A DNA stretch of 64,000 bases from positions 1 through 64,000 of the forward strand of contig JANQSF010000134.1 in the NCBI GenBank assembly GCA_028284155.1, given 5' to 3'. Source of the stretch: Phycisphaeraceae bacterium. GTDB lineage: Bacteria > Planctomycetota > Phycisphaerae > Phycisphaerales > Phycisphaeraceae. Shown here in pieces: positions 1 through 64,000 of the stretch. The notes below the pieces were generated by a model that saw nothing but the letters and a program-made list of their open reading frames with translations, did not search any database and was not told the origin of the DNA. The position numbers were made by a program, and so were the translations under genes. Positions within the stretch are counted from its first letter, which is position 1. The number at the start of each line of letters is the position of its first letter.

Positions 1-2
1 CC

Positions 3-614
3 GAATCGGCGGCCCCCAAGGCGGTCGAACCGGATGGCGCCCCGGGGTCGGCCGAACCGACCGACGGCGAGTTGGCGCGTCGCACGGCCGAGGGCGACCA
101 CGCGGCCGCCACGGCGTTGATCGAGCGGTACCAGCAGCCCGTCCGCGCGTTCCTGCGACGCCTGACCGGCCGGGCCGACGTGGCCGACGACCTGGCGCAG
201 GAGACGATGCTGCGGATGCTCAAACACGCCGACCGATACGACCCGAAGTACCCGATGCGCACCTGGCTGCTGACCATCGCCCGCCGGCTGTCCATCAACC
301 TGGGTCGCAAGGCGGGCAGCCGCGTCGCGAGCACCGAGTACCTGGGCATGCGGTCGGAAGAAAACGACCCGGCCGACACCGCGGCCGAGCACGACGCCCG
401 GGCCGCTTTGCGAGACCAACTGGCCGCCGCCATGCAGCACCTGAGCGAGCCACAACGCGCCGCCATCGCCCTGTTCCACCAGCAGGACATGAGCGTGGAA
501 CAGGTCGCGGACGTGATGGAGGTGCCCGTCGGCACGGTCAAGAGCCACCTGCACCGCGGCCGAGCGGCGATGCGAAAGATCCTGGGCCCGCAAATGGGAA
601 TCAGCGAGTCATGA
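3..614 (+). CDS. ECF-type RNA polymerase sigma factor (5' partial)
   Basis: Alternative sigma factor that would direct RNA polymerase to a dedicated promoter set. The reading frame is open to the left edge of the window, and the stretch DGELARRTAEGD before the first internal TTG (base 72) already looks like the conserved N-terminus of planctomycete ECF factors, so the true start lies outside. Sigma region 2 is visible as the IERYQQPVRAFLRRL helix followed by DDLAQETMLRML, and region 4 as a helix-turn-helix around MSVEQVADVMEVPVGTVKSHLHRG, the canonical ECF -35 reader. Its stop overlaps the next gene's start (ATGA), so it is probably translationally coupled to the membrane protein that follows, which has the layout of an anti-sigma factor. 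Family assignment is firm. The regulon is unknown. Confidence 0.93.
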   Translation, partial: ESAAPKAVEPDGAPGSAEPTDGELARRTAEGDHAAATALIERYQQPVRAFLRRLTGRADVADDLAQETMLRMLKHADRYDPKYPMRTWLLTIARRLSINLGRKAGSRVASTEYLGMRSEENDPADTAAEHDARAALRDQLAAAMQHLSEPQRAAIALFHQQDMSVEQVADVMEVPVGTVKSHLHRGRAAMRKILGPQMGISES

Positions 615-1204
615 AACAAGACGAACTGCACAACCTGTGGGACGATTACCGCGACGGCACGCTCGACGCGGAACAACGCCGCGCGTTCGAGCAGGCCGTG
701 GCCGACGACCCGCGCGCCGCCGAGTTGTTTGCGGCCGAGTCGCAGTGGCTCGACGCGCTGGCGGAGGTCGAAACGCCGGCCGCGTCGGACGACGTGTTTA
801 CACGCGGCGTGATGGATGCGTGGGGTGCGCCTGCGCAGCAACCTGTTTTGGCGCGCATCGGTTGGGGACGATTCGCGGCCGCGGCGGGTGTCGCCATCGC
901 CGCGACGATCACGCTGATCGTCTGGATCAATCAACCGAACGTGACGAACAACACCAAGCCGACCGGCCCGGTGGCCGGCGGCCCGCGCGGCACACCGACC
1001 GCGCCCGTTGCGCAGCCCGACCCGGTCGGCGCGATGCTCCGCAATGTCGATGCGCAGGTCAGTCAACAGCCGGTTCGGTTGCGGCAGGCCGTGAGCGAAA
1101 CCGTCGCCCTGCTCGATGTCAAGAATGTCATGAACCTGCTGGAAGTGCCGGTGCCCGACCCCGCGCAGTACGTCGAGCCCACCGACCCGGCCAAGAAGGG
1201 ATAG
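611..1204 (+). CDS. Putative membrane anti-sigma factor
   Basis: Predicted single-pass membrane protein of 197 residues. The N-terminal cytoplasmic part (about residues 1-75, HNLWDDYRDGTLDAEQRRAFE) resembles the short helical zinc-finger-like/anti-sigma N-termini that begin 'L..Y.DG.L...E...FE', but lacks the H-x3-C-x2-C zinc ligands. One hydrophobic helix follows (about residues 80-105, rich in A, V, I), then a proline/glycine-rich extracytoplasmic linker and a short tail. It starts at the ATG inside the sigma factor's stop (ATGA overlap), the usual arrangement of sigma/anti-sigma pairs. The role is inferred from context and topology rather than a strong motif. It could alternatively be a sensor or scaffold protein of the same operon. 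Confidence 0.7.
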   Translation: MKQDELHNLWDDYRDGTLDAEQRRAFEQAVADDPRAAELFAAESQWLDALAEVETPAASDDVFTRGVMDAWGAPAQQPVLARIGWGRFAAAAGVAIAATITLIVWINQPNVTNNTKPTGPVAGGPRGTPTAPVAQPDPVGAMLRNVDAQVSQQPVRLRQAVSETVALLDVKNVMNLLEVPVPDPAQYVEPTDPAKKG

Positions 1205-1207
1205 CCC

Positions 1208-2830
1208 GTGCGGATCAAGACTCGAAGTGTGTCACGTTTCGTTCGGCAAGGCGTTGTCGTCACGGCGATCGGTGCGCTGTTGACATCACTCGTCCACGCC
1301 GAGTCGCCGGCCGACCTCGCGCCGGACAAGGCCGGCGTGTTCGTGCAGATCGACGACGCCGCGGGCCTGCGCAAGGCCTACGAAAACGACCCGCTGGTCA
1401 AGTACCTCCAAAAGATGCTGCCTAACGAGGGTAAGCCCGGCGACTGGGTTGCCCTTGAAAAGATGCTCGGCCTGACGAGCGAGCAGATCGTCGACCGCTT
1501 TTTCGGCAAGTCAGCCGCGTTCGTCGCCGAAAGGCCCGAAGACGGCGGGCCTTGGATGCTCATGTCCCGCGTGACCGAGGCTGAACACAAGCTGGCCGTC
1601 GAAAAGCTTGGCCTGCAGTTCATCAACGAGGTCAACGGTTACAAGGCCTACCGCACGTCGGACGACTCAGCTCGCATGGCGTTCGGTAAAGAGTGGATGG
1701 TCATCGCTGAAAAACGGCACGAGCGCATCATCGGCGACGTGCTGAAGCAGGCCGACGGTTTCGCGCCGCTGTCCAAGGACAAGCAGTTCGCGGCGCAAAT
1801 CGCCAAGCTGCCCGCCGACCGGGTCGCGTTCGCCCTGCTGCGTGATTCGAGCAAGGGCGAACTGCATAGCTTCGCACTGACGCGCAACGGCCTCGACGCG
1901 GCGTTGCATTACGCGGGTCAGTCGCCACAAGCCACGCCGTTATTCGACCTGATGGGCGACGCCAAGGCGACGGACTTCGGCCCGCTGCCCGCATCAACAC
2001 TCGCGGCCGTGACGCTCAACCTGGACAAGATCAAACTCGAAGACACGGCCGCAATCGACCGCCTGCTCACGCCGCGCAAGTTCGAGACGGACATCGCGCC
2101 CAAACTCGCCGCGCCCGTCCTGCTATTCGCCGGGCAGGTCGATCCGGCCGAGATGGAACGCAAGCCCGACATGCCGCTGCCGGCGCTCGGCGTGGCGATC
2201 CGCTTGCGCGACCGAAGCGTGGCGATCGATCTCGACCGCGTGCTCGACAGCGTCGTGACCATCGCCAACGTCGGCACCATCCAGTGGCAGACCGCGCCGA
2301 TCGCGCTGCGTCACGTCACGTATCAACAAGGCGACGACGCCGTCGCATACCGCGTGGCCGACTTCGGCACGATGCTCGCGCAGCGCACACAACGGCCCGA
2401 ACTCGCGCCCATCCGCGTGACGTACGGCCGAATCGGCGACTGGTACGTCATCACGACACAGCACGCGTTCTTCAAGGCGTGTCTCAAGACTCAGACCGAT
2501 CCGACGACGGCGCTGGCGAACAGCCCGGCTTTCCGTGAGCTTGGCTTGCAGAACGCGCAGCGCCCGATCGGCGCGGCCTTCGTCCGCACCGAGCCGGTCG
2601 CCGACATGATGACCGCTTGGCTCAACCACTGGCGTGAACACCGCCCACAGTTGATCGCGTCGTCCGACGACCTGCCGCAAAGCCCCGAAGCCCGCTTCGC
2701 CCGCGGCGTGTCAATCCTCGCGACGATCCTCAAGCACCACAAGTCGGTCACGCTGCAAGCGCACCGCGACGATGACGGCCAAGTCCGTGCTGTCGCCGCG
2801 TTTAAGCGGAAGCCTGTCGCGCAGCCGTGA
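1208..2830 (+). CDS. Exported protein of unknown function (DUF3352-like)
   Basis: A 540-residue protein starting with GTG at 1208, preceded by AAGGG about 8 bases upstream. An N-terminal signal peptide ends near VHA-ES (about residue 31). The mature part begins DLAPDKAGVFVQIDDAAGLRKAYENDPLVKYL, a pattern I associate with DUF3352-like planctomycete proteins. No catalytic motif, heme motif or further membrane segment is evident. It follows the sigma and anti-sigma genes by 3 bases, so it is probably co-transcribed and may be the extracytoplasmic target or sensor of that regulatory pair. The family assignment is from memory of sequence flavour only. The function is not known. Confidence 0.75.
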   Translation: MRIKTRSVSRFVRQGVVVTAIGALLTSLVHAESPADLAPDKAGVFVQIDDAAGLRKAYENDPLVKYLQKMLPNEGKPGDWVALEKMLGLTSEQIVDRFFGKSAAFVAERPEDGGPWMLMSRVTEAEHKLAVEKLGLQFINEVNGYKAYRTSDDSARMAFGKEWMVIAEKRHERIIGDVLKQADGFAPLSKDKQFAAQIAKLPADRVAFALLRDSSKGELHSFALTRNGLDAALHYAGQSPQATPLFDLMGDAKATDFGPLPASTLAAVTLNLDKIKLEDTAAIDRLLTPRKFETDIAPKLAAPVLLFAGQVDPAEMERKPDMPLPALGVAIRLRDRSVAIDLDRVLDSVVTIANVGTIQWQTAPIALRHVTYQQGDDAVAYRVADFGTMLAQRTQRPELAPIRVTYGRIGDWYVITTQHAFFKACLKTQTDPTTALANSPAFRELGLQNAQRPIGAAFVRTEPVADMMTAWLNHWREHRPQLIASSDDLPQSPEARFARGVSILATILKHHKSVTLQAHRDDDGQVRAVAAFKRKPVAQP

Positions 2831-2850
2831 TCGAACACGGCCTGCTCAAC

Positions 2851-4227
2851 TTACTTCAAATGCCAATCATGCCCGTCCGCCATCACGCTGGCGTTGATGT
2901 CGTGCAACTTCTTTTTGAGCTGCGCGAGCAGGTCGGGTTGCTTCTCAGCGATGTTCGTCGTCTGGTTTGGGTCTTTCTCAAGATCAAACAGTTGATAGTT
3001 CTTGTACTTGCCCGACTTGATCCGCGGGATCCACGCCTCTTTGAACATGTTGCTTGTCGATAGCTCGTAGACCGGGTCGGCTGTGAGCGAATATCTCCCG
3101 TCACGGATCACGACGATCGGGCGTGACTTCTGCAGGTGCCAGTAGAGCGGCTGATGTCGGAAGAACCGTTTCGGCTCACCGAGCAGGATCGGCGACAGGT
3201 CGGAACCGTCCAGGTGTCGGTCAGCCGGCTTCGGCAGACCAAGGAGGCCGCACACGGTCGGCAGCACGTCGACCAGCCCGGCCGGCTCGCCGGCGACGAC
3301 GCCCTGCTTGATCCTGCCCGGCCAATGAAAGATGCCGGGCACGCGGATGCCCCCGTCCCAATTGCTGCCCTTCCGCCCGCGCAGGTCGCCGGTGCGGTCT
3401 TCGCGGTAGCTGCCGTTGTCCGAGGCGTAAACGATCAACGTATTCTGCGACTTGTCCACCTCGGCCAGTTTCTTGAGCAGGCGTGCGATTGCGCGGTCGG
3501 TATTGTCGATCGTGCCCGAGTAAACGGCGGCGCGGTCTTTGACGTTGCCGTATTGCTTCACGATCTCGTCCGGCGCGGCGATCGGCGCGTGCGGCTCGTG
3601 GAACCAGACATTCAGGTAGAACGGCTTGTCCGCGTCGCGGTGTTTGTCGAGCCAGGTGATGGCTTCGTCGACGACGAGTTGACACGCGTAGCCCTGCATC
3701 GGCCCGACCGGTTTGCCGTTGCGGATGAAGTTGTTCGGGTTCCTGTGGCTCGGGCCGGCGTTGTTCCACGTCGCAAACCAGTAGTCGAAACCGTGGTCCG
3801 CAGGCGTCGGTTTCTTACGCTGACCTGTCGGCAGGCCGAGGTGCCACTTACCGACATGCGCCGTCGCGTAGCCGGCCTGTTTGAGTACTTCCGCCAGCGT
3901 CACCTCGCGCTGTAGCAGGTGTGAGTTCTGACTGGCGTCGTGAATCCAACTGTAAACGCCCGCGCGGATGTGATGCCGCCCGGTCAGCAACGTCGCCCGC
4001 GACGGCGAACACACCGCGCAACCTGAATAGAAGTCGGTGAACCGCACACCGCCCGCCGCCAGACTGTCGATCGCCGGCGTCTTGACCGGCCCGCCGTAAC
4101 AACCGACGTCGCGGTAACCCAGGTCGTCCGCGAGCAGCACAACCACGTTCGGCCGATCGGCCGCGAAGGCGGAGGGCAGGCGCAACAGGCCGCAAAGCAA
4201 CAAACAACCCATGAGCATTAATCGCAT
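2851..4227 (-). CDS. Secreted type I sulfatase
   Basis: Formylglycine-dependent sulfate ester hydrolase. The start chosen is the ATG at 4227, preceded by GGAG 8 bases upstream and followed at once by a hydrophobic leader (MRLMLMGCLLLCGLL). An ATG 24 bases upstream would put polar residues before the leader. The product is 458 residues, normal for the family. Visible motifs are NVVVLLADDLG (first calcium-binding aspartates), C73-S-P-S-R within VCSPSRATLLTGR (the cysteine converted to formylglycine), VGKWHLG, and YASDNGSYR (metal-binding Asp-Asn). The substrate cannot be inferred. The gene converges on the exported protein to its left with a 20-base gap. It lies outside the tRNA-bounded accessory region that holds most other sulfatases of this window. 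Confidence 0.93.
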   Translation of the reverse strand: MRLMLMGCLLLCGLLRLPSAFAADRPNVVVLLADDLGYRDVGCYGGPVKTPAIDSLAAGGVRFTDFYSGCAVCSPSRATLLTGRHHIRAGVYSWIHDASQNSHLLQREVTLAEVLKQAGYATAHVGKWHLGLPTGQRKKPTPADHGFDYWFATWNNAGPSHRNPNNFIRNGKPVGPMQGYACQLVVDEAITWLDKHRDADKPFYLNVWFHEPHAPIAAPDEIVKQYGNVKDRAAVYSGTIDNTDRAIARLLKKLAEVDKSQNTLIVYASDNGSYREDRTGDLRGRKGSNWDGGIRVPGIFHWPGRIKQGVVAGEPAGLVDVLPTVCGLLGLPKPADRHLDGSDLSPILLGEPKRFFRHQPLYWHLQKSRPIVVIRDGRYSLTADPVYELSTSNMFKEAWIPRIKSGKYKNYQLFDLEKDPNQTTNIAEKQPDLLAQLKKKLHDINASVMADGHDWHLK

Positions 4228-4361
4228 GACTGACTCCGTGAATGGTCGCATCGAACGTGCAAAACAGCTTACCGCATTGGCTCACGGTCTCCTGCGCGGC
4301 CTCTTGAACACGTCGGACACCGATAGCGCCATGGGCTTTCGCCCATTGAACCCTCCGTGCT

Positions 4362-7106
4362 TCACGGCACCCGGTAACAACGCATCTCGCCGTTCTCGGC
4401 GAGCGTGACGAACCGGTCGCCGTCCGGCCAACCGACCACGGCGACGGGGGTCGGCCGATTCAGTTGCGCCTTGGCGATCAGCTTGTGCGTGCCGCGCAAC
4501 GTCTCGTAGACGCGGCACTCCTCATCGTCGACGAGGACGAGGTGGCCGCGCCGGTGCGTGAAGCACGCCCGCGGGGCGATCATGTCCGCAGCGACCTTGC
4601 GCACCTGCACATCGGTCAGGCCGTCGTGCACAAGCGTCGCGCCTTGAGAGTGCGTCAACGCGAAACGACAGCGGGCGGTCGGATGGATGGCGACCATGTC
4701 GTGACACATCTCGCCCTCTTCCAACAGAAACGTCCATTGACCGTCTTTGACGCAGACGACGGCACCCGCGAGATAGAGGTAAACCGTGTGATGCGAAACA
4801 CACAGCCGCGCCCGCTCGACCCAGTCGTGTTCGTCAACCGGCATGTTCACGAAGTGCTGCACAATCTCCGGAGGCATCTCATAGGACGCACGCAAGCCAC
4901 CCTCACGGTGATACACCTCCACGGCATTCAGGAACATATCGAAGCCGACCAGTGTCTGCCCCAAGCCGTGGGCGACGACGCTGTGACCGCCGCGCAACCA
5001 ATCAGGTGAATAGAGCGTCAACGGCCGCAACTCGTCCGTGCCCGCGAAGCGGATGTCGGCAATCGGCTGCCCTTCCCCGAACCAGATGACGCGCTGGTGG
5101 TCTGGGCAGGCCCCGTCGGCGAAACGGATGCGCTCGTGGTGCGGCACCTGCATGAAGTCGACGCTGTTGTGCGTCAGCAACGGGTTGCTCGGCGTCCGCC
5201 GAACGATGTGGTGTCCGTCGTTGTTCATGCCGAACGAAATCAGGCTGTTGCCGGCCACCTTCACGTCGTACCACTGCACAGCCGAGGGCAGTTGCCACGT
5301 CGACTCCGGGCTCAGGTCCTTGTGGTCCTGCCGATCTTCGACTTTCGCGGACTTGGCTGACCGGAGCATCTTGTCGGTGAACCGTCGGCCGTCACGCCGC
5401 AACAGCTTGTCATCCGCGTGCGGGACGGCGACGGCGGCCGTGACCTTATTAGCAACGGTCTCCGTGCAACCGCGACCCAGCAGCGTGGACGCGACGATCA
5501 GCACCTGGTCGTGCATCCAGTCGCCCGCGTTGCGGTCGGCGCAGTCGCGACCCGCGCCGGCCAGGACGCTCACCAGCGTCGCGGTCTGCGCATCGCTGTG
5601 CGAATGGGGAATCAACTCGGCGGTGAGTTGCCGCGCCCGTTCGTGCGCGCCGGTCCGGTTCAACAAGGCGTACAGCGCGACGAGGCATTTCTCGGCCTGC
5701 GCGTGGTCGGGCCAAGCCGCGTAGAGGGTGGTGATCGCCGCCTTGACATCGCGCAGCTTCTCTTCCTGGAGTTGGGCCGCGGCTAGCCGGTCCGACCGCG
5801 ACAGGCGGGCGTTCACCTCGTTCCGGTAGCACCGCCGAGCGTTGGGGTCGTCGCTGAGCCGTTCGTAGATCGACGCGGCCTTGAGCCACTTGTCGCGCTG
5901 CTCGTAAAGCTCCGCCGCCTCGGCCAGCAGGCCGCCATTCTCAAGGCATTTGGCCGCGCGTTCGTAAAGGTCCAGCCGGTCGCGGAAGATGACCGCCGCC
6001 TCGCGGTAGTAGCCGCCCGTTTCCAGCACCGTCGCCGCGCTGTGCAGGTCGCCCATCAGGTTCGCGTAGATGTACGCGGCGCGCCGGTGGTTGCCACGCT
6101 GCGCCTCGGCGATCGCCAACTCGCGGTAACGACGCAGCAAGGCGTTCTGCTGCTCGCGCTCGATCTCCCAATAGTCGGTCGGCCCGCCGCCGGCCAGCCC
6201 GCCGAGGCTGAACGACGGGTTATTTGTACCCAGCGTGTTCGACGGCGGCGCGACGCCGCGCGCCGCCTCGCCGCCGAACGGGATCGCGTGACGCAGCCCT
6301 TCCAACGGGTTCCGACTGAGCATGTCGAGCAGGCGGTGGATCTCGCGGTTTCGAAGAAAGTCATTGGCCTGCGCCGCGCCCGACGCCAGCCCCGCCGCCC
6401 ACTGCGCCATACCGCGCGTCAAGCCCGGCGCGTTCTCGCCGCCGGCCAGGCCGTGCACGATCTTGCCGAATGTCCCCTTCACCCCTCGGCCGAACTTCGC
6501 CGCCGCGGAGTCCGAAGGCTCGTCCGCCATCGGCGGCATGTCGCCGCTCTGCTTCGACCCGATGTCGTCCCCCCCCGCGCGCAGGATGTCTTCGATGATC
6601 GGCTCGATCTGTGGCCGCATCGACCGCAGTCGGTCGTTGATCGGCGGCACAGTCACCGCGCTGTGCCAACCGCCGTCGCGCGGAGTGGGCAGTTCGAACA
6701 AGTCGTACGGTGTCAGCACTTCCTGTTCGCCGTAGCCGATGAAACCGACGGCGGGGTGATAGACCGCCCAGTAGTGAACCAGCGCGGCGCGCAACTCGTC
6801 ATCGGTCAACGCGACCCCGAGCCGCGCGTGCGTCGGCAGGAAAAGACGATCGGCGATCAGCCCGTAAGACTCGCAACCGGCGGGCGGGTCGGGCAGCGCA
6901 CCGTTGTCATGCCAGATAACAAACCCAAGCAACGAGATGTCCGACCGAGATCGTGGCACCAGCAGCAGCCGAACGCCGCCCATCTTCGCCGTCATCGCCC
7001 GCAGCGCGTCGAACAGTCGGCCGGTGTCGGCGCTGTGGAGATGCCACGCGTGCGAATCGCGCTGCGCGTGCTTCGTCGGCCGAACTGTCAGGTCACACGT
7101 CTTCAT
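4362..7106 (-). CDS. TPR/helical-repeat plus C-terminal beta-propeller protein of a MoxR-vWA ternary system
   Basis: Last gene of the five-gene MoxR module, 914 residues, with no signal peptide. About residues 1-190 form an N-terminal domain with alternating hydrophobic strands (GGVRLLLVPRSRSD, LLGFVIWHDNG). After a Gly/Pro-rich stretch, residues about 325-520 are helical repeats of TPR type (AIAEAQRGNHRRAAYIYANL, AAELYEQRDKWLKAASIYERL). The C-terminal third (about 600-914) is a series of short strands with W and G turns, consistent with a beta-propeller. The ATG start overlaps the preceding vWA gene's stop (ATGA), so it is translationally coupled. In published ternary conflict systems such proteins are thought to be regulatory or ligand-sensing partners of the MoxR chaperone-like ATPase. 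That role is inference. I did not assign a bpX family number. Confidence 0.85.
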   Translation of the reverse strand: MKTCDLTVRPTKHAQRDSHAWHLHSADTGRLFDALRAMTAKMGGVRLLLVPRSRSDISLLGFVIWHDNGALPDPPAGCESYGLIADRLFLPTHARLGVALTDDELRAALVHYWAVYHPAVGFIGYGEQEVLTPYDLFELPTPRDGGWHSAVTVPPINDRLRSMRPQIEPIIEDILRAGGDDIGSKQSGDMPPMADEPSDSAAAKFGRGVKGTFGKIVHGLAGGENAPGLTRGMAQWAAGLASGAAQANDFLRNREIHRLLDMLSRNPLEGLRHAIPFGGEAARGVAPPSNTLGTNNPSFSLGGLAGGGPTDYWEIEREQQNALLRRYRELAIAEAQRGNHRRAAYIYANLMGDLHSAATVLETGGYYREAAVIFRDRLDLYERAAKCLENGGLLAEAAELYEQRDKWLKAASIYERLSDDPNARRCYRNEVNARLSRSDRLAAAQLQEEKLRDVKAAITTLYAAWPDHAQAEKCLVALYALLNRTGAHERARQLTAELIPHSHSDAQTATLVSVLAGAGRDCADRNAGDWMHDQVLIVASTLLGRGCTETVANKVTAAVAVPHADDKLLRRDGRRFTDKMLRSAKSAKVEDRQDHKDLSPESTWQLPSAVQWYDVKVAGNSLISFGMNNDGHHIVRRTPSNPLLTHNSVDFMQVPHHERIRFADGACPDHQRVIWFGEGQPIADIRFAGTDELRPLTLYSPDWLRGGHSVVAHGLGQTLVGFDMFLNAVEVYHREGGLRASYEMPPEIVQHFVNMPVDEHDWVERARLCVSHHTVYLYLAGAVVCVKDGQWTFLLEEGEMCHDMVAIHPTARCRFALTHSQGATLVHDGLTDVQVRKVAADMIAPRACFTHRRGHLVLVDDEECRVYETLRGTHKLIAKAQLNRPTPVAVVGWPDGDRFVTLAENGEMRCYRVP

Positions 7107-9823
7107 TGCATGTCCGCCAGGATTGGACGGATGATCCGTTGCAGGACTTCATCAGGACTCGTGCGCGGCTCCTGACCGACCACAAACGGGTCGCCCCAGA
7201 TCGTGCCGTCGCTGCACCAGCCGGAAACAAGATGGTCTTCAAGCGTGAGCGTCACTTGCGGCAGCGCGTCGTCACCGGGTTGCAGGTGGAGCAGCCCACG
7301 CGAGTCGAGCACGATCCGACCGCCCCCGCCCAGTTTGGCCTCGGACAGCGTGAAGCCCCAGTCGGACGCCAGGCCGATTGGACGGAAATGGACAAACCTC
7401 AAGTCGCGCGTTTGAACGACGCGTGCAAACTGAATCAATTCATTCCGCTTGGTCAACATCAAGACGCGACCCTTGGGCACGGAAATGAGCAGCGTGCCCT
7501 GGTCATTGATCCCGACCCCACTCACACGCTTGCGCATCGTTCGGTCTTTGACCTGCTCATGAAGTCGCGGCTCAAACTGTTCCTCTCGATAGATGCGGTT
7601 CAACGACACTTTCCGGTTGTCCGAGATCGTGAACATCCCCCGTCCGCCCCGGTGTCCGACCTTGCCGCGCCGTCCGTCCCGCGACATCGTGATCGCCCCC
7701 TGGATGCGTTGCTCGGTCAGTGTCCAGTTCAAGTGCTGGTCGTTGAAATAGTGGATTGCACCGTCGGCCTGAACGCCGATCGGTCCGTCAATACCCTGCG
7801 TCTCGAAGACGGCCGCCATGCCCATGCGGTTGGGCATCTTGAGTTTGTCGTCGGAGGCGAGCGTGAAGCCGTGGCGCACGATCGCGTACCACGACGACGA
7901 GCCGCTGGTGAAGAACCGACCCATGTAGTGGCGGACGGAACCCGCCAGGCTGAACGTCGACACGACACGCCCGTCGTCCGGCGAGCACATGGCCAAGGTC
8001 TTGGGCGTCACGAGCACCGGCATGCCGTCGAGCAGGAACGCGCTTTGGATCGGCCCTGCCGCGGGCGTTTCGAGCAACACGCGGTCGCATTCCAACGTGT
8101 CCAAGTCAACCGTGATCAATTCCGACCGCTTGGCTGAACCGGCGATCGCCCGCGTTCGGCTGCCCGGCTCGACGCTGGCGCACCAGACATGCCCCGACGG
8201 CGCGTCGTCCAGCAGTTGCAGCCCGCCCCGCGTCGGCGAACTGAACGCCAGCAGGCGACGGTCTTTCGTGAGCACCAGCGTCGATCGGCCGGGCACGCTC
8301 CACGCACGCTCGGCGTTCGGCCGCTGCGGCAAATAGAGCGGGAACGGTCGCTGCCGGAGGATGGCCGGCAGCGACGGGTCGATGTCGTCATCAACGACCT
8401 GCCGGCGGGCCGACTCGTTCGGCAGGATATCGGCCAGGTCCAGCTTCAGCTTGTTGAGTTGAACTGCCACCTGCGGCGCGCAGTCCCAAAGCTCGAGCGT
8501 ACCGTCGCGATCGATGGCGATGACAAAGAGCTTCTCACCTTCCGCGACCGACCAAGAGTTACGGAACTGCCGGTCGTGGAACGTGTCGGCGTGCGTCACC
8601 ACGACGAGGTCAGCCAACTCCGGCGCGGGCATGTCCGCAAGCGTGTTGATCGCGCGGGCGGGGTGGCGGTCCGCACACAGCCTGCCTAGCAGGTCGACCA
8701 ACCCTTCGCGCGTCGTGAAGTCGATCGGCACGACCTCGTCCGCGTCGGCGCTGTAGGCCGAAACATGCACGTGTTCATCCCCGCCCGCCGCCAACGCCAA
8801 GCCGACCGCGGCCGCGAACAACCGAGGCACGCCCCACTGCCGGATGCCGACATCGACCAACACACGGCGGTCGATCATCGGTTGATCGGGCGGGTCCTCG
8901 CGACGCAGGTACAGCGCTTCGTTCATCGCCACGCGCACCGCCAGCGTCAGGTCGTCCTGCGCCAGCTCGCTGACGAGAAGCCGATCCAACGGCCCGCGGT
9001 TCGTGATGTCCGTCACGCCGCCGATCGGCAGTTCAGTCGCACGCTCGAGTTTGCGCGGCAGGTGGATCGCCGCGAGCAGGTCGCGAGCCAGCCGACCGAT
9101 CCCGCTGTAAACCTCGTCCTCCCGCAGCAGGTCGATCAGCCCACGGGCCGACTCGGTCACCTCCGCCGCCTCGTCAGCCGACTCGACCACGTCTTCGACG
9201 CCCGTCTGCGCGCGCGTGCGCAGCAACTCGGCGTCAACCTTTTCGAGCCCGTCGCGCAGCGCACGCATCTCGTTCAGGAAGCAGTCGAATGCAGTCGCTG
9301 CCGACGAGTATGCGTGCAACCGCCACGTCATCTCACCGAAGTCTTCGCCGTGTTCCCCGTCGAAGTGACGGCAGACCGCCTCCGCGACCTGCGGCGACGT
9401 GCGGTTCGGGCAATCGCCCAGCACGAGTTCGGGAATCTCCGCGTGCGCGGCGCTCTCGCCGGCCAACCGCTGAACGGTTTGATTTAGACTGTCCAACCCG
9501 ACGAGGATCTGCGGCAGCCAACCGCGCGGCAACTCAAATCCCTGAGCGGACAACGCCGAGGCCACGTCGGTTACCAGTTCACGCCGCCGCTCATCGAGCG
9601 CCCAACTCTTACGCGACGCGGCGATGACCAGCAGCAACGCGCCGAACGGCGGCAGGCCGTTCGGTGCAAGCCGCTTCAACGCCGCGCGGATCTCGCCGCG
9701 GAACGCCAGCGTCTTGCCGTCGTCCCACACGACCGTGCCCTCGTACGGGCTGTACCGCCAGAACGTGATCGCCTGGCGGCGCAGGTACGCCTCGACCTGA
9801 TGTTCGAGGTCGGCTTCAGGCAC
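7103..9823 (-). CDS. vWA-like plus beta-propeller protein of a MoxR-vWA ternary system
   Basis: A 906-residue cytoplasmic protein. The start chosen is the GTG at 9823: AGGAGG lies 7 bases upstream and the start overlaps the preceding stop (GTGCCTGA). A GTG at 9859 would add a poorly supported RRRRRW extension. Roughly, residues 1-300 are an alpha-helical N-terminal domain (ALLLVIAASRKSW, LTLAVRVAMNEALYLRRE). About 317-425 is a von Willebrand A-like fold (RRVLVDVGIRQWG, LADLVVVTHADTF) whose metal site is degenerate, with D-V-G-I-R in place of D-x-S-x-S. The C-terminal half has repeated strand and turn segments typical of a beta-propeller. In this system type the vWA-propeller protein is the expected partner of the upstream MoxR ATPase. 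The metal-independent mode is inferred from the missing MIDAS serines. Confidence 0.85.
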   Translation of the reverse strand: MPEADLEHQVEAYLRRQAITFWRYSPYEGTVVWDDGKTLAFRGEIRAALKRLAPNGLPPFGALLLVIAASRKSWALDERRRELVTDVASALSAQGFELPRGWLPQILVGLDSLNQTVQRLAGESAAHAEIPELVLGDCPNRTSPQVAEAVCRHFDGEHGEDFGEMTWRLHAYSSAATAFDCFLNEMRALRDGLEKVDAELLRTRAQTGVEDVVESADEAAEVTESARGLIDLLREDEVYSGIGRLARDLLAAIHLPRKLERATELPIGGVTDITNRGPLDRLLVSELAQDDLTLAVRVAMNEALYLRREDPPDQPMIDRRVLVDVGIRQWGVPRLFAAAVGLALAAGGDEHVHVSAYSADADEVVPIDFTTREGLVDLLGRLCADRHPARAINTLADMPAPELADLVVVTHADTFHDRQFRNSWSVAEGEKLFVIAIDRDGTLELWDCAPQVAVQLNKLKLDLADILPNESARRQVVDDDIDPSLPAILRQRPFPLYLPQRPNAERAWSVPGRSTLVLTKDRRLLAFSSPTRGGLQLLDDAPSGHVWCASVEPGSRTRAIAGSAKRSELITVDLDTLECDRVLLETPAAGPIQSAFLLDGMPVLVTPKTLAMCSPDDGRVVSTFSLAGSVRHYMGRFFTSGSSSWYAIVRHGFTLASDDKLKMPNRMGMAAVFETQGIDGPIGVQADGAIHYFNDQHLNWTLTEQRIQGAITMSRDGRRGKVGHRGGRGMFTISDNRKVSLNRIYREEQFEPRLHEQVKDRTMRKRVSGVGINDQGTLLISVPKGRVLMLTKRNELIQFARVVQTRDLRFVHFRPIGLASDWGFTLSEAKLGGGGRIVLDSRGLLHLQPGDDALPQVTLTLEDHLVSGWCSDGTIWGDPFVVGQEPRTSPDEVLQRIIRPILADMQ

Positions 9824-10538
9824 CGGCCACCTCCTGCGCCGACGCGCGGATCGACTCACGCGTCGCCACTACGAACGACTCGGCCGGGATGCGCAGCCAA
9901 CCGCCGTCCCGTTCCGCGATGACCAGTTCATCCGACGACACCGCCAACCGGTTGCGTAACTCAAGCCGATCGATGCACGGCTCAAGCCCGTAGCCCAGCG
10001 GCAGCGCGATACCTTCCTCGGCGATGAACTGCTCGCCGGGCAGTGACGGCAACGGCGTACCGGTGACGATCACGTCGCCCTGCGCGTTCATGGCAAGTCG
10101 CCAAGCGGCGATGCGCACCCCCGGCAGGTCGTCCACATAACCGCACAAGTCTTCGATGCGCGTGCGCAGGACGTTCGGCTCACCCGACCCGGGCCGACGT
10201 TCCAGACGCAGTTGGACGCGTTCACGGAGTCGGCCGGGCAACGCCATAGCCGGCGATGCGACGATCAGGAATCTTTCAATCGGCTGCCAGTCGGCGTCCG
10301 GCAGACGGCGTGTCGGCGCGACGTGGCCGGCTGGTACGAGCAGCCGGCCGTCGATCACGTCGAAACGCTCCAGCGCAGGAGCACTATTGATCGGAGCGGC
10401 GTCCACGGCCTGCCGCGCGTCGCCGGTCAGCCAAAGCTCGCCTTCGCACTCGGCCACTTGCACACCTCGACACAGCCGCAACGACGCCAGCGCATCGATG
10501 TCTTGCCGCACCAAACGCAATGCCCACGTCGGTGTCAT
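9816..10538 (-). CDS. Small accessory protein of the MoxR ternary system (bpX-type)
   Basis: A 240-residue soluble protein with no known catalytic motif. The recurring features are an N-terminal WALRLVRQDIDALASL segment, a central VPAGHVAPTRRLPDADWQPI, then GTPLPSLPGEQFIAEEGIALPLGYGLEP and a terminal IPAESFVVATRESIRA. This order strongly recalls one of the small bpX domains that accompany MoxR-vWA-beta-propeller ternary systems (bpX2 by memory, which a profile search would need to confirm). Its ATG overlaps the MoxR stop (ATGA, 10535-10538) and its own stop overlaps the GTG start of the vWA gene, so the order MoxR, accessory, vWA-propeller is tightly coupled. It probably acts as an adaptor between the ATPase and the vWA-propeller protein. 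That is inference. Confidence 0.75.
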   Translation of the reverse strand: MTPTWALRLVRQDIDALASLRLCRGVQVAECEGELWLTGDARQAVDAAPINSAPALERFDVIDGRLLVPAGHVAPTRRLPDADWQPIERFLIVASPAMALPGRLRERVQLRLERRPGSGEPNVLRTRIEDLCGYVDDLPGVRIAAWRLAMNAQGDVIVTGTPLPSLPGEQFIAEEGIALPLGYGLEPCIDRLELRNRLAVSSDELVIAERDGGWLRIPAESFVVATRESIRASAQEVAGA

Positions 10539-11722
10539 GCCCCCGTCCCCAGTCGTTCCCAGAGTTGCGATACCTTCTGTTCAAGGAATTGCCGCGGCTC
10601 TTCGTCGGTGACCCACTGCGACCTGGCCGACAGCACACCCACACGGTCGCGCAGGAAATGCCTGTCGTGCTCAGGCAGTTCGTCGTCTTGTTCGAGCCGT
10701 GCGGCAATGTCGTTCAGTTCGCGCGCGATCGCCTCCGCGTCCGGCGCGTCGGTCCCCATCGCACGCGGGTGCTTGCGTACGTCGTCGGCCGACTCGTCCG
10801 CCGCCAGTGCGTTGTCGACGATCTCGCCGATCACTTCCTGCTGCTCGCGCGTGTCCCAGATGAACCGCATCACCCACATGTCGCTGGGCGCAGCCCGCAT
10901 CCGGCCGCACAGCAACGCGCTGGCCGCGATCAGCCGTTGCAGCTTTACCGCACGGCGATCCGAAATCGCAATCCCCGCGTGACGCAATCGGTGGACCAAC
11001 TGGACATACGGCCCGCGCACGTCTTCCAGCTCGACCGCGTGGATCAATCGGTGCAACCGTTCGACCTCCTCGATGCGCAGCGTGACCTCGTCCGGCCCGG
11101 TGCCGCGCTCGATCTGCCAGCCGGCATCCAGCACGTCGCGCAAACGTTCTTCTTCGACGTTGTCGCAGACGACGCGCAGCAGGAACCGGTCGAACAACGC
11201 GCCCAGCGCGTCGTCGTCCGGCAGGCGGTTGCTCGCCCCGACCGTCATCAGCAGCGGCAGTTGACGTGTCTCCCGCCCGCGCCGAAAGACGCGCTCGTTC
11301 AAGACCATCAACAAGCTGTTGAGGATCGCGCTGTTGGCGTTGAGCAACTCGTCCAGAAACACGAACGACGCCTCGGGCAACATGCCCTCGGTGTTGGTCG
11401 TCAGCTCGCCGTCGCGCAGCTTGCGGATATCGAACGGGCCGAACAGTTCGTTCGGCTCGGTGAAGCTGGTCAGCAGGTAGTCGAACGCCGTGCCGTCGAA
11501 CCGCCGGGCCAGGTCGTGTACGAGCGCGCTCTTGGCCGTGCCGGGCGGACCGAGGATGAAGAGGTTCTCACGCCCGATTAACGACACGCCCAACAGGTCG
11601 ATGACTTCGTCCTTACCGACGAACCGGCGTTTCATGGGTTCGAGCACGTCGCGCGCGATGCGCAGGCCGACCTCGGCCCCGGACGACACTTCCGTTTGCG
11701 TTTCAGTCTGATGCAGATTCAT
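10535..11722 (-). CDS. MoxR-family AAA+ ATPase
   Basis: AAA+ ATPase of 395 residues. Residues about 15-300 are the ATPase core: Walker A GPPGTAKS (58-65), Walker B VFLDE (121-125) followed by LLNANSAILNSLLMVLNER, sensor-1 asparagine in TVGASNRLPDD (N165), and an arginine finger candidate in LFDRF (R179). A helical C-terminal part includes an acidic coiled region and an LEQKVSQLWERL tail. MoxR proteins act with von Willebrand A partners as chaperone-like remodelling machines. Here the vWA partner is two genes downstream. The start overlaps the end of the preceding gene by 20 bases and the stop overlaps the next start (ATGA). The family is certain. The specific subgroup (ternary conflict system) is inferred from the neighbours. 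Confidence 0.95.
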   Translation of the reverse strand: MNLHQTETQTEVSSGAEVGLRIARDVLEPMKRRFVGKDEVIDLLGVSLIGRENLFILGPPGTAKSALVHDLARRFDGTAFDYLLTSFTEPNELFGPFDIRKLRDGELTTNTEGMLPEASFVFLDELLNANSAILNSLLMVLNERVFRRGRETRQLPLLMTVGASNRLPDDDALGALFDRFLLRVVCDNVEEERLRDVLDAGWQIERGTGPDEVTLRIEEVERLHRLIHAVELEDVRGPYVQLVHRLRHAGIAISDRRAVKLQRLIAASALLCGRMRAAPSDMWVMRFIWDTREQQEVIGEIVDNALAADESADDVRKHPRAMGTDAPDAEAIARELNDIAARLEQDDELPEHDRHFLRDRVGVLSARSQWVTDEEPRQFLEQKVSQLWERLGTGA

Positions 11723-12368
11723 GTGACTCCTCTGCCTTACCGATCGCCGCGGTCACTTGTGGGAGCCACGGCTCCAACCCACCGAACACGTCGCGCACGG
11801 CGCGGCGGACCGCGGGGTCGGTCAGCCGGGCCCAGTCCGCCCGGTCCACGATGCGATCCACGTATGTTGCGCGCAGGCACGGGTCGGCCATGACTGCATC
11901 AACTTCAAAGCGCGTGTCCGGTGTCGCCTTGACACCGACCGACGACATCGGCCAGTCATTCGCCCAGTTTATCAGGTGCACGTTGAGCGGGTCCGACGGC
12001 GACACCCCGGAGGCCAACCGATGCAGGTCGGGCAGATAACGAAAGGCTAAGTCGACCGACCAGTGTGCTGAGGCACCGCGCTCCACCTCCTCGCGGGAGG
12101 GCAGCAGCTTGTCCACGTGCTCACTGTCCACGTCGCGGTGCACCGTCAGTTGGCAGGCCCGGAAAAAGCTGTCCGCCGCCCACACCGCCCAGTCCACGTC
12201 GAGCCGCGGTGCCGGTTGCGCGACCTCCGCCCGCCTTCGGCTGTCCAACGACGTCAGGCAGTCCCGCAACGCCAGCAGGTCGACATCGCCACCCGCCTCG
12301 ACCGGATGCGGCAGCACGACCTGCCCGGTCGAGACCAGCGAATCGATGAACATGGCACACGTCAACAT
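11703..12368 (-). CDS. First gene of the MoxR ternary operon, helical protein of unknown family
   Basis: Predicted soluble, largely helical protein of 221 residues. Two in-frame ATGs (12368 and 12353) are possible and neither has a clear ribosome site. The second, beginning MFIDSLVSTGQVVLPHP, looks the more natural N-terminus. Recognisable features are tryptophan-rich DWAVWAADSFFRACQL, HWSVDLAFRYLPDLHRLA and a conserved-looking PLNVHLINWANDWPMSSVGV. No signal peptide or membrane helix is seen. It overlaps the MoxR gene by 20 bases and opens the five-gene operon, so it is presumably a system-specific accessory protein. The family is not recognised with confidence and no biochemical role is proposed. 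Confidence 0.72.
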   Translation of the reverse strand: MLTCAMFIDSLVSTGQVVLPHPVEAGGDVDLLALRDCLTSLDSRRRAEVAQPAPRLDVDWAVWAADSFFRACQLTVHRDVDSEHVDKLLPSREEVERGASAHWSVDLAFRYLPDLHRLASGVSPSDPLNVHLINWANDWPMSSVGVKATPDTRFEVDAVMADPCLRATYVDRIVDRADWARLTDPAVRRAVRDVFGGLEPWLPQVTAAIGKAEESHESASD

Positions 12369-12514
12369 GCGAGTAACCCGCCATAGCTTAACGCCAATAA
12401 AGCGACCGACGGGGGCAGCCCATATAGATGGTTGTCCGGAACGATTGGCGCTTCAGCTAACATATGTACGAATCCAATGTATTAGTGAATTTGGTGAGAC
12501 CCCGTCGGCTCGCG

Positions 12515-14815
12515 ATGGCAAATCGAATCCTCAACTTCGCCCCAAGATTGTGCATGCTCGTCGGTCTCGTCCTGGCGTGTACCGGCACGTCATTGCACGC
12601 CGCGGACACGCCCACCAGCCTCGCACAATACCGAAAGAGTATCGGGCTGTTCCTGGAGACCTACTGCGTCGGCTGCCACGACGGCGAAGACGCCAAGGCC
12701 GGCTTCAGGCTGGACAACATCGATCCACTGGTCACCAATGGTCAGGATGTCGAGCGCTGGGAGAAAGCGCTCGAGATGATCAGCATCGGCGACATGCCGC
12801 CGGCCAAGAAGCGACAGCCGGACAAGGCGCTCCGCCGCCATGTCGAAGCGTGGATACTGACCGAGTTGCGCAAGATCGGGCGCGGGCCGGACGACGCACG
12901 CCTGAGTCAGCCCGCGTTCGGCAACCGCGTCGACCACGACGAGTTGTTCAGCGGCGAACATAAGGGCCCAGCGTCGTCACCGCCGCGCATGTGGCGGAAG
13001 AGCAACTACATCTATAAACGCTTCATCGCCGAGAGCCGTCTTGGCGGCGGCAAGGGCGGGACGCCATTCGCGCCGCTGGGTGGGCATGGGTTTAAAGACT
13101 ATGGCCAACTCTGGGCGGGCGAGTCGACGATCCTCACGTTGCGCAACAACGCCGACGCGTTTATCGCCGACGTGATCGACGGTCGTTTCGTGCATCCGAA
13201 GGGCCCGGACGGCAAGCCGGACCGATCACGCCGCGAACGTGAAGGCAAGAGCCGATTCGGCGAGTTCCAGGTCCTGATCACCGGCGAGGCGAAGCCGGAC
13301 GACGCTGCACTAGAACGCGCTGTCTACCGCGCCTTCCATTTACTGCTCCGTCGCTCGCCGACCGAGGAAGAGGCGAAGCGTTACGCCGCGGGCTACCTGC
13401 GTCGCGCGATTGAAATCGGCGGGCCGAAGGAGGGACTCAAGAGCCTGCTCACCGCGATCGTGCTTTCGCCGGAATTCGTCTACCGCCAGGAGCTCGGACT
13501 CGGCGAGCAACTGCCCGACGGCCGACGGATGCTGTCGCCGAACGAGATCTCGTATGCGCTCGCCTTCGCCCTCACCGATTCGCCGCCTGACAACGACCTG
13601 CGCAAGGCCGTCGAGGAAGGCCGCCTATCCACCAAAGAGGACGTGGAGCGCGAAGTCCGCCGCATCCTCGCGACCGACACCCGCCGGTTCTGGGCACAGG
13701 AATTGACCAGCGTCGAACGATACATCGACGCTTGCCCCAACCCGCGCGTGCTGCGCTTCTTCCGCGAGTACTTTGGCTACCAAGCCGTGTTCGACGTCTT
13801 CAAAGACAAAGAGCGCAATCACCACCACCGGGCGCTTTTTATCTTCAAAGACGCCGACCTGTTTGTGCTTTCGGTCCTTGAACAGGACCGCCAGGTGTTA
13901 CGCAGCCTGTTGACCTCCGACCGGTACGTCGTGCACTACGCCTCCCCGGAACAGGTCAAGCGGAAACTCGCACAAATCCACGAACGGAAGTCGAGCCGCG
14001 AACTCGACATGCTGGCCCGCGGGATCACGCCCGTGCTGGGCGGCTACCGCGGCGGACATTACTTCACGACTTATGGGTTCGAGTACGAGAGTTGGAACTA
14101 CCCGATCGAGCAGCCGTTTGCCGTGCCCAACCGCGCCGGCATGTTGACCCACCCGGCCTGGCTGGTCGCGCACAGCGGCAACTTCGACACCGATCCGATC
14201 CGCCGCGGCAAGTGGATCCGCGAACACCTGTTGGCTGACACGATCCCCGACATCCCGATCGGCGTCGACGCGAAACTGGAAGACGACCCGCACAAGACAC
14301 TGCGACAACGCCTGGTCAAGACCGAGGCTGACGCTTGCTGGCGATGTCACAAGAAGATGAACCCGCTTGGCCTGCCGTTCGAGAGCTTCGACGACTTCGG
14401 CCGATACCGCGACAAGTTCTATTTCGACCAAAACGGAAAACTCGGCGGCACCTATTACGAACGCGAGAAGGCGATCGCGATGGGCAATCGGCGCGGCGGC
14501 ACGCCGGTGAAATACACGACACGCCCGATCGACACGACCGGCCAACTGACAGGCACGGGCGACCCGAAACTCGACGGCGACGTGAATGACGCCTTCGACC
14601 TGGTTGATCGCCTGGCCCGCAGTGAACGCGTGCGGCAGTCGTTCGTCCGACACGCGTTCCGCTACTGGATGGGCCGAAATGAAACGCTGAACGATTCGCC
14701 CACGTTGATGGCGGCGGACAAAGCCTACGTTGACAGCGACGGCAGCTTCAAAGAGTTACTCGTGTCGCTGCTCACCTCCGATTCATTCCTCACACGTAAA
14801 GACCCCGACCAATGA
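12515..14815 (+). CDS. Exported DUF1592/DUF1588/DUF1585 c-type cytochrome-like protein
   Basis: Planctomycete-specific multidomain exported protein. The start chosen is the ATG at 12515, because MANRILNFAPRLCMLVGLVL gives a clean signal peptide ending at LHA. A more upstream ATG at 12464 would add 17 polar residues. Motifs in order: an N-terminal c-type heme motif C51-V-G-C-H; a DUF1587-like region; the DUF1592 segment around LLTAIVLSPEFVYRQELG; DUF1588 with RRGKWIREHLLADT and a second C-W-R-C-H followed by KKMNPLGLPFE; and DUF1585 at the end (YVDSDGSFKELLVSLL). The stop overlaps the start of the DUF1552 gene (ATGA). These pairs are very common in Planctomycetota and are thought to act together in the periplasm. 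The substrate and reaction are unknown. Confidence 0.95.
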   Translation: MANRILNFAPRLCMLVGLVLACTGTSLHAADTPTSLAQYRKSIGLFLETYCVGCHDGEDAKAGFRLDNIDPLVTNGQDVERWEKALEMISIGDMPPAKKRQPDKALRRHVEAWILTELRKIGRGPDDARLSQPAFGNRVDHDELFSGEHKGPASSPPRMWRKSNYIYKRFIAESRLGGGKGGTPFAPLGGHGFKDYGQLWAGESTILTLRNNADAFIADVIDGRFVHPKGPDGKPDRSRREREGKSRFGEFQVLITGEAKPDDAALERAVYRAFHLLLRRSPTEEEAKRYAAGYLRRAIEIGGPKEGLKSLLTAIVLSPEFVYRQELGLGEQLPDGRRMLSPNEISYALAFALTDSPPDNDLRKAVEEGRLSTKEDVEREVRRILATDTRRFWAQELTSVERYIDACPNPRVLRFFREYFGYQAVFDVFKDKERNHHHRALFIFKDADLFVLSVLEQDRQVLRSLLTSDRYVVHYASPEQVKRKLAQIHERKSSRELDMLARGITPVLGGYRGGHYFTTYGFEYESWNYPIEQPFAVPNRAGMLTHPAWLVAHSGNFDTDPIRRGKWIREHLLADTIPDIPIGVDAKLEDDPHKTLRQRLVKTEADACWRCHKKMNPLGLPFESFDDFGRYRDKFYFDQNGKLGGTYYEREKAIAMGNRRGGTPVKYTTRPIDTTGQLTGTGDPKLDGDVNDAFDLVDRLARSERVRQSFVRHAFRYWMGRNETLNDSPTLMAADKAYVDSDGSFKELLVSLLTSDSFLTRKDPDQ

Positions 14816-16215
14816 CGCTCAGTCGACGCCAAGTCATCAAGTGCATGTCAATCGGAGCGGGCAGCGCCTTGCTCGGCCCGATGGTGCGCCAGGCACGCGC
14901 CGCGGCCGACCAGCCCGAGGCGCTACCCAACCGCTTCGTATTCGTCGTTCGTTCGAATGGCCTGCGCCCGTGGGGCATCGTGCCCGAGAAACTCCAGGAC
15001 CTGGGGGCGGACCGACACGAACAGGACAAGATTCACGACGAACCGCTGGCCGATCACACGCTGCACCAGACGATGCGCGCGCTCGACCCGGTGAAGGACT
15101 ACGTCACCATCGTGATGGGACTCTCCGGCCGAGCCGGCGCGGTGAGTGACCCGCACTCAGCCAACTTCGGCGCGCTGGGCATGTACCGTTCGGACCAGGG
15201 CTCGCCGCCCGCTGCGGAAACGATTGACGGCGCGTTGGCCAAGGCCATGCCCGGCATCTTCACGCACCTGGGTTTCAAGATGGGCGGGACCGGCGACACC
15301 ATCGCCCACCCGGCGCTGTCCGCCTGGGGCAAGAATAAGCCGATCCCGTTCTACTGCTCGCCGACGTTGGCTTACAAGCAACTCTTTGGCAGTCTGGCCA
15401 AGAACGAGAAACTCAAGACCGCCTCGGAACTCGACGCCCACCTGCTGGACTTCCTGGCCAACGACGTCCGCCGTGTCCAGAAGAAACTTACCGCGGCGGA
15501 GCGCGAGAAACTGAATCACTACCTCCAAGGCTTCGAAGCGCTACGCGACCGCCGCGTCAAACTGGCCACGCTGGACGACAGCGTGCGTGTGCATATCCCA
15601 TCGATCACAGACAAGTACACGTCGCCCGTCGAAACGCACCGCCTGGAAGCCCACTTCGACATGGCGGCCGCCGCGCTGATCGCCGGGTTGACGAACGTCG
15701 TCACCATCGACGCCGACGATCTGGGCGGCCACTACACCGGGCTCGGCCTGGGCGAAAAGTCGATCCACGGCATCGGCCACCTCTCGGACGACTTCAAGAA
15801 GGGCCGCGACACCAACTTCGCCGACGGCACCGACGGCGTCGGAGCACGCAACATCGTCCGCAAGTTCCAGATGGACCTGATCGGCGGGTTGGCCAGGAAA
15901 CTCCGAGCCGTCCCCGAGGGTGACGGCAACATGTTGGACAACACGCTCATCGTGATGCTGAGCGACGCCGGCCACGTCCACCACGCCAACTATCAACACT
16001 TCCCGCTCGTCCTCGTCGGAAACGTGGGCGGCAAGTTCAAAACCAGCCGTTACCTGCATTACCCCAACTACGGCCAACCCGGCAACCGCACGCTTGGCAG
16101 CTTCTACCTCTCACTGCTCAAGGCCGCCAACCATCCGCGCAACGCATTTGGCCAGGTCGACCTGAAGCTCCCGAAGCAAGAGCAATCCGAACCGTTGTCG
16201 GAACTCTTCGCTTAA
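14812..16215 (+). CDS. DUF1552 domain protein with Tat-type leader
   Basis: A 467-residue member of the DUF1552 family, the usual partner of DUF1592 cytochromes. The N-terminus has a twin-arginine pattern (MTLSRRQVIK) followed by a short hydrophobic stretch and a probable ARA cleavage, so it is likely exported folded. Family landmarks include DPHSANFGALGMY, a histidine-rich HVHHANYQHFPLVLVGN near the end and LDNTLIVMLSD, the last resembling the alkaline-phosphatase-like fold seen in the related DUF1501 proteins. Translation is coupled to the upstream DUF1592 gene through an ATGA overlap. The function is unknown. Family membership is confident. Confidence 0.93.
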   Translation: MTLSRRQVIKCMSIGAGSALLGPMVRQARAAADQPEALPNRFVFVVRSNGLRPWGIVPEKLQDLGADRHEQDKIHDEPLADHTLHQTMRALDPVKDYVTIVMGLSGRAGAVSDPHSANFGALGMYRSDQGSPPAAETIDGALAKAMPGIFTHLGFKMGGTGDTIAHPALSAWGKNKPIPFYCSPTLAYKQLFGSLAKNEKLKTASELDAHLLDFLANDVRRVQKKLTAAEREKLNHYLQGFEALRDRRVKLATLDDSVRVHIPSITDKYTSPVETHRLEAHFDMAAAALIAGLTNVVTIDADDLGGHYTGLGLGEKSIHGIGHLSDDFKKGRDTNFADGTDGVGARNIVRKFQMDLIGGLARKLRAVPEGDGNMLDNTLIVMLSDAGHVHHANYQHFPLVLVGNVGGKFKTSRYLHYPNYGQPGNRTLGSFYLSLLKAANHPRNAFGQVDLKLPKQEQSEPLSELFA

Positions 16216-16687
16216 CCAGTCGACTTGATTTCCTGACAGTCACAGATTCGTGCGTGCCGTGTCAAGTCGACCCACAATAACGGACACAACTGATCTTCCC
16301 ATTTACGGCGCGGCGACTGGCCCCGTGAATCGCTTACGCTTCCCAGGACGCGCGAACACCGCGGCTTAGCGCCAACGGATTCTGGCCTCCCTCGATCTGA
16401 AATCGCCCCAGAGCGACGCGTGTTGGTATTCACGACTGATTGCGCCCGTGGAAGTGCCGACACCTTCGGACAAAACAACCGCTTAAGAAAGAGATCCCCG
16501 TCCCCCATCTGCGAAGCAGAGCCAAGGTATACATGGCGATGGAAAACTGGCATGCCGCTTACACGGACACCCAGGATGTCTATCTACGCGTCAACAGCAA
16601 GGCGGGCTGGCTCAGCATGCGGACAAAAGAGTTAGATCGTACCGAGGACTTGAAAGCCAAAGTACATCGGGCCGACAGGTCATCGAT
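16216..16687. other. Intergenic stretch without a recognisable gene
   Basis: Between the DUF1552 stop and the first tRNA-Gly fragment there are short reading frames on both strands, but none has a convincing start, a family signature or matching codon use. The base composition drops compared with the flanking genes. I see no terminator, rRNA or ncRNA signature. This looks like decayed sequence at the left border of the accessory region. Confidence 0.5.
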
Positions 16688-16727
16688 CAAAGCGGGCGAA
16701 GGAAACCCTCAACATTCAGCTTGGAAG
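16688..16727 (-). repeat. Orphan 3' fragment of tRNA-Gly (degenerate att-like copy)
   Basis: About 40 bases repeat the 3' half of the tRNA-Gly gene at 44386-44458 in the same orientation: acceptor and T-arm, variable region and the 3' half of the anticodon arm. About five bases are missing inside the T-arm region relative to the intact gene, so it cannot fold as a tRNA. It ends at the same point, the base after the anticodon-stem sequence TTGGAAG, as the copy at 21296-21340. The best explanation is the outermost att remnant of an island inserted into the tRNA gene. Confidence 0.8.
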
Positions 16728-16885
16728 AAACGTCCAGAGCTCCGACCGTTTATGGCCGTAAGTCGTTGACTATAAAGTGATCATAGACGGCAAACCGTGA
16801 TTCGCAAAATGTCGCATTCTTTCGCGTTTCGTCGCACGGTGTCGCGGTATTCGCACACCAAACGGTTGTCGACTGCCGCATGGTT
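16728..16885. other. Non-coding border sequence next to the tRNA fragment
   Basis: AT-richer sequence with several near-repeats of the short word TCGCA between 16800 and 16860. No gene is recognised. It directly follows the orphan tRNA fragment, so it may belong to the end of an integrated element. Confidence 0.35.
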
Positions 16886-18478
16886 TTATTCAGCGTAGAC
16901 CTCCAATTCCGTGATCCCCATTTGAGTACCCTTCTGGTTCGGCCCATCGGGCTTGACTGCTTCAACTTCAACGAATCGGATGTCTGACGCCTCGAATCGA
17001 ATCTCGACAGGGCTGCCGTCGCCGGCATCGGACTGGAATAGCTCACGCCAGACCTTGCGATCATTTCCGGCACGGACGATGAAATGGGTTGGGTAGTTGT
17101 CCCTGTGAAACTGGATTCTGACTCTTGAGCAGTTTTCCTCTCGGAGTAGGTCAACAAAGAATTTCCACGACCATTGATTGGACGCCTGGGCTCTCGTGTT
17201 CATGTCCCCGTCGATACCGTTGCCCGCGACATCGATGTGCCGGCCGGCGGGCAGAAGCGTCGACGTCTGATCCGGTCCACCACCCCTGGCGTCCTTCGGT
17301 CGACTCACCAACCGGGCGCGGCGCTTGTACGCCAGATTGCCCGCGGGCACTACCCTGCCACCTGTCCGAGCCTTCCATTGCTCGTAACGTGAAGAACGAT
17401 CGCGTACCTGGGCGTCGAATAGCTTGAGCGGCTGGAGGAATGCAGTCTTCAATGTACCATCGCTCTCGAAGGGAACGTCCCAAGTAAACAGACACCCTTG
17501 CTCGGTGAAGTTGTCTGCGATGGTTCGCAATTGATCGTCGCGAAAACGCGGCTCATTTCCTGTACCGAAGTTGCTTCCAAGTGCGCTGAAGACGTGATTC
17601 TGAACCACCCTGTCCTGAAATGGCCCCGTTACGAAAGATCGGTTGGGATGCCTCACCTCGCCACTTATGAAGTCCTCTTGTGGGGGCGGCAGGTTGCGTA
17701 GTTTGATATAGGCGTGATTGAAGGATACGACGGCCTTCTTGTTCCCCGATTTCGCTGCGGTCAAGAAGCTGTCCCAGTTCGGGGCGTTCTTGTAAGAGAG
17801 CTGTCCAAACCAACAGCCGTCGAACCACCAACCCGATACCAGATCTCCCCATCGCAACGAATACTCCCGTACGACGCGCTCCCAATGCGCCGCGAAGATA
17901 CGCCAACCCTCATCCGATGAGATCACGTGACCGTCCCGTGAGTGCTTCTGCCCGATCGGTCGTAGCACGCCCACCGCCTCGCCGTCACCACGAATCGGGG
18001 GCTCAACGGCCAAATACACGATCATCGGGATACTGCGCTTCTTGAGCGCTTTGCCCAGATCGAGAATGAGGTCACGTTTCGGGAACCAGGTCGTCTGCTT
18101 GTTTCGACCGAGTATCTCGTCGTAGGTCGCGTTAGGCGACAGGAAATACCCACCGCACTGCGACAGCGTGATTAGAAAGTAGCCGGCTCCGGACGCTTTG
18201 ACTTGTTCGGCCAGCGTTTCAACATCGAAGTTCTCCACGCGCTCGTTCCACTGCGCTGGCGCAAGACGTCGGCGTGGATCAATCTGTTCCCGGATGTAAT
18301 GCATTGAAATCCCCCATTTCGCGTCGCGCATCCACGCGGTCCGAGCGATGCGGGCCGCATCATGCTTACCGGTCGTGGACTGCGCACCGGTATCGCGTGA
18401 CGCGATAGGGAGACTCGGGAGCATGACGAGAGTCAGCAGCAGACTGGGTGACATCAATCCCCATCGAGGGTGATTCAT
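16886..18478 (-). CDS. Exported GH29-like (alpha-L-fucosidase-type) protein with C-terminal F5/8-type C domain
   Basis: A 530-residue secreted protein. The ATG at 18478 has an AGGAGA ribosome site 8 bases upstream and is followed by a signal peptide. The catalytic-like part (about 45-400) resembles family GH29: WMRDAKWGISMHY matches the 'W.DAKFG.F.H' opening, and NFDVETLAEQVKASGAGYFLIT the following strand with Y.L.T. The C-terminal part (about 410-530) has the jelly-roll pattern of a discoidin-like carbohydrate-binding domain (NGIDGDMNTRAQ, WKFFVDLLREENCSRVRIQF, ITELEVYAE). It probably removes fucosyl or related groups from a polysaccharide. The active-site aspartate could not be assigned by eye, so activity is tentative. 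The codons are visibly less G+C-rich than flanking core genes. The next gene ends 30 bases upstream. Confidence 0.8.
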   Translation of the reverse strand: MNHPRWGLMSPSLLLTLVMLPSLPIASRDTGAQSTTGKHDAARIARTAWMRDAKWGISMHYIREQIDPRRRLAPAQWNERVENFDVETLAEQVKASGAGYFLITLSQCGGYFLSPNATYDEILGRNKQTTWFPKRDLILDLGKALKKRSIPMIVYLAVEPPIRGDGEAVGVLRPIGQKHSRDGHVISSDEGWRIFAAHWERVVREYSLRWGDLVSGWWFDGCWFGQLSYKNAPNWDSFLTAAKSGNKKAVVSFNHAYIKLRNLPPPQEDFISGEVRHPNRSFVTGPFQDRVVQNHVFSALGSNFGTGNEPRFRDDQLRTIADNFTEQGCLFTWDVPFESDGTLKTAFLQPLKLFDAQVRDRSSRYEQWKARTGGRVVPAGNLAYKRRARLVSRPKDARGGGPDQTSTLLPAGRHIDVAGNGIDGDMNTRAQASNQWSWKFFVDLLREENCSRVRIQFHRDNYPTHFIVRAGNDRKVWRELFQSDAGDGSPVEIRFEASDIRFVEVEAVKPDGPNQKGTQMGITELEVYAE

Positions 18479-18507
18479 GATGTATTCTCCTAAGAGCCAC
18501 ACGCGAC

Positions 18508-19323
18508 CTATGGGTTGTCCGTGCCAGTTCTCTGATTCTTGTCTCTAATGGAGCGATTGATGATCTCATCGAGGTGCTTTACGACTTTGGTAGCCACGGT
18601 GTCAGCCATGACCGTGTGACCGTATCGGTTGGGATGGAACCCATCACGACGGAAAAGGTGTAGTTTACTCTCATCATGAAACACAGAATAGAAGTCGATG
18701 ATGCGTGCATTCTGCCTCTTCGCAACCCGCTGAATGACTGTGTTCACAGTTTGAACCTTCAGGTCGTCCTGAGCGGGAGGCAAAAGACAAGGAGAGATCA
18801 GGCACGGCCATACGACCGGCTTGCTCTTGATTTCGCGCAGCGTGCCAATGAGCGCTTCATAGTCGGGTTCGATCCGGTCGCGACGTCCCCACCATTGCTT
18901 GCCCGTATCGTTTGTACCGAGCATGACGATATAAAGGTCCGCCTCGTAGGCGATTGCCGCTCTGAACTGACCGCTGTTCCAATATGACCTTGTCGTACCC
19001 TTCATCAACGTGTGGCTGCCGACGCCAAAGTTTCTCACTTCAAATCGGACTCGGGAGCCTTTGTTCTCGACGAAAGCATCGAGCATTCCTTGAAGCTGAG
19101 CGGGGTAACTCCATGTCTTGTCCAGCCCCCTTTGTTTGAGACTCGACGCTTCGGTGATACTGTCGCCCAAGCAGGCGATCTTTAGTGTGCGCGGCGCTGG
19201 TTTGCCCGCCTCTGCGAGTGTCGGGGCCTCGTCGGCCGTGACGGCGGTTTGCATGCCGATTGAAGAAAGGCCCGCCGCGGCGATCGCGGCGCTGTTGAGT
19301 TCGAGAAACTCGCGTCGTTTCAT
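18508..19323 (-). CDS. Exported SGNH/GDSL hydrolase
   Basis: A 271-residue esterase of the SGNH superfamily, probably removing acyl groups from a carbohydrate. The start chosen is the ATG at 19323 (GAGGAAAG about 8-10 bases upstream). It gives a Tat-type leader, MKRREFLELNSAAIAAAG. Block I is CLGDSITE with nucleophile Ser55, block III is MLGTNDTG, and block V is DGFHPNRYG with the catalytic Asp-x2-His. The gene lies between the GH29-like gene and the frameshifted EEP-fold gene, all leftward inside the small tRNA-fragment-bounded segment. Family assignment is firm. The acyl substrate is unknown. Confidence 0.92.
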   Translation of the reverse strand: MKRREFLELNSAAIAAAGLSSIGMQTAVTADEAPTLAEAGKPAPRTLKIACLGDSITEASSLKQRGLDKTWSYPAQLQGMLDAFVENKGSRVRFEVRNFGVGSHTLMKGTTRSYWNSGQFRAAIAYEADLYIVMLGTNDTGKQWWGRRDRIEPDYEALIGTLREIKSKPVVWPCLISPCLLPPAQDDLKVQTVNTVIQRVAKRQNARIIDFYSVFHDESKLHLFRRDGFHPNRYGHTVMADTVATKVVKHLDEIINRSIRDKNQRTGTDNP

Positions 19324-19373
19324 TGTGGGACTTTCCTCTGACGATCTATCAATGCCATACATTTCCATACTCA

Positions 19374-21040
19374 TCATCTTCCACCGGGTGTCTTGATCTT
19401 GAAGGTCGTGAGGACGGCGGCGTGATCACTTGGCCAAGTGTTCCTTCGTGCGGCGGCGGGCAAACCCTCCGCATAGCGACCCGCCCGCACTTCCACCTCG
19501 GTGTGAAACAGTTCAGATCGGATGGGGGCAATCCACGTGCCCTTGTAGTACACGAAGTCGATGCGATCCTGATGCTCCCCTTTCGAAAACAGTGGAGACC
19601 AAGTATTTCCAGGCTTCGTGACAGGATCAGGATGTACCTCTCGGTATGAGTCCTTCATCCCCGCTGCAATGACCACCTTGCTCGTTGGCCAAGGAACACT
19701 GCCGACTCCTCCACGTAGTCGCGCGGTGGCGGTTGCCCAATCCAAGTGCGAGGGGGCATTAAAGTCTCCGGTCAAAATGACGGGGACTCTGTGGGCATTG
19801 GCGAGCAGCCCCGCATCTTCTTGCCCATGATCTTCGCGATCGCCTCGTCGCGATCTGATTTCTTCTCCGCCGCCAAGACCGATGCCGCTGTCGCACCAGA
19901 TCGATATGCTGCGTAAGGCCCGTAGGGCTCAGACACGAGGTGGCACGTGGCAACGATGACATCCTTCGATGGTTTGCTTGCAAGGCGGATCTTCGAGCCG
20001 TGAGCCAACCTCCCAACCCTCCAGTCGTGTGGTCCCTCGCCTACGTCATAACCTGAATCGACAATTGGGTACCTGCTAATGATGCCCTGCGTGCTGTTGG
20101 TCGCGGCCTTGTTGTAATACCAACCCAGATCGCTCGCGAGTTTCTCAGGGACATACACTTTGATGGTTCGATGAAAACTCTCCTGCGTACCAATGATGTC
20201 GGCGTCCGACAAGATGATCGCGTTGAGCCCTTTGCGGTAACCATTATCCATTACCGAAAGCGCCCCCAGGAGATTGAAGCTCATCACCTTGAGGTGGCGC
20301 ACCGATTCCTTCCCCTGAGCAAACACCTCGATGGTCATCGTAGCGTCGGCGTGCAGCGATGTAGCTGAATCGGTGACTCGGAGGGTGAACGTGTTCCGCC
20401 CCACATCGGAAGGCTTGGGCTCACCCTTGATCGTGCCATCGGGGAGCACCGTCAACCACACGGGCCCCGCCCGCTTGCGGAATGTCACGTTCCGGTCCGT
20501 CACATAAGCAACGATCTTGCCGGAGTAGGCCGTACCCACAACACCATGACGGCGGCGAAACTCAGAAACAACCCACTTGGGAGGACCAGGAGTAATGGTC
20601 ACCCGAACAGGTTCTCCCAATGCCTTGTACCCATTATTCTCAAGGAATCGAATGTCATATTCGCCGGGAGCGATCGCGACATTGGCAAACGTAATGCTCC
20701 CGGATCTGGCATTGCCCCCTTTGGCCTTCGTTCCATTCGTGTAGAGCCATATTCCGTTGCCGGGGCCAATACTTTTTGATGCCGGGAAGAAGCGAATCCA
20801 GTCCGCCGCGTTCCCGGGGCCACCGGAAAACTTGACTGTGATATCTTCGCCTTGCTCATAGGCCTCTTTATGCATGCTAATCTTGACGGAGCCCACAGCC
20901 ACCGACGTCAAAGCATCAGAGACAGATGCAATGATTCCGACCGTTGCCGCGATATATGGCAGGAGACACGCCCTTTGGAGGCGATTTCCCTGCATGCCCC
21001 GAACGAGCATTCGACTCTTAGACCAACGGTTTGAATACAT
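19374..21040 (-). pseudogene. Endonuclease/exonuclease/phosphatase-fold protein with Ig-like domains, frameshifted
   Basis: Two reading frames, about 19772-21040 and 19374-19830, together make one protein. The ATG at 21040 has GGAGG 9 bases upstream and gives a signal-anchor N-terminus. There follow a beta-sandwich domain (about residues 45-145), a putative Ig domain of the He_PIG type (GVVGTAYSGKIVAYVTD, NTFTLRVTDS), then an EEP domain: LKVMSFNLLG, DIIGTQE, QGIISRYPIVDSG. Near 19825-19832 a one-base indel throws the frame to a stop. The other frame continues perfectly with VPVILTGDFNAPSHLDW, RIDFVYYKG and NTWPSDHAAVL, supplying the missing catalytic Asp, Asn and His. It is either a recent frameshift mutation or a sequence error. 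If intact it would be a secreted phosphodiesterase or nuclease. Confidence 0.85.
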
Positions 21041-21218
21041 ACTCTGCGCCTCCGGGATATATGGCATAGAACGTTGTAATCTTCATCTCCTTCCTGTCCG
21101 CCGCGATCTTATGAAACGTCGCGCCACTGGACCCTCCTCCGAGCCTGGGGCCACCTCCAATGAACTGGAAATAGGGCGCCCCGTTGCATTGAACATAAAA
21201 ACGGTAGCAGCGGTGGGT
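21018..21218 (-). pseudogene. Possible 3' remnant of a truncated gene
   Basis: One frame reads about 66 codons of protein-like sequence (CNGAPYFQFIGGGP, ATFHKIAADRKEMKITTF, YAIYPGGAEYVFKPL) ending in TAA at 21018-21020, with a stop codon upstream and no usable start. The even residue composition suggests the C-terminus of a lost exported protein, cut off near the tRNA-Gly fragment. I do not recognise the family, and it overlaps the start of the EEP-fold gene. Confidence 0.3.
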
Positions 21219-21552
21219 CTACAATTTTGTGAACGTTCAAAATGACCTTGAGCTTCGTCGGCCGATCGCGTAACCGAAGCTTTGACATATGCTTAGAAAG
21301 CGGGCGAAGGGACTCGAACCCTCAACATTCAGCTTGGAAGCTCACCCGCCAGTTTCGCGCCAGTAAACGTTGTAAATATCTGTCATAGAACCAGATACGA
21401 TTGATCTGATTGCAGGTGGTCCAAATAGTCTTGATTCACTACATTTCATGATGCCTGTTGCTAAATTCGGCCTTTATATCGTTCTAATGGGGCCTCTATA
21501 CAACAGTCAGCTCCAAAATCTGATGCTCAAATGATCCATCTCTCGGCCATCG
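21219..21552. other. Non-coding border region containing a tRNA-Gly fragment
   Basis: Apart from the tRNA fragment at 21296-21340 this stretch is AT-richer than its surroundings and contains no supported gene. The junction between the two accessory segments falls here. Confidence 0.5.
21296..21340 (-). repeat. Orphan 3' half of tRNA-Gly(TCC), att-like direct repeat
   Basis: Forty-five bases identical to 44383-44427, i.e. the 3' half of the intact tRNA-Gly gene plus three bases beyond its end, in the same orientation. Identity stops after TTGGAAG: the intact gene continues into the 5' half of the anticodon arm, while this copy runs into unrelated sequence. It cannot form a tRNA. Exact duplication of a tRNA 3' end at a distance of about 23 kb is the classic footprint of site-specific integration. 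Confidence 0.9.
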
Positions 21553-22968
21553 CTACTTCCGCTTCGGCGGGTCGCCGACCTTGGTGCCCCGGTGCTTGGA
21601 GAACACGTCGCCCGTCGGCTTGGCGGGAAGTGTTTTACGCCAGGTGTCGAGCACGCCTTGCAAGCCGGCGACGACCCCAGGTTGCGACTTGGCCACGTCG
21701 TTCTGTTCGAGCGGGTCGGCGACGAGGTCGTAGAGTTCGACATAAGTGCCGTCGCGGCTGGTCATGAGTTTGTGTCGGCCGAACAAAACGGACCAGGCGA
21801 CCCAGTGGTGCGGTCTGTTTTTCGTGGGGCGGTTTTGGCCCGACATCTTCCAGAACAGGGGTTTGTTGCGGTTTATCGAGCCGGCACCCATCAAGGTTTT
21901 GACTTGGCTGAAGCCGTCGGGCACGTACGCCTCCGGCATCTTCGCGCCGGCCAGTTCGCAGAATGTCGGCAGCAAATCGACGGCGGAAAAGACGGAACGC
22001 TTATCGACCTCACCGGCCGCGATCTTGCCGGGCCAGCGGGCGATGAATGGGACACCGACGCCGCCCTCGAACAGCGCCGCCTTGTATCCCTTTCGGCCGC
22101 CGGTCAGGCCCTTGGCTGCGGCGATGTTGTAGCCCTTGCCGGTGGCGGTGTCGTACATCTCCTTGAGCGGCGTGTTCGGATTGCCGCGAGCCGGGCCGTT
22201 ATCCGACGAGAAGATGACCAGCGTGTTGTCCGCGACCTTGAGGCGGTCCAGCGCGTCGAGCACTTGGCCGATGCGGGCGTCGGCGTGCGCGAGGACCGAG
22301 GCGTAGATGTTGTCACGCTCGGGCAGATCGGGAAAACGGTCCCGCCAAGCCTTGACCGTGTGGAACGGCGTGTGCGGCTCGTGCACCCAGAGGTTGACGA
22401 ACCAGGGCTTGCCCTCAGCCTGGCTGCGCTCGATGAAGGCGATGGCGCGCCGGGCGTCGTCGTGCACGGGCATTTGGTCACCCGCACAATTGAACGCGCC
22501 GTACTCGTCGAACCCGTACTGGCTGGGCAGCGGCGAGTCGGGGATCATGTCGTTGGCCAGATGCCACTTGCCGAAGTGACCCGTGCGGTAGCCGGCCCGC
22601 TGGAGCATGCGCGACAGCAGCGGCGCGTTCGGGTCGAGCCAGTCGGGCATGTTCCGCCGGGCGTTGCTGTTGACCCACGCGAAGTGACCGTCGATGCAGT
22701 AGCGCGCCGGGAAGTGGCCGGTCATCACGGCCGTTCGGCTGGGCGAGCAGACGCCGCTGGCCACGGTGAAGCGATGGAAGTCCGTCCCCTCCTTCGCGAG
22801 CCGATCGATGTTGGGCGTCTTGATGTAGGGATGCCCGTGGCATGACAGGTCCTGCCAGCCCCAATCGTCGGCGAAGATGAAGAGAATGTTGGGGCGAGGC
22901 GCGGTCGACTGCGCCTCGCTGGCTACCGTGGTAAGCAATAGAGCGGCTATGACAAGGGGCGTTCGCAT
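21553..22968 (-). CDS. Secreted type I sulfatase
   Basis: A 471-residue sulfatase with a Sec signal peptide ending near SEA-QS. Catalytic landmarks: NILFIFADDWGW, C74-S-P-S-R (VCSPSRTAVMTGH), GHFGKWHLA, IFSSDNGPA, and a C-terminal ELYDLVADPLEQNDVA strand typical of the family. First intact gene of the large leftward polysaccharide cluster, just inside the tRNA-fragment border. Substrate unknown. Length and motifs are complete, so it should be active if a formylglycine-generating enzyme is present elsewhere. Confidence 0.94.
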   Translation of the reverse strand: MRTPLVIAALLLTTVASEAQSTAPRPNILFIFADDWGWQDLSCHGHPYIKTPNIDRLAKEGTDFHRFTVASGVCSPSRTAVMTGHFPARYCIDGHFAWVNSNARRNMPDWLDPNAPLLSRMLQRAGYRTGHFGKWHLANDMIPDSPLPSQYGFDEYGAFNCAGDQMPVHDDARRAIAFIERSQAEGKPWFVNLWVHEPHTPFHTVKAWRDRFPDLPERDNIYASVLAHADARIGQVLDALDRLKVADNTLVIFSSDNGPARGNPNTPLKEMYDTATGKGYNIAAAKGLTGGRKGYKAALFEGGVGVPFIARWPGKIAAGEVDKRSVFSAVDLLPTFCELAGAKMPEAYVPDGFSQVKTLMGAGSINRNKPLFWKMSGQNRPTKNRPHHWVAWSVLFGRHKLMTSRDGTYVELYDLVADPLEQNDVAKSQPGVVAGLQGVLDTWRKTLPAKPTGDVFSKHRGTKVGDPPKRK

Positions 22969-23026
22969 TTGACTCTCTTGAGGTTGAGTGTGGACTGGTC
23001 GGTCTTAACAACTGAGCCTCATGCCA

Positions 23027-23980
23027 CTACTTCGTGTGATCAATAAAGAACTTAACCGTCGCCTGATGAATCGCTTCTCTGGATGGTTCGATACCCGCCC
23101 CGACCTTTCTCCAGTTGTGTCCGGCATTCTCGACGATCAGAATCCGCACTGAGGCATTCAGTTGTTTCGCCCTCGCCGCCATATAGCGGGCATGCTTCAC
23201 GGGGATGGTCGTGTCCTTGTCGCCCTGAATCATGAGAAGCGGCGGGCTATCTTTCGTCAGATAGTTCACTGGGCTCACCTCCCGGTACAGACGCAGTTTT
23301 TCGTCTGCTGTGACGTCGCCTGCGCCGAGAATGCGGGGTCCGAACCGGTCCCTGAAGTCGGGCCGATCGTCGTGATTGAACAGGTCCTGTTTCTCGAAAT
23401 CACACGGCCCGTACCACGAGAGCCCGGCCGCGACCTTGTAATCGACCTTGGCCAGTTGCGCGTCGCCCGTCAGCGCGTCGGGCGGGCTCAACAGCAACAT
23501 CTGCGCGATGTGTCCACCGGCGGAGTCGCCGAAGACGAACAACCGTTGCGGATCAATGTCCAGGGTGTCGCTGTTCTTCACCAAAAACCGGATCGCGTCT
23601 TTTGAATCGATCACACAGTCGCGCATCCGAACCGTCCCGCCCTTGCGGGTCAGGCGATAGTCAACTGAAACAACACAGAAGCCTCTCTTGATCAGCGCTT
23701 TGAACAGTGAGGCGAACTGGCCACGGGATGCATTGAACCGGCTGCCTGCCGCCCAGCCGCCTCCGTGTGTGTACACAATCACGGGGCAAGGCCTGCTCGC
23801 ATCGGCGTCGGGGTAGTACATGTCGAACGCAAGCTTCCGTTCGTCCACGGTCTTGTAGACAACGCCAAGCTTTCGTGCCGAGCCGGTTTCGAGCGGCTCA
23901 TTCGTCCTCCCTCGCTGGGCGTCCGCGGGGATTACGAAAAGGCCGATGACAAAGAGGATAGAAAACAGTCTTGCTTTCAT
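23027..23980 (-). CDS. Secreted alpha/beta-hydrolase (carbohydrate esterase-like)
   Basis: A 317-residue esterase of the alpha/beta-hydrolase fold, similar to the BD-FAE/acetylesterase group often found in polysaccharide loci. The start chosen is the ATG at 23980, which gives the signal peptide [21 protein letters not shown]. An earlier ATG at 24046 would add 22 polar residues. The oxyanion-hole motif is [12 protein letters not shown], the nucleophile elbow is FGDSAGGHI, and the acid and base are GDKDTTIP and ENAGHNW. It lies between two sulfatases, all leftward, and would plausibly remove acetyl or feruloyl-type esters before or after desulfation. Substrate not determinable. Confidence 0.9.
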
Positions 23981-24068
23981 GGCTGTCTCTGCGCACTCCG
24001 TGATTGAAGCCCGACACGACCTTGACGACCCCGGCGCCCGACACACATGATTTGCCGATCACTTTGGT

Positions 24069-25556
24069 CTACTTTGCGGCCGGCTTGCGCCGTTGGGGCC
24101 TCGTGCGAGCCGGTGGCACGGGCGGCTTGCTCGGGCGCGGGCCGGTCAGGTCGAAGAAGCGCATGTTTGTACCGACTCGGTCGTAGTCACCCAGATCCTC
24201 ACGCATCGCTTCCGCCAGCGCGAGCAGGCGTTTGACGACGTCGGGGTGCTGCCCGCTGACGTCGGTTGTCTCGCCGAGGTCGGTCTCCAGATTCACCAGA
24301 AACGGCTTGGTAAACCCGACGCGATCCGCGGGGGCGATGTGACCGTTTCGGCTGAAGGGCGCGGCGCCGATCGGCTCCTTCTCCCGGGGCAGGTGCAGCT
24401 TCCAATTGCCCTGTCGGACCGCCTGTAAATGCACGCGCAAGTAGTAGTAATAAGCCTTGTCAGCACTGGCCTTGTCAAACTCGCCGTGGATCAAGTGCCG
24501 AATGTCTTCGCCGTCGATGACACGGTCGGTCGGCACGTCCGCGCCGGCCAGCGCGGCGAACGTCGGCAAAACGTCGAGCGTGCTGGCGATTGATGTGCAT
24601 ACCATGCCGGCTGGAACACGGCCGGGCCCCCAGACAATCGTCGGCACGCGTACGCCGCCTTCAAACGTCGAGACCTTGCCGCTGCGCAACGGCCCGGCCG
24701 ACCCGCCGTGGTCGCGGGGCAGGTGTCCGTCCGCGTGGTCCTTGTTCTTGATCAGCCAGGGGCCGTTGTCGCTGGTGAAGATGACGTACGTGTTGTCGGT
24801 CAGTTTCAATTCGTTAATGGCGTCGATGACGCGTCCGACGTTGAAGTCGATCTCCTCGATCACGTCGCCATAGAGCCCCCGCTTGCTTTTGCCCTTGAAT
24901 TGGGCCGACGCGTCCAGCCGGGTGTGCGGCATCGTGTGAGGGATGTAAACGAAAAACGGGCGATCCTTGTGCTTCCGCATGAAGCCGATCGCTTCATCCG
25001 TGTAGCGCTTGGTCAGCGTCGCCATGTTGGTCTTCGGTTCGATCAGTTCTTCGTTGCGGTACAGGTTGACGACCCGGTCGTTGCTCGTCGGCGTGCCATA
25101 GAAGTAGTCAAATCCCTGCCGAGTCGGGAACAGGTCGATGAAGAAGCCCTGTTGCGCGTGTTTGGCCAGGTCCCATTTGCCGAAGCAACCCGTGGCGTAG
25201 CCGCGCGTCTTCAGGATCTCCGCGATGGTGAACTCTTTGCTGTGAAGGATCGGGTGAACCTGCTTTGTGTTCCCCCGTTCGGCGACCCGCATCGGATAGC
25301 ATCCGGTCATCAGGGCCGCGCGAGACGGGCCGCACACGGGCTGCGCGTAGAAACTGGTGAACTTCATGCCCTCCCCCGCCATGCCGTCCAGCCGCGGCGT
25401 ACGAATATCGGGCGAACCGAAGCAACCCACGTCGGCGTAGCCCTGGTCGTCGGTGAAGATGACGACAAAGTTGGGCGGGCGTTCGGCAGCGAACAAGGCC
25501 GATTGCTGGAATGGCACCAAGAAGGTTGCCAACACGAAGAGATGACGACTGGTCAT
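24069..25556 (-). CDS. Secreted type I sulfatase
   Basis: A 495-residue sulfatase with an N-terminal signal peptide (MTSRHLFVLATFLVPFQQSALFA). Motifs: NFVVIFTDDQGY, C75-G-P-S-R (VCGPSRAALMTGC), CFGKWDL where the usual histidine after W is replaced by Asp, IPHTMPHTRL, IFTSDNGPW. A basic, proline-rich tail (about 18 residues) follows the domain. Only 3 bases separate it from the stop of the upstream sulfatase, so the two are very probably co-transcribed. The GKWDL variant removes one histidine usually counted among active-site residues, which could alter specificity or activity. Confidence 0.93.
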   Translation of the reverse strand: MTSRHLFVLATFLVPFQQSALFAAERPPNFVVIFTDDQGYADVGCFGSPDIRTPRLDGMAGEGMKFTSFYAQPVCGPSRAALMTGCYPMRVAERGNTKQVHPILHSKEFTIAEILKTRGYATGCFGKWDLAKHAQQGFFIDLFPTRQGFDYFYGTPTSNDRVVNLYRNEELIEPKTNMATLTKRYTDEAIGFMRKHKDRPFFVYIPHTMPHTRLDASAQFKGKSKRGLYGDVIEEIDFNVGRVIDAINELKLTDNTYVIFTSDNGPWLIKNKDHADGHLPRDHGGSAGPLRSGKVSTFEGGVRVPTIVWGPGRVPAGMVCTSIASTLDVLPTFAALAGADVPTDRVIDGEDIRHLIHGEFDKASADKAYYYYLRVHLQAVRQGNWKLHLPREKEPIGAAPFSRNGHIAPADRVGFTKPFLVNLETDLGETTDVSGQHPDVVKRLLALAEAMREDLGDYDRVGTNMRFFDLTGPRPSKPPVPPARTRPQRRKPAAK

Positions 25557-25559
25557 GAC

Positions 25560-27017
25560 CTATTCATCCTTTGTTTGCTTGTAGTGCGGCGTGCCCTTGA
25601 GCCACTCATAATCCGCGTACTGATAGGTGTTGCGCCCCTTCTTGCTTACGTTCCACAATGGCGGCCGGTTGGATTCATTCCACTTTTTCCATTGGGCCAG
25701 CATTCGCATGGCGCGTCGCGATTGAATGCTCGCGAGGTCTGTGGACTCCGTTGGATCGTCTTTGATATTGAAGAGTTCGATTCGGCCGCGTTTCGCGATC
25801 ATTTTATAATCGCCCTCGCGCATGACTCCGGTCACGTCATTGGGGCCGCGGCCGGTGTGCCAGTAGAGCACATCGTGCGGCGGTTCGGCCGATTGGCCCG
25901 TCATATAGCCGGTGATGTCACTCCCATGCAGGCCCGCCTGTTTCACATGGCCCCCGGCGAGCGCCACAGACGTCGCGCCGATATCCAGCGATGTCACAGG
26001 GTGGCTCAACACCGTTCCCGGCTTGATGTGTTTCGGCCAACGAACCACGAAGGGAACACGTAGCCCCCCTTCGTACGCATTGCCTTTCGCTCCCCGCAGG
26101 GGCCGGTTGTCGCTGGTGCGTTTCAGGCCACCGTGGTCGCTCAAGAACCAAACGACCGTGTTCTCGGCGAGGCCCTGCTTGTCGAGTGTTTTCAACAGTC
26201 GACCGATGCCCCGGTCCATCTCGTCGACCATCGCGGCATAGATCGAACGGCTCTTCGCAGGCACACCGGGGACATCGGTCACGGACTCGGACGGATATTT
26301 TGCGATCGTTTCCGCAGGCGCCTCAAGGTATTCATGCGGGGCGTTGTAGGACACAAACAGAAAGAAGGGACGATCGTCGTTCTTTTCGATGAACCGAATC
26401 CCGCCATCGGTCAACTCGCGCGTCAGGTATTGCTTCCATTCCACCTGTTTACCGTTGTGCAGCATCGGCAACGTGTGGTGCATGTCACGCGCGCCCCACG
26501 GTCTGGTCTTCTTCAAGTACCTCCCGTTATACGACGGATGGTCGAGCGGGTAGTACATCAGCCCCCCGCCGAGAAACCCAAACCAGTCTGAGTACCCCAT
26601 CGCGTCCGGGTGTTGATGTGGGGCCGTCCCCATGTGCCACTTGCCGACGATGCCGGTTGCGTATCCCTGATCCCGAATGAAGTGAGCGACCGTTCTCATA
26701 CCCGCGGGAAGCCCCTGCTTGGGATCCAGCGGGTTGGAGGCATTGATGTAATAGCCGAACGAGGACTGGATGCGACCGGTGATGAAGCCAGCCCGTGACG
26801 GACCACACATGCAGCCCGTCACATAGCCCTGTGTGAAGCGCGCCCCGGTTGCCGCAAGTCGGTCGATGTTGGGGGTCGCAATGTCCTGGCACCCCTGAAA
26901 GCCGACGTCGGCGTAGCCCAGGTCGTCGGCCATGATGACCACGATGTTCGGCCGGCTGGCGTCTGCATGAGGTGCGAGCCACGAAAGTAGACAAATTGCA
27001 ATAACAAGTCGCGCCAC
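25560..27017 (-). CDS. Secreted type I sulfatase
   Basis: A 485-residue sulfatase. The frame stays open upstream far into the next gene, but that part is antisense noise. The chosen start is a GTG at 27017 with GGAG 7 bases upstream, giving the signal peptide (M)ARLVIAICLLSWLAPHADA. Motifs: NIVVIMADDLGY, C71-G-P-S-R (MCGPSRAGFITGR), VGKWHMG, FLSDHGGLK (His instead of Asn in the usual SDNG). Stop 3 bases before the next sulfatase. The SDHG variant is common in several sulfatase subfamilies. Substrate unknown. Confidence 0.9.
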   Translation of the reverse strand: MARLVIAICLLSWLAPHADASRPNIVVIMADDLGYADVGFQGCQDIATPNIDRLAATGARFTQGYVTGCMCGPSRAGFITGRIQSSFGYYINASNPLDPKQGLPAGMRTVAHFIRDQGYATGIVGKWHMGTAPHQHPDAMGYSDWFGFLGGGLMYYPLDHPSYNGRYLKKTRPWGARDMHHTLPMLHNGKQVEWKQYLTRELTDGGIRFIEKNDDRPFFLFVSYNAPHEYLEAPAETIAKYPSESVTDVPGVPAKSRSIYAAMVDEMDRGIGRLLKTLDKQGLAENTVVWFLSDHGGLKRTSDNRPLRGAKGNAYEGGLRVPFVVRWPKHIKPGTVLSHPVTSLDIGATSVALAGGHVKQAGLHGSDITGYMTGQSAEPPHDVLYWHTGRGPNDVTGVMREGDYKMIAKRGRIELFNIKDDPTESTDLASIQSRRAMRMLAQWKKWNESNRPPLWNVSKKGRNTYQYADYEWLKGTPHYKQTKDE

Positions 27018-27100
27018 AGTTTGGCTCCGATGTCGTGTCGAATCCGCCCGCTCCTGAAATGCCTGCGTTTTGATGTCGTGATGGTGGGTCAATGGACTGA

Positions 27101-30100
27101 CTACCTTTCCTGCGGGTCTTTCAAGCTGATCGCGCGCTGGTCGGCCCCTAGCACGCGTACGTCCCCCAACTCCGCGCGGATCGCCTCGGCCTGCTTCAGC
27201 AAACGCGCTACCACTTCGGGGTGTTGTTTGGCGACGTTGCGTTTCTCGCCCAGGTCGCGCTTGAGGTTGAACAAGACGGGTTGATCGAGTGTGACGAAGC
27301 CCTTCTTCTTGCTCGGCTTCTTGGACCAGAACGGCTGATCCTTGGTCGTCCGCGGCAGGTGCAGTTTCCAGTCGCCTTCCCGCACCGCCTGCAGGTTCGT
27401 ACCGTTGTAATAATAAAGATGTTGGTGCGGCGATGTGGACGACTTGCCTTGCAGGATGGGGAAGATGTTCCGGCCGTCGATCTTGCGGTCGGTCGGTGGG
27501 GTGACGCCGGCGAGGTGGCAGAACAGGGGCAACAGGTCCATGCTGGTCAGCGTGACGTCGGACACCCGGCCGGCCGGGATGCGGCCCGGCCAACGGAAGA
27601 GGCCGGGCACGCGGTGGCCGCCTTCCATTGTGCAATACTTTCCGCCGTTGAGGCCGGCGGTGGAGCCGGTCGCCGTCGGGCCGTTGTCGGACGTGAACAC
27701 GACGAGCGTGTTGTCGTCGAGGCCGGCGTCGCGCAGCGCTTGCATGATTCGGCCGGTGCTGTGGTCGAGTTCTTTGATGAAGTCGCCGTACCGGCCCGTG
27801 CCTGAGCTTCCGACAAACTCCTTGCGGGGCAGCAGTGGCGTGTGCACGATGTGGTGCGAGACGTAGATAAAGAACGGCTCGTCCTTTCGTCGCTCGATGA
27901 ACGCGACGACCTCGTCGGTGTATCGCTTGGTCAATGCTTCGCAAGGCACGTTGCGTTGCTCGACCTGTTTGCCGCGGTATAGCGTGTTGTGATTCGGGCC
28001 GCGTGCTCTTGAGTAGTTGCTCGGGATGCCCAGGTGTTCGTCGAAGCCGGCGTCGATCGGGTGCGAGCCTTCGACCTCCATGCCCATATGCCACTTGCCG
28101 ACCATCAGCGACCGGTAGCCTGCCGACTTGAGCAGTTCGGGGATGGTGATTTCGTCGGGCGCGAAACCATAACGGTTGTACTTGCCGAACCCCTCATTCC
28201 GCGCGACGGGCATGCCGCATCGCATCGGGTATCGACCGGTCAGCAGCGCGGCACGCGACGGGCTGCACACGTTGGCGGGCACGAAGAAGTCGGTGCTGCG
28301 GAACCCCTGCGCCGCCAGCGCGTCGAGGTTCGGCGTTTGGGTGGCGCTGGGTCGGTAGCAACTGAGGTCGCCGAAACCCAGATCGTCGGCGAAGATGACA
28401 ATGAAGTTTGGCTTCGTCGCAGCGGCACGAGACGATGTTGACTGAGAAGGCGCTGGTGCTGATGGCGTTGCGGCCGGCGACTTCGCCGAACGCTTCGACA
28501 GCGGCTTCGGATTCTCGACGAACGCGGCCGGCCTGCTGTTGTCGGCGATGTCTTTTGCAAACGCCTTCAGGTATCCGTTGAGTCGCTGTACGACTTGTGG
28601 ATTCGCGTGAATGACGTTCTTCTTCTCGCCAATGTCGCTCTGAAGGTCGTAGAGCTGCGCGGGCTTACCTCGATTCGTATGGAGTTTCCACTTCCCGGAC
28701 CTTACCGCGGTCAACTGGTCGCCGCGGTGGTAGAAGAACGCTTCGTGCGGTGTCGGCGCGTCGCCGACAAGGGTCGGCCAGATGTCCTTGCCATCGATGA
28801 CCCGGTCAGTCGGGATCGCCGCGCCGGCCAGCTTCGCAAAGGTTGGCAGCAGATCCATGGCGGTCATGATTTCATCGTTGGGCCTGCCCGCCGGGATCTT
28901 GCCCGGCCAGCGCACGACGGTGGGCTCGCGCATGCCGCCTTCAAACGTGCTGCCTTTCCGCCCTTTGAGTGGTCCGGCGCTTCCGATGGCTGGCCCGTTG
29001 TCGGAGAAGAAGATGACGAGTGTGTGTTCATCGATGCCATGTTCTTTCAGCGTGTCCAGAATCTGTCCGACGGACCAGTCGATCTCATTGATGGCCTGAC
29101 GGAAGAGCCGGTCTCGTGTTTTGTAATCAATTGAGCCGCCTTCCTTCTTCAGCTTGTCAGTAATCTCCGATGCCACACCCTTCATGAACCCGGGCGAGAC
29201 ATGGAGTGGCTTGTGCGGGATGGGATGCGGGATGTATACAAAGAACGGCACATCCCTGTTCCGCTCAACAAACTGAATGGCGCGTTCGGTGATGCGTTTC
29301 GTTAGGAAGTCGGCATCCGGTTCCATCTCGATAACCGAGTCATTCTCGAGCAGGGGCAGCGGCGGGAACTTGTAGTGACTCTGCCTCGGATGAAACGGGT
29401 GAATGTCGTGGCTGTATGGAATGCCGAAGAACTCGTCGAAGCCTTGCTTCGTGGGCAAAAACTCGGGTTGATCACCGAGGTGCCACTTGCCGAACATGCC
29501 GGTTCTGTAGCCGGCCGACTTCAGCACCTCGGCAATCGTGATTTCCTTTGGGTTCAGCCCCTTGCGGTCACCGGCAAGCAGGACGCCGAAGTTGGAACCC
29601 CTCGCCATGCCAACCCGTTTGGGGTAGCACCCGGTCATCAACGCGGCGCGCGAAGGTGTGCAAACCGGGGCGGCCACATAAAAGCTGGTCAGCCGGGCGC
29701 CTTCCCGCGCCATCTTGTCGATGCGCGGGGTGCTGACATGCTTGCCGCCGAAGCAACCAAGGTCTCCGTAGCCCTGGTCGTCTGTGACAATCACGACGAA
29801 ACTCGGGCGGCGTGTCGGCTTGTGGCCGGTCGGCGCGTTGCGCGACTCGCGTGGCTTCGTTTCAGTGCGCGGCTTGGCGACGGGCAACTCGTCCAGCACT
29901 TCGGCATCAAACTGGAAATCGTCGAGCGTGATATGTCCCCAGCCGGTTGTCGATTGATCGACGACCTTAAGGAACAGCTTCTTGCCGGCATAAGGCGTCA
30001 GGTCCCAGCCGGCCAATTGCATCACCTGCGAGTTCATCCCGCGCGCTTTGTGCAGTTCCTTGCCGTCTGCCTGACACAAAGCGACGTAGGTATCTCGGCC

Positions 30101-31996
30101 GCCCCCACCGCCGACGCGGAAGGTCATTCGGCCGGGCTTGGCGACGAACAACGGGGAGACGATCACGCCGGCCTGCTTGTCCTGGCCTTTGGCTGCGTTA
30201 GGGCCGGCTTCGAGCGTGGTCAGGTAATACTTGCCCTGCTTGTTGTATTGCCCCTTGTTGTGGAAGAAGCTTTCTCGGCTGCCGATGACGTGGCTGAACT
30301 TGCCTTCAACGACCTTCCACGGCGCTAGCTTGCCTAATTCAAAATCAAACGACGCGCTACGCTTACTCCGGGTCGCGGGCGTTCTTGGAGCGGGATTGCC
30401 CGGGTTTAGGTTTCTTCGATTAGTCGGTCCACTCCCGGCAACGGGCTGCCGCTTGTAGCGCGCAAGCAACGCGGTCATTTCTTTAACGACATCGGGATGC
30501 TCACGGTATACGTTCCTTGTCTGATTGACGTCACTCTCCAGATCGTAGAGCTGCGCGGGTGGGGCATTCTTTTTGATCTTGCCGTTCTCGATGTCGCTGT
30601 TCACCGAACCGACGAACGTCGCGGCCGGCGGGCCGGCGAAGGTATGACTGCTGGGCGTCCTGCCGCCGAACCCGCCGCTGCCCTGCTTGGGGATGAACAT
30701 CCACTTGCCCTTGCGCACGGACAGGTGCGTACCTTTGTTTGGCGCGAGGACCAGGTGGTCGCGGATTGGTGTCTCGGGCTGGCCGACAAGGGCGGGCAGC
30801 ATGTTAACGCTGTCAACGGCATGGCTCTTTTCGACCGTCTGTCCCGTGATCGCGGCAATCGTGGCAAAGAGATCCACGCCGCTGATCAACTGATCTGAAG
30901 TGCTGCCGGCTTTGACTTTGCCCGGCCACTTGGCAATGAACGGCACACGGTGGCCGCCTTCCCACACGCCAAACTTGAACCCGATCAGGTCGCCGTTGAT
31001 CCGGTGGCCCGCCTTGAAAGCGGCCTGCCCGCCGTAATTGAACATGCCGCCGTTGTCACTGGTGAAGATCACCAGCGTGTTGTCACTCAGACCTTCGTCT
31101 TCGAGGCACTGGAGAATCTCCCCGACCATCCAGTCGAGCTCATGGATGAAGTCTCCGTAGAGCCCGCATTGGCTCGTGCCCTGGAAACGCTTGGCCGGCG
31201 TGAAAGGGTGATGAATATTGGTTGTCGCCAGGTACAGAAAGAACGGTTTGTCCTTGCGTGCCTTGATCCACTCCACCGACTTCTTGGCGAACGTCGTGCC
31301 GACCTGATAGTCATTGAAGAGCTTGTGCGCTTCCTTCGCGCCGCCGAACGCATTGCGACTGCGGTTCGCCGCCTCCGGCGGAATGGGCGTGATCGGCGTG
31401 GCGCCCTTCGCGTTCCTGCCCAGGTACACCAGCGGATCAGCGGGGTCACCGCCTAGGACACGATCGTTCTCGACGTAGACATAAGGCGGCGCGCTGTTGA
31501 CAACGGGCATGCCAAAGTAGTAATCAAAGCCGAGGTCCTGCGGCCCGGGACGCAACGGCTCCTGCCAGTTGTTTCGTCCGGTCTTGAATCCCAGATGCCA
31601 CTTGCCAATCACCGCCGTGTCGTAGCCACTGCTCTTAAACACATCGGCAATCGTGCGCTTCGTGGTATCGATCAAAAGCCCAGACGTGATCGGCGCCGGC
31701 CCCCACAAGCCCCGACCGCCATTCGCCCGCAACGGGTACTCGCCGGTGAGCAGCCCGTACCGTGACGGCGTGCAAACTGCTGATGCAGAGTGCGCATCCG
31801 TGAATCGCCGCCCCTCCTTGGCAAGTCGATCGATGTTTGGCGTCTTGACCTTTGTTGCGCCGTAGCAGCCCAGATCGCCGTATCCGAGGTCGTCGGCGAA
31901 GATGAGCACGACGTTGGGCCGGGCGGCCAATGAAAACGACCCCATGAACGCAACGAGCGACGCAACCAGCACGCAGGTTTTCGGGGATGTGTCCAT
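27101..31996 (-). CDS. Triple-sulfatase fusion protein with an internal jelly-roll domain
   Basis: A single uninterrupted frame of 1631 residues with one signal peptide (start ATG 31996, AAAGGA upstream) carries three complete sulfatase domains. Domain 1 (about 25-515): ADDLGYGD, C75-T-P-S-R, GKWHLG, TSDNGGM. A Gly/Asn-poor linker leads to a beta-sandwich (about 548-698: FDFELGKLAPWKVVEGKF, ITLDDFQFDAEV) of the sort appended to GH32 and other planctomycete secreted hydrolases. Domain 2 (about 730-1150): VTDDQGYGD, C779-T-P-S-R, GKWHLG, FSDNGPA. A Ser/Pro/Ala-rich linker leads to domain 3 (about 1195-1615): ADDLGFGD, C1244-S-P-S-R, GKWHMG, TSDNGPT. Each has its own formylglycine site, so up to three sulfate esterases are tethered together. 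This may speed processive desulfation. Or it may be a concatenated operon whose parts are cut apart after export. Confidence 0.93.
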   Translation of the reverse strand: MDTSPKTCVLVASLVAFMGSFSLAARPNVVLIFADDLGYGDLGCYGATKVKTPNIDRLAKEGRRFTDAHSASAVCTPSRYGLLTGEYPLRANGGRGLWGPAPITSGLLIDTTKRTIADVFKSSGYDTAVIGKWHLGFKTGRNNWQEPLRPGPQDLGFDYYFGMPVVNSAPPYVYVENDRVLGGDPADPLVYLGRNAKGATPITPIPPEAANRSRNAFGGAKEAHKLFNDYQVGTTFAKKSVEWIKARKDKPFFLYLATTNIHHPFTPAKRFQGTSQCGLYGDFIHELDWMVGEILQCLEDEGLSDNTLVIFTSDNGGMFNYGGQAAFKAGHRINGDLIGFKFGVWEGGHRVPFIAKWPGKVKAGSTSDQLISGVDLFATIAAITGQTVEKSHAVDSVNMLPALVGQPETPIRDHLVLAPNKGTHLSVRKGKWMFIPKQGSGGFGGRTPSSHTFAGPPAATFVGSVNSDIENGKIKKNAPPAQLYDLESDVNQTRNVYREHPDVVKEMTALLARYKRQPVAGSGPTNRRNLNPGNPAPRTPATRSKRSASFDFELGKLAPWKVVEGKFSHVIGSRESFFHNKGQYNKQGKYYLTTLEAGPNAAKGQDKQAGVIVSPLFVAKPGRMTFRVGGGGGRDTYVALCQADGKELHKARGMNSQVMQLAGWDLTPYAGKKLFLKVVDQSTTGWGHITLDDFQFDAEVLDELPVAKPRTETKPRESRNAPTGHKPTRRPSFVVIVTDDQGYGDLGCFGGKHVSTPRIDKMAREGARLTSFYVAAPVCTPSRAALMTGCYPKRVGMARGSNFGVLLAGDRKGLNPKEITIAEVLKSAGYRTGMFGKWHLGDQPEFLPTKQGFDEFFGIPYSHDIHPFHPRQSHYKFPPLPLLENDSVIEMEPDADFLTKRITERAIQFVERNRDVPFFVYIPHPIPHKPLHVSPGFMKGVASEITDKLKKEGGSIDYKTRDRLFRQAINEIDWSVGQILDTLKEHGIDEHTLVIFFSDNGPAIGSAGPLKGRKGSTFEGGMREPTVVRWPGKIPAGRPNDEIMTAMDLLPTFAKLAGAAIPTDRVIDGKDIWPTLVGDAPTPHEAFFYHRGDQLTAVRSGKWKLHTNRGKPAQLYDLQSDIGEKKNVIHANPQVVQRLNGYLKAFAKDIADNSRPAAFVENPKPLSKRSAKSPAATPSAPAPSQSTSSRAAATKPNFIVIFADDLGFGDLSCYRPSATQTPNLDALAAQGFRSTDFFVPANVCSPSRAALLTGRYPMRCGMPVARNEGFGKYNRYGFAPDEITIPELLKSAGYRSLMVGKWHMGMEVEGSHPIDAGFDEHLGIPSNYSRARGPNHNTLYRGKQVEQRNVPCEALTKRYTDEVVAFIERRKDEPFFIYVSHHIVHTPLLPRKEFVGSSGTGRYGDFIKELDHSTGRIMQALRDAGLDDNTLVVFTSDNGPTATGSTAGLNGGKYCTMEGGHRVPGLFRWPGRIPAGRVSDVTLTSMDLLPLFCHLAGVTPPTDRKIDGRNIFPILQGKSSTSPHQHLYYYNGTNLQAVREGDWKLHLPRTTKDQPFWSKKPSKKKGFVTLDQPVLFNLKRDLGEKRNVAKQHPEVVARLLKQAEAIRAELGDVRVLGADQRAISLKDPQER

Positions 31997-32121
31997 GGTG
32001 TCCTTTCAGGATGATTATCGCTCGCGTCCGTGACTTGACTACGATGCTTCAGCCGCTGCGCGTTTGCGGTTGTATGGCGTTCCTCGCCCTCCGACGATTC
32101 CACGTCTGACACACGCTCCGC

Positions 32122-33609
32122 CTAATTCTTACCTCTCTTCCTGACGCGCGGTGCCTTCTGCTTCGGCCCCGCGTTGAGATTGCCAGGGTAGGCAAGTTCC
32201 GGTCGGTCTGTCCCGTCCCTATTCCAGTCCCCCAACTCGCGGCGCGTTTCCGCCGCCAACTTTCTCAGTCTCCTGGCTCGCTCGCCGTGTGTATTCGACA
32301 GATCTCGCTTCTCACCAAGATCGTCATCAAGATTATGAAGCAAGGCGCGGTCGAGGTTCAGGTACATCTTGTTCGGTTGCCAAGCCCAATAGACACGATT
32401 GGCAACCTTGCGAGGCAGGTGCAACTTCCATGGTCCGCTGCGAACGGCTTCAAGCGTCAATCCGTTGTAATAGGCGAACTCTTGCCGCGGACTCTTGTCG
32501 GTCTTTCCGCTGAGCATGGGCATCAAGTCAAACCCGTCGTACTTTCGGTCGGTGGGCAACGAAGCCCCCGTCGCGGCGGCAATCGTCGGCAGCACGTCCA
32601 GCGCACTGACCAATTGATCATTGACCTTCCCGGCGGTAATCCGACCAGGCCAGCGGATCATCGCGGGCACGCGGTGGCCACCTTCCATGGTCGTGTATTT
32701 CCCGCCGGCCAATGGGTGCGCTGAACCGGCCGGAAGCCAGGGGCCGTTGTCAGAGGCGAAGATCACCAACGTCTCTTCCTCAATGCCCAGTTCATTGAGC
32801 GCGGCAAGAACCAGTCCGACATGATGGTCGAGTTCACGCACCATCGGCGGTATCGCCTTTGGATTCATGCGGCCCTTGAGTCGCTGAACGGAAGCCCACT
32901 CCTCTGGCGTACAGAACTGCTTATTCGGTGACCATGGACCGTGAATCAGGTAGTGAGCCAAGTAGATGAAGAACGGCTTCTCGTTTGCATGCTGCTGCTT
33001 CATGAACGCGATCGTCGCATCGGTCAGTTTTTGATGCGCCTCGCGAAACATGACTTCGCCTTGCGGCTCCTCGTTGTGCAACCACACTTTGGCTTTGCCC
33101 ACAGGGAAATTGTGTTTACTGCCGACGTACTGATCAAAGCCCTGTCTTCTTGGCGCATACTTGTCCGGTGCTCCCAGGTGCCACTTTCCGAATGCAGCCG
33201 TTGCATAACCCAGAGGTTTGAGCACCTCGGCGATGGTGATCTCACTGGGCGGAAGGCCGACGTGTTCGTACCAGTCCTTCCACTCGGTTCTGCCGTTCGA
33301 GCAGACCGGCATACCGTTGCGCTGCGGATATCGCCCGGTCAGCACGGCCGCTCGACTGGGTGAACAGACACTGCATGCCGACAAGTAGTTGCTGAAGCGC
33401 ACGCCTTCGGCCGCAAGGCGGTCGATGTTGGGAGTCTTGATACCGGGGTCTTTCGCGCCATAGCAGCCCAGGTCGTTGTAACCCATGTCGTCCACATAGA
33501 TCAGCAACACGTTCGGCCGACGCGCGGCCTCTTGCGCCGCAACGGGGCCCGAGCACACCATCAACGTCAACACAAAGACGAATCGGATCGACTTTGGGAA
33601 CTCAGGCAT
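32122..33609 (-). CDS. Secreted type I sulfatase
   Basis: A 495-residue sulfatase with signal peptide (MPEFPKSIRFVFVLTLMVCSGPVAA; AAGGTG upstream of the ATG). Motifs: NVLLIYVDDMGYNDLG, C82-S-P-S-R (VCSPSRAAVLTGR), FGKWHLG, IFASDNGPWLP, and a lysine-rich C-terminal tail. Overall layout resembles the arylsulfatase A / N-acetylgalactosamine-6-sulfatase-like branch. It lies 126 bases upstream of the triple-sulfatase gene in the same direction and could share its transcript. Substrate unknown. Confidence 0.94.
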   Translation of the reverse strand: MPEFPKSIRFVFVLTLMVCSGPVAAQEAARRPNVLLIYVDDMGYNDLGCYGAKDPGIKTPNIDRLAAEGVRFSNYLSACSVCSPSRAAVLTGRYPQRNGMPVCSNGRTEWKDWYEHVGLPPSEITIAEVLKPLGYATAAFGKWHLGAPDKYAPRRQGFDQYVGSKHNFPVGKAKVWLHNEEPQGEVMFREAHQKLTDATIAFMKQQHANEKPFFIYLAHYLIHGPWSPNKQFCTPEEWASVQRLKGRMNPKAIPPMVRELDHHVGLVLAALNELGIEEETLVIFASDNGPWLPAGSAHPLAGGKYTTMEGGHRVPAMIRWPGRITAGKVNDQLVSALDVLPTIAAATGASLPTDRKYDGFDLMPMLSGKTDKSPRQEFAYYNGLTLEAVRSGPWKLHLPRKVANRVYWAWQPNKMYLNLDRALLHNLDDDLGEKRDLSNTHGERARRLRKLAAETRRELGDWNRDGTDRPELAYPGNLNAGPKQKAPRVRKRGKN

Positions 33610-33825
33610 GATGCACCTTCAATTGACCGGTCGCCGACCCCGCCTCAAGGGCGTCGGCATCCTCGCTGACAGGAGAACCAGAACCGCTCGATTGATCATC
33701 TGCGCTTTCATGATCTGTTGAGTCCTCTCCGCGGACGGCACAAACCGATTCAATAGCGTAGAAGCCAGAACATGGCACGGTAGTCGTGTTTGGTGTCTGA
33801 ACTCGCCGTACTATTCAATCAGGCT

Positions 33826-35835
33826 CTATGGCCGCCGCGTGTGCTTCCTGATGAAGGAGAGAACGGCGTCTACGTTCTCGGTCGTCCCGTGCTTGTGCCC
33901 CTTGTCTTCCACGATTACGGTGATATCGCCACCGAGCGCTTTGTACCGCCTTGCAAGAACGGCATCGTTCTCCTCATAGGGAACGGCATGATCATTCTTG
34001 CCGCAGACACTCAGGATCGGGATACCTGCCTTCGCTAAAGGCTGGAGCATGTGGATAGGGCTACCCTTGGTTTTGAAGTATTTGACGGCCTCTTCGAAGG
34101 ACTCGAAGCCGTAGGGTTTCAGATACATCTCGAATGAAGCCTTCGATCCGGGGCCGGTATAGCCTAAATGCCCCGCGTAAGGCTTACCCGCAGGCCAACT
34201 AAGCGCATCAGCACACGCGTTGTCCATAAAGATGCTTTCGATCTGTTCGGGATAGGCCGAGGCATAGGTGAAGACCATGAAGCCGCCCCGACTCATCGCC
34301 GCCGCCGAGAAGGTCTTCGAGAACCCGTGCTCGGTGGTCAGGTAGTCATAAGCCGTCTTCACGTTCGAGTTGCCACTTGGGTGCCCGGTCACGTTGCCAT
34401 ATACCACGACGACGTGGTAGCCCTCCGCAACGAGTTTGAGGTCCGTGTCGTTAAATCGGCCGATGGACGTCCAGAAGATGTTGCGCCAAAGCCAGGGCTT
34501 GCCCGGGGCGGCTTTCTCAGGCGCCACGACCTGCACCGTGATGTCTCTGCCAGACTCCTTGTTCTTCAATCTGAACTGATACTTGTCGTATCCCTTGAAC
34601 TCTGCTCTTGCGCCAGGGAAGAGCATTTCGGGCTGCTCGGTGCCTTCGGTCGCCAATGCCAGCTCAATCGAATCAAACCATTGCTTGCCCATCACCGCAT
34701 TGCCCGCACCGTTGGGGTGTAGGTTGTCGGGCCGCATGTTGACTTCGTAGTTGGCATCAAGCGCTTTGAACTGATCGACAAAGTAGATGTTCCTGCCCGC
34801 TGCCCTGTACTCCGTCACAAGCTGCTGAATAGCTTCATTAAAGATGATGACATCGGTTCTTTGCGCTTCCTTGCGTCGGTTGGGCGGGATCGATGCGACA
34901 AAGACCCTCGGCTTACCAACGCCCTTCAGCGCGTAGATCTGATCGAGCATTGCCTTGAGTCGCCCCGGCGTCCCGTCGATCTCACCACGGCCGATGTCGT
35001 TTGTACCCAGCATGATGCAGATGGTTCGGGGCTTCACCGTTGCAAGACGCCCCTGGTCCCAGATGGCCTTCAGACGATCAGTCATCCCAGCAATCCTGAT
35101 TCCCGATATACCCGAGTGGTAGTGATAGAGGTTGGCAGCCGGTGCGGATTCAGTATCGGCAAGCCCATCAACATTGGGCGCGTGGTGGCCTGTAAAGGAA
35201 AACGCATAGCCTTCCTTCTTCAACAGGTCGTAAAGCGCCTTACGCGGAGAGCCTTTGTCGTCCCCGTCGGCATTGCTCTGAGTAATCGAATCCCCGATGA
35301 ACCAGATCGGTCCGAGATCCTTTTGCATGAAAACGATCTTCTTCGACTGGGGCACGTTCTCCTTGGAAAAGACCAACTGTCTTCTGCCGTCCAGGATCTT
35401 GAGTGTGAAGCCGTCCAGCCGAGCGGCGGCCTTGCCGTCACGGTTGTAGACGATGATCTTTTCGATCTCGACGTTCTTGCCAAGATTGACCTCCCACCAC
35501 GGGTCTGATTCACGCTCCGTGTGAGTCGTCGACTTGTCGCGATACTCGCCGGATCGCCCGCCATCGACTGCGCGCCCGGCAACAGCACCGCTTCCTCCAT
35601 TGCCCAAAACGCTGGACTGAGTGGCTTTCTTGCTCAGCGCAACATTCTTCCCCTTGGCATACACCTCGACTTCGGCCAGCGACAGAACGCGATTCCTCCC
35701 TGGAAGCTCAATACGGACAATCTGCCCCCTAACGGCCGGTAATGCCAACGGACGATCCGCACGAACGGCTCCTGCCAGGAGCATCAAGCCAAATGCAAAG
35801 ACCAGCGTCCTCATCTTTATCATCGCGTTATTCAT
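33826..35835 (-). CDS. Three-module exported protein: F5/8-type C, SGNH hydrolase, alpha/beta-hydrolase
   Basis: A 669-residue multidomain esterase. After a signal peptide, residues about 33-160 form a discoidin-like carbohydrate-binding domain (RIELPGRNRVLSLAEVEVY, ATQSSV, DPWWEVNLG). Residues about 175-395 are an SGNH hydrolase with FIGDSITQ (Ser183), MLGTNDIG and D370-N-L-H373. Residues about 410-669 are an alpha/beta-hydrolase with nucleophile in AMSRGG (Ser515), acid in GKNDHAVPYEEN and base in DKGHKHG. It probably removes two kinds of acyl ester from a carbohydrate. It shares the outer two modules with the giant protein downstream. The start could be one of three close ATGs (35835, 35823, 35814). 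Confidence 0.85.
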   Translation of the reverse strand: MNNAMIKMRTLVFAFGLMLLAGAVRADRPLALPAVRGQIVRIELPGRNRVLSLAEVEVYAKGKNVALSKKATQSSVLGNGGSGAVAGRAVDGGRSGEYRDKSTTHTERESDPWWEVNLGKNVEIEKIIVYNRDGKAAARLDGFTLKILDGRRQLVFSKENVPQSKKIVFMQKDLGPIWFIGDSITQSNADGDDKGSPRKALYDLLKKEGYAFSFTGHHAPNVDGLADTESAPAANLYHYHSGISGIRIAGMTDRLKAIWDQGRLATVKPRTICIMLGTNDIGRGEIDGTPGRLKAMLDQIYALKGVGKPRVFVASIPPNRRKEAQRTDVIIFNEAIQQLVTEYRAAGRNIYFVDQFKALDANYEVNMRPDNLHPNGAGNAVMGKQWFDSIELALATEGTEQPEMLFPGARAEFKGYDKYQFRLKNKESGRDITVQVVAPEKAAPGKPWLWRNIFWTSIGRFNDTDLKLVAEGYHVVVVYGNVTGHPSGNSNVKTAYDYLTTEHGFSKTFSAAAMSRGGFMVFTYASAYPEQIESIFMDNACADALSWPAGKPYAGHLGYTGPGSKASFEMYLKPYGFESFEEAVKYFKTKGSPIHMLQPLAKAGIPILSVCGKNDHAVPYEENDAVLARRYKALGGDITVIVEDKGHKHGTTENVDAVLSFIRKHTRRP

Positions 35836-35933
35836 CTATCACAACTCGCTACAACTTGGACTCATTTGGCGGACGCGGACAGGGGTGTAGCTACTCTACA
35901 TTCGTAGTCCTGAACACCCCTATCGATCAGCCC

Positions 35934-38900
35934 CTATTCCTTAAACGACAAAGTCACTTTGTCCAGGATCGGTTGGGACGGGTTTTCGGTTGTATCTGTG
36001 AGTTTCACTTCGAACTGGAAGCCGTATCCTTCCGGCAGTTTGGACAACTCCAGCTTCGCCGGGGTTTTGGCGACCTGCTTGGAATACCCCTTGACGTAGT
36101 CGTATCTCTCCTTGACTGTTGTCCATGCCGTCCACTTGTCTACTTTCCGATCGTTGTCAGTGTCCACGCCGACTCGCACTTCGACATCCTCAACCCATGG
36201 GCCGGGGCTGACGAAATCCGTCCGCTGTTGCGTTGCCAGATAAAACTTGCCCTCGGCGAACATCACATCCGGATCGGGATGGCCCCGGCCAATCTCGCCA
36301 CAGAACGTAAACGGTTTGTCAATGCTGGAAGAGGTGAACCAACCGACACGAATGTCACCCTTTGCCGGATGGTAATCCGAAAAGAGATAGTGTTGCCCAC
36401 CGATACTGATTGCGGCCCAGTCACCGTAGGCGTTTTGCACCGGGTCATGGATTTCATACTTGGCAAACGCCCGTATATCTCCGGCTTTGATCGCGTGTTG
36501 AGGGATATCAACCGGAGCGGGTTTTCCAGGGTACTTCTTTGGCTCTGTCGCGTGCCAATGGGGGTGGGGATACTCGGCAAATCTGCCGGTCGGCTTCGTT
36601 CGATCATCAACCGCCGGAGGCAGAATCCTGAAATTCGCAATACCATCCCGGCTTACCGCATGCCCGGCGAGGGGCGAATCCCAGGAATGCTTGCTCGCGT
36701 CGATCGGGCTCCAGTCTTCATAGATGACATGGAAGTTGCCTTTGAGATCCCGGATAACGGCGCAATCCGAACCGTGTGATGGGTCCTTGAATGCGATGCC
36801 CATGTTCTTGCCCGGGGCGCCATCCGTGAGATCGTCGTCGATGTAGAGATGTGGATCCTGATCGTTTGGATAGTCGTAATAGATGTAGACTTTTCCATCG
36901 ACGTATTCAGCGGTGGTCACCCAGCATGAGAAGGCTTCGGTGACCGGCCCATGGTGCACCCAATTGATCGTGTCTTTGCTCTGCCATGCGTGATATCCGC
37001 CGAGTCCTTCTTTCAAACCACCGGGCGCATCGTATTGATTGGGAAAAGGAGTGGTCTGCAAAGGGACGTCGTAGCCGTTCAACTGAGCAGCTTCAGGCTT
37101 GAAGTCCTTCTTCCGTCTCGAACCATAACGCCCAAACATCCAATAATTGCCTGGGCCGATTCTCAGCATGACAGGCGCGTCGCCCAAATTGGACGGCCCA
37201 ATGTTCGGAATTGGCATCCAGTTATGCCAGACGGGCGATTGAGCGATCGTGATCGACTTCGCAGAGCGTCTCTTGTCATACGTCATCACCGTGCTTTGAA
37301 ACGTTGCTCGTTTTGCCGTTGGCGAGGCGAACCCGCCTTGGAACTCAAGATTGGAGTGATTTGCGGCAGCCATCTGCCATTCTCTCTGGCTATCGATGAC
37401 CCATTCCTGCCCCGATGAAGGAGTTGATGACTGCTTCTTTGAAGTACGCGTGTGCTTCTTGATGAAGTGAAGCACGGGCGTCGGGTCTTTCATGCCGTGT
37501 GAGTGACCCTTGTTCTCGAAGATTACCTTGATGGGACCGCCCAGCGCCTTGTAGCGCTGCTCCATGATTGCGTCGTTTTCTTCATAGGGAACTGCTTTGT
37601 CCTTGTTTCCGCACACCATCAGAATCGGGACGCCGGCTTTGGCCAGCGGCTCCAACCAGTCGATCGGGCTGATCTTTGCCGCGAGTGCTTGTTCGTCGGT
37701 CGCAAAACCGTACGCCTTCTTCATGTGCTCCCAAGACTGGGGGGCGCCGGAGGCGATGGAACCGCTGCCTCTGACCAATTTGCCGGCCGGCCAACTCTTG
37801 ACGTTGCAGACACCGTTGTCGACGTAGATGCTCTCGACCTTTTCAGGATTGGCGGACGCCCAACGGAAAAGCTGCAAGGTCACACGGCTCATGGATGCCA
37901 TCGAGCACTTCTTCGAGAATCCATACTCTGTCGTCAGCAGGTTGTAGGCGGCGTCGATATTGGCGTTACCGCGCGGGTGGCCAGATATGTCGCCACTGAC
38001 GAGAACCACGTGGTAGCCCTGCTCGACCAATGTGAGGTCGGCCTCGTGCACGCGCGCGATTGCTTTCCAGAACATGCCGCGCCACAGCCAGGGCTTGCCC
38101 GGTGCGGCTTTCTTCGGGCAGATGACTTCGACGCCGACACGACCGATCCTGAATTGATAACTGTCAAAACCCTTGAAGGTTCCCTTCTTACCCGGCAAAG
38201 ACCGTGACCTGATCAGGCCGATGGCCTTATCCGCAAGGCGTTGACCAAAGATGTGGTAGCCGTCTGTGGTGTAGTGGACATCATTCCGTGTCTGACCCGT
38301 CCTGGAATCAGTCACATTGTTGAGGTCATCCGTGTCGACCCATGCACGGAGTCGGTCGGCATCCGCGTAGGCGACCTGCAGTTCGCGCATTGCTTGCCAT
38401 TCCGGGTGTTTGCCCGAATCCAAACTGTAATCACTGAGTCGCCCGAGAACGAAGTGAATGTCGTCCCGCTTCAAATCTCGCTTCAACTGATTCAGCAGTT
38501 TGTCCAGACTGGCCGTGTAGACACCTGTCTGATTTCTTGACGCATCGTGTTCGCCCTGCATCCAGAGCAACGTCACCGTCTCAATCTCGCGGCCGGCGAT
38601 GGCGTCCGTCGCCTTGGCGATCAACCTCTTATAGAGATCGCCACTTGGGTTTGCGGGCACTCCCTTGACCGACACCCAGCCCTTGACCCAACGGCTAATG
38701 GGCTGGCCGCTATGCGCATCCTTAACGACAATCACGGACTCTGCCCCAAATGCCCTGGTCACCGCCGGCGTAAATGAGATGTCAGGATCCAGCCGATGCA
38801 TGTTTGACTGCCCGGCAAGCAGGAAGAGATGAGCGCCTTGTGTGGCCGTTCCACTGTCTGAAGCGCCATTACTTTCCTTGCGCTCATTCGCAGCCTTGAC

Positions 38901-41153
38901 GATTCGGGAGGGTTTTACGCCTGGCTGCAAAAACGAAATGATTGCGGCTTCCGGAATCTTGTCTTTGGAGAAAACCACCTTTCGTTTCGCGTCGAGAATC
39001 TTGAGCGTGAAGCTGTCCAAACGGCGCCAACCACCGTCCGTCCGGTTGTAGATGACGATCTGTTCAATGTTCGCCATCAGACCGAGGTCCACTTCCCACC
39101 AGGGATCGGCTCTATTCAACTCCGTGTGCGTGACGGATCCACTGTGATAGTCGCCGTCCGCATCGCCATCCACCGCACGTGCGGGTGTGCCACCAAATGC
39201 AATCGTTGACTGCGTCGCCTTTTTCTTTAGTGCCAGGTTCCTTCCGCTTTCAAAAACCTCGACCTCGGCAAGAGACAGCGTGCGATTCTGTCCCGGCAAT
39301 TCGATACGAATGAATTGTCCGCGTACGGCCGGAATCTTCATCGATCTGGTCGGCGCCAATTTGAGTTTGCCTGCTTTGTGCTTGACTGCTTTTCCTGGTG
39401 ATTTGGTGACCGGTTCTTCAATCGAGTAGGCAGTCGCCGCAGCATGTGCTTTGATCCGAACTTCCTGCACCCCCCACACCTTACCGTTGATTTGGAGCTG
39501 AGCCTCCATGAAACCCGTACCCTTCGCCAGTTCGACATTTTCCAGCACCACATGTGCCGGAAGTTGGTCAAAAGTCTTCTCTGCCGTCTTTCCCTGCCAG
39601 ATGAATTTCAGGGTGGCCGCCTTCCCGTGATGTTGGCGGTGCGGCAGAATCGTGATATCGAAGCGATCGATCAGCCCGGGGTTGTTCACCCGCCAGCGTC
39701 CGTAATCTGTGGGCCGCCAACCTGTGTTCTCTCCCCACCAGTCCTGCCAGGTAAAGCGGAAGTCGTGCTTTTGAATCGGGTTGAGCTCGATCGGATGAGG
39801 CATACCCTTTTCGCGCCGTAGTTCTGCGGTGACGTCGTCAAACCACGCTTCGTATTCTCGGACGAAGGCCTTCACCTTGTCCGGATGCTGAGCCGCCAGG
39901 TCTTGCTTCTCACCGGGGTCCTGCTCGATGTTGTAGAGTTCAAAACCTTCACGATTTCCCCTGTTGCCCACCGCTTTCCACGGGCCGTTGCGCACCATGC
40001 CATTCTTGTACTTGGTCGGAAGGTTTCCGCGATTGTGCTGCATGAAGAGGTAGCGTGCGGGAAGTTCCTTCACTGCACCAGTCAGCAAGGGGAGGATGCT
40101 TGTCCCATCCACTTTCAGGTTGGCGGGCAATTGGATGCCACACGCTTCGGCAAGCGTCGGCAGCAGGTCGATGTGCATGGCCGGGTCACTTAACTTCCGC
40201 CCGCCCTTCATTCCCTTTGGCCATTGGATGACGAACGGAGAACGGATGCCGTTCTCATAGACACTGCCCTTCTTTGCGCGCAGACCGGCCGTGTAGTAAA
40301 CGGAATTCGGGCCGTTGTCGGTCATGAAGATGATGATGGTATTGTCCTTGAGCCCCATCTTGTCCACCGCGTCGAGCAAGCGTTGGAATGCGCCGTCGAA
40401 CTGCGTGATCATGCCATAGATCGGCGCCACCCAATTCCGCCCGTCGGGGTCCTTGAGGTTCTGCTTGTCATAGCCTTCGCGAAACGCCTTGCCCACATCG
40501 AACGGCGAATGCGGGATGTTGAGCGGGATGTAGCAGAAGAACGGCTTACTTCGACTGTTCTCAATAAAACGGATGGACTCGTCAATGAAGACGTCAGTGC
40601 AATACCCTTTCGCCTTCTTGAAGGTGTCGTTATAGAGAAGCGCGGGGTCCCAGTAGCTGTTCTTCGGATAGTCGGCGAACTGACCGATGCCTCCGCCGCC
40701 ATGCACGACGGCTTTCTGGAATCCCTGGTCAATGGCCCGCATCGGGTAGTTCTCACCGAGATGCCACTTGCCGAAGATGCCCGTGCGATAACCCGCGCTG
40801 GCGAAGACCTCCGCCATGGTCGTTTCCTGCGGGTTCATGTTGGAACGCCCGATGTAGGTGTCATGCGCCCCCGTACGGAAGTGATAGCGCCCGGTCATCA
40901 GGGATGATCGCGTGGGCGTGCACATGGGCGAGACGTAGAAGTGGGTCAGCTCCGTCCCCTCGGCGGCAAAGCGATCGAGGTTGGGAGTCTTGATGGTCTT
41001 GTTCCCATGGAAACCGACTTCCCCCCAACCTTGGTCGTCGGTCATGATGAGGATGACGTTGGGCTTCGTCGTGTCAGCAATCGCGGCAGTCGCGAGAACG
41101 ACGCTCCATACCGCACACACGGACATCGCAGGTAAGTAGTTTCGCATTTGCAT
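35934..41153 (-). CDS. Giant five-module protein: sulfatase, F5/8-type C, SASA esterase, alpha/beta-hydrolase, GH43-like propeller
   Basis: One continuous frame of 1739 residues. Signal peptide to about residue 27. Sulfatase about 28-450 with TDDQGW, C78-T-P-T-R (variant of CxPSR), GKWHLG and MTDNGPN, plus its usual C-terminal beta domain to about 575. F5/8-type C domain about 605-745 (IRIELPGQNRTLSLAEVEVF, DPWWEVDLG). SASA-type acetylesterase about 772-985 with LLAGQSNM (Ser783), LLWMQGEHD and D964-G-Y-H967. Alpha/beta-hydrolase about 995-1235 with MASMSRV, GNKDKAVPYEEN and NKGHSHG. A C-terminal region about 1250-1739 has five-bladed-propeller-like repeats typical of GH43-type glycosidases, with a beta domain at the very end. 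The architecture suggests a self-contained polysaccharide-degrading machine. The GH43-like call is tentative. Confidence 0.88.
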   Translation of the reverse strand: MQMRNYLPAMSVCAVWSVVLATAAIADTTKPNVILIMTDDQGWGEVGFHGNKTIKTPNLDRFAAEGTELTHFYVSPMCTPTRSSLMTGRYHFRTGAHDTYIGRSNMNPQETTMAEVFASAGYRTGIFGKWHLGENYPMRAIDQGFQKAVVHGGGGIGQFADYPKNSYWDPALLYNDTFKKAKGYCTDVFIDESIRFIENSRSKPFFCYIPLNIPHSPFDVGKAFREGYDKQNLKDPDGRNWVAPIYGMITQFDGAFQRLLDAVDKMGLKDNTIIIFMTDNGPNSVYYTAGLRAKKGSVYENGIRSPFVIQWPKGMKGGRKLSDPAMHIDLLPTLAEACGIQLPANLKVDGTSILPLLTGAVKELPARYLFMQHNRGNLPTKYKNGMVRNGPWKAVGNRGNREGFELYNIEQDPGEKQDLAAQHPDKVKAFVREYEAWFDDVTAELRREKGMPHPIELNPIQKHDFRFTWQDWWGENTGWRPTDYGRWRVNNPGLIDRFDITILPHRQHHGKAATLKFIWQGKTAEKTFDQLPAHVVLENVELAKGTGFMEAQLQINGKVWGVQEVRIKAHAAATAYSIEEPVTKSPGKAVKHKAGKLKLAPTRSMKIPAVRGQFIRIELPGQNRTLSLAEVEVFESGRNLALKKKATQSTIAFGGTPARAVDGDADGDYHSGSVTHTELNRADPWWEVDLGLMANIEQIVIYNRTDGGWRRLDSFTLKILDAKRKVVFSKDKIPEAAIISFLQPGVKPSRIVKAANERKESNGASDSGTATQGAHLFLLAGQSNMHRLDPDISFTPAVTRAFGAESVIVVKDAHSGQPISRWVKGWVSVKGVPANPSGDLYKRLIAKATDAIAGREIETVTLLWMQGEHDASRNQTGVYTASLDKLLNQLKRDLKRDDIHFVLGRLSDYSLDSGKHPEWQAMRELQVAYADADRLRAWVDTDDLNNVTDSRTGQTRNDVHYTTDGYHIFGQRLADKAIGLIRSRSLPGKKGTFKGFDSYQFRIGRVGVEVICPKKAAPGKPWLWRGMFWKAIARVHEADLTLVEQGYHVVLVSGDISGHPRGNANIDAAYNLLTTEYGFSKKCSMASMSRVTLQLFRWASANPEKVESIYVDNGVCNVKSWPAGKLVRGSGSIASGAPQSWEHMKKAYGFATDEQALAAKISPIDWLEPLAKAGVPILMVCGNKDKAVPYEENDAIMEQRYKALGGPIKVIFENKGHSHGMKDPTPVLHFIKKHTRTSKKQSSTPSSGQEWVIDSQREWQMAAANHSNLEFQGGFASPTAKRATFQSTVMTYDKRRSAKSITIAQSPVWHNWMPIPNIGPSNLGDAPVMLRIGPGNYWMFGRYGSRRKKDFKPEAAQLNGYDVPLQTTPFPNQYDAPGGLKEGLGGYHAWQSKDTINWVHHGPVTEAFSCWVTTAEYVDGKVYIYYDYPNDQDPHLYIDDDLTDGAPGKNMGIAFKDPSHGSDCAVIRDLKGNFHVIYEDWSPIDASKHSWDSPLAGHAVSRDGIANFRILPPAVDDRTKPTGRFAEYPHPHWHATEPKKYPGKPAPVDIPQHAIKAGDIRAFAKYEIHDPVQNAYGDWAAISIGGQHYLFSDYHPAKGDIRVGWFTSSSIDKPFTFCGEIGRGHPDPDVMFAEGKFYLATQQRTDFVSPGPWVEDVEVRVGVDTDNDRKVDKWTAWTTVKERYDYVKGYSKQVAKTPAKLELSKLPEGYGFQFEVKLTDTTENPSQPILDKVTLSFKE

Positions 41154-41156
41154 GAC

Positions 41157-42524
41157 TCAGTAATTCAGCGTTCCGCCACGGACGGGCTTCTGTCGATCAG
41201 TCTTCCACCAGTGGTCGGGGCCTTCGGACTCGATGGCCTTCCAGACCTCCATTAGTCGTTTCTTCATCTGTTCAGCCTTCTCCGGCAACTTCGCGGCGAG
41301 GTCGTTCTGTTCTTTCCAGTCTTTCTGGATCTCATAGAGCTGGAACTTTGTCAGTGTCTCGTTGCCGACGATCTTCCAGTTGTCAACGCGCATCGCCACA
41401 CGGTCATTGGGCTGCGAAACGTGTGTGCGCCAGAACAACGGGACCTTCCGCTGGACCGCCTTGCCCGCGAAGGCGGGGACCATGCTCACGCCGTCGATGG
41501 TGCGATCTGTTGGAAGCGGGATGCCGGTGATGTCGAGCACGGTGGTGAAGATGTCCGTCCCGATCACGGGGACGTCGCTGGTCGTACCAGGTTTGATTCG
41601 GCCGGGCCAACGTGCCACGCCGGGCACGCGGATACCGCCCTCGTGATCACTACGCTTTCCGCCGCGAAGCCCGCCGGTGGTCCCGCCGAAACGGGCGACC
41701 GGGCCGTTGTCCGAAGTGAAGATGACCAGCGTGTTGTTGGTTACGCCCTCGGCGTCCAGCGCCTTCATCACCATGCCCAATGCATGGTCGAGCTGCGTGA
41801 TGTTGCCCATGTACTTGCTGTTCACGTGGCCGTCGTAGAGGCCTGCGAAGCGCGGATCGGTCGCGATTGGCGAGTGCGGCTCGTGGAACCAGACGGACAG
41901 CGCAAACGGCTTGGACTTGTCACGCATCTTGCTGAGCCACCGCGCCGCCTCGGCCGCGACTATCGGAGCGGAGTAGCCGTTCAGTTGGCCGACCGGCTCA
42001 CCGTTGCGGACGAAGTTGTCAGGGTTCTTGTGGCTGGGGCTTGCGTTGTTGTGCGTCGCGAACCAGTAGTCGTATCCGTGGTCACCGGGTTGCGGAAACT
42101 TGGCAGTGTTGAATTGCGGCCGCGAGTTGAGGTGCCACTTGCCGACGTGACACGTCTCGTACCCGATCTTCTTCAGTAGCGTCGGATACGTGATCTCACT
42201 GGCGCGCAGGTGGGCTTCGTGATTCCCCGACAGGTGTCGCCAGACGCCGTTGCGATACGGCGTGCGACCCGTGAGGATCGCGGAGCGCGACGGCGAACAG
42301 ACGCCGGCAGCCGAATAGCATTGCGTGAACTTCACGCCCTGAGCCGCGAGCTTGTCGAGGTTGGGCGTCTTGATTAACGGGTGCCCGTAGGTCGCCGAGT
42401 CCCCCCAGCCCATGTCGTCGGCGAGGACGACCACGATGTTGGGACGAGCAGGTTCAGCCGCCCCCGCGTGCGGTGACAGCAGCGCGATCGCCAACAACAA
42501 TGAGGCGCAAAAGCGTGTGGTCAT
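41157..42524 (-). CDS. Secreted type I sulfatase
   Basis: A 455-residue sulfatase with signal peptide (MTTRFCASLLLAIALLSPHAGA). Motifs: NIVVVLADDMGWGDS, C76-S-P-S-R (VCSPSRSAILTGR), VGKWHLN with Asn after the histidine, FTSDNGPVA, and ELVY-like tail QLYEIQKDWKEQNDL. Its ATG overlaps the stop of the GHL15-type gene (ATGA at 42521-42524), so the glycoside-hydrolase-like protein and this sulfatase are translationally coupled. They probably act on the same sugar. Specific substrate unknown. Confidence 0.94.
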   Translation of the reverse strand: MTTRFCASLLLAIALLSPHAGAAEPARPNIVVVLADDMGWGDSATYGHPLIKTPNLDKLAAQGVKFTQCYSAAGVCSPSRSAILTGRTPYRNGVWRHLSGNHEAHLRASEITYPTLLKKIGYETCHVGKWHLNSRPQFNTAKFPQPGDHGYDYWFATHNNASPSHKNPDNFVRNGEPVGQLNGYSAPIVAAEAARWLSKMRDKSKPFALSVWFHEPHSPIATDPRFAGLYDGHVNSKYMGNITQLDHALGMVMKALDAEGVTNNTLVIFTSDNGPVARFGGTTGGLRGGKRSDHEGGIRVPGVARWPGRIKPGTTSDVPVIGTDIFTTVLDITGIPLPTDRTIDGVSMVPAFAGKAVQRKVPLFWRTHVSQPNDRVAMRVDNWKIVGNETLTKFQLYEIQKDWKEQNDLAAKLPEKAEQMKKRLMEVWKAIESEGPDHWWKTDRQKPVRGGTLNY

Positions 42525-43669
42525 GGCTTGGGTTTCCAGTCGATCCGCGCGGTGCGGGCTTCAAGGTCAACGAAGACCGACGCGTGGGCGAAGTCGCGCG
42601 TGTAGGTCCAGCCATCGCGTTTCGCATCACCCTTGGGCGGGCCCAGCGGCTTGTCGAACTCCGCGTACCAGTCAAATGTACCGTGCTTCTCCCGGTAGCC
42701 CCACGTGTAGCAGAGGTAGCTGTACTTCTGCGCCGCCACCAGGTAACAGGCGAGCGGGAACGTGATGCGCTGTTTCGCCAGACGTGCCAGTTCTTTCTGC
42801 GGCTTTCTCATCATTTCGGACTCCCGAAACGAGAAGCCTGGCCAGGCCTTGATCAGCACAATCTTACCGTCGCGGCCGACCGCCTGAATCGTTTCAATCG
42901 CCTCGGCGATCGCTTCCTTGCTCGACCCGTGGTTGAAGTGGCCAAAGTGCTCGATCATCGATCCGTCAGCGACACGCAATAAGTTGTCACGGTTCTCCCG
43001 CATCAGCCCGTTATAAAGAATCAGCTTGTCGGGCCCGATCTTACGTCGGGTCTCTTGCAGCATGGCGTGCCGGGCGGCGCGCAGGTCGAGGACGGTCTTC
43101 TCGGTGAGCGTCTTCTTGTTGGCCACCGGCGGGTCGCCCATCGCGTCGGAGAAGATACCGTCCGCCCCGTACTCGCGCACGGCCGTCGCCGCCACGTCCG
43201 ACCACCAGTCACGGACATCGGCCCGCCGCTGGTCGTAGTTGGAAACCGTTCTGCGCCTCAGGACGGGCTTGCCGTCTTCGTCTTTGAGATAGGCACCGGC
43301 CGGGAGTGTCTTCGTCGCCTTGTACCCCCAACGGGCGGTCGAGGTGTCCAGCGACGCGTTCCAGTAGAACAACACCTTCGCGTCGGGGTTGCGCTTCTTG
43401 ATCTCCCGGATCGCCACGACGAACCCGTCCTCCGTGTTGCCATGCTTGAGTGCGGCCTGGCCCTTTTCGATCGTGATGAAATTGAAACGCTTGGCGAGGA
43501 AGTCCAGTTCGCCGTCAGTGAAATCGTCCGAAGCCTTGCCAACGTGGGCATACACGGGCACGCGATCCCAACTGAACGCCGGCATTGCATCATTGGCATG
43601 CAGAGCGGGCGCGGACATGAACACCAGACACGCGATAAAGACGATTGAAGTGAATAAGGTTCTAGTCAT
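42521..43669 (-). CDS. Exported GHL15-like putative glycoside hydrolase
   Basis: A 382-residue exported protein (signal peptide MTRTLFTSIVFIACLVFMSAPALHA). The body looks like a TIM-barrel of the hypothetical glycosyl hydrolase family 15 (GHL15): WDRVPVYAHVGKAS, DFLAKRFNFITIEKGQ, DAKVLFYWNASLD, EYGADGIFSDAMGD, DKLILYNGLMREN, YLCYTWGYREKHGTFDW. The conserved acidic residues in GIFSDAM (Asp) and after IEHFGHF are candidate catalytic residues. Translationally coupled to the sulfatase that follows. The family is known mainly from sulfatase-rich marine bacteria. The exact reaction is not established, so hydrolysis is an inference from fold and context. Confidence 0.82.
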   Translation of the reverse strand: MTRTLFTSIVFIACLVFMSAPALHANDAMPAFSWDRVPVYAHVGKASDDFTDGELDFLAKRFNFITIEKGQAALKHGNTEDGFVVAIREIKKRNPDAKVLFYWNASLDTSTARWGYKATKTLPAGAYLKDEDGKPVLRRRTVSNYDQRRADVRDWWSDVAATAVREYGADGIFSDAMGDPPVANKKTLTEKTVLDLRAARHAMLQETRRKIGPDKLILYNGLMRENRDNLLRVADGSMIEHFGHFNHGSSKEAIAEAIETIQAVGRDGKIVLIKAWPGFSFRESEMMRKPQKELARLAKQRITFPLACYLVAAQKYSYLCYTWGYREKHGTFDWYAEFDKPLGPPKGDAKRDGWTYTRDFAHASVFVDLEARTARIDWKPKP

Positions 43670-43701
43670 TAGTTGGATTCCGATTCACGTGCAGCGAGAG
43701 T

Positions 43702-44030
43702 TTAGTCGTTGGATTCTTCCTGATCGCGGTTTCGACGCTTGGCGGGCTTCGATAGCGTCGAGCGACCAAAGTAATCGCCGTAATGCTGATGGTTATGGTA
43801 TGGCACCGTGTCGCGATTCCACTTGGCGACGGCCGCGTCATACACTTCGCGCATCTTCTTCAGGGCATCGCCGGCGACGGGATTCGTCGCCTCGTTCTTC
43901 AGTTCGTCTCGGTTCCGCGTAAGGTGGTACCCCTAACCGTGCGATCAGCAGAACAACCCGGTATCGGACGTGAAGATGGTTGCGGTATTGTCCGCGATGC
44001 CCGCTTCGGCCAGCGCCCGATCGTCGCTGG
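43702..44030 (-). pseudogene. Sulfatase remnant
   Basis: Two pieces of a sulfatase remain. Upstream, about 43948-44025 reads ALAEAGIADNTATIFTSDTG, matching the stretch around the family's SDNG motif, then stops. Downstream, a second frame reads YHLTRNRDELKNEATNP and continues through MREVYDAAVAKW to a TAA at 43702-43704, matching the C-terminal 'DP.E..NLA..P' region. The active-site Cys region and most of the middle are gone. It is a relic lying between the GHL15 gene and the tRNA border. Confidence 0.82.
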
Positions 44031-44385
44031 AATCACGCGATTCTGTCTTGAGGCGAATTGGTGATAGGTGAATTGAACGGATCGCCTTGCGGTCGTTCTC
44101 CACTTTGTCGCTCGATCGGTGCTGCAACGCCAATGTTGGTCGACACTGTGGTTTGTCGAATCTCGTGGGGCCAAAGAGGAAGGGCGAGAGATGTGGTAGT
44201 AACACCGACGCTGCCACAGGAATTCGCCATCGCCGACCTGGAGTGGCGACACAGTGGGGAAGCACCGGCTACAACCCTCCGCTGCACTACATTTCCGTTC
44301 GATTCTGCACTACAAAGGTCGATTTGTCGACCCGGAAGATTTGTAGTGTAAAGATTCAAGTCTATTTTTTTCAAGCGTTTACGAA
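44031..44385. other. Non-coding stretch between the sulfatase relic and tRNA-Gly
   Basis: Mixed-composition sequence with no supported coding region. Short frames exist on both strands but show no family features. There is a T-rich run (44363-44371) just beyond the tRNA 3' end that could contribute to transcription termination of the leftward tRNA, though no strong hairpin was seen with it. Confidence 0.4.
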
Positions 44386-44458
44386 AGCGGGCGAAGGGAC
44401 TCGAACCCTCAACATTCAGCTTGGAAGGCTGACACTCTACCAATTGAGTTACGCCCGC
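44386..44458 (-). tRNA. tRNA-Gly, anticodon TCC
   Basis: Read on the minus strand, 44458 down to 44386 folds as a complete cloverleaf: 7-bp acceptor GCGGGCG/CGCCCGC, D-arm with AATTGGTA loop, anticodon stem TCAGC/GCTGA with loop CTTCCAA (anticodon TCC), variable ATGTT, and a T-arm with TTCGAGT loop. The discriminator is T, usual for bacterial tRNA-Gly, and CCA is not encoded. Its 3' half is duplicated at 16688-16727 and 21296-21340, so the gene served as an integration site for elements lying to its left. Confidence 0.97.
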
Positions 44459-44514
44459 ATGGTTGCCGCAGATTGTAGCATCAATTCGCGGGTTGTCGCT
44501 TGGGTTCGCCATAG

Positions 44515-44780
44515 GCAAGGACTTACGATCGCCGCTGAGCAATTGGTCTTTGTCGACGTCGGCGTGTCGCATATTGCGCTGGGCTAACTGGGGCGCGACA
44601 CCGGCCCGAGCAAGAATGGTGCTCAGCGGCGTCCTCATCGCGTGCAGGTCGATTACATGGCCCTAGTCATCCTTGTACATGATGCGAGTTTTCAGCCAAC
44701 GTCGCTTGCCCACCAGCTCACCGGCGTCATCGGCCACGACGACTTCATGGGCCCGGCCGAACCTCCGGGCAGACCTTTAG
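44515..44780 (-). pseudogene. Tyrosine recombinase (integrase) remnant
   Basis: On the minus strand the stretch reads VADDAGELVGKRRWLKTRI, YKDD, an in-frame TAG, then GHVIDLHAMRTPLSTILARAGVAPQLAQRNMRHADVD. This matches the C-terminal catalytic half of planctomycete tyrosine recombinases, whose consensus is DxHALRHTFATxLARAGVxPxxxQxLxRHSD. The catalytic H-x-x-R is retained as HAMR. The HTF is altered to TPL and the terminal tyrosine region is lost. With the internal stop and no N-terminus it is a relic. It sits 56 bases upstream of tRNA-Gly, consistent with past integrase activity at this locus. Confidence 0.75.
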
Positions 44781-45203
44781 CCGCGTCAAGTCCGTCACGG
44801 ATTCGCCGTTCTACGACTTTGATCCCCACAGACACAGCGTGTTTGCAACCTCCAACCTCTCGGACGGGGTGGGGGTCACCCGGGACTGCTCAGGGTGAAA
44901 CGGGCAATTGCTCTGGGCTGAAAGGGCAACAGGGCAGAAGCCAGCATCACAAGGTGGATTCATGCCTGCACACGTCGCCAACACTCTGTAAAACCTCTCC
45001 CCCGTGCCGCCAAGCATCACCGGTACGATGAGAAGAGGACAACGGTCATTCATCGACATCGCTTAACGTTTCGATTTGGAAGGCACAACGAGCCAAGGTT
45101 TAGTAGTCGGTCGGCGAAACACGCGGCCACAAAGCCGACAACACTATTCTACCTCGGACGGTCACCAGTCAACTGCAGGCCCTGGTTGGGCGCTGTCAAA
45201 CCT
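44781..45203. other. Stretch without a convincing gene, containing a possible attC-like palindrome
   Basis: A leftward frame of 82 codons (44811-45059) starts shortly after the sequence GTTAAGC but has an unusual Cys/Pro-rich composition and no homology I recognise. From 45061 to 45192 the leftward strand begins GCCCAAC and ends GTTAAGC, the form of attC outer core sites, and encloses an imperfect palindrome (TAGTCGGTCGGC with GCCGACAACACTA). Whether it is a recombination site, a terminator of the Sir2 gene or chance is open. Confidence 0.4.
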
Positions 45204-46043
45204 TCAGTCTAGAGACAGGCACTCGACAATGCGAGTGATTGCCTCGCGGGCGCCAGTTTGCAGAACTATCGCCCCTGCGGGCACCGAGCACTCGCGAGGG
45301 TTTACGCGGATCAGTGTTCCGGGGAGACGCTCCATGGCGTTGCGCACGGTGGGGACATTGGTGCCGGCCCCAAACTCGATCTTAGCAATCTCGTGGCGTT
45401 CTCTAGTACCACGCAGCCATGCGTCAAAGCGCTCTTCCTGGCGCGCTGTACGATGATCCACCCAGCCCCAATCGCCGAACATCAGGATGTTGGGACGCGC
45501 GATACCACCACAATCGGGGCACGACGGCAGTTGCCCGACCGCACGACACCGTGACTCCTCCACCTCGACTTCCGTGTATCGCGCCGACCAGATGCGATCC
45601 GTGCATCCATGCGCACACTGAAGATGGTGGATTGACCCATGGCATTCAAGTACAAACTCCTCGGGGAAGCCAGCTCGCTGGAAGTGACCATCAACGTTAC
45701 TGGTGAACACGAACGAGCCACCGGGTTTGGAGCCAGCAACATGTGCCAGGGCCGCGAAGCCGGAGTGTGGCTCGGTGTGCCGATACAGGCCGAGACGATG
45801 GCCATAGAACCCCCACGCTTGAGCTGGATCTCTGATAAACCAAGCCGGGTTGGCGAGATCGACGAAGCTAAGGCCCTGTTCGCGGAACGCAGGATAAGCG
45901 TTCCAAAAACCTTCATTCCCGCGAAAGTCCGGGAGCCCCGAATCAACGCCCATACCGGCCCCCGCTCCAATCAGGACGGCGCCCGATGATTCGATGATAT
46001 TGGCCGCAGCACGGATCGCTTGGCTGAGGTCATCGAGCTTCAT
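45204..46043 (-). CDS. Sir2-family NAD-dependent protein deacylase (sirtuin)
   Basis: A 279-residue sirtuin: removes acyl groups from lysine using NAD. The NAD-binding motif is GAGAGMGVDSGLPDFRG (residues 27-42), followed by TSNVDGHFQRAG (the N and D of the family's 'Q/SNVD' motif) and the catalytic histidine in CHG (His135). A four-cysteine zinc site is provided by QCAHGC (143, 147) and CPDC (175, 178), and the GTN-like AGTNVPT and VNP motifs follow. It belongs to the bacterial branch with TSNVDGHF rather than TQNIDGLH. It sits between two palindromic, attC-like sequences next to a LysE-type gene. The cellular target is unknown. Confidence 0.93.
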   Translation of the reverse strand: MKLDDLSQAIRAAANIIESSGAVLIGAGAGMGVDSGLPDFRGNEGFWNAYPAFREQGLSFVDLANPAWFIRDPAQAWGFYGHRLGLYRHTEPHSGFAALAHVAGSKPGGSFVFTSNVDGHFQRAGFPEEFVLECHGSIHHLQCAHGCTDRIWSARYTEVEVEESRCRAVGQLPSCPDCGGIARPNILMFGDWGWVDHRTARQEERFDAWLRGTRERHEIAKIEFGAGTNVPTVRNAMERLPGTLIRVNPRECSVPAGAIVLQTGAREAITRIVECLSLD

Positions 46044-46071
46044 GGCAATACGGCGTAGCGCCTCGTTCCGT

Positions 46072-46137
46072 ACCTAACAAATCAAGCCTGTGTTGCGGGC
46101 CGGCCACGTTGGCGGGCCCAACAAGCTTAATTGTACC
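46072..46137 (-). repeat. attC-like palindromic repeat, copy 1
   Basis: On the leftward strand this 66-base element begins GTACAATTAAGC, contains paired GGGCC / GGCCC arms around CCAACGTGG, and ends AGGCTTGATTTGTTAGGT. The final GTTAGGT fits the GTTRRRY core of integron attC sites, and the arms are complementary as in an attC hairpin. The opposite RYYYAAC core is degenerate. It lies between the Sir2 start and the LysE stop. A second diverged copy lies at 46793-46857. Confidence 0.5.
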
Positions 46138-46162
46138 CCGACACGTCAACCTCTGGCGCAGG

Positions 46163-46787
46163 CTATGCCTCGGCGATCAAGTATGTTCCCGTCCCTAGCA
46201 GAAGTCCACCTGCCACAGTCCGAATGGAATACCTCTTTGGGTTTTGGCGCATCCGCAGGCGTTCCACGATTCGCTGCGCCGCAAAGGCATAGGCAAGCTT
46301 CACTCCACCCACCGCCGTGATCGTTATGACGACAAGTGCCACGACATCTACAGCGGAGAGTCCTGCAATGTCTACAAAGGTTGGAAACAGGCTCGCGTAA
46401 AACAGGATCGCCTTGACGTCTCCAAGGGTGAGAACGAATCCCGATACGAAGCTCGCGAGCAGCGTGGACTTCTGAAGATCCGACGAAGGGTTCGTCGCTT
46501 CACGCCTCGACCGCAGCAAGACCACACCCATGCAGATGAGATAGGCTCCCCCAGCGTACCTCACCAAAGCGAAGAACGCTCCCATTGTCTCCGCCAACAC
46601 ACTTAGGCCGGAAGATCGCCAGCGCGACGAAAACGAGGTCTCCAAGCACTATTCCCAGCGCCACGGCACTCCCGTTACGGAGCCCGAGAGTTGCTGACCT
46701 TGTCACAACAAGAGCAACGCTAGCACTGGGCACTGCTGCCAAAGCCAGCATCACAAACAAAAGAGAAAGTGCCGCGAGGGGAGCCAC
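46163..46787 (-). pseudogene. LysE/RhtB-family amino-acid exporter, frameshifted
   Basis: Leftward from a GTG at 46787, the first part (APLAALSLLFVMLALAAVPSASVALVV, GLRNGSAVALGIVLGDLVFVALAIF) has the LysE pattern of a small exporter with the conserved G-x3-G-x6-G-x2 region. At about 46606-46612 an extra base (TTCCGG where TTCGG is expected) breaks the frame. The other frame continues as GLSVLAETMGAFFALVRYAGGAYLICMGVVLL and then three more membrane helices to the stop at 46163. The joined protein would have about 207 residues and five to six helices, the normal size. Either a real inactivating mutation or a one-base sequence error. Confidence 0.85.
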
Positions 46788-46792
46788 TTCTA

Positions 46793-46857
46793 GGCATTAC
46801 AGATCAAGCCTAAGTTGCGGGCAAGCCACGTTGGCCAACCCATCTCACGCAATTGTA
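46793..46857 (-). repeat. attC-like palindromic repeat, copy 2 (degenerate)
   Basis: Read leftward it shares GGTACAATT, GGCCAACGTGGC, GCCCGCAAC and AGGCTTGAT with the copy at 46072-46137 in the same order, with substitutions between. The terminal core is GTAATGC rather than GTTRRRY. The two copies are direct repeats flanking exactly the LysE-type gene, about 720 bases apart, as expected for a single gene cassette. Confidence 0.5.
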
Positions 46858-46925
46858 CCCAGGCCCGTCACCTTCCTCGATGGTTGGGCCCAAGCCAATG
46901 TTGCCGCGCATTCTACAATGATCGG

Positions 46926-48536
46926 ATGATACTGACCCACCTCGAAACGAGCAGGCCGATTACGCCTTGTCAATCGTTCGCGATGATGGCGTTTGTGTTG
47001 CTGATCTCATCGCCGCTGCTGGCCGCAGCTCGACCCAACATCCTTGTGGTACTCGTGGACGACATGGGCTACTCGGACCTGGGCTGTTACGGGTCGGAGA
47101 TCCAGACACCGCACCTGGATGCGCTGGCGACCAACGGCGTGCGGTATACGCAGATGTACAACACGTCAAAGTGCTGGACGACGCGCATCAGCCTGCTGAG
47201 CGGCATTTACCATCACCGCAGCGGCCGAGGGTTCGAGCGCACCGCGATGGTCAGCGAGGTGCTCGGCCCGGCGGGGTACCTGACGTGGTGGTCGGGCAAG
47301 CATCACGCGTCGTTCAATGCGCACGACCGCGGGTTCGATCACTTCCACGGGTTCATCGGCGGGGCGATCAACTTCTGGAACCCCGGCGACAGGGCGCGCG
47401 AAGGTGAGCCACAGCCGGGTTGGCGGGCGACTTACAGTTGGGCGTTCGACGAGAAGATCGTCAAGCCATTCATCCCCGACAAGTCGTTCTATGCGACGGA
47501 CGCGTTCACGGACTGGGCGCTGACGTGGCTGAAAGAGCGTGAGGCGGACAAGGCGCAGAGGGCCAGGCCGTTCTTTCTGTACGTGGCTTACAACGCCCCG
47601 CACTGGCCGCTGCACGCGCATCCGAAGGACATCGAGAAGTACAAGGGCGTGTACGACGTGGGCTACGACGCGATCCGCGCCGCCCGGTACAAGCGGCAGG
47701 TCGAGATGGGGCTGTTCGATCCGAAGACCGCGCCGCTCAGCGAACGTACCTACGAGGCAAACTTGTGGGAAAGTATGTCAGAACAGCAACGTCACGACGA
47801 GTCGATGCGGATGGCGATCCACGCGGCGATGGTGGACTGCGTTGATCAGAACGTCGGCCGGCTGGTCGCGCAGCTCAAGAAGACCGGCGAGTTGGACAAT
47901 ACGCTTATCCTGTTCCTAGTGGACAACGGGGCGAGCGCGGAGCGTCCGAATGCGAAGGGCGCGCCGAAAGAGCCGTGGGGATCGGTTGGGACGTTCGAGG
48001 CGATCGGTCGGAACTGGGCGAACGTGTCGGACACGCCCCTGCGATTATGGAAGGCGACGAGTCATGAGGGCGGGATCAACACGCCGATGATTGCGCACTG
48101 GCCGAAGGGGATCGCCGAGTCGATGCGTGGGAGTTTCTACCGCGAACCATGCCACCTGATCGACCTGCTGCCGACATGGATGGCGATGGCGGGGCCGAGT
48201 GCGCAGTATCCAGGCAGGTCGGAGCAGGAGGACATCCCGGCGATCGACGGCGTGTCGCTGCTGCCGAGCTTCGCGGGCAAGTCATTGGAGCGCGGCAAGC
48301 CGCTGTTCTTCGAGTTCGGAAGCGGCAAGGCCGTGCGCGACGGAAACTGGAAGCTGGTTCGGAGCCGGACGAAAGCGTGGGAATTGTACAACCTGGCGCG
48401 CGACCGCACGGAGACGAAAGACCTGTCCACAACCGAGCCTGAGCGCGCGAAACGGATGCAGGAAGCGTGGCTGGCTTGGTACCGAGACTGCACGGGCAAG
48501 GCGTGGACGGAGCCGGTGAAGAAGAAAAGGAAGTGA
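46926..48536 (+). CDS. Type I sulfatase with non-canonical CWTTR motif
   Basis: A 536-residue sulfatase-family protein. An upstream ATG at 46815 falls in the attC-like repeat, so the ATG at 46926 is preferred. Residues 18-36 form a hydrophobic leader. Family features: NILVVLVDDMGYSDLG, K-H-H in GKHHASF, LVDNGASAE, and a C-terminal WELYNLARDRTETKDL. At the position of the formylglycine cysteine it reads SKC83-W-T-T-R-ISLLSG, so Cys and Arg are kept but Pro is Thr. This motif is not among those efficiently recognised by the known maturation enzymes. The protein may be inactive, may use another maturation route, or may belong to a subfamily with relaxed motif. It stands alone between the LysE cassette and the TPS relics. 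Confidence 0.9.
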   Translation: MILTHLETSRPITPCQSFAMMAFVLLISSPLLAAARPNILVVLVDDMGYSDLGCYGSEIQTPHLDALATNGVRYTQMYNTSKCWTTRISLLSGIYHHRSGRGFERTAMVSEVLGPAGYLTWWSGKHHASFNAHDRGFDHFHGFIGGAINFWNPGDRAREGEPQPGWRATYSWAFDEKIVKPFIPDKSFYATDAFTDWALTWLKEREADKAQRARPFFLYVAYNAPHWPLHAHPKDIEKYKGVYDVGYDAIRAARYKRQVEMGLFDPKTAPLSERTYEANLWESMSEQQRHDESMRMAIHAAMVDCVDQNVGRLVAQLKKTGELDNTLILFLVDNGASAERPNAKGAPKEPWGSVGTFEAIGRNWANVSDTPLRLWKATSHEGGINTPMIAHWPKGIAESMRGSFYREPCHLIDLLPTWMAMAGPSAQYPGRSEQEDIPAIDGVSLLPSFAGKSLERGKPLFFEFGSGKAVRDGNWKLVRSRTKAWELYNLARDRTETKDLSTTEPERAKRMQEAWLAWYRDCTGKAWTEPVKKKRK

Positions 48537-48540
48537 CGCG

Positions 48541-48925
48541 AATTCCCGGATCATCGCGTCGTCGTTCAGTGTCGGCGATCCGGGGCAGATCGAGATCGAC
48601 GCGGCGTCGATCACTCTCGACAACCGGTTCTTCGGATGCGACTCCGGCATCAATGCGTCTTCCGGTATGAATGGCGCGGGCGGGCGGGGCGGATCACGAT
48701 CAGCGCGACGGCTCTGACATTGCGCCAAGCATCTCGTGTTATGGCCAGACCGATCCATCAGGATTTGGACGGGTTGTCCATAGTCTTGACGGGTGATCTA
48801 AGCGTGCTCGACCGGGCGTCGATCAGCACAAGCACGCTCGGCTCGGGAAACGCCGGGCCGATCGAATTCAGCGCGAACGAGGTACGTGTTTTAGGCGACG
48901 GCATTATCGAGTCGGCCAGCACCCG
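48541..48925 (+). pseudogene. TpsA (filamentous-haemagglutinin-like) remnant
   Basis: Two frames encode pieces of a beta-helical two-partner-secretion exoprotein: SVGDPGQIEIDAASITLDNRFF and GINASSGMNGAGGRGG in one, then, after a one-base frameshift near 48680, GRITISATALTLRQASRV, DLSVLDRASISTSTLGSGNAGPIEFSANEVRVLGDGIIESAS in the next. The repeated 'ITISA..L.L.....SASTSSSGNAGNI.I.A' pattern is typical. No start or N-terminal TPS domain remains. It is followed at once by the relic of the cognate transporter. Confidence 0.75.
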
Positions 48926-48934
48926 CTGCGCACT

Positions 48935-49522
48935 GGCGTCGAGTACTTCCACAAAGGTGAGACGGAAGCTCTTGCCATTCGCGGCGTGCTGTCGCTGGGC
49001 CTTGATGCGCTCGGCGCGACAAACAACGTGAGCGGCATACCCGATGGACAGTTCTTGTCCTTCTTTGGCCAAGCACAGTACGTGAGACAAATCGACGAGA
49101 CGCCGTTGCGTTGGGTCGCACGGATCAGCGGCCAGTTCGCCGAAGACGGCTTGTTACCGCTTGAGCAGATTGCCGTTGGCGGCAGCGCGACCGTCCGAGG
49201 ACACGCGGAGAATCAGTTGGTTCGAGACAACGGCGTGATCGGAACGCTTGAACTGCAGTGGCCTGTCATCGTCGACACGAATGGACAAGAACATCTGACC
49301 CTGATCGGGTTCCTCGACGCCGGTTGGGCGGACAATGTCGATCGCCGAAGCGGCTCGGACGACGACGTGCTCGCGAGCGTCGGCCTGGGGCTGCAATTCG
49401 ACTTGTTCGACCGGATCCAGGGAAGGCTGTACTGGGGGCAACGTCTTATCAGCGCCGCCGATGTCGACGACGGTTTGCAGGACAACGGCGTGCACTTCAG
49501 CGTGACGCTCAGGGCGTTTTGA
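48935..49522 (+). pseudogene. TpsB/ShlB-type outer-membrane transporter, truncated
   Basis: The C-terminal barrel part of a two-partner-secretion transporter. The frame reads GVEYFHKGETEALAIRGVLSLGLDALGATNNVSG, QFLSFFGQAQYVRQI, then LLPLEQIAVGGSATVRGHAENQLVRDNG, the conserved VRGY/F-type lid-lock region, and finishes with beta-strands ending in TLRAF. The POTRA domains and N-terminus are missing, and the sequence begins abruptly at the end of the TpsA remnant, so an internal deletion has fused the tail of TpsA to the barrel of TpsB. Its end overlaps that of the convergent SGNH gene by 14 bases. Confidence 0.85.
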
Positions 49523-50630
49523 CAACGTCTTGCGACAGTGCTTTGCGCAGCACCGGCTCGAATGCGTCGGCCTGTCTGGCGAAGCCGAGGTCGGAAGGGT
49601 GCGAGCCGTCGGTCGCGCCGTCGTTGTCCTGGCCAAGCAAGTTCTCATAGCCGATGTAGTACAGCCGCTTCACGCCGGCCTTTGTCAACGACTCGTAGGC
49701 TGACCGCAACGCAGCGCGGTTGGCGACGTGGTGTTGCTTGCGGGCTGGCAGCAGCCAGGCGTTGGTGTTTTCGCGGTCTTCGACCAGCACGATGGGCGTA
49801 TTCGGGTGAGCGGCGCGAAGCTGCTTGACGAGCGGCTCGGCGCGTTGGCTGACCAGGGCGCCATTCATGTTCGGCAGGCAATCAATGACGTACACGGCCG
49901 CGTCGATCTCGACGAGCAGGTCGCCGACTTCCTTATCCATCTTGCCGTTGCCGGAAAAGCCCAAGTTGATCACCGGCCGACCGAGCCGCCGTGACAGGAT
50001 CGCGGGGTGCGGCATTCCCGGTCGCGAGGCGCATGCGCCGTGCGTAATCGACGTGCCGTAGAACACGATCGGCTTCTGCCTACGCGGCGCGACGGGTTGA
50101 AACCGCGCGCCGGCCGGCACGCCGATCTCCAGTTTCTGGACGCCGTTGTACAGCGGCAGGTAGAGCATGTAGTCGCGAGCGCCCGGCTTCAAACCGTTGG
50201 CCAATGTCGCATTGACGTCCTGACCGCCTGGACGTGACACGGCGACCCACCGCCAAGTGTCCTTCTCGTCCTGCGCGTACAGGTCCACGCCGCTGACGCC
50301 CGTGGCCGGCATGTGCGGCATACTCACACGGGAAGACGTCAGGCGGTATCGCACGCGGATCGTCGTGGCGTCCGTGTGAAACCGCGTGCTCAGGCCGGCG
50401 CTATGTCGGCTGAGATTCCACACCGCGCCGCGCACCGTCGTCTCGGCCTTGCGCGGGAGGCGGTCGTAGAATCGGTCCATGTCGGCGATCGGCCAACCCC
50501 GGCCTTCGATCCCCCACTGCGAGACGTCGTACCACGCGACACCTTTCTCGACTTTGGGAGTGATCTCGGCCTGGGCGATCGACACACAAACACTGCCGAC
50601 GATGACAAATGCCCAGACGATCGGTCTCAT
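49509..50630 (-). CDS. Exported SGNH hydrolase with N-terminal SsfX3-like domain
   Basis: A 373-residue esterase. The start chosen is ATG 50630 (MRPIVWAFVIVGSVCVSIAQA, a signal peptide); TTG two codons earlier is the alternative. Residues about 20-170 are a beta-sandwich of the SsfX3-like type (WYDVSQWGIEGRGW, RLPRKAETTVRGAVWNLSRHSAG). The catalytic domain follows with YGTSITHG (block I, nucleophile Ser), INLGFSGNG (block II), and DGSHPSDLG (block V Asp-x2-His). Such two-domain proteins are deacylases in several polysaccharide loci. Substrate unknown. It is divergent from the iduronate-sulfatase-like gene with 158 bases between them. Confidence 0.9.
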   Translation of the reverse strand: MRPIVWAFVIVGSVCVSIAQAEITPKVEKGVAWYDVSQWGIEGRGWPIADMDRFYDRLPRKAETTVRGAVWNLSRHSAGLSTRFHTDATTIRVRYRLTSSRVSMPHMPATGVSGVDLYAQDEKDTWRWVAVSRPGGQDVNATLANGLKPGARDYMLYLPLYNGVQKLEIGVPAGARFQPVAPRRQKPIVFYGTSITHGACASRPGMPHPAILSRRLGRPVINLGFSGNGKMDKEVGDLLVEIDAAVYVIDCLPNMNGALVSQRAEPLVKQLRAAHPNTPIVLVEDRENTNAWLLPARKQHHVANRAALRSAYESLTKAGVKRLYYIGYENLLGQDNDGATDGSHPSDLGFARQADAFEPVLRKALSQDVVKTP

Positions 50631-50788
50631 AGTCAATCACTCACTGATGGGTTTGTGTCTCATGGCGAGTGCTCAATGCTACCCGATCTTCTGTCAGACG
50701 ACTCTCGATGGTTGATCGACCCGGCAACGGACAACGTTACAATGGCAATCCGCCGTTTGCACCGCACCCATAGACGAGTGATTCATCG

Positions 50789-52261
50789 ATGACACGAGCC
50801 ACGTATTCTATCGCGCTGGCCCTTGCCGCCATTCTCGCATTCGCCGACCCAAATCTCTTGGCAGAACAACGGAACGCTGCGCGGAAGAACGTCTTGCTCA
50901 TCTCCATCGACGACCTGAACGACTGGGTCGGCTGCATGGGCGGGCACCCGCAGGCGAAGACGCCGAACATCGACGCGCTGGCCAAGCGGGGCACGTTGTT
51001 CACCAACGCGCACTGCCAGTCGCCGGTGTGCAACCCGTCGCGGGCCAGTTTCCTGACGGGTCGGTACCCGCACACGACGGGGATCTACTTCCTGTCGCCC
51101 GGCTACAACCAGGCGCCAGCGCTCAAGGGCGTCCCAACGTTGCCCGAGCGATTTGCGAGCGCGGGTTACCACGTCATGGGCGTGGGCAAGATTTTCCACA
51201 ACCGTGGTAACCAACTGTTTGGTCGGGTCGGCGAATACGGCGGCGGGATGGGCGGGTTCGGGCCGAGGCCTAAGAATAAGATCAGCCAACCGCACGGCCA
51301 CCCGCTGTGGGACTGGGGCGCGTTCCCCGAACGCGACGAGCAGATGCCCGACCACAAGGTCGCCGACTGGGCGATCGGCCGACTCAAGCAACAACATGAC
51401 AAGCCGTTCTTCCTCGCCGTCGGCTTCTGGCGTCCACACGTGCCGATGTACGCCCCCAAGCCGTGGTTCGACCTGCACCCGCGCGACAGGATCCAACTGC
51501 CCAAGACACTGCACAAGGACGTCGCCGACCTGCCGCAGTACGCTCGCGACCTGACCACACTCAAGCACGTCGCGCCGACGCACAAGTGGGTGTCGGAAAG
51601 CGGCCAGTGGCCGCACGCCGTGCAGTCTTACCTCGCGTCGACGTCGTTTGTGGATCATCAGGTCGGGCGCGTGCTCAAGGCGTTGCGGTCCAGCCCGTAT
51701 CGCGACAACACGATTGTCATGCTGTTGGCTGACCACGGTTTCCACCTGGGCGAGAAGCAGCGGTGGGCCAAACGTTCGCTGTGGGAGGACGGCACGCGTG
51801 TCCCGCTGATCGTCGTCGACCCATCGCACAAGGGCGGGCAGGTCACGCGCAAGCCGGCCGAGTTGATCGACGTGTTTCCGACGTTGCTTGATTTGGCCAA
51901 TCTCAAGGCAGACCCGTCGCAGGAAGGCCAAAGCCTCGTGCCGTTGATGAAGAACCCAAACGACGCGACCTGGCAATACCCGGCCTTGACGAGCTTTGGA
52001 CCCGGCAACCACTCGATCCGTAGCGAGCGGTTTCGCTACATCCATTACAACGACGGGTCGGAAGAGATGTACGACCACGCCAACGACCCGCACGAGTGGC
52101 ACAATCTGTTGGCCAAGAGCAATCCGCTGTCCGACGAGTTGCGAAAGGCCCTGAAGTGGCACCGCATGCAGTTGCCCAAGCAAGAACACGCGCTGCTCGA
52201 AGGCGGATCGACGGGACACAACGCGTTCCGCGCGGCGGAGGCGAATCGGCGGGATCGGTGA
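50789..52261 (+). CDS. Secreted iduronate-2-sulfatase-like sulfatase
   Basis: A 490-residue sulfatase of the iduronate-2-sulfatase-like branch, recognised by NVLLISIDDLNDWVGCMGGHP, PNIDALAKRGTLFTNAHCQ, C81-N-P-S-R (VCNPSRASFLTGR), GVGKIFHNRG in place of GKWHLG, WRPHVPMYAPKPWF and LADHGFHLGEKQRW. A hydrophobic leader occupies residues 1-25. The group hydrolyses 2-O-sulfates or related esters in several known members, but the substrate here cannot be fixed. It stands alone, bounded by a divergent SGNH gene and a convergent propeller gene. Confidence 0.94.
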   Translation: MTRATYSIALALAAILAFADPNLLAEQRNAARKNVLLISIDDLNDWVGCMGGHPQAKTPNIDALAKRGTLFTNAHCQSPVCNPSRASFLTGRYPHTTGIYFLSPGYNQAPALKGVPTLPERFASAGYHVMGVGKIFHNRGNQLFGRVGEYGGGMGGFGPRPKNKISQPHGHPLWDWGAFPERDEQMPDHKVADWAIGRLKQQHDKPFFLAVGFWRPHVPMYAPKPWFDLHPRDRIQLPKTLHKDVADLPQYARDLTTLKHVAPTHKWVSESGQWPHAVQSYLASTSFVDHQVGRVLKALRSSPYRDNTIVMLLADHGFHLGEKQRWAKRSLWEDGTRVPLIVVDPSHKGGQVTRKPAELIDVFPTLLDLANLKADPSQEGQSLVPLMKNPNDATWQYPALTSFGPGNHSIRSERFRYIHYNDGSEEMYDHANDPHEWHNLLAKSNPLSDELRKALKWHRMQLPKQEHALLEGGSTGHNAFRAAEANRRDR

Positions 52262-52289
52262 ACGACGCCATCGGGTGCTCGGAGTAGCC

Positions 52290-52404
52290 CCCTCTCCCGC
52301 TGGGAGAGGGCTTTGCGCCGTGAACTCCCCACTTCAAGCTGGGGCACGGCCGCGGCGAACCCTCACCCGGCGGCAAAGCCGCCGACCTCTCCCAGAGGGA
52401 GAGG
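52290..52404. repeat. Pair of REP-like CTCTCCC hairpins between convergent genes
   Basis: CCCTCTCCC-GCT-GGGAGAGGG at 52290-52310 is a perfect 9-bp stem. A second, CCTCTCCC-AGA-GGGAGAGG, is at 52386-52404. Between them lies GGCGGCAAAGCCGCC, another short palindrome (52371-52385). The set lies between two convergent genes, so it could act as a bidirectional terminator. The repeated arms also resemble the dispersed intergenic palindromes of many bacteria. Confidence 0.7.
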
Positions 52405-52434
52405 TTATTCAGAGGCCCCAATCCACGTTCAGGC

Positions 52435-53958
52435 TCAGCGCTTGGGCAATCGGTTCAACGTGTAGTACGCCGCGTCGTGCAGCAGCGGCTTGCCGTCGCG
52501 GCTGCTCACGCCCGGCAGGTGCAGTTCGTGCACGAACATCGCACGCAGCGGTGAAACGACAAGGCGGACACTTCGGCCGTCGTCGCCAACGGTCGCACTG
52601 CTGACTTTCAACGACTTCGTCTGAATCTCTTTGCCACCGTATGCGCCGCTATACGGATAGGTGTAGCTGCTCATCCGGTACGACTTGACGTCGCCGGCGG
52701 TCTTCGGGTCGACCTGTTGTGTGAAGGTGAGCAGGAAACCGTCGGATGTCGCGCGCATCTCGTGCACCTCGAACGGCGTCTTGCCCGTCCACTCGAGCCG
52801 GTGCAAGCCGTACGACGCGTCGCCGAAGCTGTTCCAACCGCGGTTGGTCATGCCGACGAACATTTGGCCTTGCTTGTTAAACGCCATGCGAACGACGGCG
52901 GCGCGGAAGCCGCTTCGGAACGGGAAGCATGCCCCCTGGTATTGCCCGCCGACCTTTTCGAGGAAGACGCGGTTGACCTGCGCGTGGGTGAAGTCGCCGA
53001 CGAACAGTTGGCCGGCGAACGGGCCGAACCTGCCGCCGGTGTCGTCGAGCACGACGTCAGTGGCGCTTCGGCCCATCTTCATGTAGGGGAACCAGACGGC
53101 CGGCGGAACGAGTGCGGGGATCGCGCGGACGGCCTCGGGGTACGACGCGTACGGCTTCACGGTCGCGCCGACCTTGACAGGCGAGTCGTCGCGCGACGCG
53201 GGGGCGAGGCCGTCGGGGTGGCCGTAAAACGCGCCGGCCCGCAGGTGGTGCAGCGTGTTGGTCGGCACCCAGTTGCCCTGCTGGTCGGTGAAGAACACAT
53301 CGCCCGCCGCGTTGGCGCCGAGGCCGGCCGGCGAACGCATGCCGGCGCACATCGGTTTCAACTTGCCCCGCGGCGTGAGCATCAGGCCCCAGCCGCGCCA
53401 CGGTTTGGTGTTGTCCGCGTCTTTGCCGATGCCGATGTTTGTGGTCAGCCAAAGGTTGCCCCGCCCATCGCGCTTCGGGCCGAAGATGTACTCGTGGTAG
53501 TTGCCCGACACGTTCCACCCGGACGCCTCGGTCAGGTACGCGTCGGCCACGCCGTCGTGGTCCGTGTCGCGCAATCGCGTCAGCTCCGTGCGTTGCGCGA
53601 CAAGCAGGTCGTTTCCGTCGGCCAACAGGCCGAGCGGCTCGTGCAGGCCGGCGGCGAAACGCGTTGCGCGCAGGTCTTCGCGGTCGTCGCTGTCCGCGCC
53701 GTCAATGATCCAGACTTCACCCTTGCGCACCGCCACGACGACGCGGCCGTCGGGCAGCACGGCCAGCCCCCCCACTTCCATGGCCAATTGATCGCCCGGC
53801 TTCCACGACTTGTCACGCGAATGGCTGAGCGTGTTCGAGGTGTACAACTCGACGATGCGGTAGTAGTCGCTTTCATCGGCGCGGCCGGTGTTGGCACACG
53901 CGCACACGGCGAGCACACAGCCGACCCGTGCCAGGATGTGTGCGAGCATCTTCACCAT
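52435..53958 (-). CDS. Exported PQQ-dehydrogenase-like beta-propeller protein
   Basis: A 507-residue exported protein. The ATG at 53958 has GGAG 6 bases upstream and overlaps the cytochrome gene's end by 7 bases. After a signal peptide the body is a six-bladed propeller of the soluble glucose/sorbosone dehydrogenase type: EVGGLAVLPDGRVVVAVRKGEVWII, GLHEPLGLLADGNDLLVAQR, DTDHDGVAD (calcium-loop-like), SPAGLGANAAGDVFFTDQQG, QLFVGDFTHAQVNRV. Planctomycete relatives are annotated as PQQ-dependent sugar dehydrogenases or membrane-bound dehydrogenase-like proteins. The C-terminal about 110 residues form an additional beta domain. Being co-transcribed with a multiheme cytochrome it could pass electrons from sugar oxidation to it. 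PQQ binding is not proven by the motifs. Confidence 0.88.
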   Translation of the reverse strand: MVKMLAHILARVGCVLAVCACANTGRADESDYYRIVELYTSNTLSHSRDKSWKPGDQLAMEVGGLAVLPDGRVVVAVRKGEVWIIDGADSDDREDLRATRFAAGLHEPLGLLADGNDLLVAQRTELTRLRDTDHDGVADAYLTEASGWNVSGNYHEYIFGPKRDGRGNLWLTTNIGIGKDADNTKPWRGWGLMLTPRGKLKPMCAGMRSPAGLGANAAGDVFFTDQQGNWVPTNTLHHLRAGAFYGHPDGLAPASRDDSPVKVGATVKPYASYPEAVRAIPALVPPAVWFPYMKMGRSATDVVLDDTGGRFGPFAGQLFVGDFTHAQVNRVFLEKVGGQYQGACFPFRSGFRAAVVRMAFNKQGQMFVGMTNRGWNSFGDASYGLHRLEWTGKTPFEVHEMRATSDGFLLTFTQQVDPKTAGDVKSYRMSSYTYPYSGAYGGKEIQTKSLKVSSATVGDDGRSVRLVVSPLRAMFVHELHLPGVSSRDGKPLLHDAAYYTLNRLPKR

Positions 53959-56225
53959 CGATACTCCAACTCGACAACCGCTCGTTCAGCATCTGCGTCA
54001 AACGTGATCGGCAGGTCGTTGCTGGGCGTGCGCGGTTTCAGGATGCTCATTGTTACATCCTTGGCCTTGCCAGGCTGAAAGCCCAGACCACGCAGTCGGC
54101 CGGTCAGTGTGAGCGTCCGACGGAGCGTTGGCGGCGTGTCGTCGGCTTGTTCGACCGGCTCGAAACGGTCTTCAATGCGCACGCCGTCGTAGTCATAGAG
54201 AAACGTCGGCACGCCGTTCTTGTCGAGTCGATAACCTCGGAATCGGTAGCCCAGCGACTTGCCGTCTTTTGTTGGCCAATCGCGTTTCACGTCGCCACGT
54301 GCGAGCGGCATCGATGAGGGCAACGTCACGCGTTGCTCTTCCAACGGCTCGACCGGCGCGACGAAGCGGTCGAACCACGTGCTGTACGCGTCGATAAAAC
54401 GGCCCCGCCACACGAGCGTCGGCCGACAGTTCAGCCCGTCGAACGCCAGGTGAACGCCCTGCGGGAAGCCGACCAGGATCGCGTGCGTGCCGACCTGCTT
54501 GGCGAACGTGCGCATGACGATCGGCCGACCGGTCGGCGTCAGCTCGAACTCGCCCTTCTCGAAGTCGGGGTAACCGGGCGGCGGCGTCTTGCCCTTGGCC
54601 AGGTACTGCCACAGCGACGCGATCTGCCTGTGCGGGTCGCCGTTGAAGAAGTTCTTGTTAACGCCCTTGCCGTTAGGCCAATAGGCGGGCATGAGCGTGC
54701 GCGGCCGGAGCCGCGCGGGGTGCAGCAGGTTGTCCTTGAACCAGGCTGGCTGCATGCGCTGCGCAGTCGAGCCGAGATTGATCGCGGGGATGCCCAGCGA
54801 CTTGCGGTCGTTCCACCCGTGACACTGGATACAACTCAAACCGCCCTGCGTGCCCATCAACTTTCGCCCCGCCTCGACGTCGCCTTCGGCGAAGAACTCG
54901 TCCGGTTTGTGGCGCATGCCCTCATCGACCTGAACGAACAGGTCGGGCAAGTGTTGCGTGTTCTTTGGGCCGAACGTCGGCATCCGCGTGTGCAGGTACG
55001 GGCGCAGGTGGCCTTGCCCGTTCAGGACTTTGGCGATCCACGTCGGCGTGAGTTTGCGACCGACACCGGTCAACGCGGGCGGGAATCGGCCTTCGTCCGC
55101 CAAGTCCGGGTCGCCGGTGAACAGGTGTCGTAGTGTGTCCGGAATTCCCCCGCGCTCGCCGCGCGCATGGCATACGTAGCAGTTAAACGTCCGAAGGGAC
55201 AGGTCTAGTTGTTCGCCGGGTTTGAGTTTGGCCGCGCTTGTGTGCTGATCGATCGCCGCGGCAATTGACCTGGCTTGGCGTTTGGTCAGCTTGTAGTCGA
55301 TCGGTCCGCCGCAACCGCCGTGAGTGCGAATCGTAACAGCCGAGAACTTGGATCCGCGGGAATTCGGCGATGCTCCATCCAATGTGTGGCAGTTCGCGCA
55401 GCCGACTGAAACGAAGAACGCCCGCCCGCGCGTCGCCTTGCCCGGGTCCGGCTTGATCGGCTTGATGTCCGAGCTGGCGGTGTTGTCCAGGTTGCCCGAC
55501 TTGCGCACGAGGTACGCGGCGATGTCGGACGCGTCCTGCACGTTCAGATTCAGGTTCGGCATCCGGCCCGCAGGTCGGTAACGCAGCGGGTCGAGCAGGA
55601 AGTCGGTCAACGAACGGTGTGAATACTTGGCCCCGAGGTCGGGCAGCGGGACGGAGGCGTCGAGACTCGAATTGCCGCTCGACAAGATCGGCCGACCGCG
55701 TTCGAGTTCGCCCGCGTTCTGACGGTGACAGGCCGCGCATCCGTACCGGTGGTAGAGGAGATTTCCGCGCGCGGCCTTGCTGCGCCGCGGTAGGGGAACG
55801 ATTGACTTCGCCGGTTTGTGCGTGGCCAAATAGTGGACGATCGCGTCGACCCCGTCGGCGGCGACAGCTTGTTCCGAGTCGCCAACCACGTCCGGCATCG
55901 TCGTGCCCGGCTTGACGTGGTGCGGGTTGGCGATGAACGCACGGAGCCAATCGATTCTGACGCGCTGTGTGATGCCGCGCAGGTCGGGCGCGGGCTTGAT
56001 GCCCGGCGCTGATACCGGGAGCCCGTCGTGACAACGAGCGCAGGCCAACTCATTCAGCAGGAGTTGACCAGTGACGGCGTCGGGCTTGGCTTGGTCAGCG
56101 AAACGCGCATCGCCAACGACGATCGGCTGCGCCCGCGCTGCCGACGTCATGGTGAACAGCGCCAGGACGACCACCACACACACGAACGGCCTCGCCGCGC
56201 GCGACCTGACGCGACGGGCCCTCAT
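53952..56225 (-). CDS. Exported pentaheme c-type cytochrome
   Basis: A 757-residue exported protein. The ATG at 56225 is preferred because AAGGAG lies 5 bases upstream; it overlaps the stop of the TIM-barrel gene (ATGA). After a signal peptide there are five c-type heme motifs: CARCH (62-66), CAACH (163-167), CANCH (276-280), CYVCH (349-353) and CIQCH (465-469). The spacing is that of tandem cytochrome c domains with methionine or histidine distal ligands that I cannot assign by eye. The last about 200 residues lack hemes and end in a beta-rich domain (GRPIVMRTFAKQVGTHAILVGFP, LPITFDADAERAVVELEYRW). It probably transfers electrons in the periplasm from the co-encoded propeller protein or another donor. 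Confidence 0.93.
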   Translation of the reverse strand: MRARRVRSRAARPFVCVVVVLALFTMTSAARAQPIVVGDARFADQAKPDAVTGQLLLNELACARCHDGLPVSAPGIKPAPDLRGITQRVRIDWLRAFIANPHHVKPGTTMPDVVGDSEQAVAADGVDAIVHYLATHKPAKSIVPLPRRSKAARGNLLYHRYGCAACHRQNAGELERGRPILSSGNSSLDASVPLPDLGAKYSHRSLTDFLLDPLRYRPAGRMPNLNLNVQDASDIAAYLVRKSGNLDNTASSDIKPIKPDPGKATRGRAFFVSVGCANCHTLDGASPNSRGSKFSAVTIRTHGGCGGPIDYKLTKRQARSIAAAIDQHTSAAKLKPGEQLDLSLRTFNCYVCHARGERGGIPDTLRHLFTGDPDLADEGRFPPALTGVGRKLTPTWIAKVLNGQGHLRPYLHTRMPTFGPKNTQHLPDLFVQVDEGMRHKPDEFFAEGDVEAGRKLMGTQGGLSCIQCHGWNDRKSLGIPAINLGSTAQRMQPAWFKDNLLHPARLRPRTLMPAYWPNGKGVNKNFFNGDPHRQIASLWQYLAKGKTPPPGYPDFEKGEFELTPTGRPIVMRTFAKQVGTHAILVGFPQGVHLAFDGLNCRPTLVWRGRFIDAYSTWFDRFVAPVEPLEEQRVTLPSSMPLARGDVKRDWPTKDGKSLGYRFRGYRLDKNGVPTFLYDYDGVRIEDRFEPVEQADDTPPTLRRTLTLTGRLRGLGFQPGKAKDVTMSILKPRTPSNDLPITFDADAERAVVELEYRW

Positions 56226-57181
56226 CCGATCTCCTTCAAACAACGTTCAAGATAGGCACGCGACTTGTTGATCGCGGCGGTGATCTCGACAGCCGTCGGC
56301 AGGATCGGGATGCCCCGCGGGACGGGGTGCATGAAGATCTCGAAGAAGCCGTCGAAATCGACCTTCTTGAGCGACGCGAGGATCGGCCGATAGTCGAGCG
56401 AGCCGAAGCCGGGCATCTGTTGCATCTCGATGTGTTTGGGCGCCTTCTTGCGGATGCCCTCGCTGTGCTCTTGCCCGTATATGAACGGCAGGTTGTCTTT
56501 GCCCAGCGCTTCGATCACCTTCGGGATGTCGGGCACGAACTTGTGCAGGTGGTGCGGGGCGAACGCGACGCCCAGCCGCTTGCTGGTGTTGAACTCGGCG
56601 AAGTAGCGCAGCGAATCGGGGTGATAGAGCAACTGCCGGTCGTGGTTCTCGACCGCGATCGTGACGCCCAACTCCTCCGCCTTCGAGACGTGCGGTTTCA
56701 TCTTCTCCAGGAACGCCTTGACGGCCGCCTTGGCCTGCGCGCCCTTCGGCTCGCTCGGCCCGGTCGTGCCGCAAAGCACGAACCGCCCGCCGAGCCGTTT
56801 GACGAACGCCATCTCCTTGGCCAATCGGAACGGCCCCAGTGGGTAGCAGGTCGAGATGCCGAGATTGACATCGTGCTTCTTGAGCAGCGCGGCGAACGCG
56901 TCTGTGCCCATCTTGTCGATCTGTTCACGCTGGTCGCCGTGCGGCAGCCGCCAGATGTCGATGTGTGTCGCGCCGGTCTTGTGTACTTGGGGCAAGATCG
57001 TGCTCAACGGCATCTTGCCGTACATGGCCGACGAGAGGATGTAGTTGAGCTTGAACGCGTCGCCACCATCGTCCTGCTGACCGACCGCTCGGCTGACTGT
57101 CGCGAGTATCGCGGCGGAGGCCGCGCCCGCAACGAACTGTCTTCGCGACGGGAATACGGACGTTGTTGCATTGTCGATCAT
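56222..57181 (-). CDS. Tat-exported sugar-phosphate isomerase/epimerase-like TIM-barrel protein
   Basis: A 319-residue member of the xylose-isomerase-like TIM-barrel superfamily. The ATG at 57181 places a twin-arginine motif (PSRRQFVAGAASAAI) at a sensible distance from the N-terminus; an upstream ATG at 57289 would be much too long before the leader. Barrel signatures: IDIWRLPHGD, DVNLGISTCYPLG, GVTIAVENHDRQ (metal-binding Glu and His), GVAFAPHHLHKF and FFEIFMHP. First gene of an operon with the pentaheme cytochrome (ATGA overlap) and the PQQ-like propeller. It probably isomerises or binds a sugar in the periplasm. The reaction is unknown. Confidence 0.88.
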   Translation of the reverse strand: MIDNATTSVFPSRRQFVAGAASAAILATVSRAVGQQDDGGDAFKLNYILSSAMYGKMPLSTILPQVHKTGATHIDIWRLPHGDQREQIDKMGTDAFAALLKKHDVNLGISTCYPLGPFRLAKEMAFVKRLGGRFVLCGTTGPSEPKGAQAKAAVKAFLEKMKPHVSKAEELGVTIAVENHDRQLLYHPDSLRYFAEFNTSKRLGVAFAPHHLHKFVPDIPKVIEALGKDNLPFIYGQEHSEGIRKKAPKHIEMQQMPGFGSLDYRPILASLKKVDFDGFFEIFMHPVPRGIPILPTAVEITAAINKSRAYLERCLKEIG

Positions 57182-57298
57182 TCGGCCGGCCCCATTTTGT
57201 TCTGCGCATCGACATCGACCGGTGCACATCGACGTCATGATAACGCACGCGAAGCATGTGACCCAGCCGTGGAAGGATTTGCAGAACACGCCGCTTCG

Positions 57299-58474
57299 TC
57301 AGGCCGCCTCGACGGCCGACTCGTCCTGGCAGACCAGCAGCGCACGACCGACCTGGGCGGACAATTGCGTCATGAATTGCTGGATGGTCTCGCCCCCCTG
57401 ATTCTCGCCAATCGCTTCGCGGAGCGAAACGACCACCTTGGCGATCTTGTCAAAGCCAAACGCCGCGCACGACCCCTGGATGTCGCGCAGGTGGCTGAGT
57501 GACTCCTGCGTCTCGCCCGCCAACATGAGCCGGCGAACGGTATTGAGTTGCGAGGGCAGTTGGCCGAGGTAGTGAAGGATCATCGGCTGAAGTGACGTAT
57601 CGTTCCACCGAGCACTCAGCAGTGGCTTGCCGACCTGCTGGTTGTCGGCCGCTTTGCAAAGGTGTTCGTCAAACACGCGCAGGATCGCCTCGTAATCATC
57701 CAGCGCGTCGATGACCTCGACACAGCCGGCCTCGACCAGCGCTTTGTGCTCCTGACCGCCGCCGCAGGCCAAGCCGATGACCGCGCCGTTGCCCACCGTC
57801 CGGCCGAGCGATCTGGCCACGCGCGGGCCGTCGCCGTCCGCCCCGTCCCAGGCGGACACGAACGCGCCGTCGTACTTGTTCTCCGCCCACAGGTCTGCCG
57901 CCTCATCGGGGCTGGACGCCTCGGCCGTCTCCACGCTCAGTCGGTCCAGCAGTTCCTTGATGGACTTGTATTCGCTTTCCGATGTCACGAACAGCAAGAC
58001 CGTGCGCTGAGCGGCAACAAAGGTCTCTTCTTCCGAATCGTCTACATCCGTCTCGCTGTCATACAACCCGCGTTTCATCAGGGCGTCGAACTTGACCTGA
58101 ACGTCGTGCAGTTTTCCAGAGATGTAATCGCAGCGCGTGACACGGCCCTCGACCCACTCACGATCACCGTCGGGCAGTTGGATCTCGATCCCGCAGCGCG
58201 AACCGGGAAACAGGAAGCATCCGTTGATGAAACCGATGCCCCCCTTGCTCATGGCGTACGGGTGTGTGAGGTAGTTGGTCGTCGATCCGCCGGGGTGGCG
58301 GACCTCCGCGCGCAAACCGTCGCGGACCTGATACTGCAACCAGTCGTGCGCCCCCGTCACGGCATCGCCGTCGGCATCGACACTCGTGCCGCGTTGTCTC
58401 AATGCCTTTGCGACAGCGTCTTTGCAGTTGACAAGCAGGTCCTGCACTTCGACTGTGTCTTCAACATCGGACAT
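57299..58474 (-). CDS. PilZ domain - pseudoreceiver - HPt signalling protein
   Basis: A 391-residue cytoplasmic signalling protein. The ATG at 58474 has GGGAG upstream; the GTG at 58483 sits too close to it. Residues about 50-140 are a PilZ domain: GLRAEVRHPGG and YAMSKGGIGFINGCFLFPGSRCGIEIQLP, which has a single Arg instead of the RxxxR usually needed for c-di-GMP binding. Residues about 157-273 follow the receiver fold (RTVLLFVTSES, YDGAFVSAWDG), but the acidic pair and phospho-acceptor Asp are absent, so a pseudoreceiver. Residues about 300-391 are an HPt four-helix domain with phospho-acceptor histidine in SHLRDIQGSCAAFGF (His328). It lies downstream of CheY- and CheX-like genes, so it could exchange phosphate with them. 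Confidence 0.83.
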   Translation of the reverse strand: MSDVEDTVEVQDLLVNCKDAVAKALRQRGTSVDADGDAVTGAHDWLQYQVRDGLRAEVRHPGGSTTNYLTHPYAMSKGGIGFINGCFLFPGSRCGIEIQLPDGDREWVEGRVTRCDYISGKLHDVQVKFDALMKRGLYDSETDVDDSEEETFVAAQRTVLLFVTSESEYKSIKELLDRLSVETAEASSPDEAADLWAENKYDGAFVSAWDGADGDGPRVARSLGRTVGNGAVIGLACGGGQEHKALVEAGCVEVIDALDDYEAILRVFDEHLCKAADNQQVGKPLLSARWNDTSLQPMILHYLGQLPSQLNTVRRLMLAGETQESLSHLRDIQGSCAAFGFDKIAKVVVSLREAIGENQGGETIQQFMTQLSAQVGRALLVCQDESAVEAA

Positions 58475-58525
58475 CCGTGACACTCCCGGAGCACGTTTCG
58501 GTCACGCGGGGTGCGATCCTGCCCC

Positions 58526-58900
58526 TCAAGCCGCCGAAGCCTGCTTGGCGAGGGTTTCCTCGATGCGCTGACGCAGCGCATCCGGCGTGAACGGTTTGAC
58601 CACGTAGTTGTTGACTCCGGCTTTGATCGCCTCGACCACGCGAGCCTTCTCGGCCTCGGTCGTCACCATAATGACCGGCGTCGTCTTGTTCTGAAGCCGG
58701 AACTGGCGCAGGAACGTGATGCCGTCAACATTGGGCATGTTCCAGTCGAGCAGGATCAGGTCGGGCGTTGTGTCACACACCTGGTCTAGCGCATCCTGAC
58801 CGTCGCAGGCCTCAATCAAATCGTTGTAGCCCAGGCCAACCAGAATCTTCTTCTGCACGTTGCGCATGGTGCGCGAGTCGTCTACCAGCAGGATCTTCAT
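58526..58900 (-). CDS. CheY-like single-domain response regulator
   Basis: A 124-residue stand-alone receiver. Acidic pair Asp7/Asp8 in VDDSRTMR, phospho-acceptor Asp52 in LLDWNMP, conserved Thr in VTTEAE (80-81) and Lys102 in VVKPFTP are all present, so it should be phosphorylated normally. ATG at 58900 with AAGGA 8 bases upstream. It is flanked by CheX-like and PilZ-HPt genes on the same strand. The likely partners are the CheX-like phosphatase just upstream and the downstream histidine phosphotransfer protein. No histidine kinase lies in this window, and its output (motility, gliding, c-di-GMP) is unknown. Confidence 0.95.
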   Translation of the reverse strand: MKILLVDDSRTMRNVQKKILVGLGYNDLIEACDGQDALDQVCDTTPDLILLDWNMPNVDGITFLRQFRLQNKTTPVIMVTTEAEKARVVEAIKAGVNNYVVKPFTPDALRQRIEETLAKQASAA

Positions 58901-58928
58901 CGGTTCATCCTTTCGTCAGGTGCCCGGC

Positions 58929-59429
58929 TCAACCGGCGGCGGGGAGGGGTTGACTGGCGGCCTGACCGGCCGTATCAAGCATGCACACATCGACAATAAA
59001 GCTTCCGACGTCTGTCGAGAATGGGATCTCGACGGTGGGGATGTCCCGGCGTTGATACACATGGTGTGCAGCGCCCATCACGATGGACGGGCAACTGATG
59101 CTGACCGTCTTGCCCGTCAGTTGCGCCTTCGCGCTACCCGCCACCATGTTGGCTAGTTCCCCTAGCGCATCCGGAAAATCGGGGTGATCGGGTGCGACAT
59201 CTTCACCAATAAACTGGCTTACCAGTCGGCTCGCCGTCTCCATTGGAAACCGCAGCGTCACCGCGCCGGTTACGTCGCCGGACAGCCCGATGATCGCGCT
59301 GGCGTCATCGCCCGCGTCTGAGTTATGCCTCAGCCTTGGGACGCCTGGCCTCACCACAAGTTGCAACATGGTTTGAAAGACGTGCGCCGTCGATTCGAGA
59401 AACGGCGAGAAATAACGTGCCTCGAGCAT
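58929..59429 (-). CDS. CheX-like chemotaxis phosphatase
   Basis: A 166-residue protein. The ATG at 59429 has AGGAG 8 bases upstream; the frame stays open further but that part is non-coding-like. The CheC/CheX fold is indicated by ASAIIGLSGDVTGAVTLRF, then the active-site E-x2-N in LGELANMVAGSAK, with PSIVMGAAHHVYQ and a final strand SFIVDVCML. CheX proteins dephosphorylate CheY-P. Placement 28 bases upstream of the CheY-like gene on the same strand fits that substrate. Confidence 0.88.
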   Translation of the reverse strand: MLEARYFSPFLESTAHVFQTMLQLVVRPGVPRLRHNSDAGDDASAIIGLSGDVTGAVTLRFPMETASRLVSQFIGEDVAPDHPDFPDALGELANMVAGSAKAQLTGKTVSISCPSIVMGAAHHVYQRRDIPTVEIPFSTDVGSFIVDVCMLDTAGQAASQPLPAAG

Positions 59430-59699
59430 CCCAGGTCTCCTGCGCCTAACGGGTGGACGACGGACGAACCACCCGTGCCGAAGGCACCGCGACGCGTGGG
59501 CAATACCGCCCGGCGACGCTGGGGGGCCGAACCTGACCGTCCAAACTCCTATAAATCCGCAAGAGCCAAGGACTCCTGCCCCGAGGTCGGCCATGGTGGA
59601 AGCCGAGGGTCGGTGAAGGAATCAATCGACCACAACCCGCCCCGGGTTTACCGCCAACGTGAAATGAGCCGCCATTATCGGCCGCAAGACGGGTTTGGA

Positions 59700-61208
59700 T
59701 CACATCACAATGTCGCGAATCACGTGCCCGTGCACATCTGTCAACCGGAAGTCGCGCCCCTGGTACCGATAGGTCAGCCGCGTGTGGTCGATGCCCAGCA
59801 GGTGCAGGATTGTCGCGTTCAGGTCGTGGATGTGCATCGTGCCGGGCGTCCGCTTGTCCTTGCTCGGCTGCGGCTTGAGCACGTTGCCGTCGGCGTCGGT
59901 GATGTTGTAGCCGAAGTCATCGGTTCGGCCGTACGTGATGCCCGTCTTCACCCCGCCGCCGGCCATCCACACGCTGAAACAGCGCGGGTGATGGTCCCGG
60001 CCGTAGTTCTTCGTCGAAAGCTTGCCCTGGCAGTATGCGGTGCGCCCGAACTCGCCGCCCCAGATGACCAGCGTGTCGTCGAGTAGGCCCTTGCGCTTGA
60101 GGTCCTTGATCAACCCGGCGCAGGCTTGATCGACGTCCTTGCACTGCGACCCGTGTTCGCCGACCAGATTGCCGTGCGCGTCCCATCCGCGGTGGAAGAT
60201 CTGGATGTTGCGCACGCCGCGTTCAGCCAGGCGTCGCGCGTTGAGACAGCACGCCGCGAACGTGCCGGGCGTGCGTGCGTCCTCACCGTACAGCTTGAAC
60301 GTCTCGTCGTCTTCCTTGGATAGATCCATCAATTCGGGGACCGACGCCTGCATGCGATAGGCCAACTCGTGCTGCTTGATGCGCGACAACACCTCCGGGT
60401 CGGCGAATCGTTTGTGATGCGCCTTGTTGAGCGCCGCCAGCGCGTCGAGCTGCGCTCGACGGTCTTTCCGCGACACGCCGGCCGGGTTGTTCAGATACAA
60501 GACGGGGTCGCCCTGGCTGCGCAACAGCACGCCCTGGTGGTCCGACGGCATGAACCCCGTGCCCCACAGCCGTTCGAACAGGCTCTGCTCGGCGTGCCGA
60601 CTCCGCGCGTGCATCACGACGTAACCGGGCAGGTCTTCGTTCATCCGACCAAGCCCGTAACTGAGCCACGCCCCAAGGCTCGGCCGACCGGGGATCTGGC
60701 TGCCGGTCTGGATGTATGTGATCGCCGGGTCGTGGTTAATTGCCTCGGTGAACACGCTGTGCACGACGCACAGGTCTTTGACGACCGTGGCCGTGTGCGG
60801 CAACAACTCGCTGACCCAAACGCCGCGATCGTTGTTCTCATGCTTCGTGAACTTGTACTTACTCGGGCAAACCGGCAGTGTCTTCTGGCGCGACGTCATG
60901 CCGGTGATGCGCTGCCCGTCGCGCACGTGGTCCGGCAACGGCTTGCCGAACAGCTCACGCATCTTCGGCTTGTAATCCCACAGGTCCAGGTGGCTCGGCC
61001 CGCCGCTCATGAACAGGTAGATCACACGCTTGGCCTTGGGCGCGTGGTGCATCCCGCCATGCGGCTTGGGCTTCGCATCGCCTTCCACGGCGAGCAGGTC
61101 CGGCCCGAGCAGCCCCGCCAGCGCGGCCGTACCGACACCAAGTGCCGATCGGCCGAACAGTTGGCGGCGGGTGAGGTTGAGGTCGAGTTCGCGTACAGGA
61201 TCGTTCAT
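59700..61208 (-). CDS. DUF1501 domain protein with Tat leader
   Basis: A 502-residue DUF1501 protein, a planctomycete family distantly related to sulfatases/alkaline phosphatases. Start ATG 61208 gives [24 protein letters not shown], a twin-arginine leader; an earlier ATG at 61268 lies in the lipoprotein gene. Landmarks: [91 protein letters not shown]. It is normally paired with a DUF1549/DUF1553 cytochrome, which here lies one small gene upstream. The joint function is unknown. Confidence 0.94.
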
Positions 61209-61222
61209 GTTCAGGTCTCTAC

Positions 61223-61852
61223 TCAATTCACATGGGCGGCTTGCGGTTCGGAGATGACAGATCGCCACAAATGGGCCTGCGGTAGCGCACGTTGCAACGC
61301 CTCAAACTCGGCGTCGCTCATCGTCGCTGAATAGTGAAACACACCCAATGAGCGTATTGAAGGCCGTTCGGTTATCCATTGAAAGGCCGCAGCCCTCACC
61401 TCTGCGGCAAGCACGATGTCGAATGACACAAGCTTTGTGAGAGATCGGAACTGTTCGAGCATCGGCCGATCCGCATAGGCGCAGAGGTTCCACATGATTG
61501 ACACGATCTCATCGTCCTGATTCAGGATCACGCCATGCACGTATGAAACACGATCAGTAGCGCGCAACCACTCGACAAAGTTGTTTGTAATCTCGCTTCG
61601 CGTCGGATACCCGGCAATATCGTCGCATTCGGTCGCGAGGGGTGGCCAGAGCTCAGGAAGACTCAGCAGACGCCTCGCGGGCTCCGCGTCGAGCGGGCCA
61701 GCGTGATCGGCCCTTAGTTGATCGGCTCTACCTCGTGTGGATTGGTCGGCACGGACGGGCGCGGGGTGATCGGTGCATCCGGGAACGCACGCAAGAATCA
61801 AGACCAATGTCATGAAAGCCACGCTCACGTGTATTCCATTCATGAACGGCAC
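61223..61852 (-). CDS. Putative lipoprotein or exported protein of unknown function
   Basis: A 209-residue protein. The N-terminus ([26 protein letters not shown]) has a hydrophobic leader with a cysteine in a loose lipobox context (VPGC). The second half ([49 protein letters not shown]) resembles one or two leucine-rich-repeat-like units often found in small planctomycete proteins. It fits between the DUF1553 and DUF1501 genes with 1- and 14-base gaps, so it is part of the same operon. No function is proposed. Confidence 0.65.
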
Positions 61853-61853
61853 C

Positions 61854-64000
61854 TCAATAAAGCATCAACGCCACGTCACTGGCCAACACCGTCACCGCGA
61901 CCTGCGTCCACGCGGCCGTCTCAACCACGTCGAGTTTCTCGTCGCGCGGGGCGTCTCCGACCTTCAACAACGCGTCAGCGTCATTCGGCGCGGCCTTGTA
62001 ACGCTTGCGCATCTGTATTAACAACTCGGCACACGCCGCGTGTTCCGCATGACTGGGCCTTCGCGACGCGAGCAGTGTGAACAGCAGGTCGAGACGTGAC
62101 GCATCGCCCTTTGCTTCGCGCATCAATCGCTCTGCCAGCTTGCGTGACATCTCGATCCGTTGTGTCTCATTCAATAAGCCCAGCGACTGCAACGGCGTAC
62201 TGGTGCGGGAACGGCGGACGCAGCTCGACTCGCGGTTGGGTGCGTCGAAGAGGGTCATCATCGGGTGCGGGCTGGTGCGCTTCCAGTAGACGTACAGGCT
62301 GCGTCGGTACAAACGCTCGCCCTTGTCGCGCTGGTACTGCTTGGTGTTGCTTCCGGGGTGGGCCAGGGCTCGCCACATGCCCGGGGGCTGGTACGGCTTG
62401 ACGCCCTCGCCGCCCATGTGCGGGTCGAGCAGGCCCGACGACCAGAGCGCCAAGTCGCGGATAATCTCCGCATCGAGTCGGAAACTCGGGCCGCGTGCGA
62501 ACAGGCGGTTCTCCGGGTCGTCCACGTCCTTACGCCAAGTCGATGACTGCTTAAATGTCCGGCTCGTCACCATCAGCCTAAGCATGTGTTTGAGGTCCCA
62601 GCCGCTGTCGTGCAGTTCGACGGCCAGCCAGTCGAGCAGTTGCGGGTGCGTGGGTTGCTCGCCCTGCACGCCGAAGTCTTCGGGCGTACGGACCAGACCG
62701 TGTCCAAACACGCGCTGCCAGATGCGGTTGACCAGCACGCGTGCGACGACCGGGTGGTCGCGCGACGTGAGCCACTTGGCCAAGCCGAGCCGGTTGGGCG
62801 GCGCGTCTTTCGGAAACGCGCCCATCACGTCGAGCACGCCGGGGTCCAGCGCGTCGCCGGTCGGCAGGTTGTATTCACCGCGATTAAGCAGCCGCGTCGG
62901 CCGAGGCTTGGGCAGTTCCTGCGCGACGAGCGTGGGGGTGAACGTCTTCTCCAACTCGGCGATCTGCTTGTCGAGTTCCGGCGACTGTGCGTCCTTCGCA
63001 CGTTGCGCGGTCAGTTTTTCCCATTGCCGCCACGCGGCGACGTCCGGCGGCGCTTTGACCACCGGGCCGTACTGGTATTTGTTCCCGTCCATCGAGTGCT
63101 CAGCCGTGCTGTTGAAGAACGCGAGCAGGCGGTAGTACTCGGTCTGCGTGATGGGGTCGTACTTGTGCGTGTGGCAGCGCGAACAGTTGAGCGTCATGCC
63201 CATCAGCACCGTGCCCAGCGTCTCAACGCGGTCGAAGTTGTTCTTGGCCTGGAACTCGGCCGGGATCGCACCGCCCTCAGCCGTCGTCGGGTTCATGCGG
63301 ACAAAACCGGTCGCAACGCGCTGCGCCAGCGTTGGGTTCGGCAGCAGGTCGCCGGCCAACTGCCAGGTGATGAACTCATCCAACGGTTGATTGTCGTTGA
63401 GCGCCATCACGACCCAGTCGCGGTACGGGTAAATACCGCGGCGGTTGTCCAAGTGCAGGCCGTGCGTGTCGCCGTAGCGCACGGCGTCGAGCCAGTAGCG
63501 GGCCTGATGCTCGCCGTAGCGCGGACTGGCGAGCAGTTGATCGACGTAGCGCTCGTAGGCGTCGCCGCGTTTGTCGTTCAAAAACGTCCGCAACTGAGCC
63601 GGCTCCGGCGGCAGGCCGGTCAACACGAGTGCCGCACGGCGCGCCAACGTCGCGCGATCGGTCTGCGGCGCCATCTCCACGCCAGCCGACCTTTGACCCA
63701 CGAGGATGAATGCGTCGATCGGCGTCGCCGGTTGGCCATCGATCCGCAAACTCGGCGGCGTCGGCTTCGTCGGTTTTACAAACGCCCAGTGCTTCGCGTA
63801 CTGGCCACCCTGCTTCACCCACCGCGTCAGCACGTCGCGCTCCGAGGCCGTCAGTTGCTTGTGCGCCTTGGCCGGCGGCATCGGGTCGTCTTTGTCGTGG
63901 ATGCGCGCGATCAACTCGCTCTTGCCCGGGTCTTTCGGATCGATCGCGCGATACCCGCCCAGGTCGCGCGTCGCACCCTCGAACGAGTCGAGACGCACCA
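61854..64000 (-). CDS. DUF1549/DUF1553 (PSCyt2/PSD1) protein, 5' partial
   Basis: The frame is open to the right edge of the window, so the N-terminus with the signal peptide and first heme motif is missing. The visible 715 residues start in the tail of the PSCyt1 domain (RLDSFEGATRDLGGYRAI, DDPMPPAKAHKQLT), then DUF1549/PSCyt2 (TPIDAFILVGQRSAGVEM, RYWLDAVRYGDTHGLHLDN, LNCSRCHTHKYDPIT with the CxxCH motif) and DUF1553/PSD1 (LAKWLTSRDHPVVARVLVNRIWQRVFGHGLVRTPEDFG, DAPNRESSCVRRSRTSTPLQSLGLLNE). The partner is the DUF1501 protein downstream. Exported planctomycete cytochrome-like protein of unknown reaction. Confidence 0.93.
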   Translation of the reverse strand, partial: VRLDSFEGATRDLGGYRAIDPKDPGKSELIARIHDKDDPMPPAKAHKQLTASERDVLTRWVKQGGQYAKHWAFVKPTKPTPPSLRIDGQPATPIDAFILVGQRSAGVEMAPQTDRATLARRAALVLTGLPPEPAQLRTFLNDKRGDAYERYVDQLLASPRYGEHQARYWLDAVRYGDTHGLHLDNRRGIYPYRDWVVMALNDNQPLDEFITWQLAGDLLPNPTLAQRVATGFVRMNPTTAEGGAIPAEFQAKNNFDRVETLGTVLMGMTLNCSRCHTHKYDPITQTEYYRLLAFFNSTAEHSMDGNKYQYGPVVKAPPDVAAWRQWEKLTAQRAKDAQSPELDKQIAELEKTFTPTLVAQELPKPRPTRLLNRGEYNLPTGDALDPGVLDVMGAFPKDAPPNRLGLAKWLTSRDHPVVARVLVNRIWQRVFGHGLVRTPEDFGVQGEQPTHPQLLDWLAVELHDSGWDLKHMLRLMVTSRTFKQSSTWRKDVDDPENRLFARGPSFRLDAEIIRDLALWSSGLLDPHMGGEGVKPYQPPGMWRALAHPGSNTKQYQRDKGERLYRRSLYVYWKRTSPHPMMTLFDAPNRESSCVRRSRTSTPLQSLGLLNETQRIEMSRKLAERLMREAKGDASRLDLLFTLLASRRPSHAEHAACAELLIQMRKRYKAAPNDADALLKVGDAPRDEKLDVVETAAWTQVAVTVLASDVALMLY

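Follow-up and report, generated by a model that had tools for sequence, protein, structure and literature searches.

One planctomycete reading frame joins an S1 sulfatase, an F-type lectin, two esterase-type modules and a GH43-like propeller

What is gained when a sulfatase, a lectin, two esterase-type modules and a predicted glycosidase are carried by one polypeptide, and on which substrate would such a protein act? The question is raised by a gene in a 64,000-nucleotide stretch of DNA from a Phycisphaeraceae bacterium (contig JANQSF010000134.1, positions 1 to 64,000, referred to as the window). A preliminary description made from the sequence alone had reported a single 1739-residue frame with at least five modules for the attack on a sulfated, acylated polysaccharide. 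The frame was recovered at exactly these coordinates (Table 1); it opens with ATG and its 1739 codons translate without a single internal stop. The N-terminus of the protein is a signal-peptide-like stretch, MQMRNYLPAMSVCAVWSVVLATAAIA. In every module the GC content at codon position three is higher than at positions one and two (0.61–0.76), and the same is true of the neighbouring genes.

The module order is S1 sulfatase, F-type lectin, SASA esterase, alpha/beta hydrolase (ABH) and propeller. When the protein was searched against Pfam, we obtained matches to Sulfatase at residues 31–340, to F5/8 type C at 646–723 (E 4e-12) and to SASA at 788–978, together with a weak alpha/beta-hydrolase trace at 1143–1196; there was no Pfam match at 1240–1739. 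For the stretches that Pfam left without a clear assignment, 986–1240 and 1240–1739, the identity came from AF2 structure prediction. Between them, Pfam, phmmer and AF2 recover all five modules that had been claimed, including the propeller.

Table 1. Coordinates of the large gene, its modules and neighbours in the window, and of related fusion proteins in other genomes
Feature	Location	Strand	Length or residues	Description
Whole gene	35934..41153	-	1739 aa	ATG start; hydrophobic signal-peptide-like segment aa 1-26
S1 sulfatase domain	39819..41063	-	aa 31-445	Pfam PF00884 E 9e-55, PF16347
S1 C-terminal extension	39429..39818	-	aa 446-575	Without own Pfam family
F-type lectin (fucolectin, F5/8 type C-like)	38919..39341	-	aa ~605-745	phmmer
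SASA (SGNH-fold) carbohydrate esterase	38199..38831	-	aa ~775-985	PF03629 E 5e-25
Alpha/beta hydrolase (ABH)	37434..38198	-	aa 986-1240	AF2 pLDDT 92.4
Val1091 (GTG), nucleophile +2 of ABH	37881..37883	-	aa 1091	Alignment
GH43-like five-bladed propeller	35937..37406	-	aa ~1250-1739	AF2 pLDDT 93.1
Next gene downstream	33826..35835	-		F-type lectin, SGNH (GDSL) esterase, ABH
S1 sulfatase gene	41157..42524	-		Ends 3 bases upstream of large gene
GHL15 family glycoside-hydrolase-like gene	42521..43669	-		Overlaps start of S1 gene 41157..42524
Weak GH29-like gene	16886..18502	-		With F5/8C domain; only GH29 match found in genome; divergent
Neorhodopirellula pilleata fusion	L039		1792 aa	GH141-like helix, PDZ, F5/8-like, ABH, propeller
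Planctomycetaceae MAG fusion	L041		1744 aa	GH141-like helix, PDZ, F5/8-like, ABH, propeller
Verrucomicrobiales MAG fusion	L040:2308-10494		2729 aa	ThuA, SGNH, DUF7133, HEAT, cupredoxin, ABH, second ThuA-like, propeller
Propeller fusion (G272)	L164:223-4764		1514 aa	DUF4450, long stretch without Pfam family, propeller
N. pilleata S1-GH29 protein	L161:7132-10602		1157 aa	S1 and GH29 alpha-L-fucosidase (PF01120 E 4e-88)

The S1 domain reaches 186.6 bits against PF00884 (cut-off 25) and carries the formylglycine-type motif CTPTR with Cys78; the motif residues Asp39/Asp40, Lys129/His131, His215 and Asp279/Asn280 are kept as well, the pairs at 39–40 and 279–280 as metal-binding positions. The closest sulfatase that we found is the S1-GH29 protein of N. 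pilleata, which is 70% identical over residues 9–574. Since this identity runs up to residue 574, the extension at 446–575 can be counted as part of the sulfatase, and the boundary is corroborated by the N. pilleata protein, which changes domain at the same point. Among solved structures, 6bia, 6prm and 6b0j are nearest, followed by 9fo1, and the nearest chains include iota- and kappa-carrageenan sulfatases. The separate S1 gene just upstream and the large gene probably belong to the same transcript. In the whole genome there are 111 sulfatase matches and seven matches over the cut-off to PF03781, which are candidates for the sulfatase maturation enzyme, although this family also includes non-FGE proteins. 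Two FGE-type matches at G000:C134:231365-234601 fall in a frame with a listed length of 2009 aa. The window also contains a gene of 1631 aa whose single frame encodes three sulfatase domains (27101–31996, minus strand); a strict formylglycine-motif pattern is found in domains two and three and is absent from the first. It also holds the genes of a MoxR-vWA-beta-propeller ternary system (bpX0-bpX3 and bpMoxR; 4362–11722, minus strand) and encodes planctomycete cytochrome families, which would fit Planctomycetota as the origin.

The sugar (fucose)-binding motif of F-type lectins reads H...R-x-D-x4-R/K, with a classic H-to-R spacing of 26. In phmmer searches the lectin module matched FBP32 (3cqo, E 1e-32), the fucolectin-related 2j1r (5e-22) and 1k12 (3e-9), and its signature H676..R704-x-D706-x4-R711 is present, the H-to-R spacing being one residue longer than the classic one. 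The SASA module scores 88.8 bits against PF03629 (cut-off 24.8), and by motif alignment its catalytic motifs are intact (GQSN with Ser783, QGE at 866–868 and Asp958-x-His960). The next gene downstream is paralogous to the central part of the large protein, with 51% identity in the lectin and 56% in the ABH. Another F-type-lectin match, at G000:C154:17589-17864, lies in a frame listed as 6212 aa.

The ABH was modelled by AF2 from an alignment of 27 sequences. The best fold match of the model is an S9 carboxypeptidase (Z 21.0, rmsd 2.7, 225 residues aligned), and S-formylglutathione hydrolases and carbohydrate esterases follow at Z about 19. The triad Ser1089, Asp1185 and His1219 is invariant in all 27 rows of the alignment. 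The residue two positions after the nucleophile, expected to be small in an alpha/beta-hydrolase esterase, is Val1091 here and Gly in 25 of 26 homologues, the sole exception being a Glu in L100. Judged from the alignment, this ABH copy may be weak or inactive through Val1091.

For the C-terminal region, structure prediction returned the five-bladed propeller of GH43 type that had been proposed (42 sequences, pLDDT 93.1, pTM 0.91). GH43 came first in both Foldseek and VIA, where 5a8c aligned over 233 residues (Z 21.0, rmsd 3.6), and the fold neighbours after GH43 were levanases, GH159, mannan phosphorylases and a GalNAc deacetylase. The blade starts Asp1325, Glu1416, Asp1463, Asp1578 and His1625 are invariant or nearly so in the 42-member alignment. 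By register with the Pfam GH43 matches of the family, Asp1325 and Asp1463 would fit the GH43 base and pKa modulator, and the position of the acid Glu appears to be occupied by Asp1578. The module shares with GH43-type five-bladed propeller glycosidases (5a8c, 4nov) the predicted fold and an Asp where blades one and three begin, but it differs from them in a sequence below the GH43 threshold, in an apparent Asp instead of a Glu at the acid position and in additional beta extensions that flank the propeller, with some 70 residues on the N-terminal side and 85 on the C-terminal side. The propeller of the 1739-aa protein gave no match in the Pfam GH43 search; 30 of the 42 family members gave weak ones, which, among the matches listed, scored at most 29.0 bits against a cut-off of 32.2.

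Because Asp1578 appears to replace the acid Glu and the structural neighbours include a deacetylase and phosphorylases, the type of reaction is not fixed by the fold. The propeller could be a metal-dependent deacetylase, or another enzyme on the same fold, rather than a glycosidase. The GalNAc deacetylase structures 6n1a and 6n1b (Z 19.3) trail the best GH43 rows by less than 2, and the invariant His and Asp residues as well as the apparent Asp at the acid position would suit such an activity. However, the top rows of the fold search are GH43 (Z 20–21) and weak GH43 matches occur in most of the family, and we regard a non-glycosidase as quite improbable.

Neither Pfam nor NCBIfam contains a model dedicated to the propeller family. 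The PDB, searched with a profile and with single sequences, gave no match to the propeller, nor did PHROGs; no homologue was found in plasmid records and no description of the family in a literature search. A scan of one genome collection identified 131 stretches that encode it, and 80 of these were retained. The hosts belong to Planctomycetota, Verrucomicrobiota, Kiritimatiellota, Lentisphaerota and Bacteroidota, and many are marine by name; in the organism's own class, the propeller occurs in only five of the 397 genomes drawn. Nearly all homologues are stand-alone proteins of about 490–560 aa, typically with a signal-peptide-like start of their own. One propeller paralogue, G000:C42, has a 195-residue N-terminal addition that probably reflects a start called too early, since a signal-peptide-like segment follows it. 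The fucoidan lyase FdlA was considered as a relative of the propeller and set aside, as it has a beta-helix fold (PMC9410043).

The preliminary description had itself pointed to an assembly fusion of several genes as what could undo it. In three further genomes a single frame encodes both ABH and propeller, each time with N-terminal partners different from those here. In N. pilleata and the Planctomycetaceae MAG, the ABH-propeller cassette is 73–77% identical to the one described here and the linker between the two domains is recognisably homologous; in the Verrucomicrobiales MAG, a ThuA domain is inserted between ABH and propeller. Because this joint recurs, because the next gene repeats the order lectin-SGNH-ABH, and because the propeller within the fusion lacks the signal-peptide-like start found on its stand-alone homologues, it is very unlikely that the modules were joined by chance or by the assembly. 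The genome is a draft of 161 contigs, which leaves some room for an assembly or annotation artefact joining several genes; with a stop-free frame and the same joint in independent genomes, we consider this hardly credible. The S1/lectin joint is the only one for which we did not find an independent copy, and the complete five-module order was seen, among the genomes searched, in this genome only.

In this genome and among its relatives, fused genes are common. The four fused propellers, which come from two phyla, form one clade in the propeller tree (support 100/99), which suggests a single origin of the ABH-propeller fusion followed by horizontal spread. The ABH tree speaks neither for nor against a single origin. 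Stand-alone ABH genes also occur near stand-alone propeller genes (L087, L100). In Pontiellaceae, a very large gene encoding a GH141-like helix, PDZ and a CE2_N-like stretch (L046:4688-8797) lies directly upstream of a stand-alone propeller gene, an unfused counterpart of the 1792-aa N. pilleata protein; a very large gene takes the same position in L044:4154-8500. An apparent S1-propeller fusion in the Verrucomicrobiales MAG (G778:C52, listed as a 1717-aa frame) was rejected, since about 30 stops lie in the span and the genes are separate.

The modules suggest how the protein could work. The fucolectin would anchor it to a deoxyhexose-rich, fucan-like chain, the S1 domain would strip a sulfate ester, and SASA, perhaps with the ABH, would take off O-acyl groups, in each case as judged from family, fold or motif. 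The GH43-like propeller would then cleave the exposed glycosidic bond, most likely with inversion as in its fold relatives. Our preferred reading, which we place slightly on the probable side, is therefore a single secreted polypeptide that would remove sulfate and acyl groups in succession and then cleave glycosidic bonds in a sulfated, O-acylated fucan-like chain, built from neighbouring genes: the genes of one degradation cluster would have fused into one protein, with an ABH-propeller cassette common to Planctomycetota and Verrucomicrobiota and N-terminal partners that were exchanged.

It is also possible that gene fusion in the PVC bacteria is simply lax, that the modules are tethered for secretion or co-expression and not by the proximity of their target bonds, and that the ABH is a decayed passenger. 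The valine after the ABH nucleophile and the triple-sulfatase gene in the same window would fit this explanation, as would the joining of ABH and propeller to ThuA and DUF7133, which have no obvious tie to sulfate removal. However, the catalytic motifs of the other modules are kept, and the partner families are also found as neighbouring genes, so that we judge lax fusion to be rather unlikely. That sulfate, ester and glycosidic linkage are neighbours on a single substrate, as had been proposed from the sequence, is plausible, a view tempered by the possible impairment of the ABH and by how common fused genes are in these bacteria.

With somewhat more confidence than the mechanism as a whole, we take the substrate of the 1739-aa protein to be fucan-like. 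Fucan is favoured over ulvan or carrageenan because of the kinship of the modules, namely the fucolectin with its intact motif, the close S1-GH29 relative and the GH29 and GH141-like neighbours of the propeller family. At distances of up to about 9 kb from the propeller gene, S1-like genes were found at 60 of 80 loci, GH29 sequences 71–84% identical to the N. pilleata fucosidase at 15, and GH141-like sequences at 13, two of which are the N. pilleata and Planctomycetaceae fusions themselves. Among 90 immediate neighbours, counted by direction and distance and without a random control, there were 36 sulfatases, six GH29, seven BD-FAE and three SASA genes. Growth on fucoidan is on record for Pontiella strains (PMC6388578), which belong to a family that has the propeller gene. 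GH141 includes endo-fucanases, and acetylated fucoidan is cut less well than deacetylated (PMC12786026); as acetylated fucoidan is the poorer GH141 substrate, esterases would be useful. At its C-terminus, the S1-GH29 protein of N. pilleata carries a truncated version of the F5/8-like domain located ahead of ABH and propeller in the 1792-aa fusion of the same species; this S1-GH29 protein is apparently the remnant of a longer fusion.

Multistep action could be right and the substrate another sulfated, acylated glycan, such as a sulfated galactan, a rhamnan or an exopolysaccharide of microbes or diatoms. No GH95 match and a single weak GH29-like gene were found in the genome, which is 95.7% complete, so that a full fucan pathway is not visible. 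The GH141-like module of N. pilleata gave no match in it. Several of the nearest solved sulfatases act on carrageenan, and homologues of the S1 domain are very broad. Given the module kinship set out above, we consider another glycan the less likely reading.

Fusions of a sulfatase with a glycosidase are known. P36 of Formosa agariphila combines an S1_25 sulfatase (structure 6hr5) with a GH78 rhamnosidase for consecutive steps on ulvan oligomers (PMC8511951). It shares with our protein the joining of a sulfatase to a glycosidase, here a predicted one, consecutive action being an established feature of P36, but it has two catalytic modules, a rhamnosidase in place of the propeller, ulvan as substrate and neither esterases nor a fucolectin. 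S1_15-GH29 fusions have been reported from Pontiella F1 (PDESU_05015) and Rhodopirellula rubra (RRSWK_03833) (PMC6388578); like the S1-GH29 protein of N. pilleata, these are PVC sulfatases fused to a glycosidase, with GH29 where our protein has lectin, SASA, ABH and propeller. The N. pilleata and Planctomycetaceae fusions share the C-terminal cassette, and there a GH141-like beta-helix and PDZ replace sulfatase, fucolectin and SASA. As gene context, the parts of the published account on which we draw describe PUL-7 of Verrucomicrobiota as a fucose-degrading cluster with a GH29 pair, S1_15 and PF03629 (SASA) proteins; sulfatase and SASA thus occur together as here, but in separate genes, and those parts mention no propeller (PMC8857213). 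The assertion that no characterised enzyme has this combination held for all that was searched, whereas the sulfatase-glycosidase fusion as such is already published. As far as we searched, the five-module order, the presence of two esterases and a fucolectin in one chain, and the ABH-propeller cassette shared with swapped partners are new.

Fucans withstand degradation and store marine carbon (PMC12786026), and little is understood so far about which enzymes open acylated sulfated fucan chains. As natural tags, the fusions tie an unclassified propeller family to sulfatases, esterases, GH29 and GH141-like proteins, and they provide targets for biochemistry. We suggest tentatively, and at somewhat less than even confidence, that the propeller founds an uncatalogued carbohydrate-active family for sulfated, acylated fucans, and that ABH and propeller together make up a mobile esterase-glycosidase unit which marine bacteria attach to varied desulfating or fucan-cutting N-termini. 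Further tests would be best spent on the uncatalogued propeller family. Since parts of the protein reappear beside other partners in further marine bacteria, the whole looks like a genuine, swappable toolkit for stripping sulfated seaweed-type polysaccharides.
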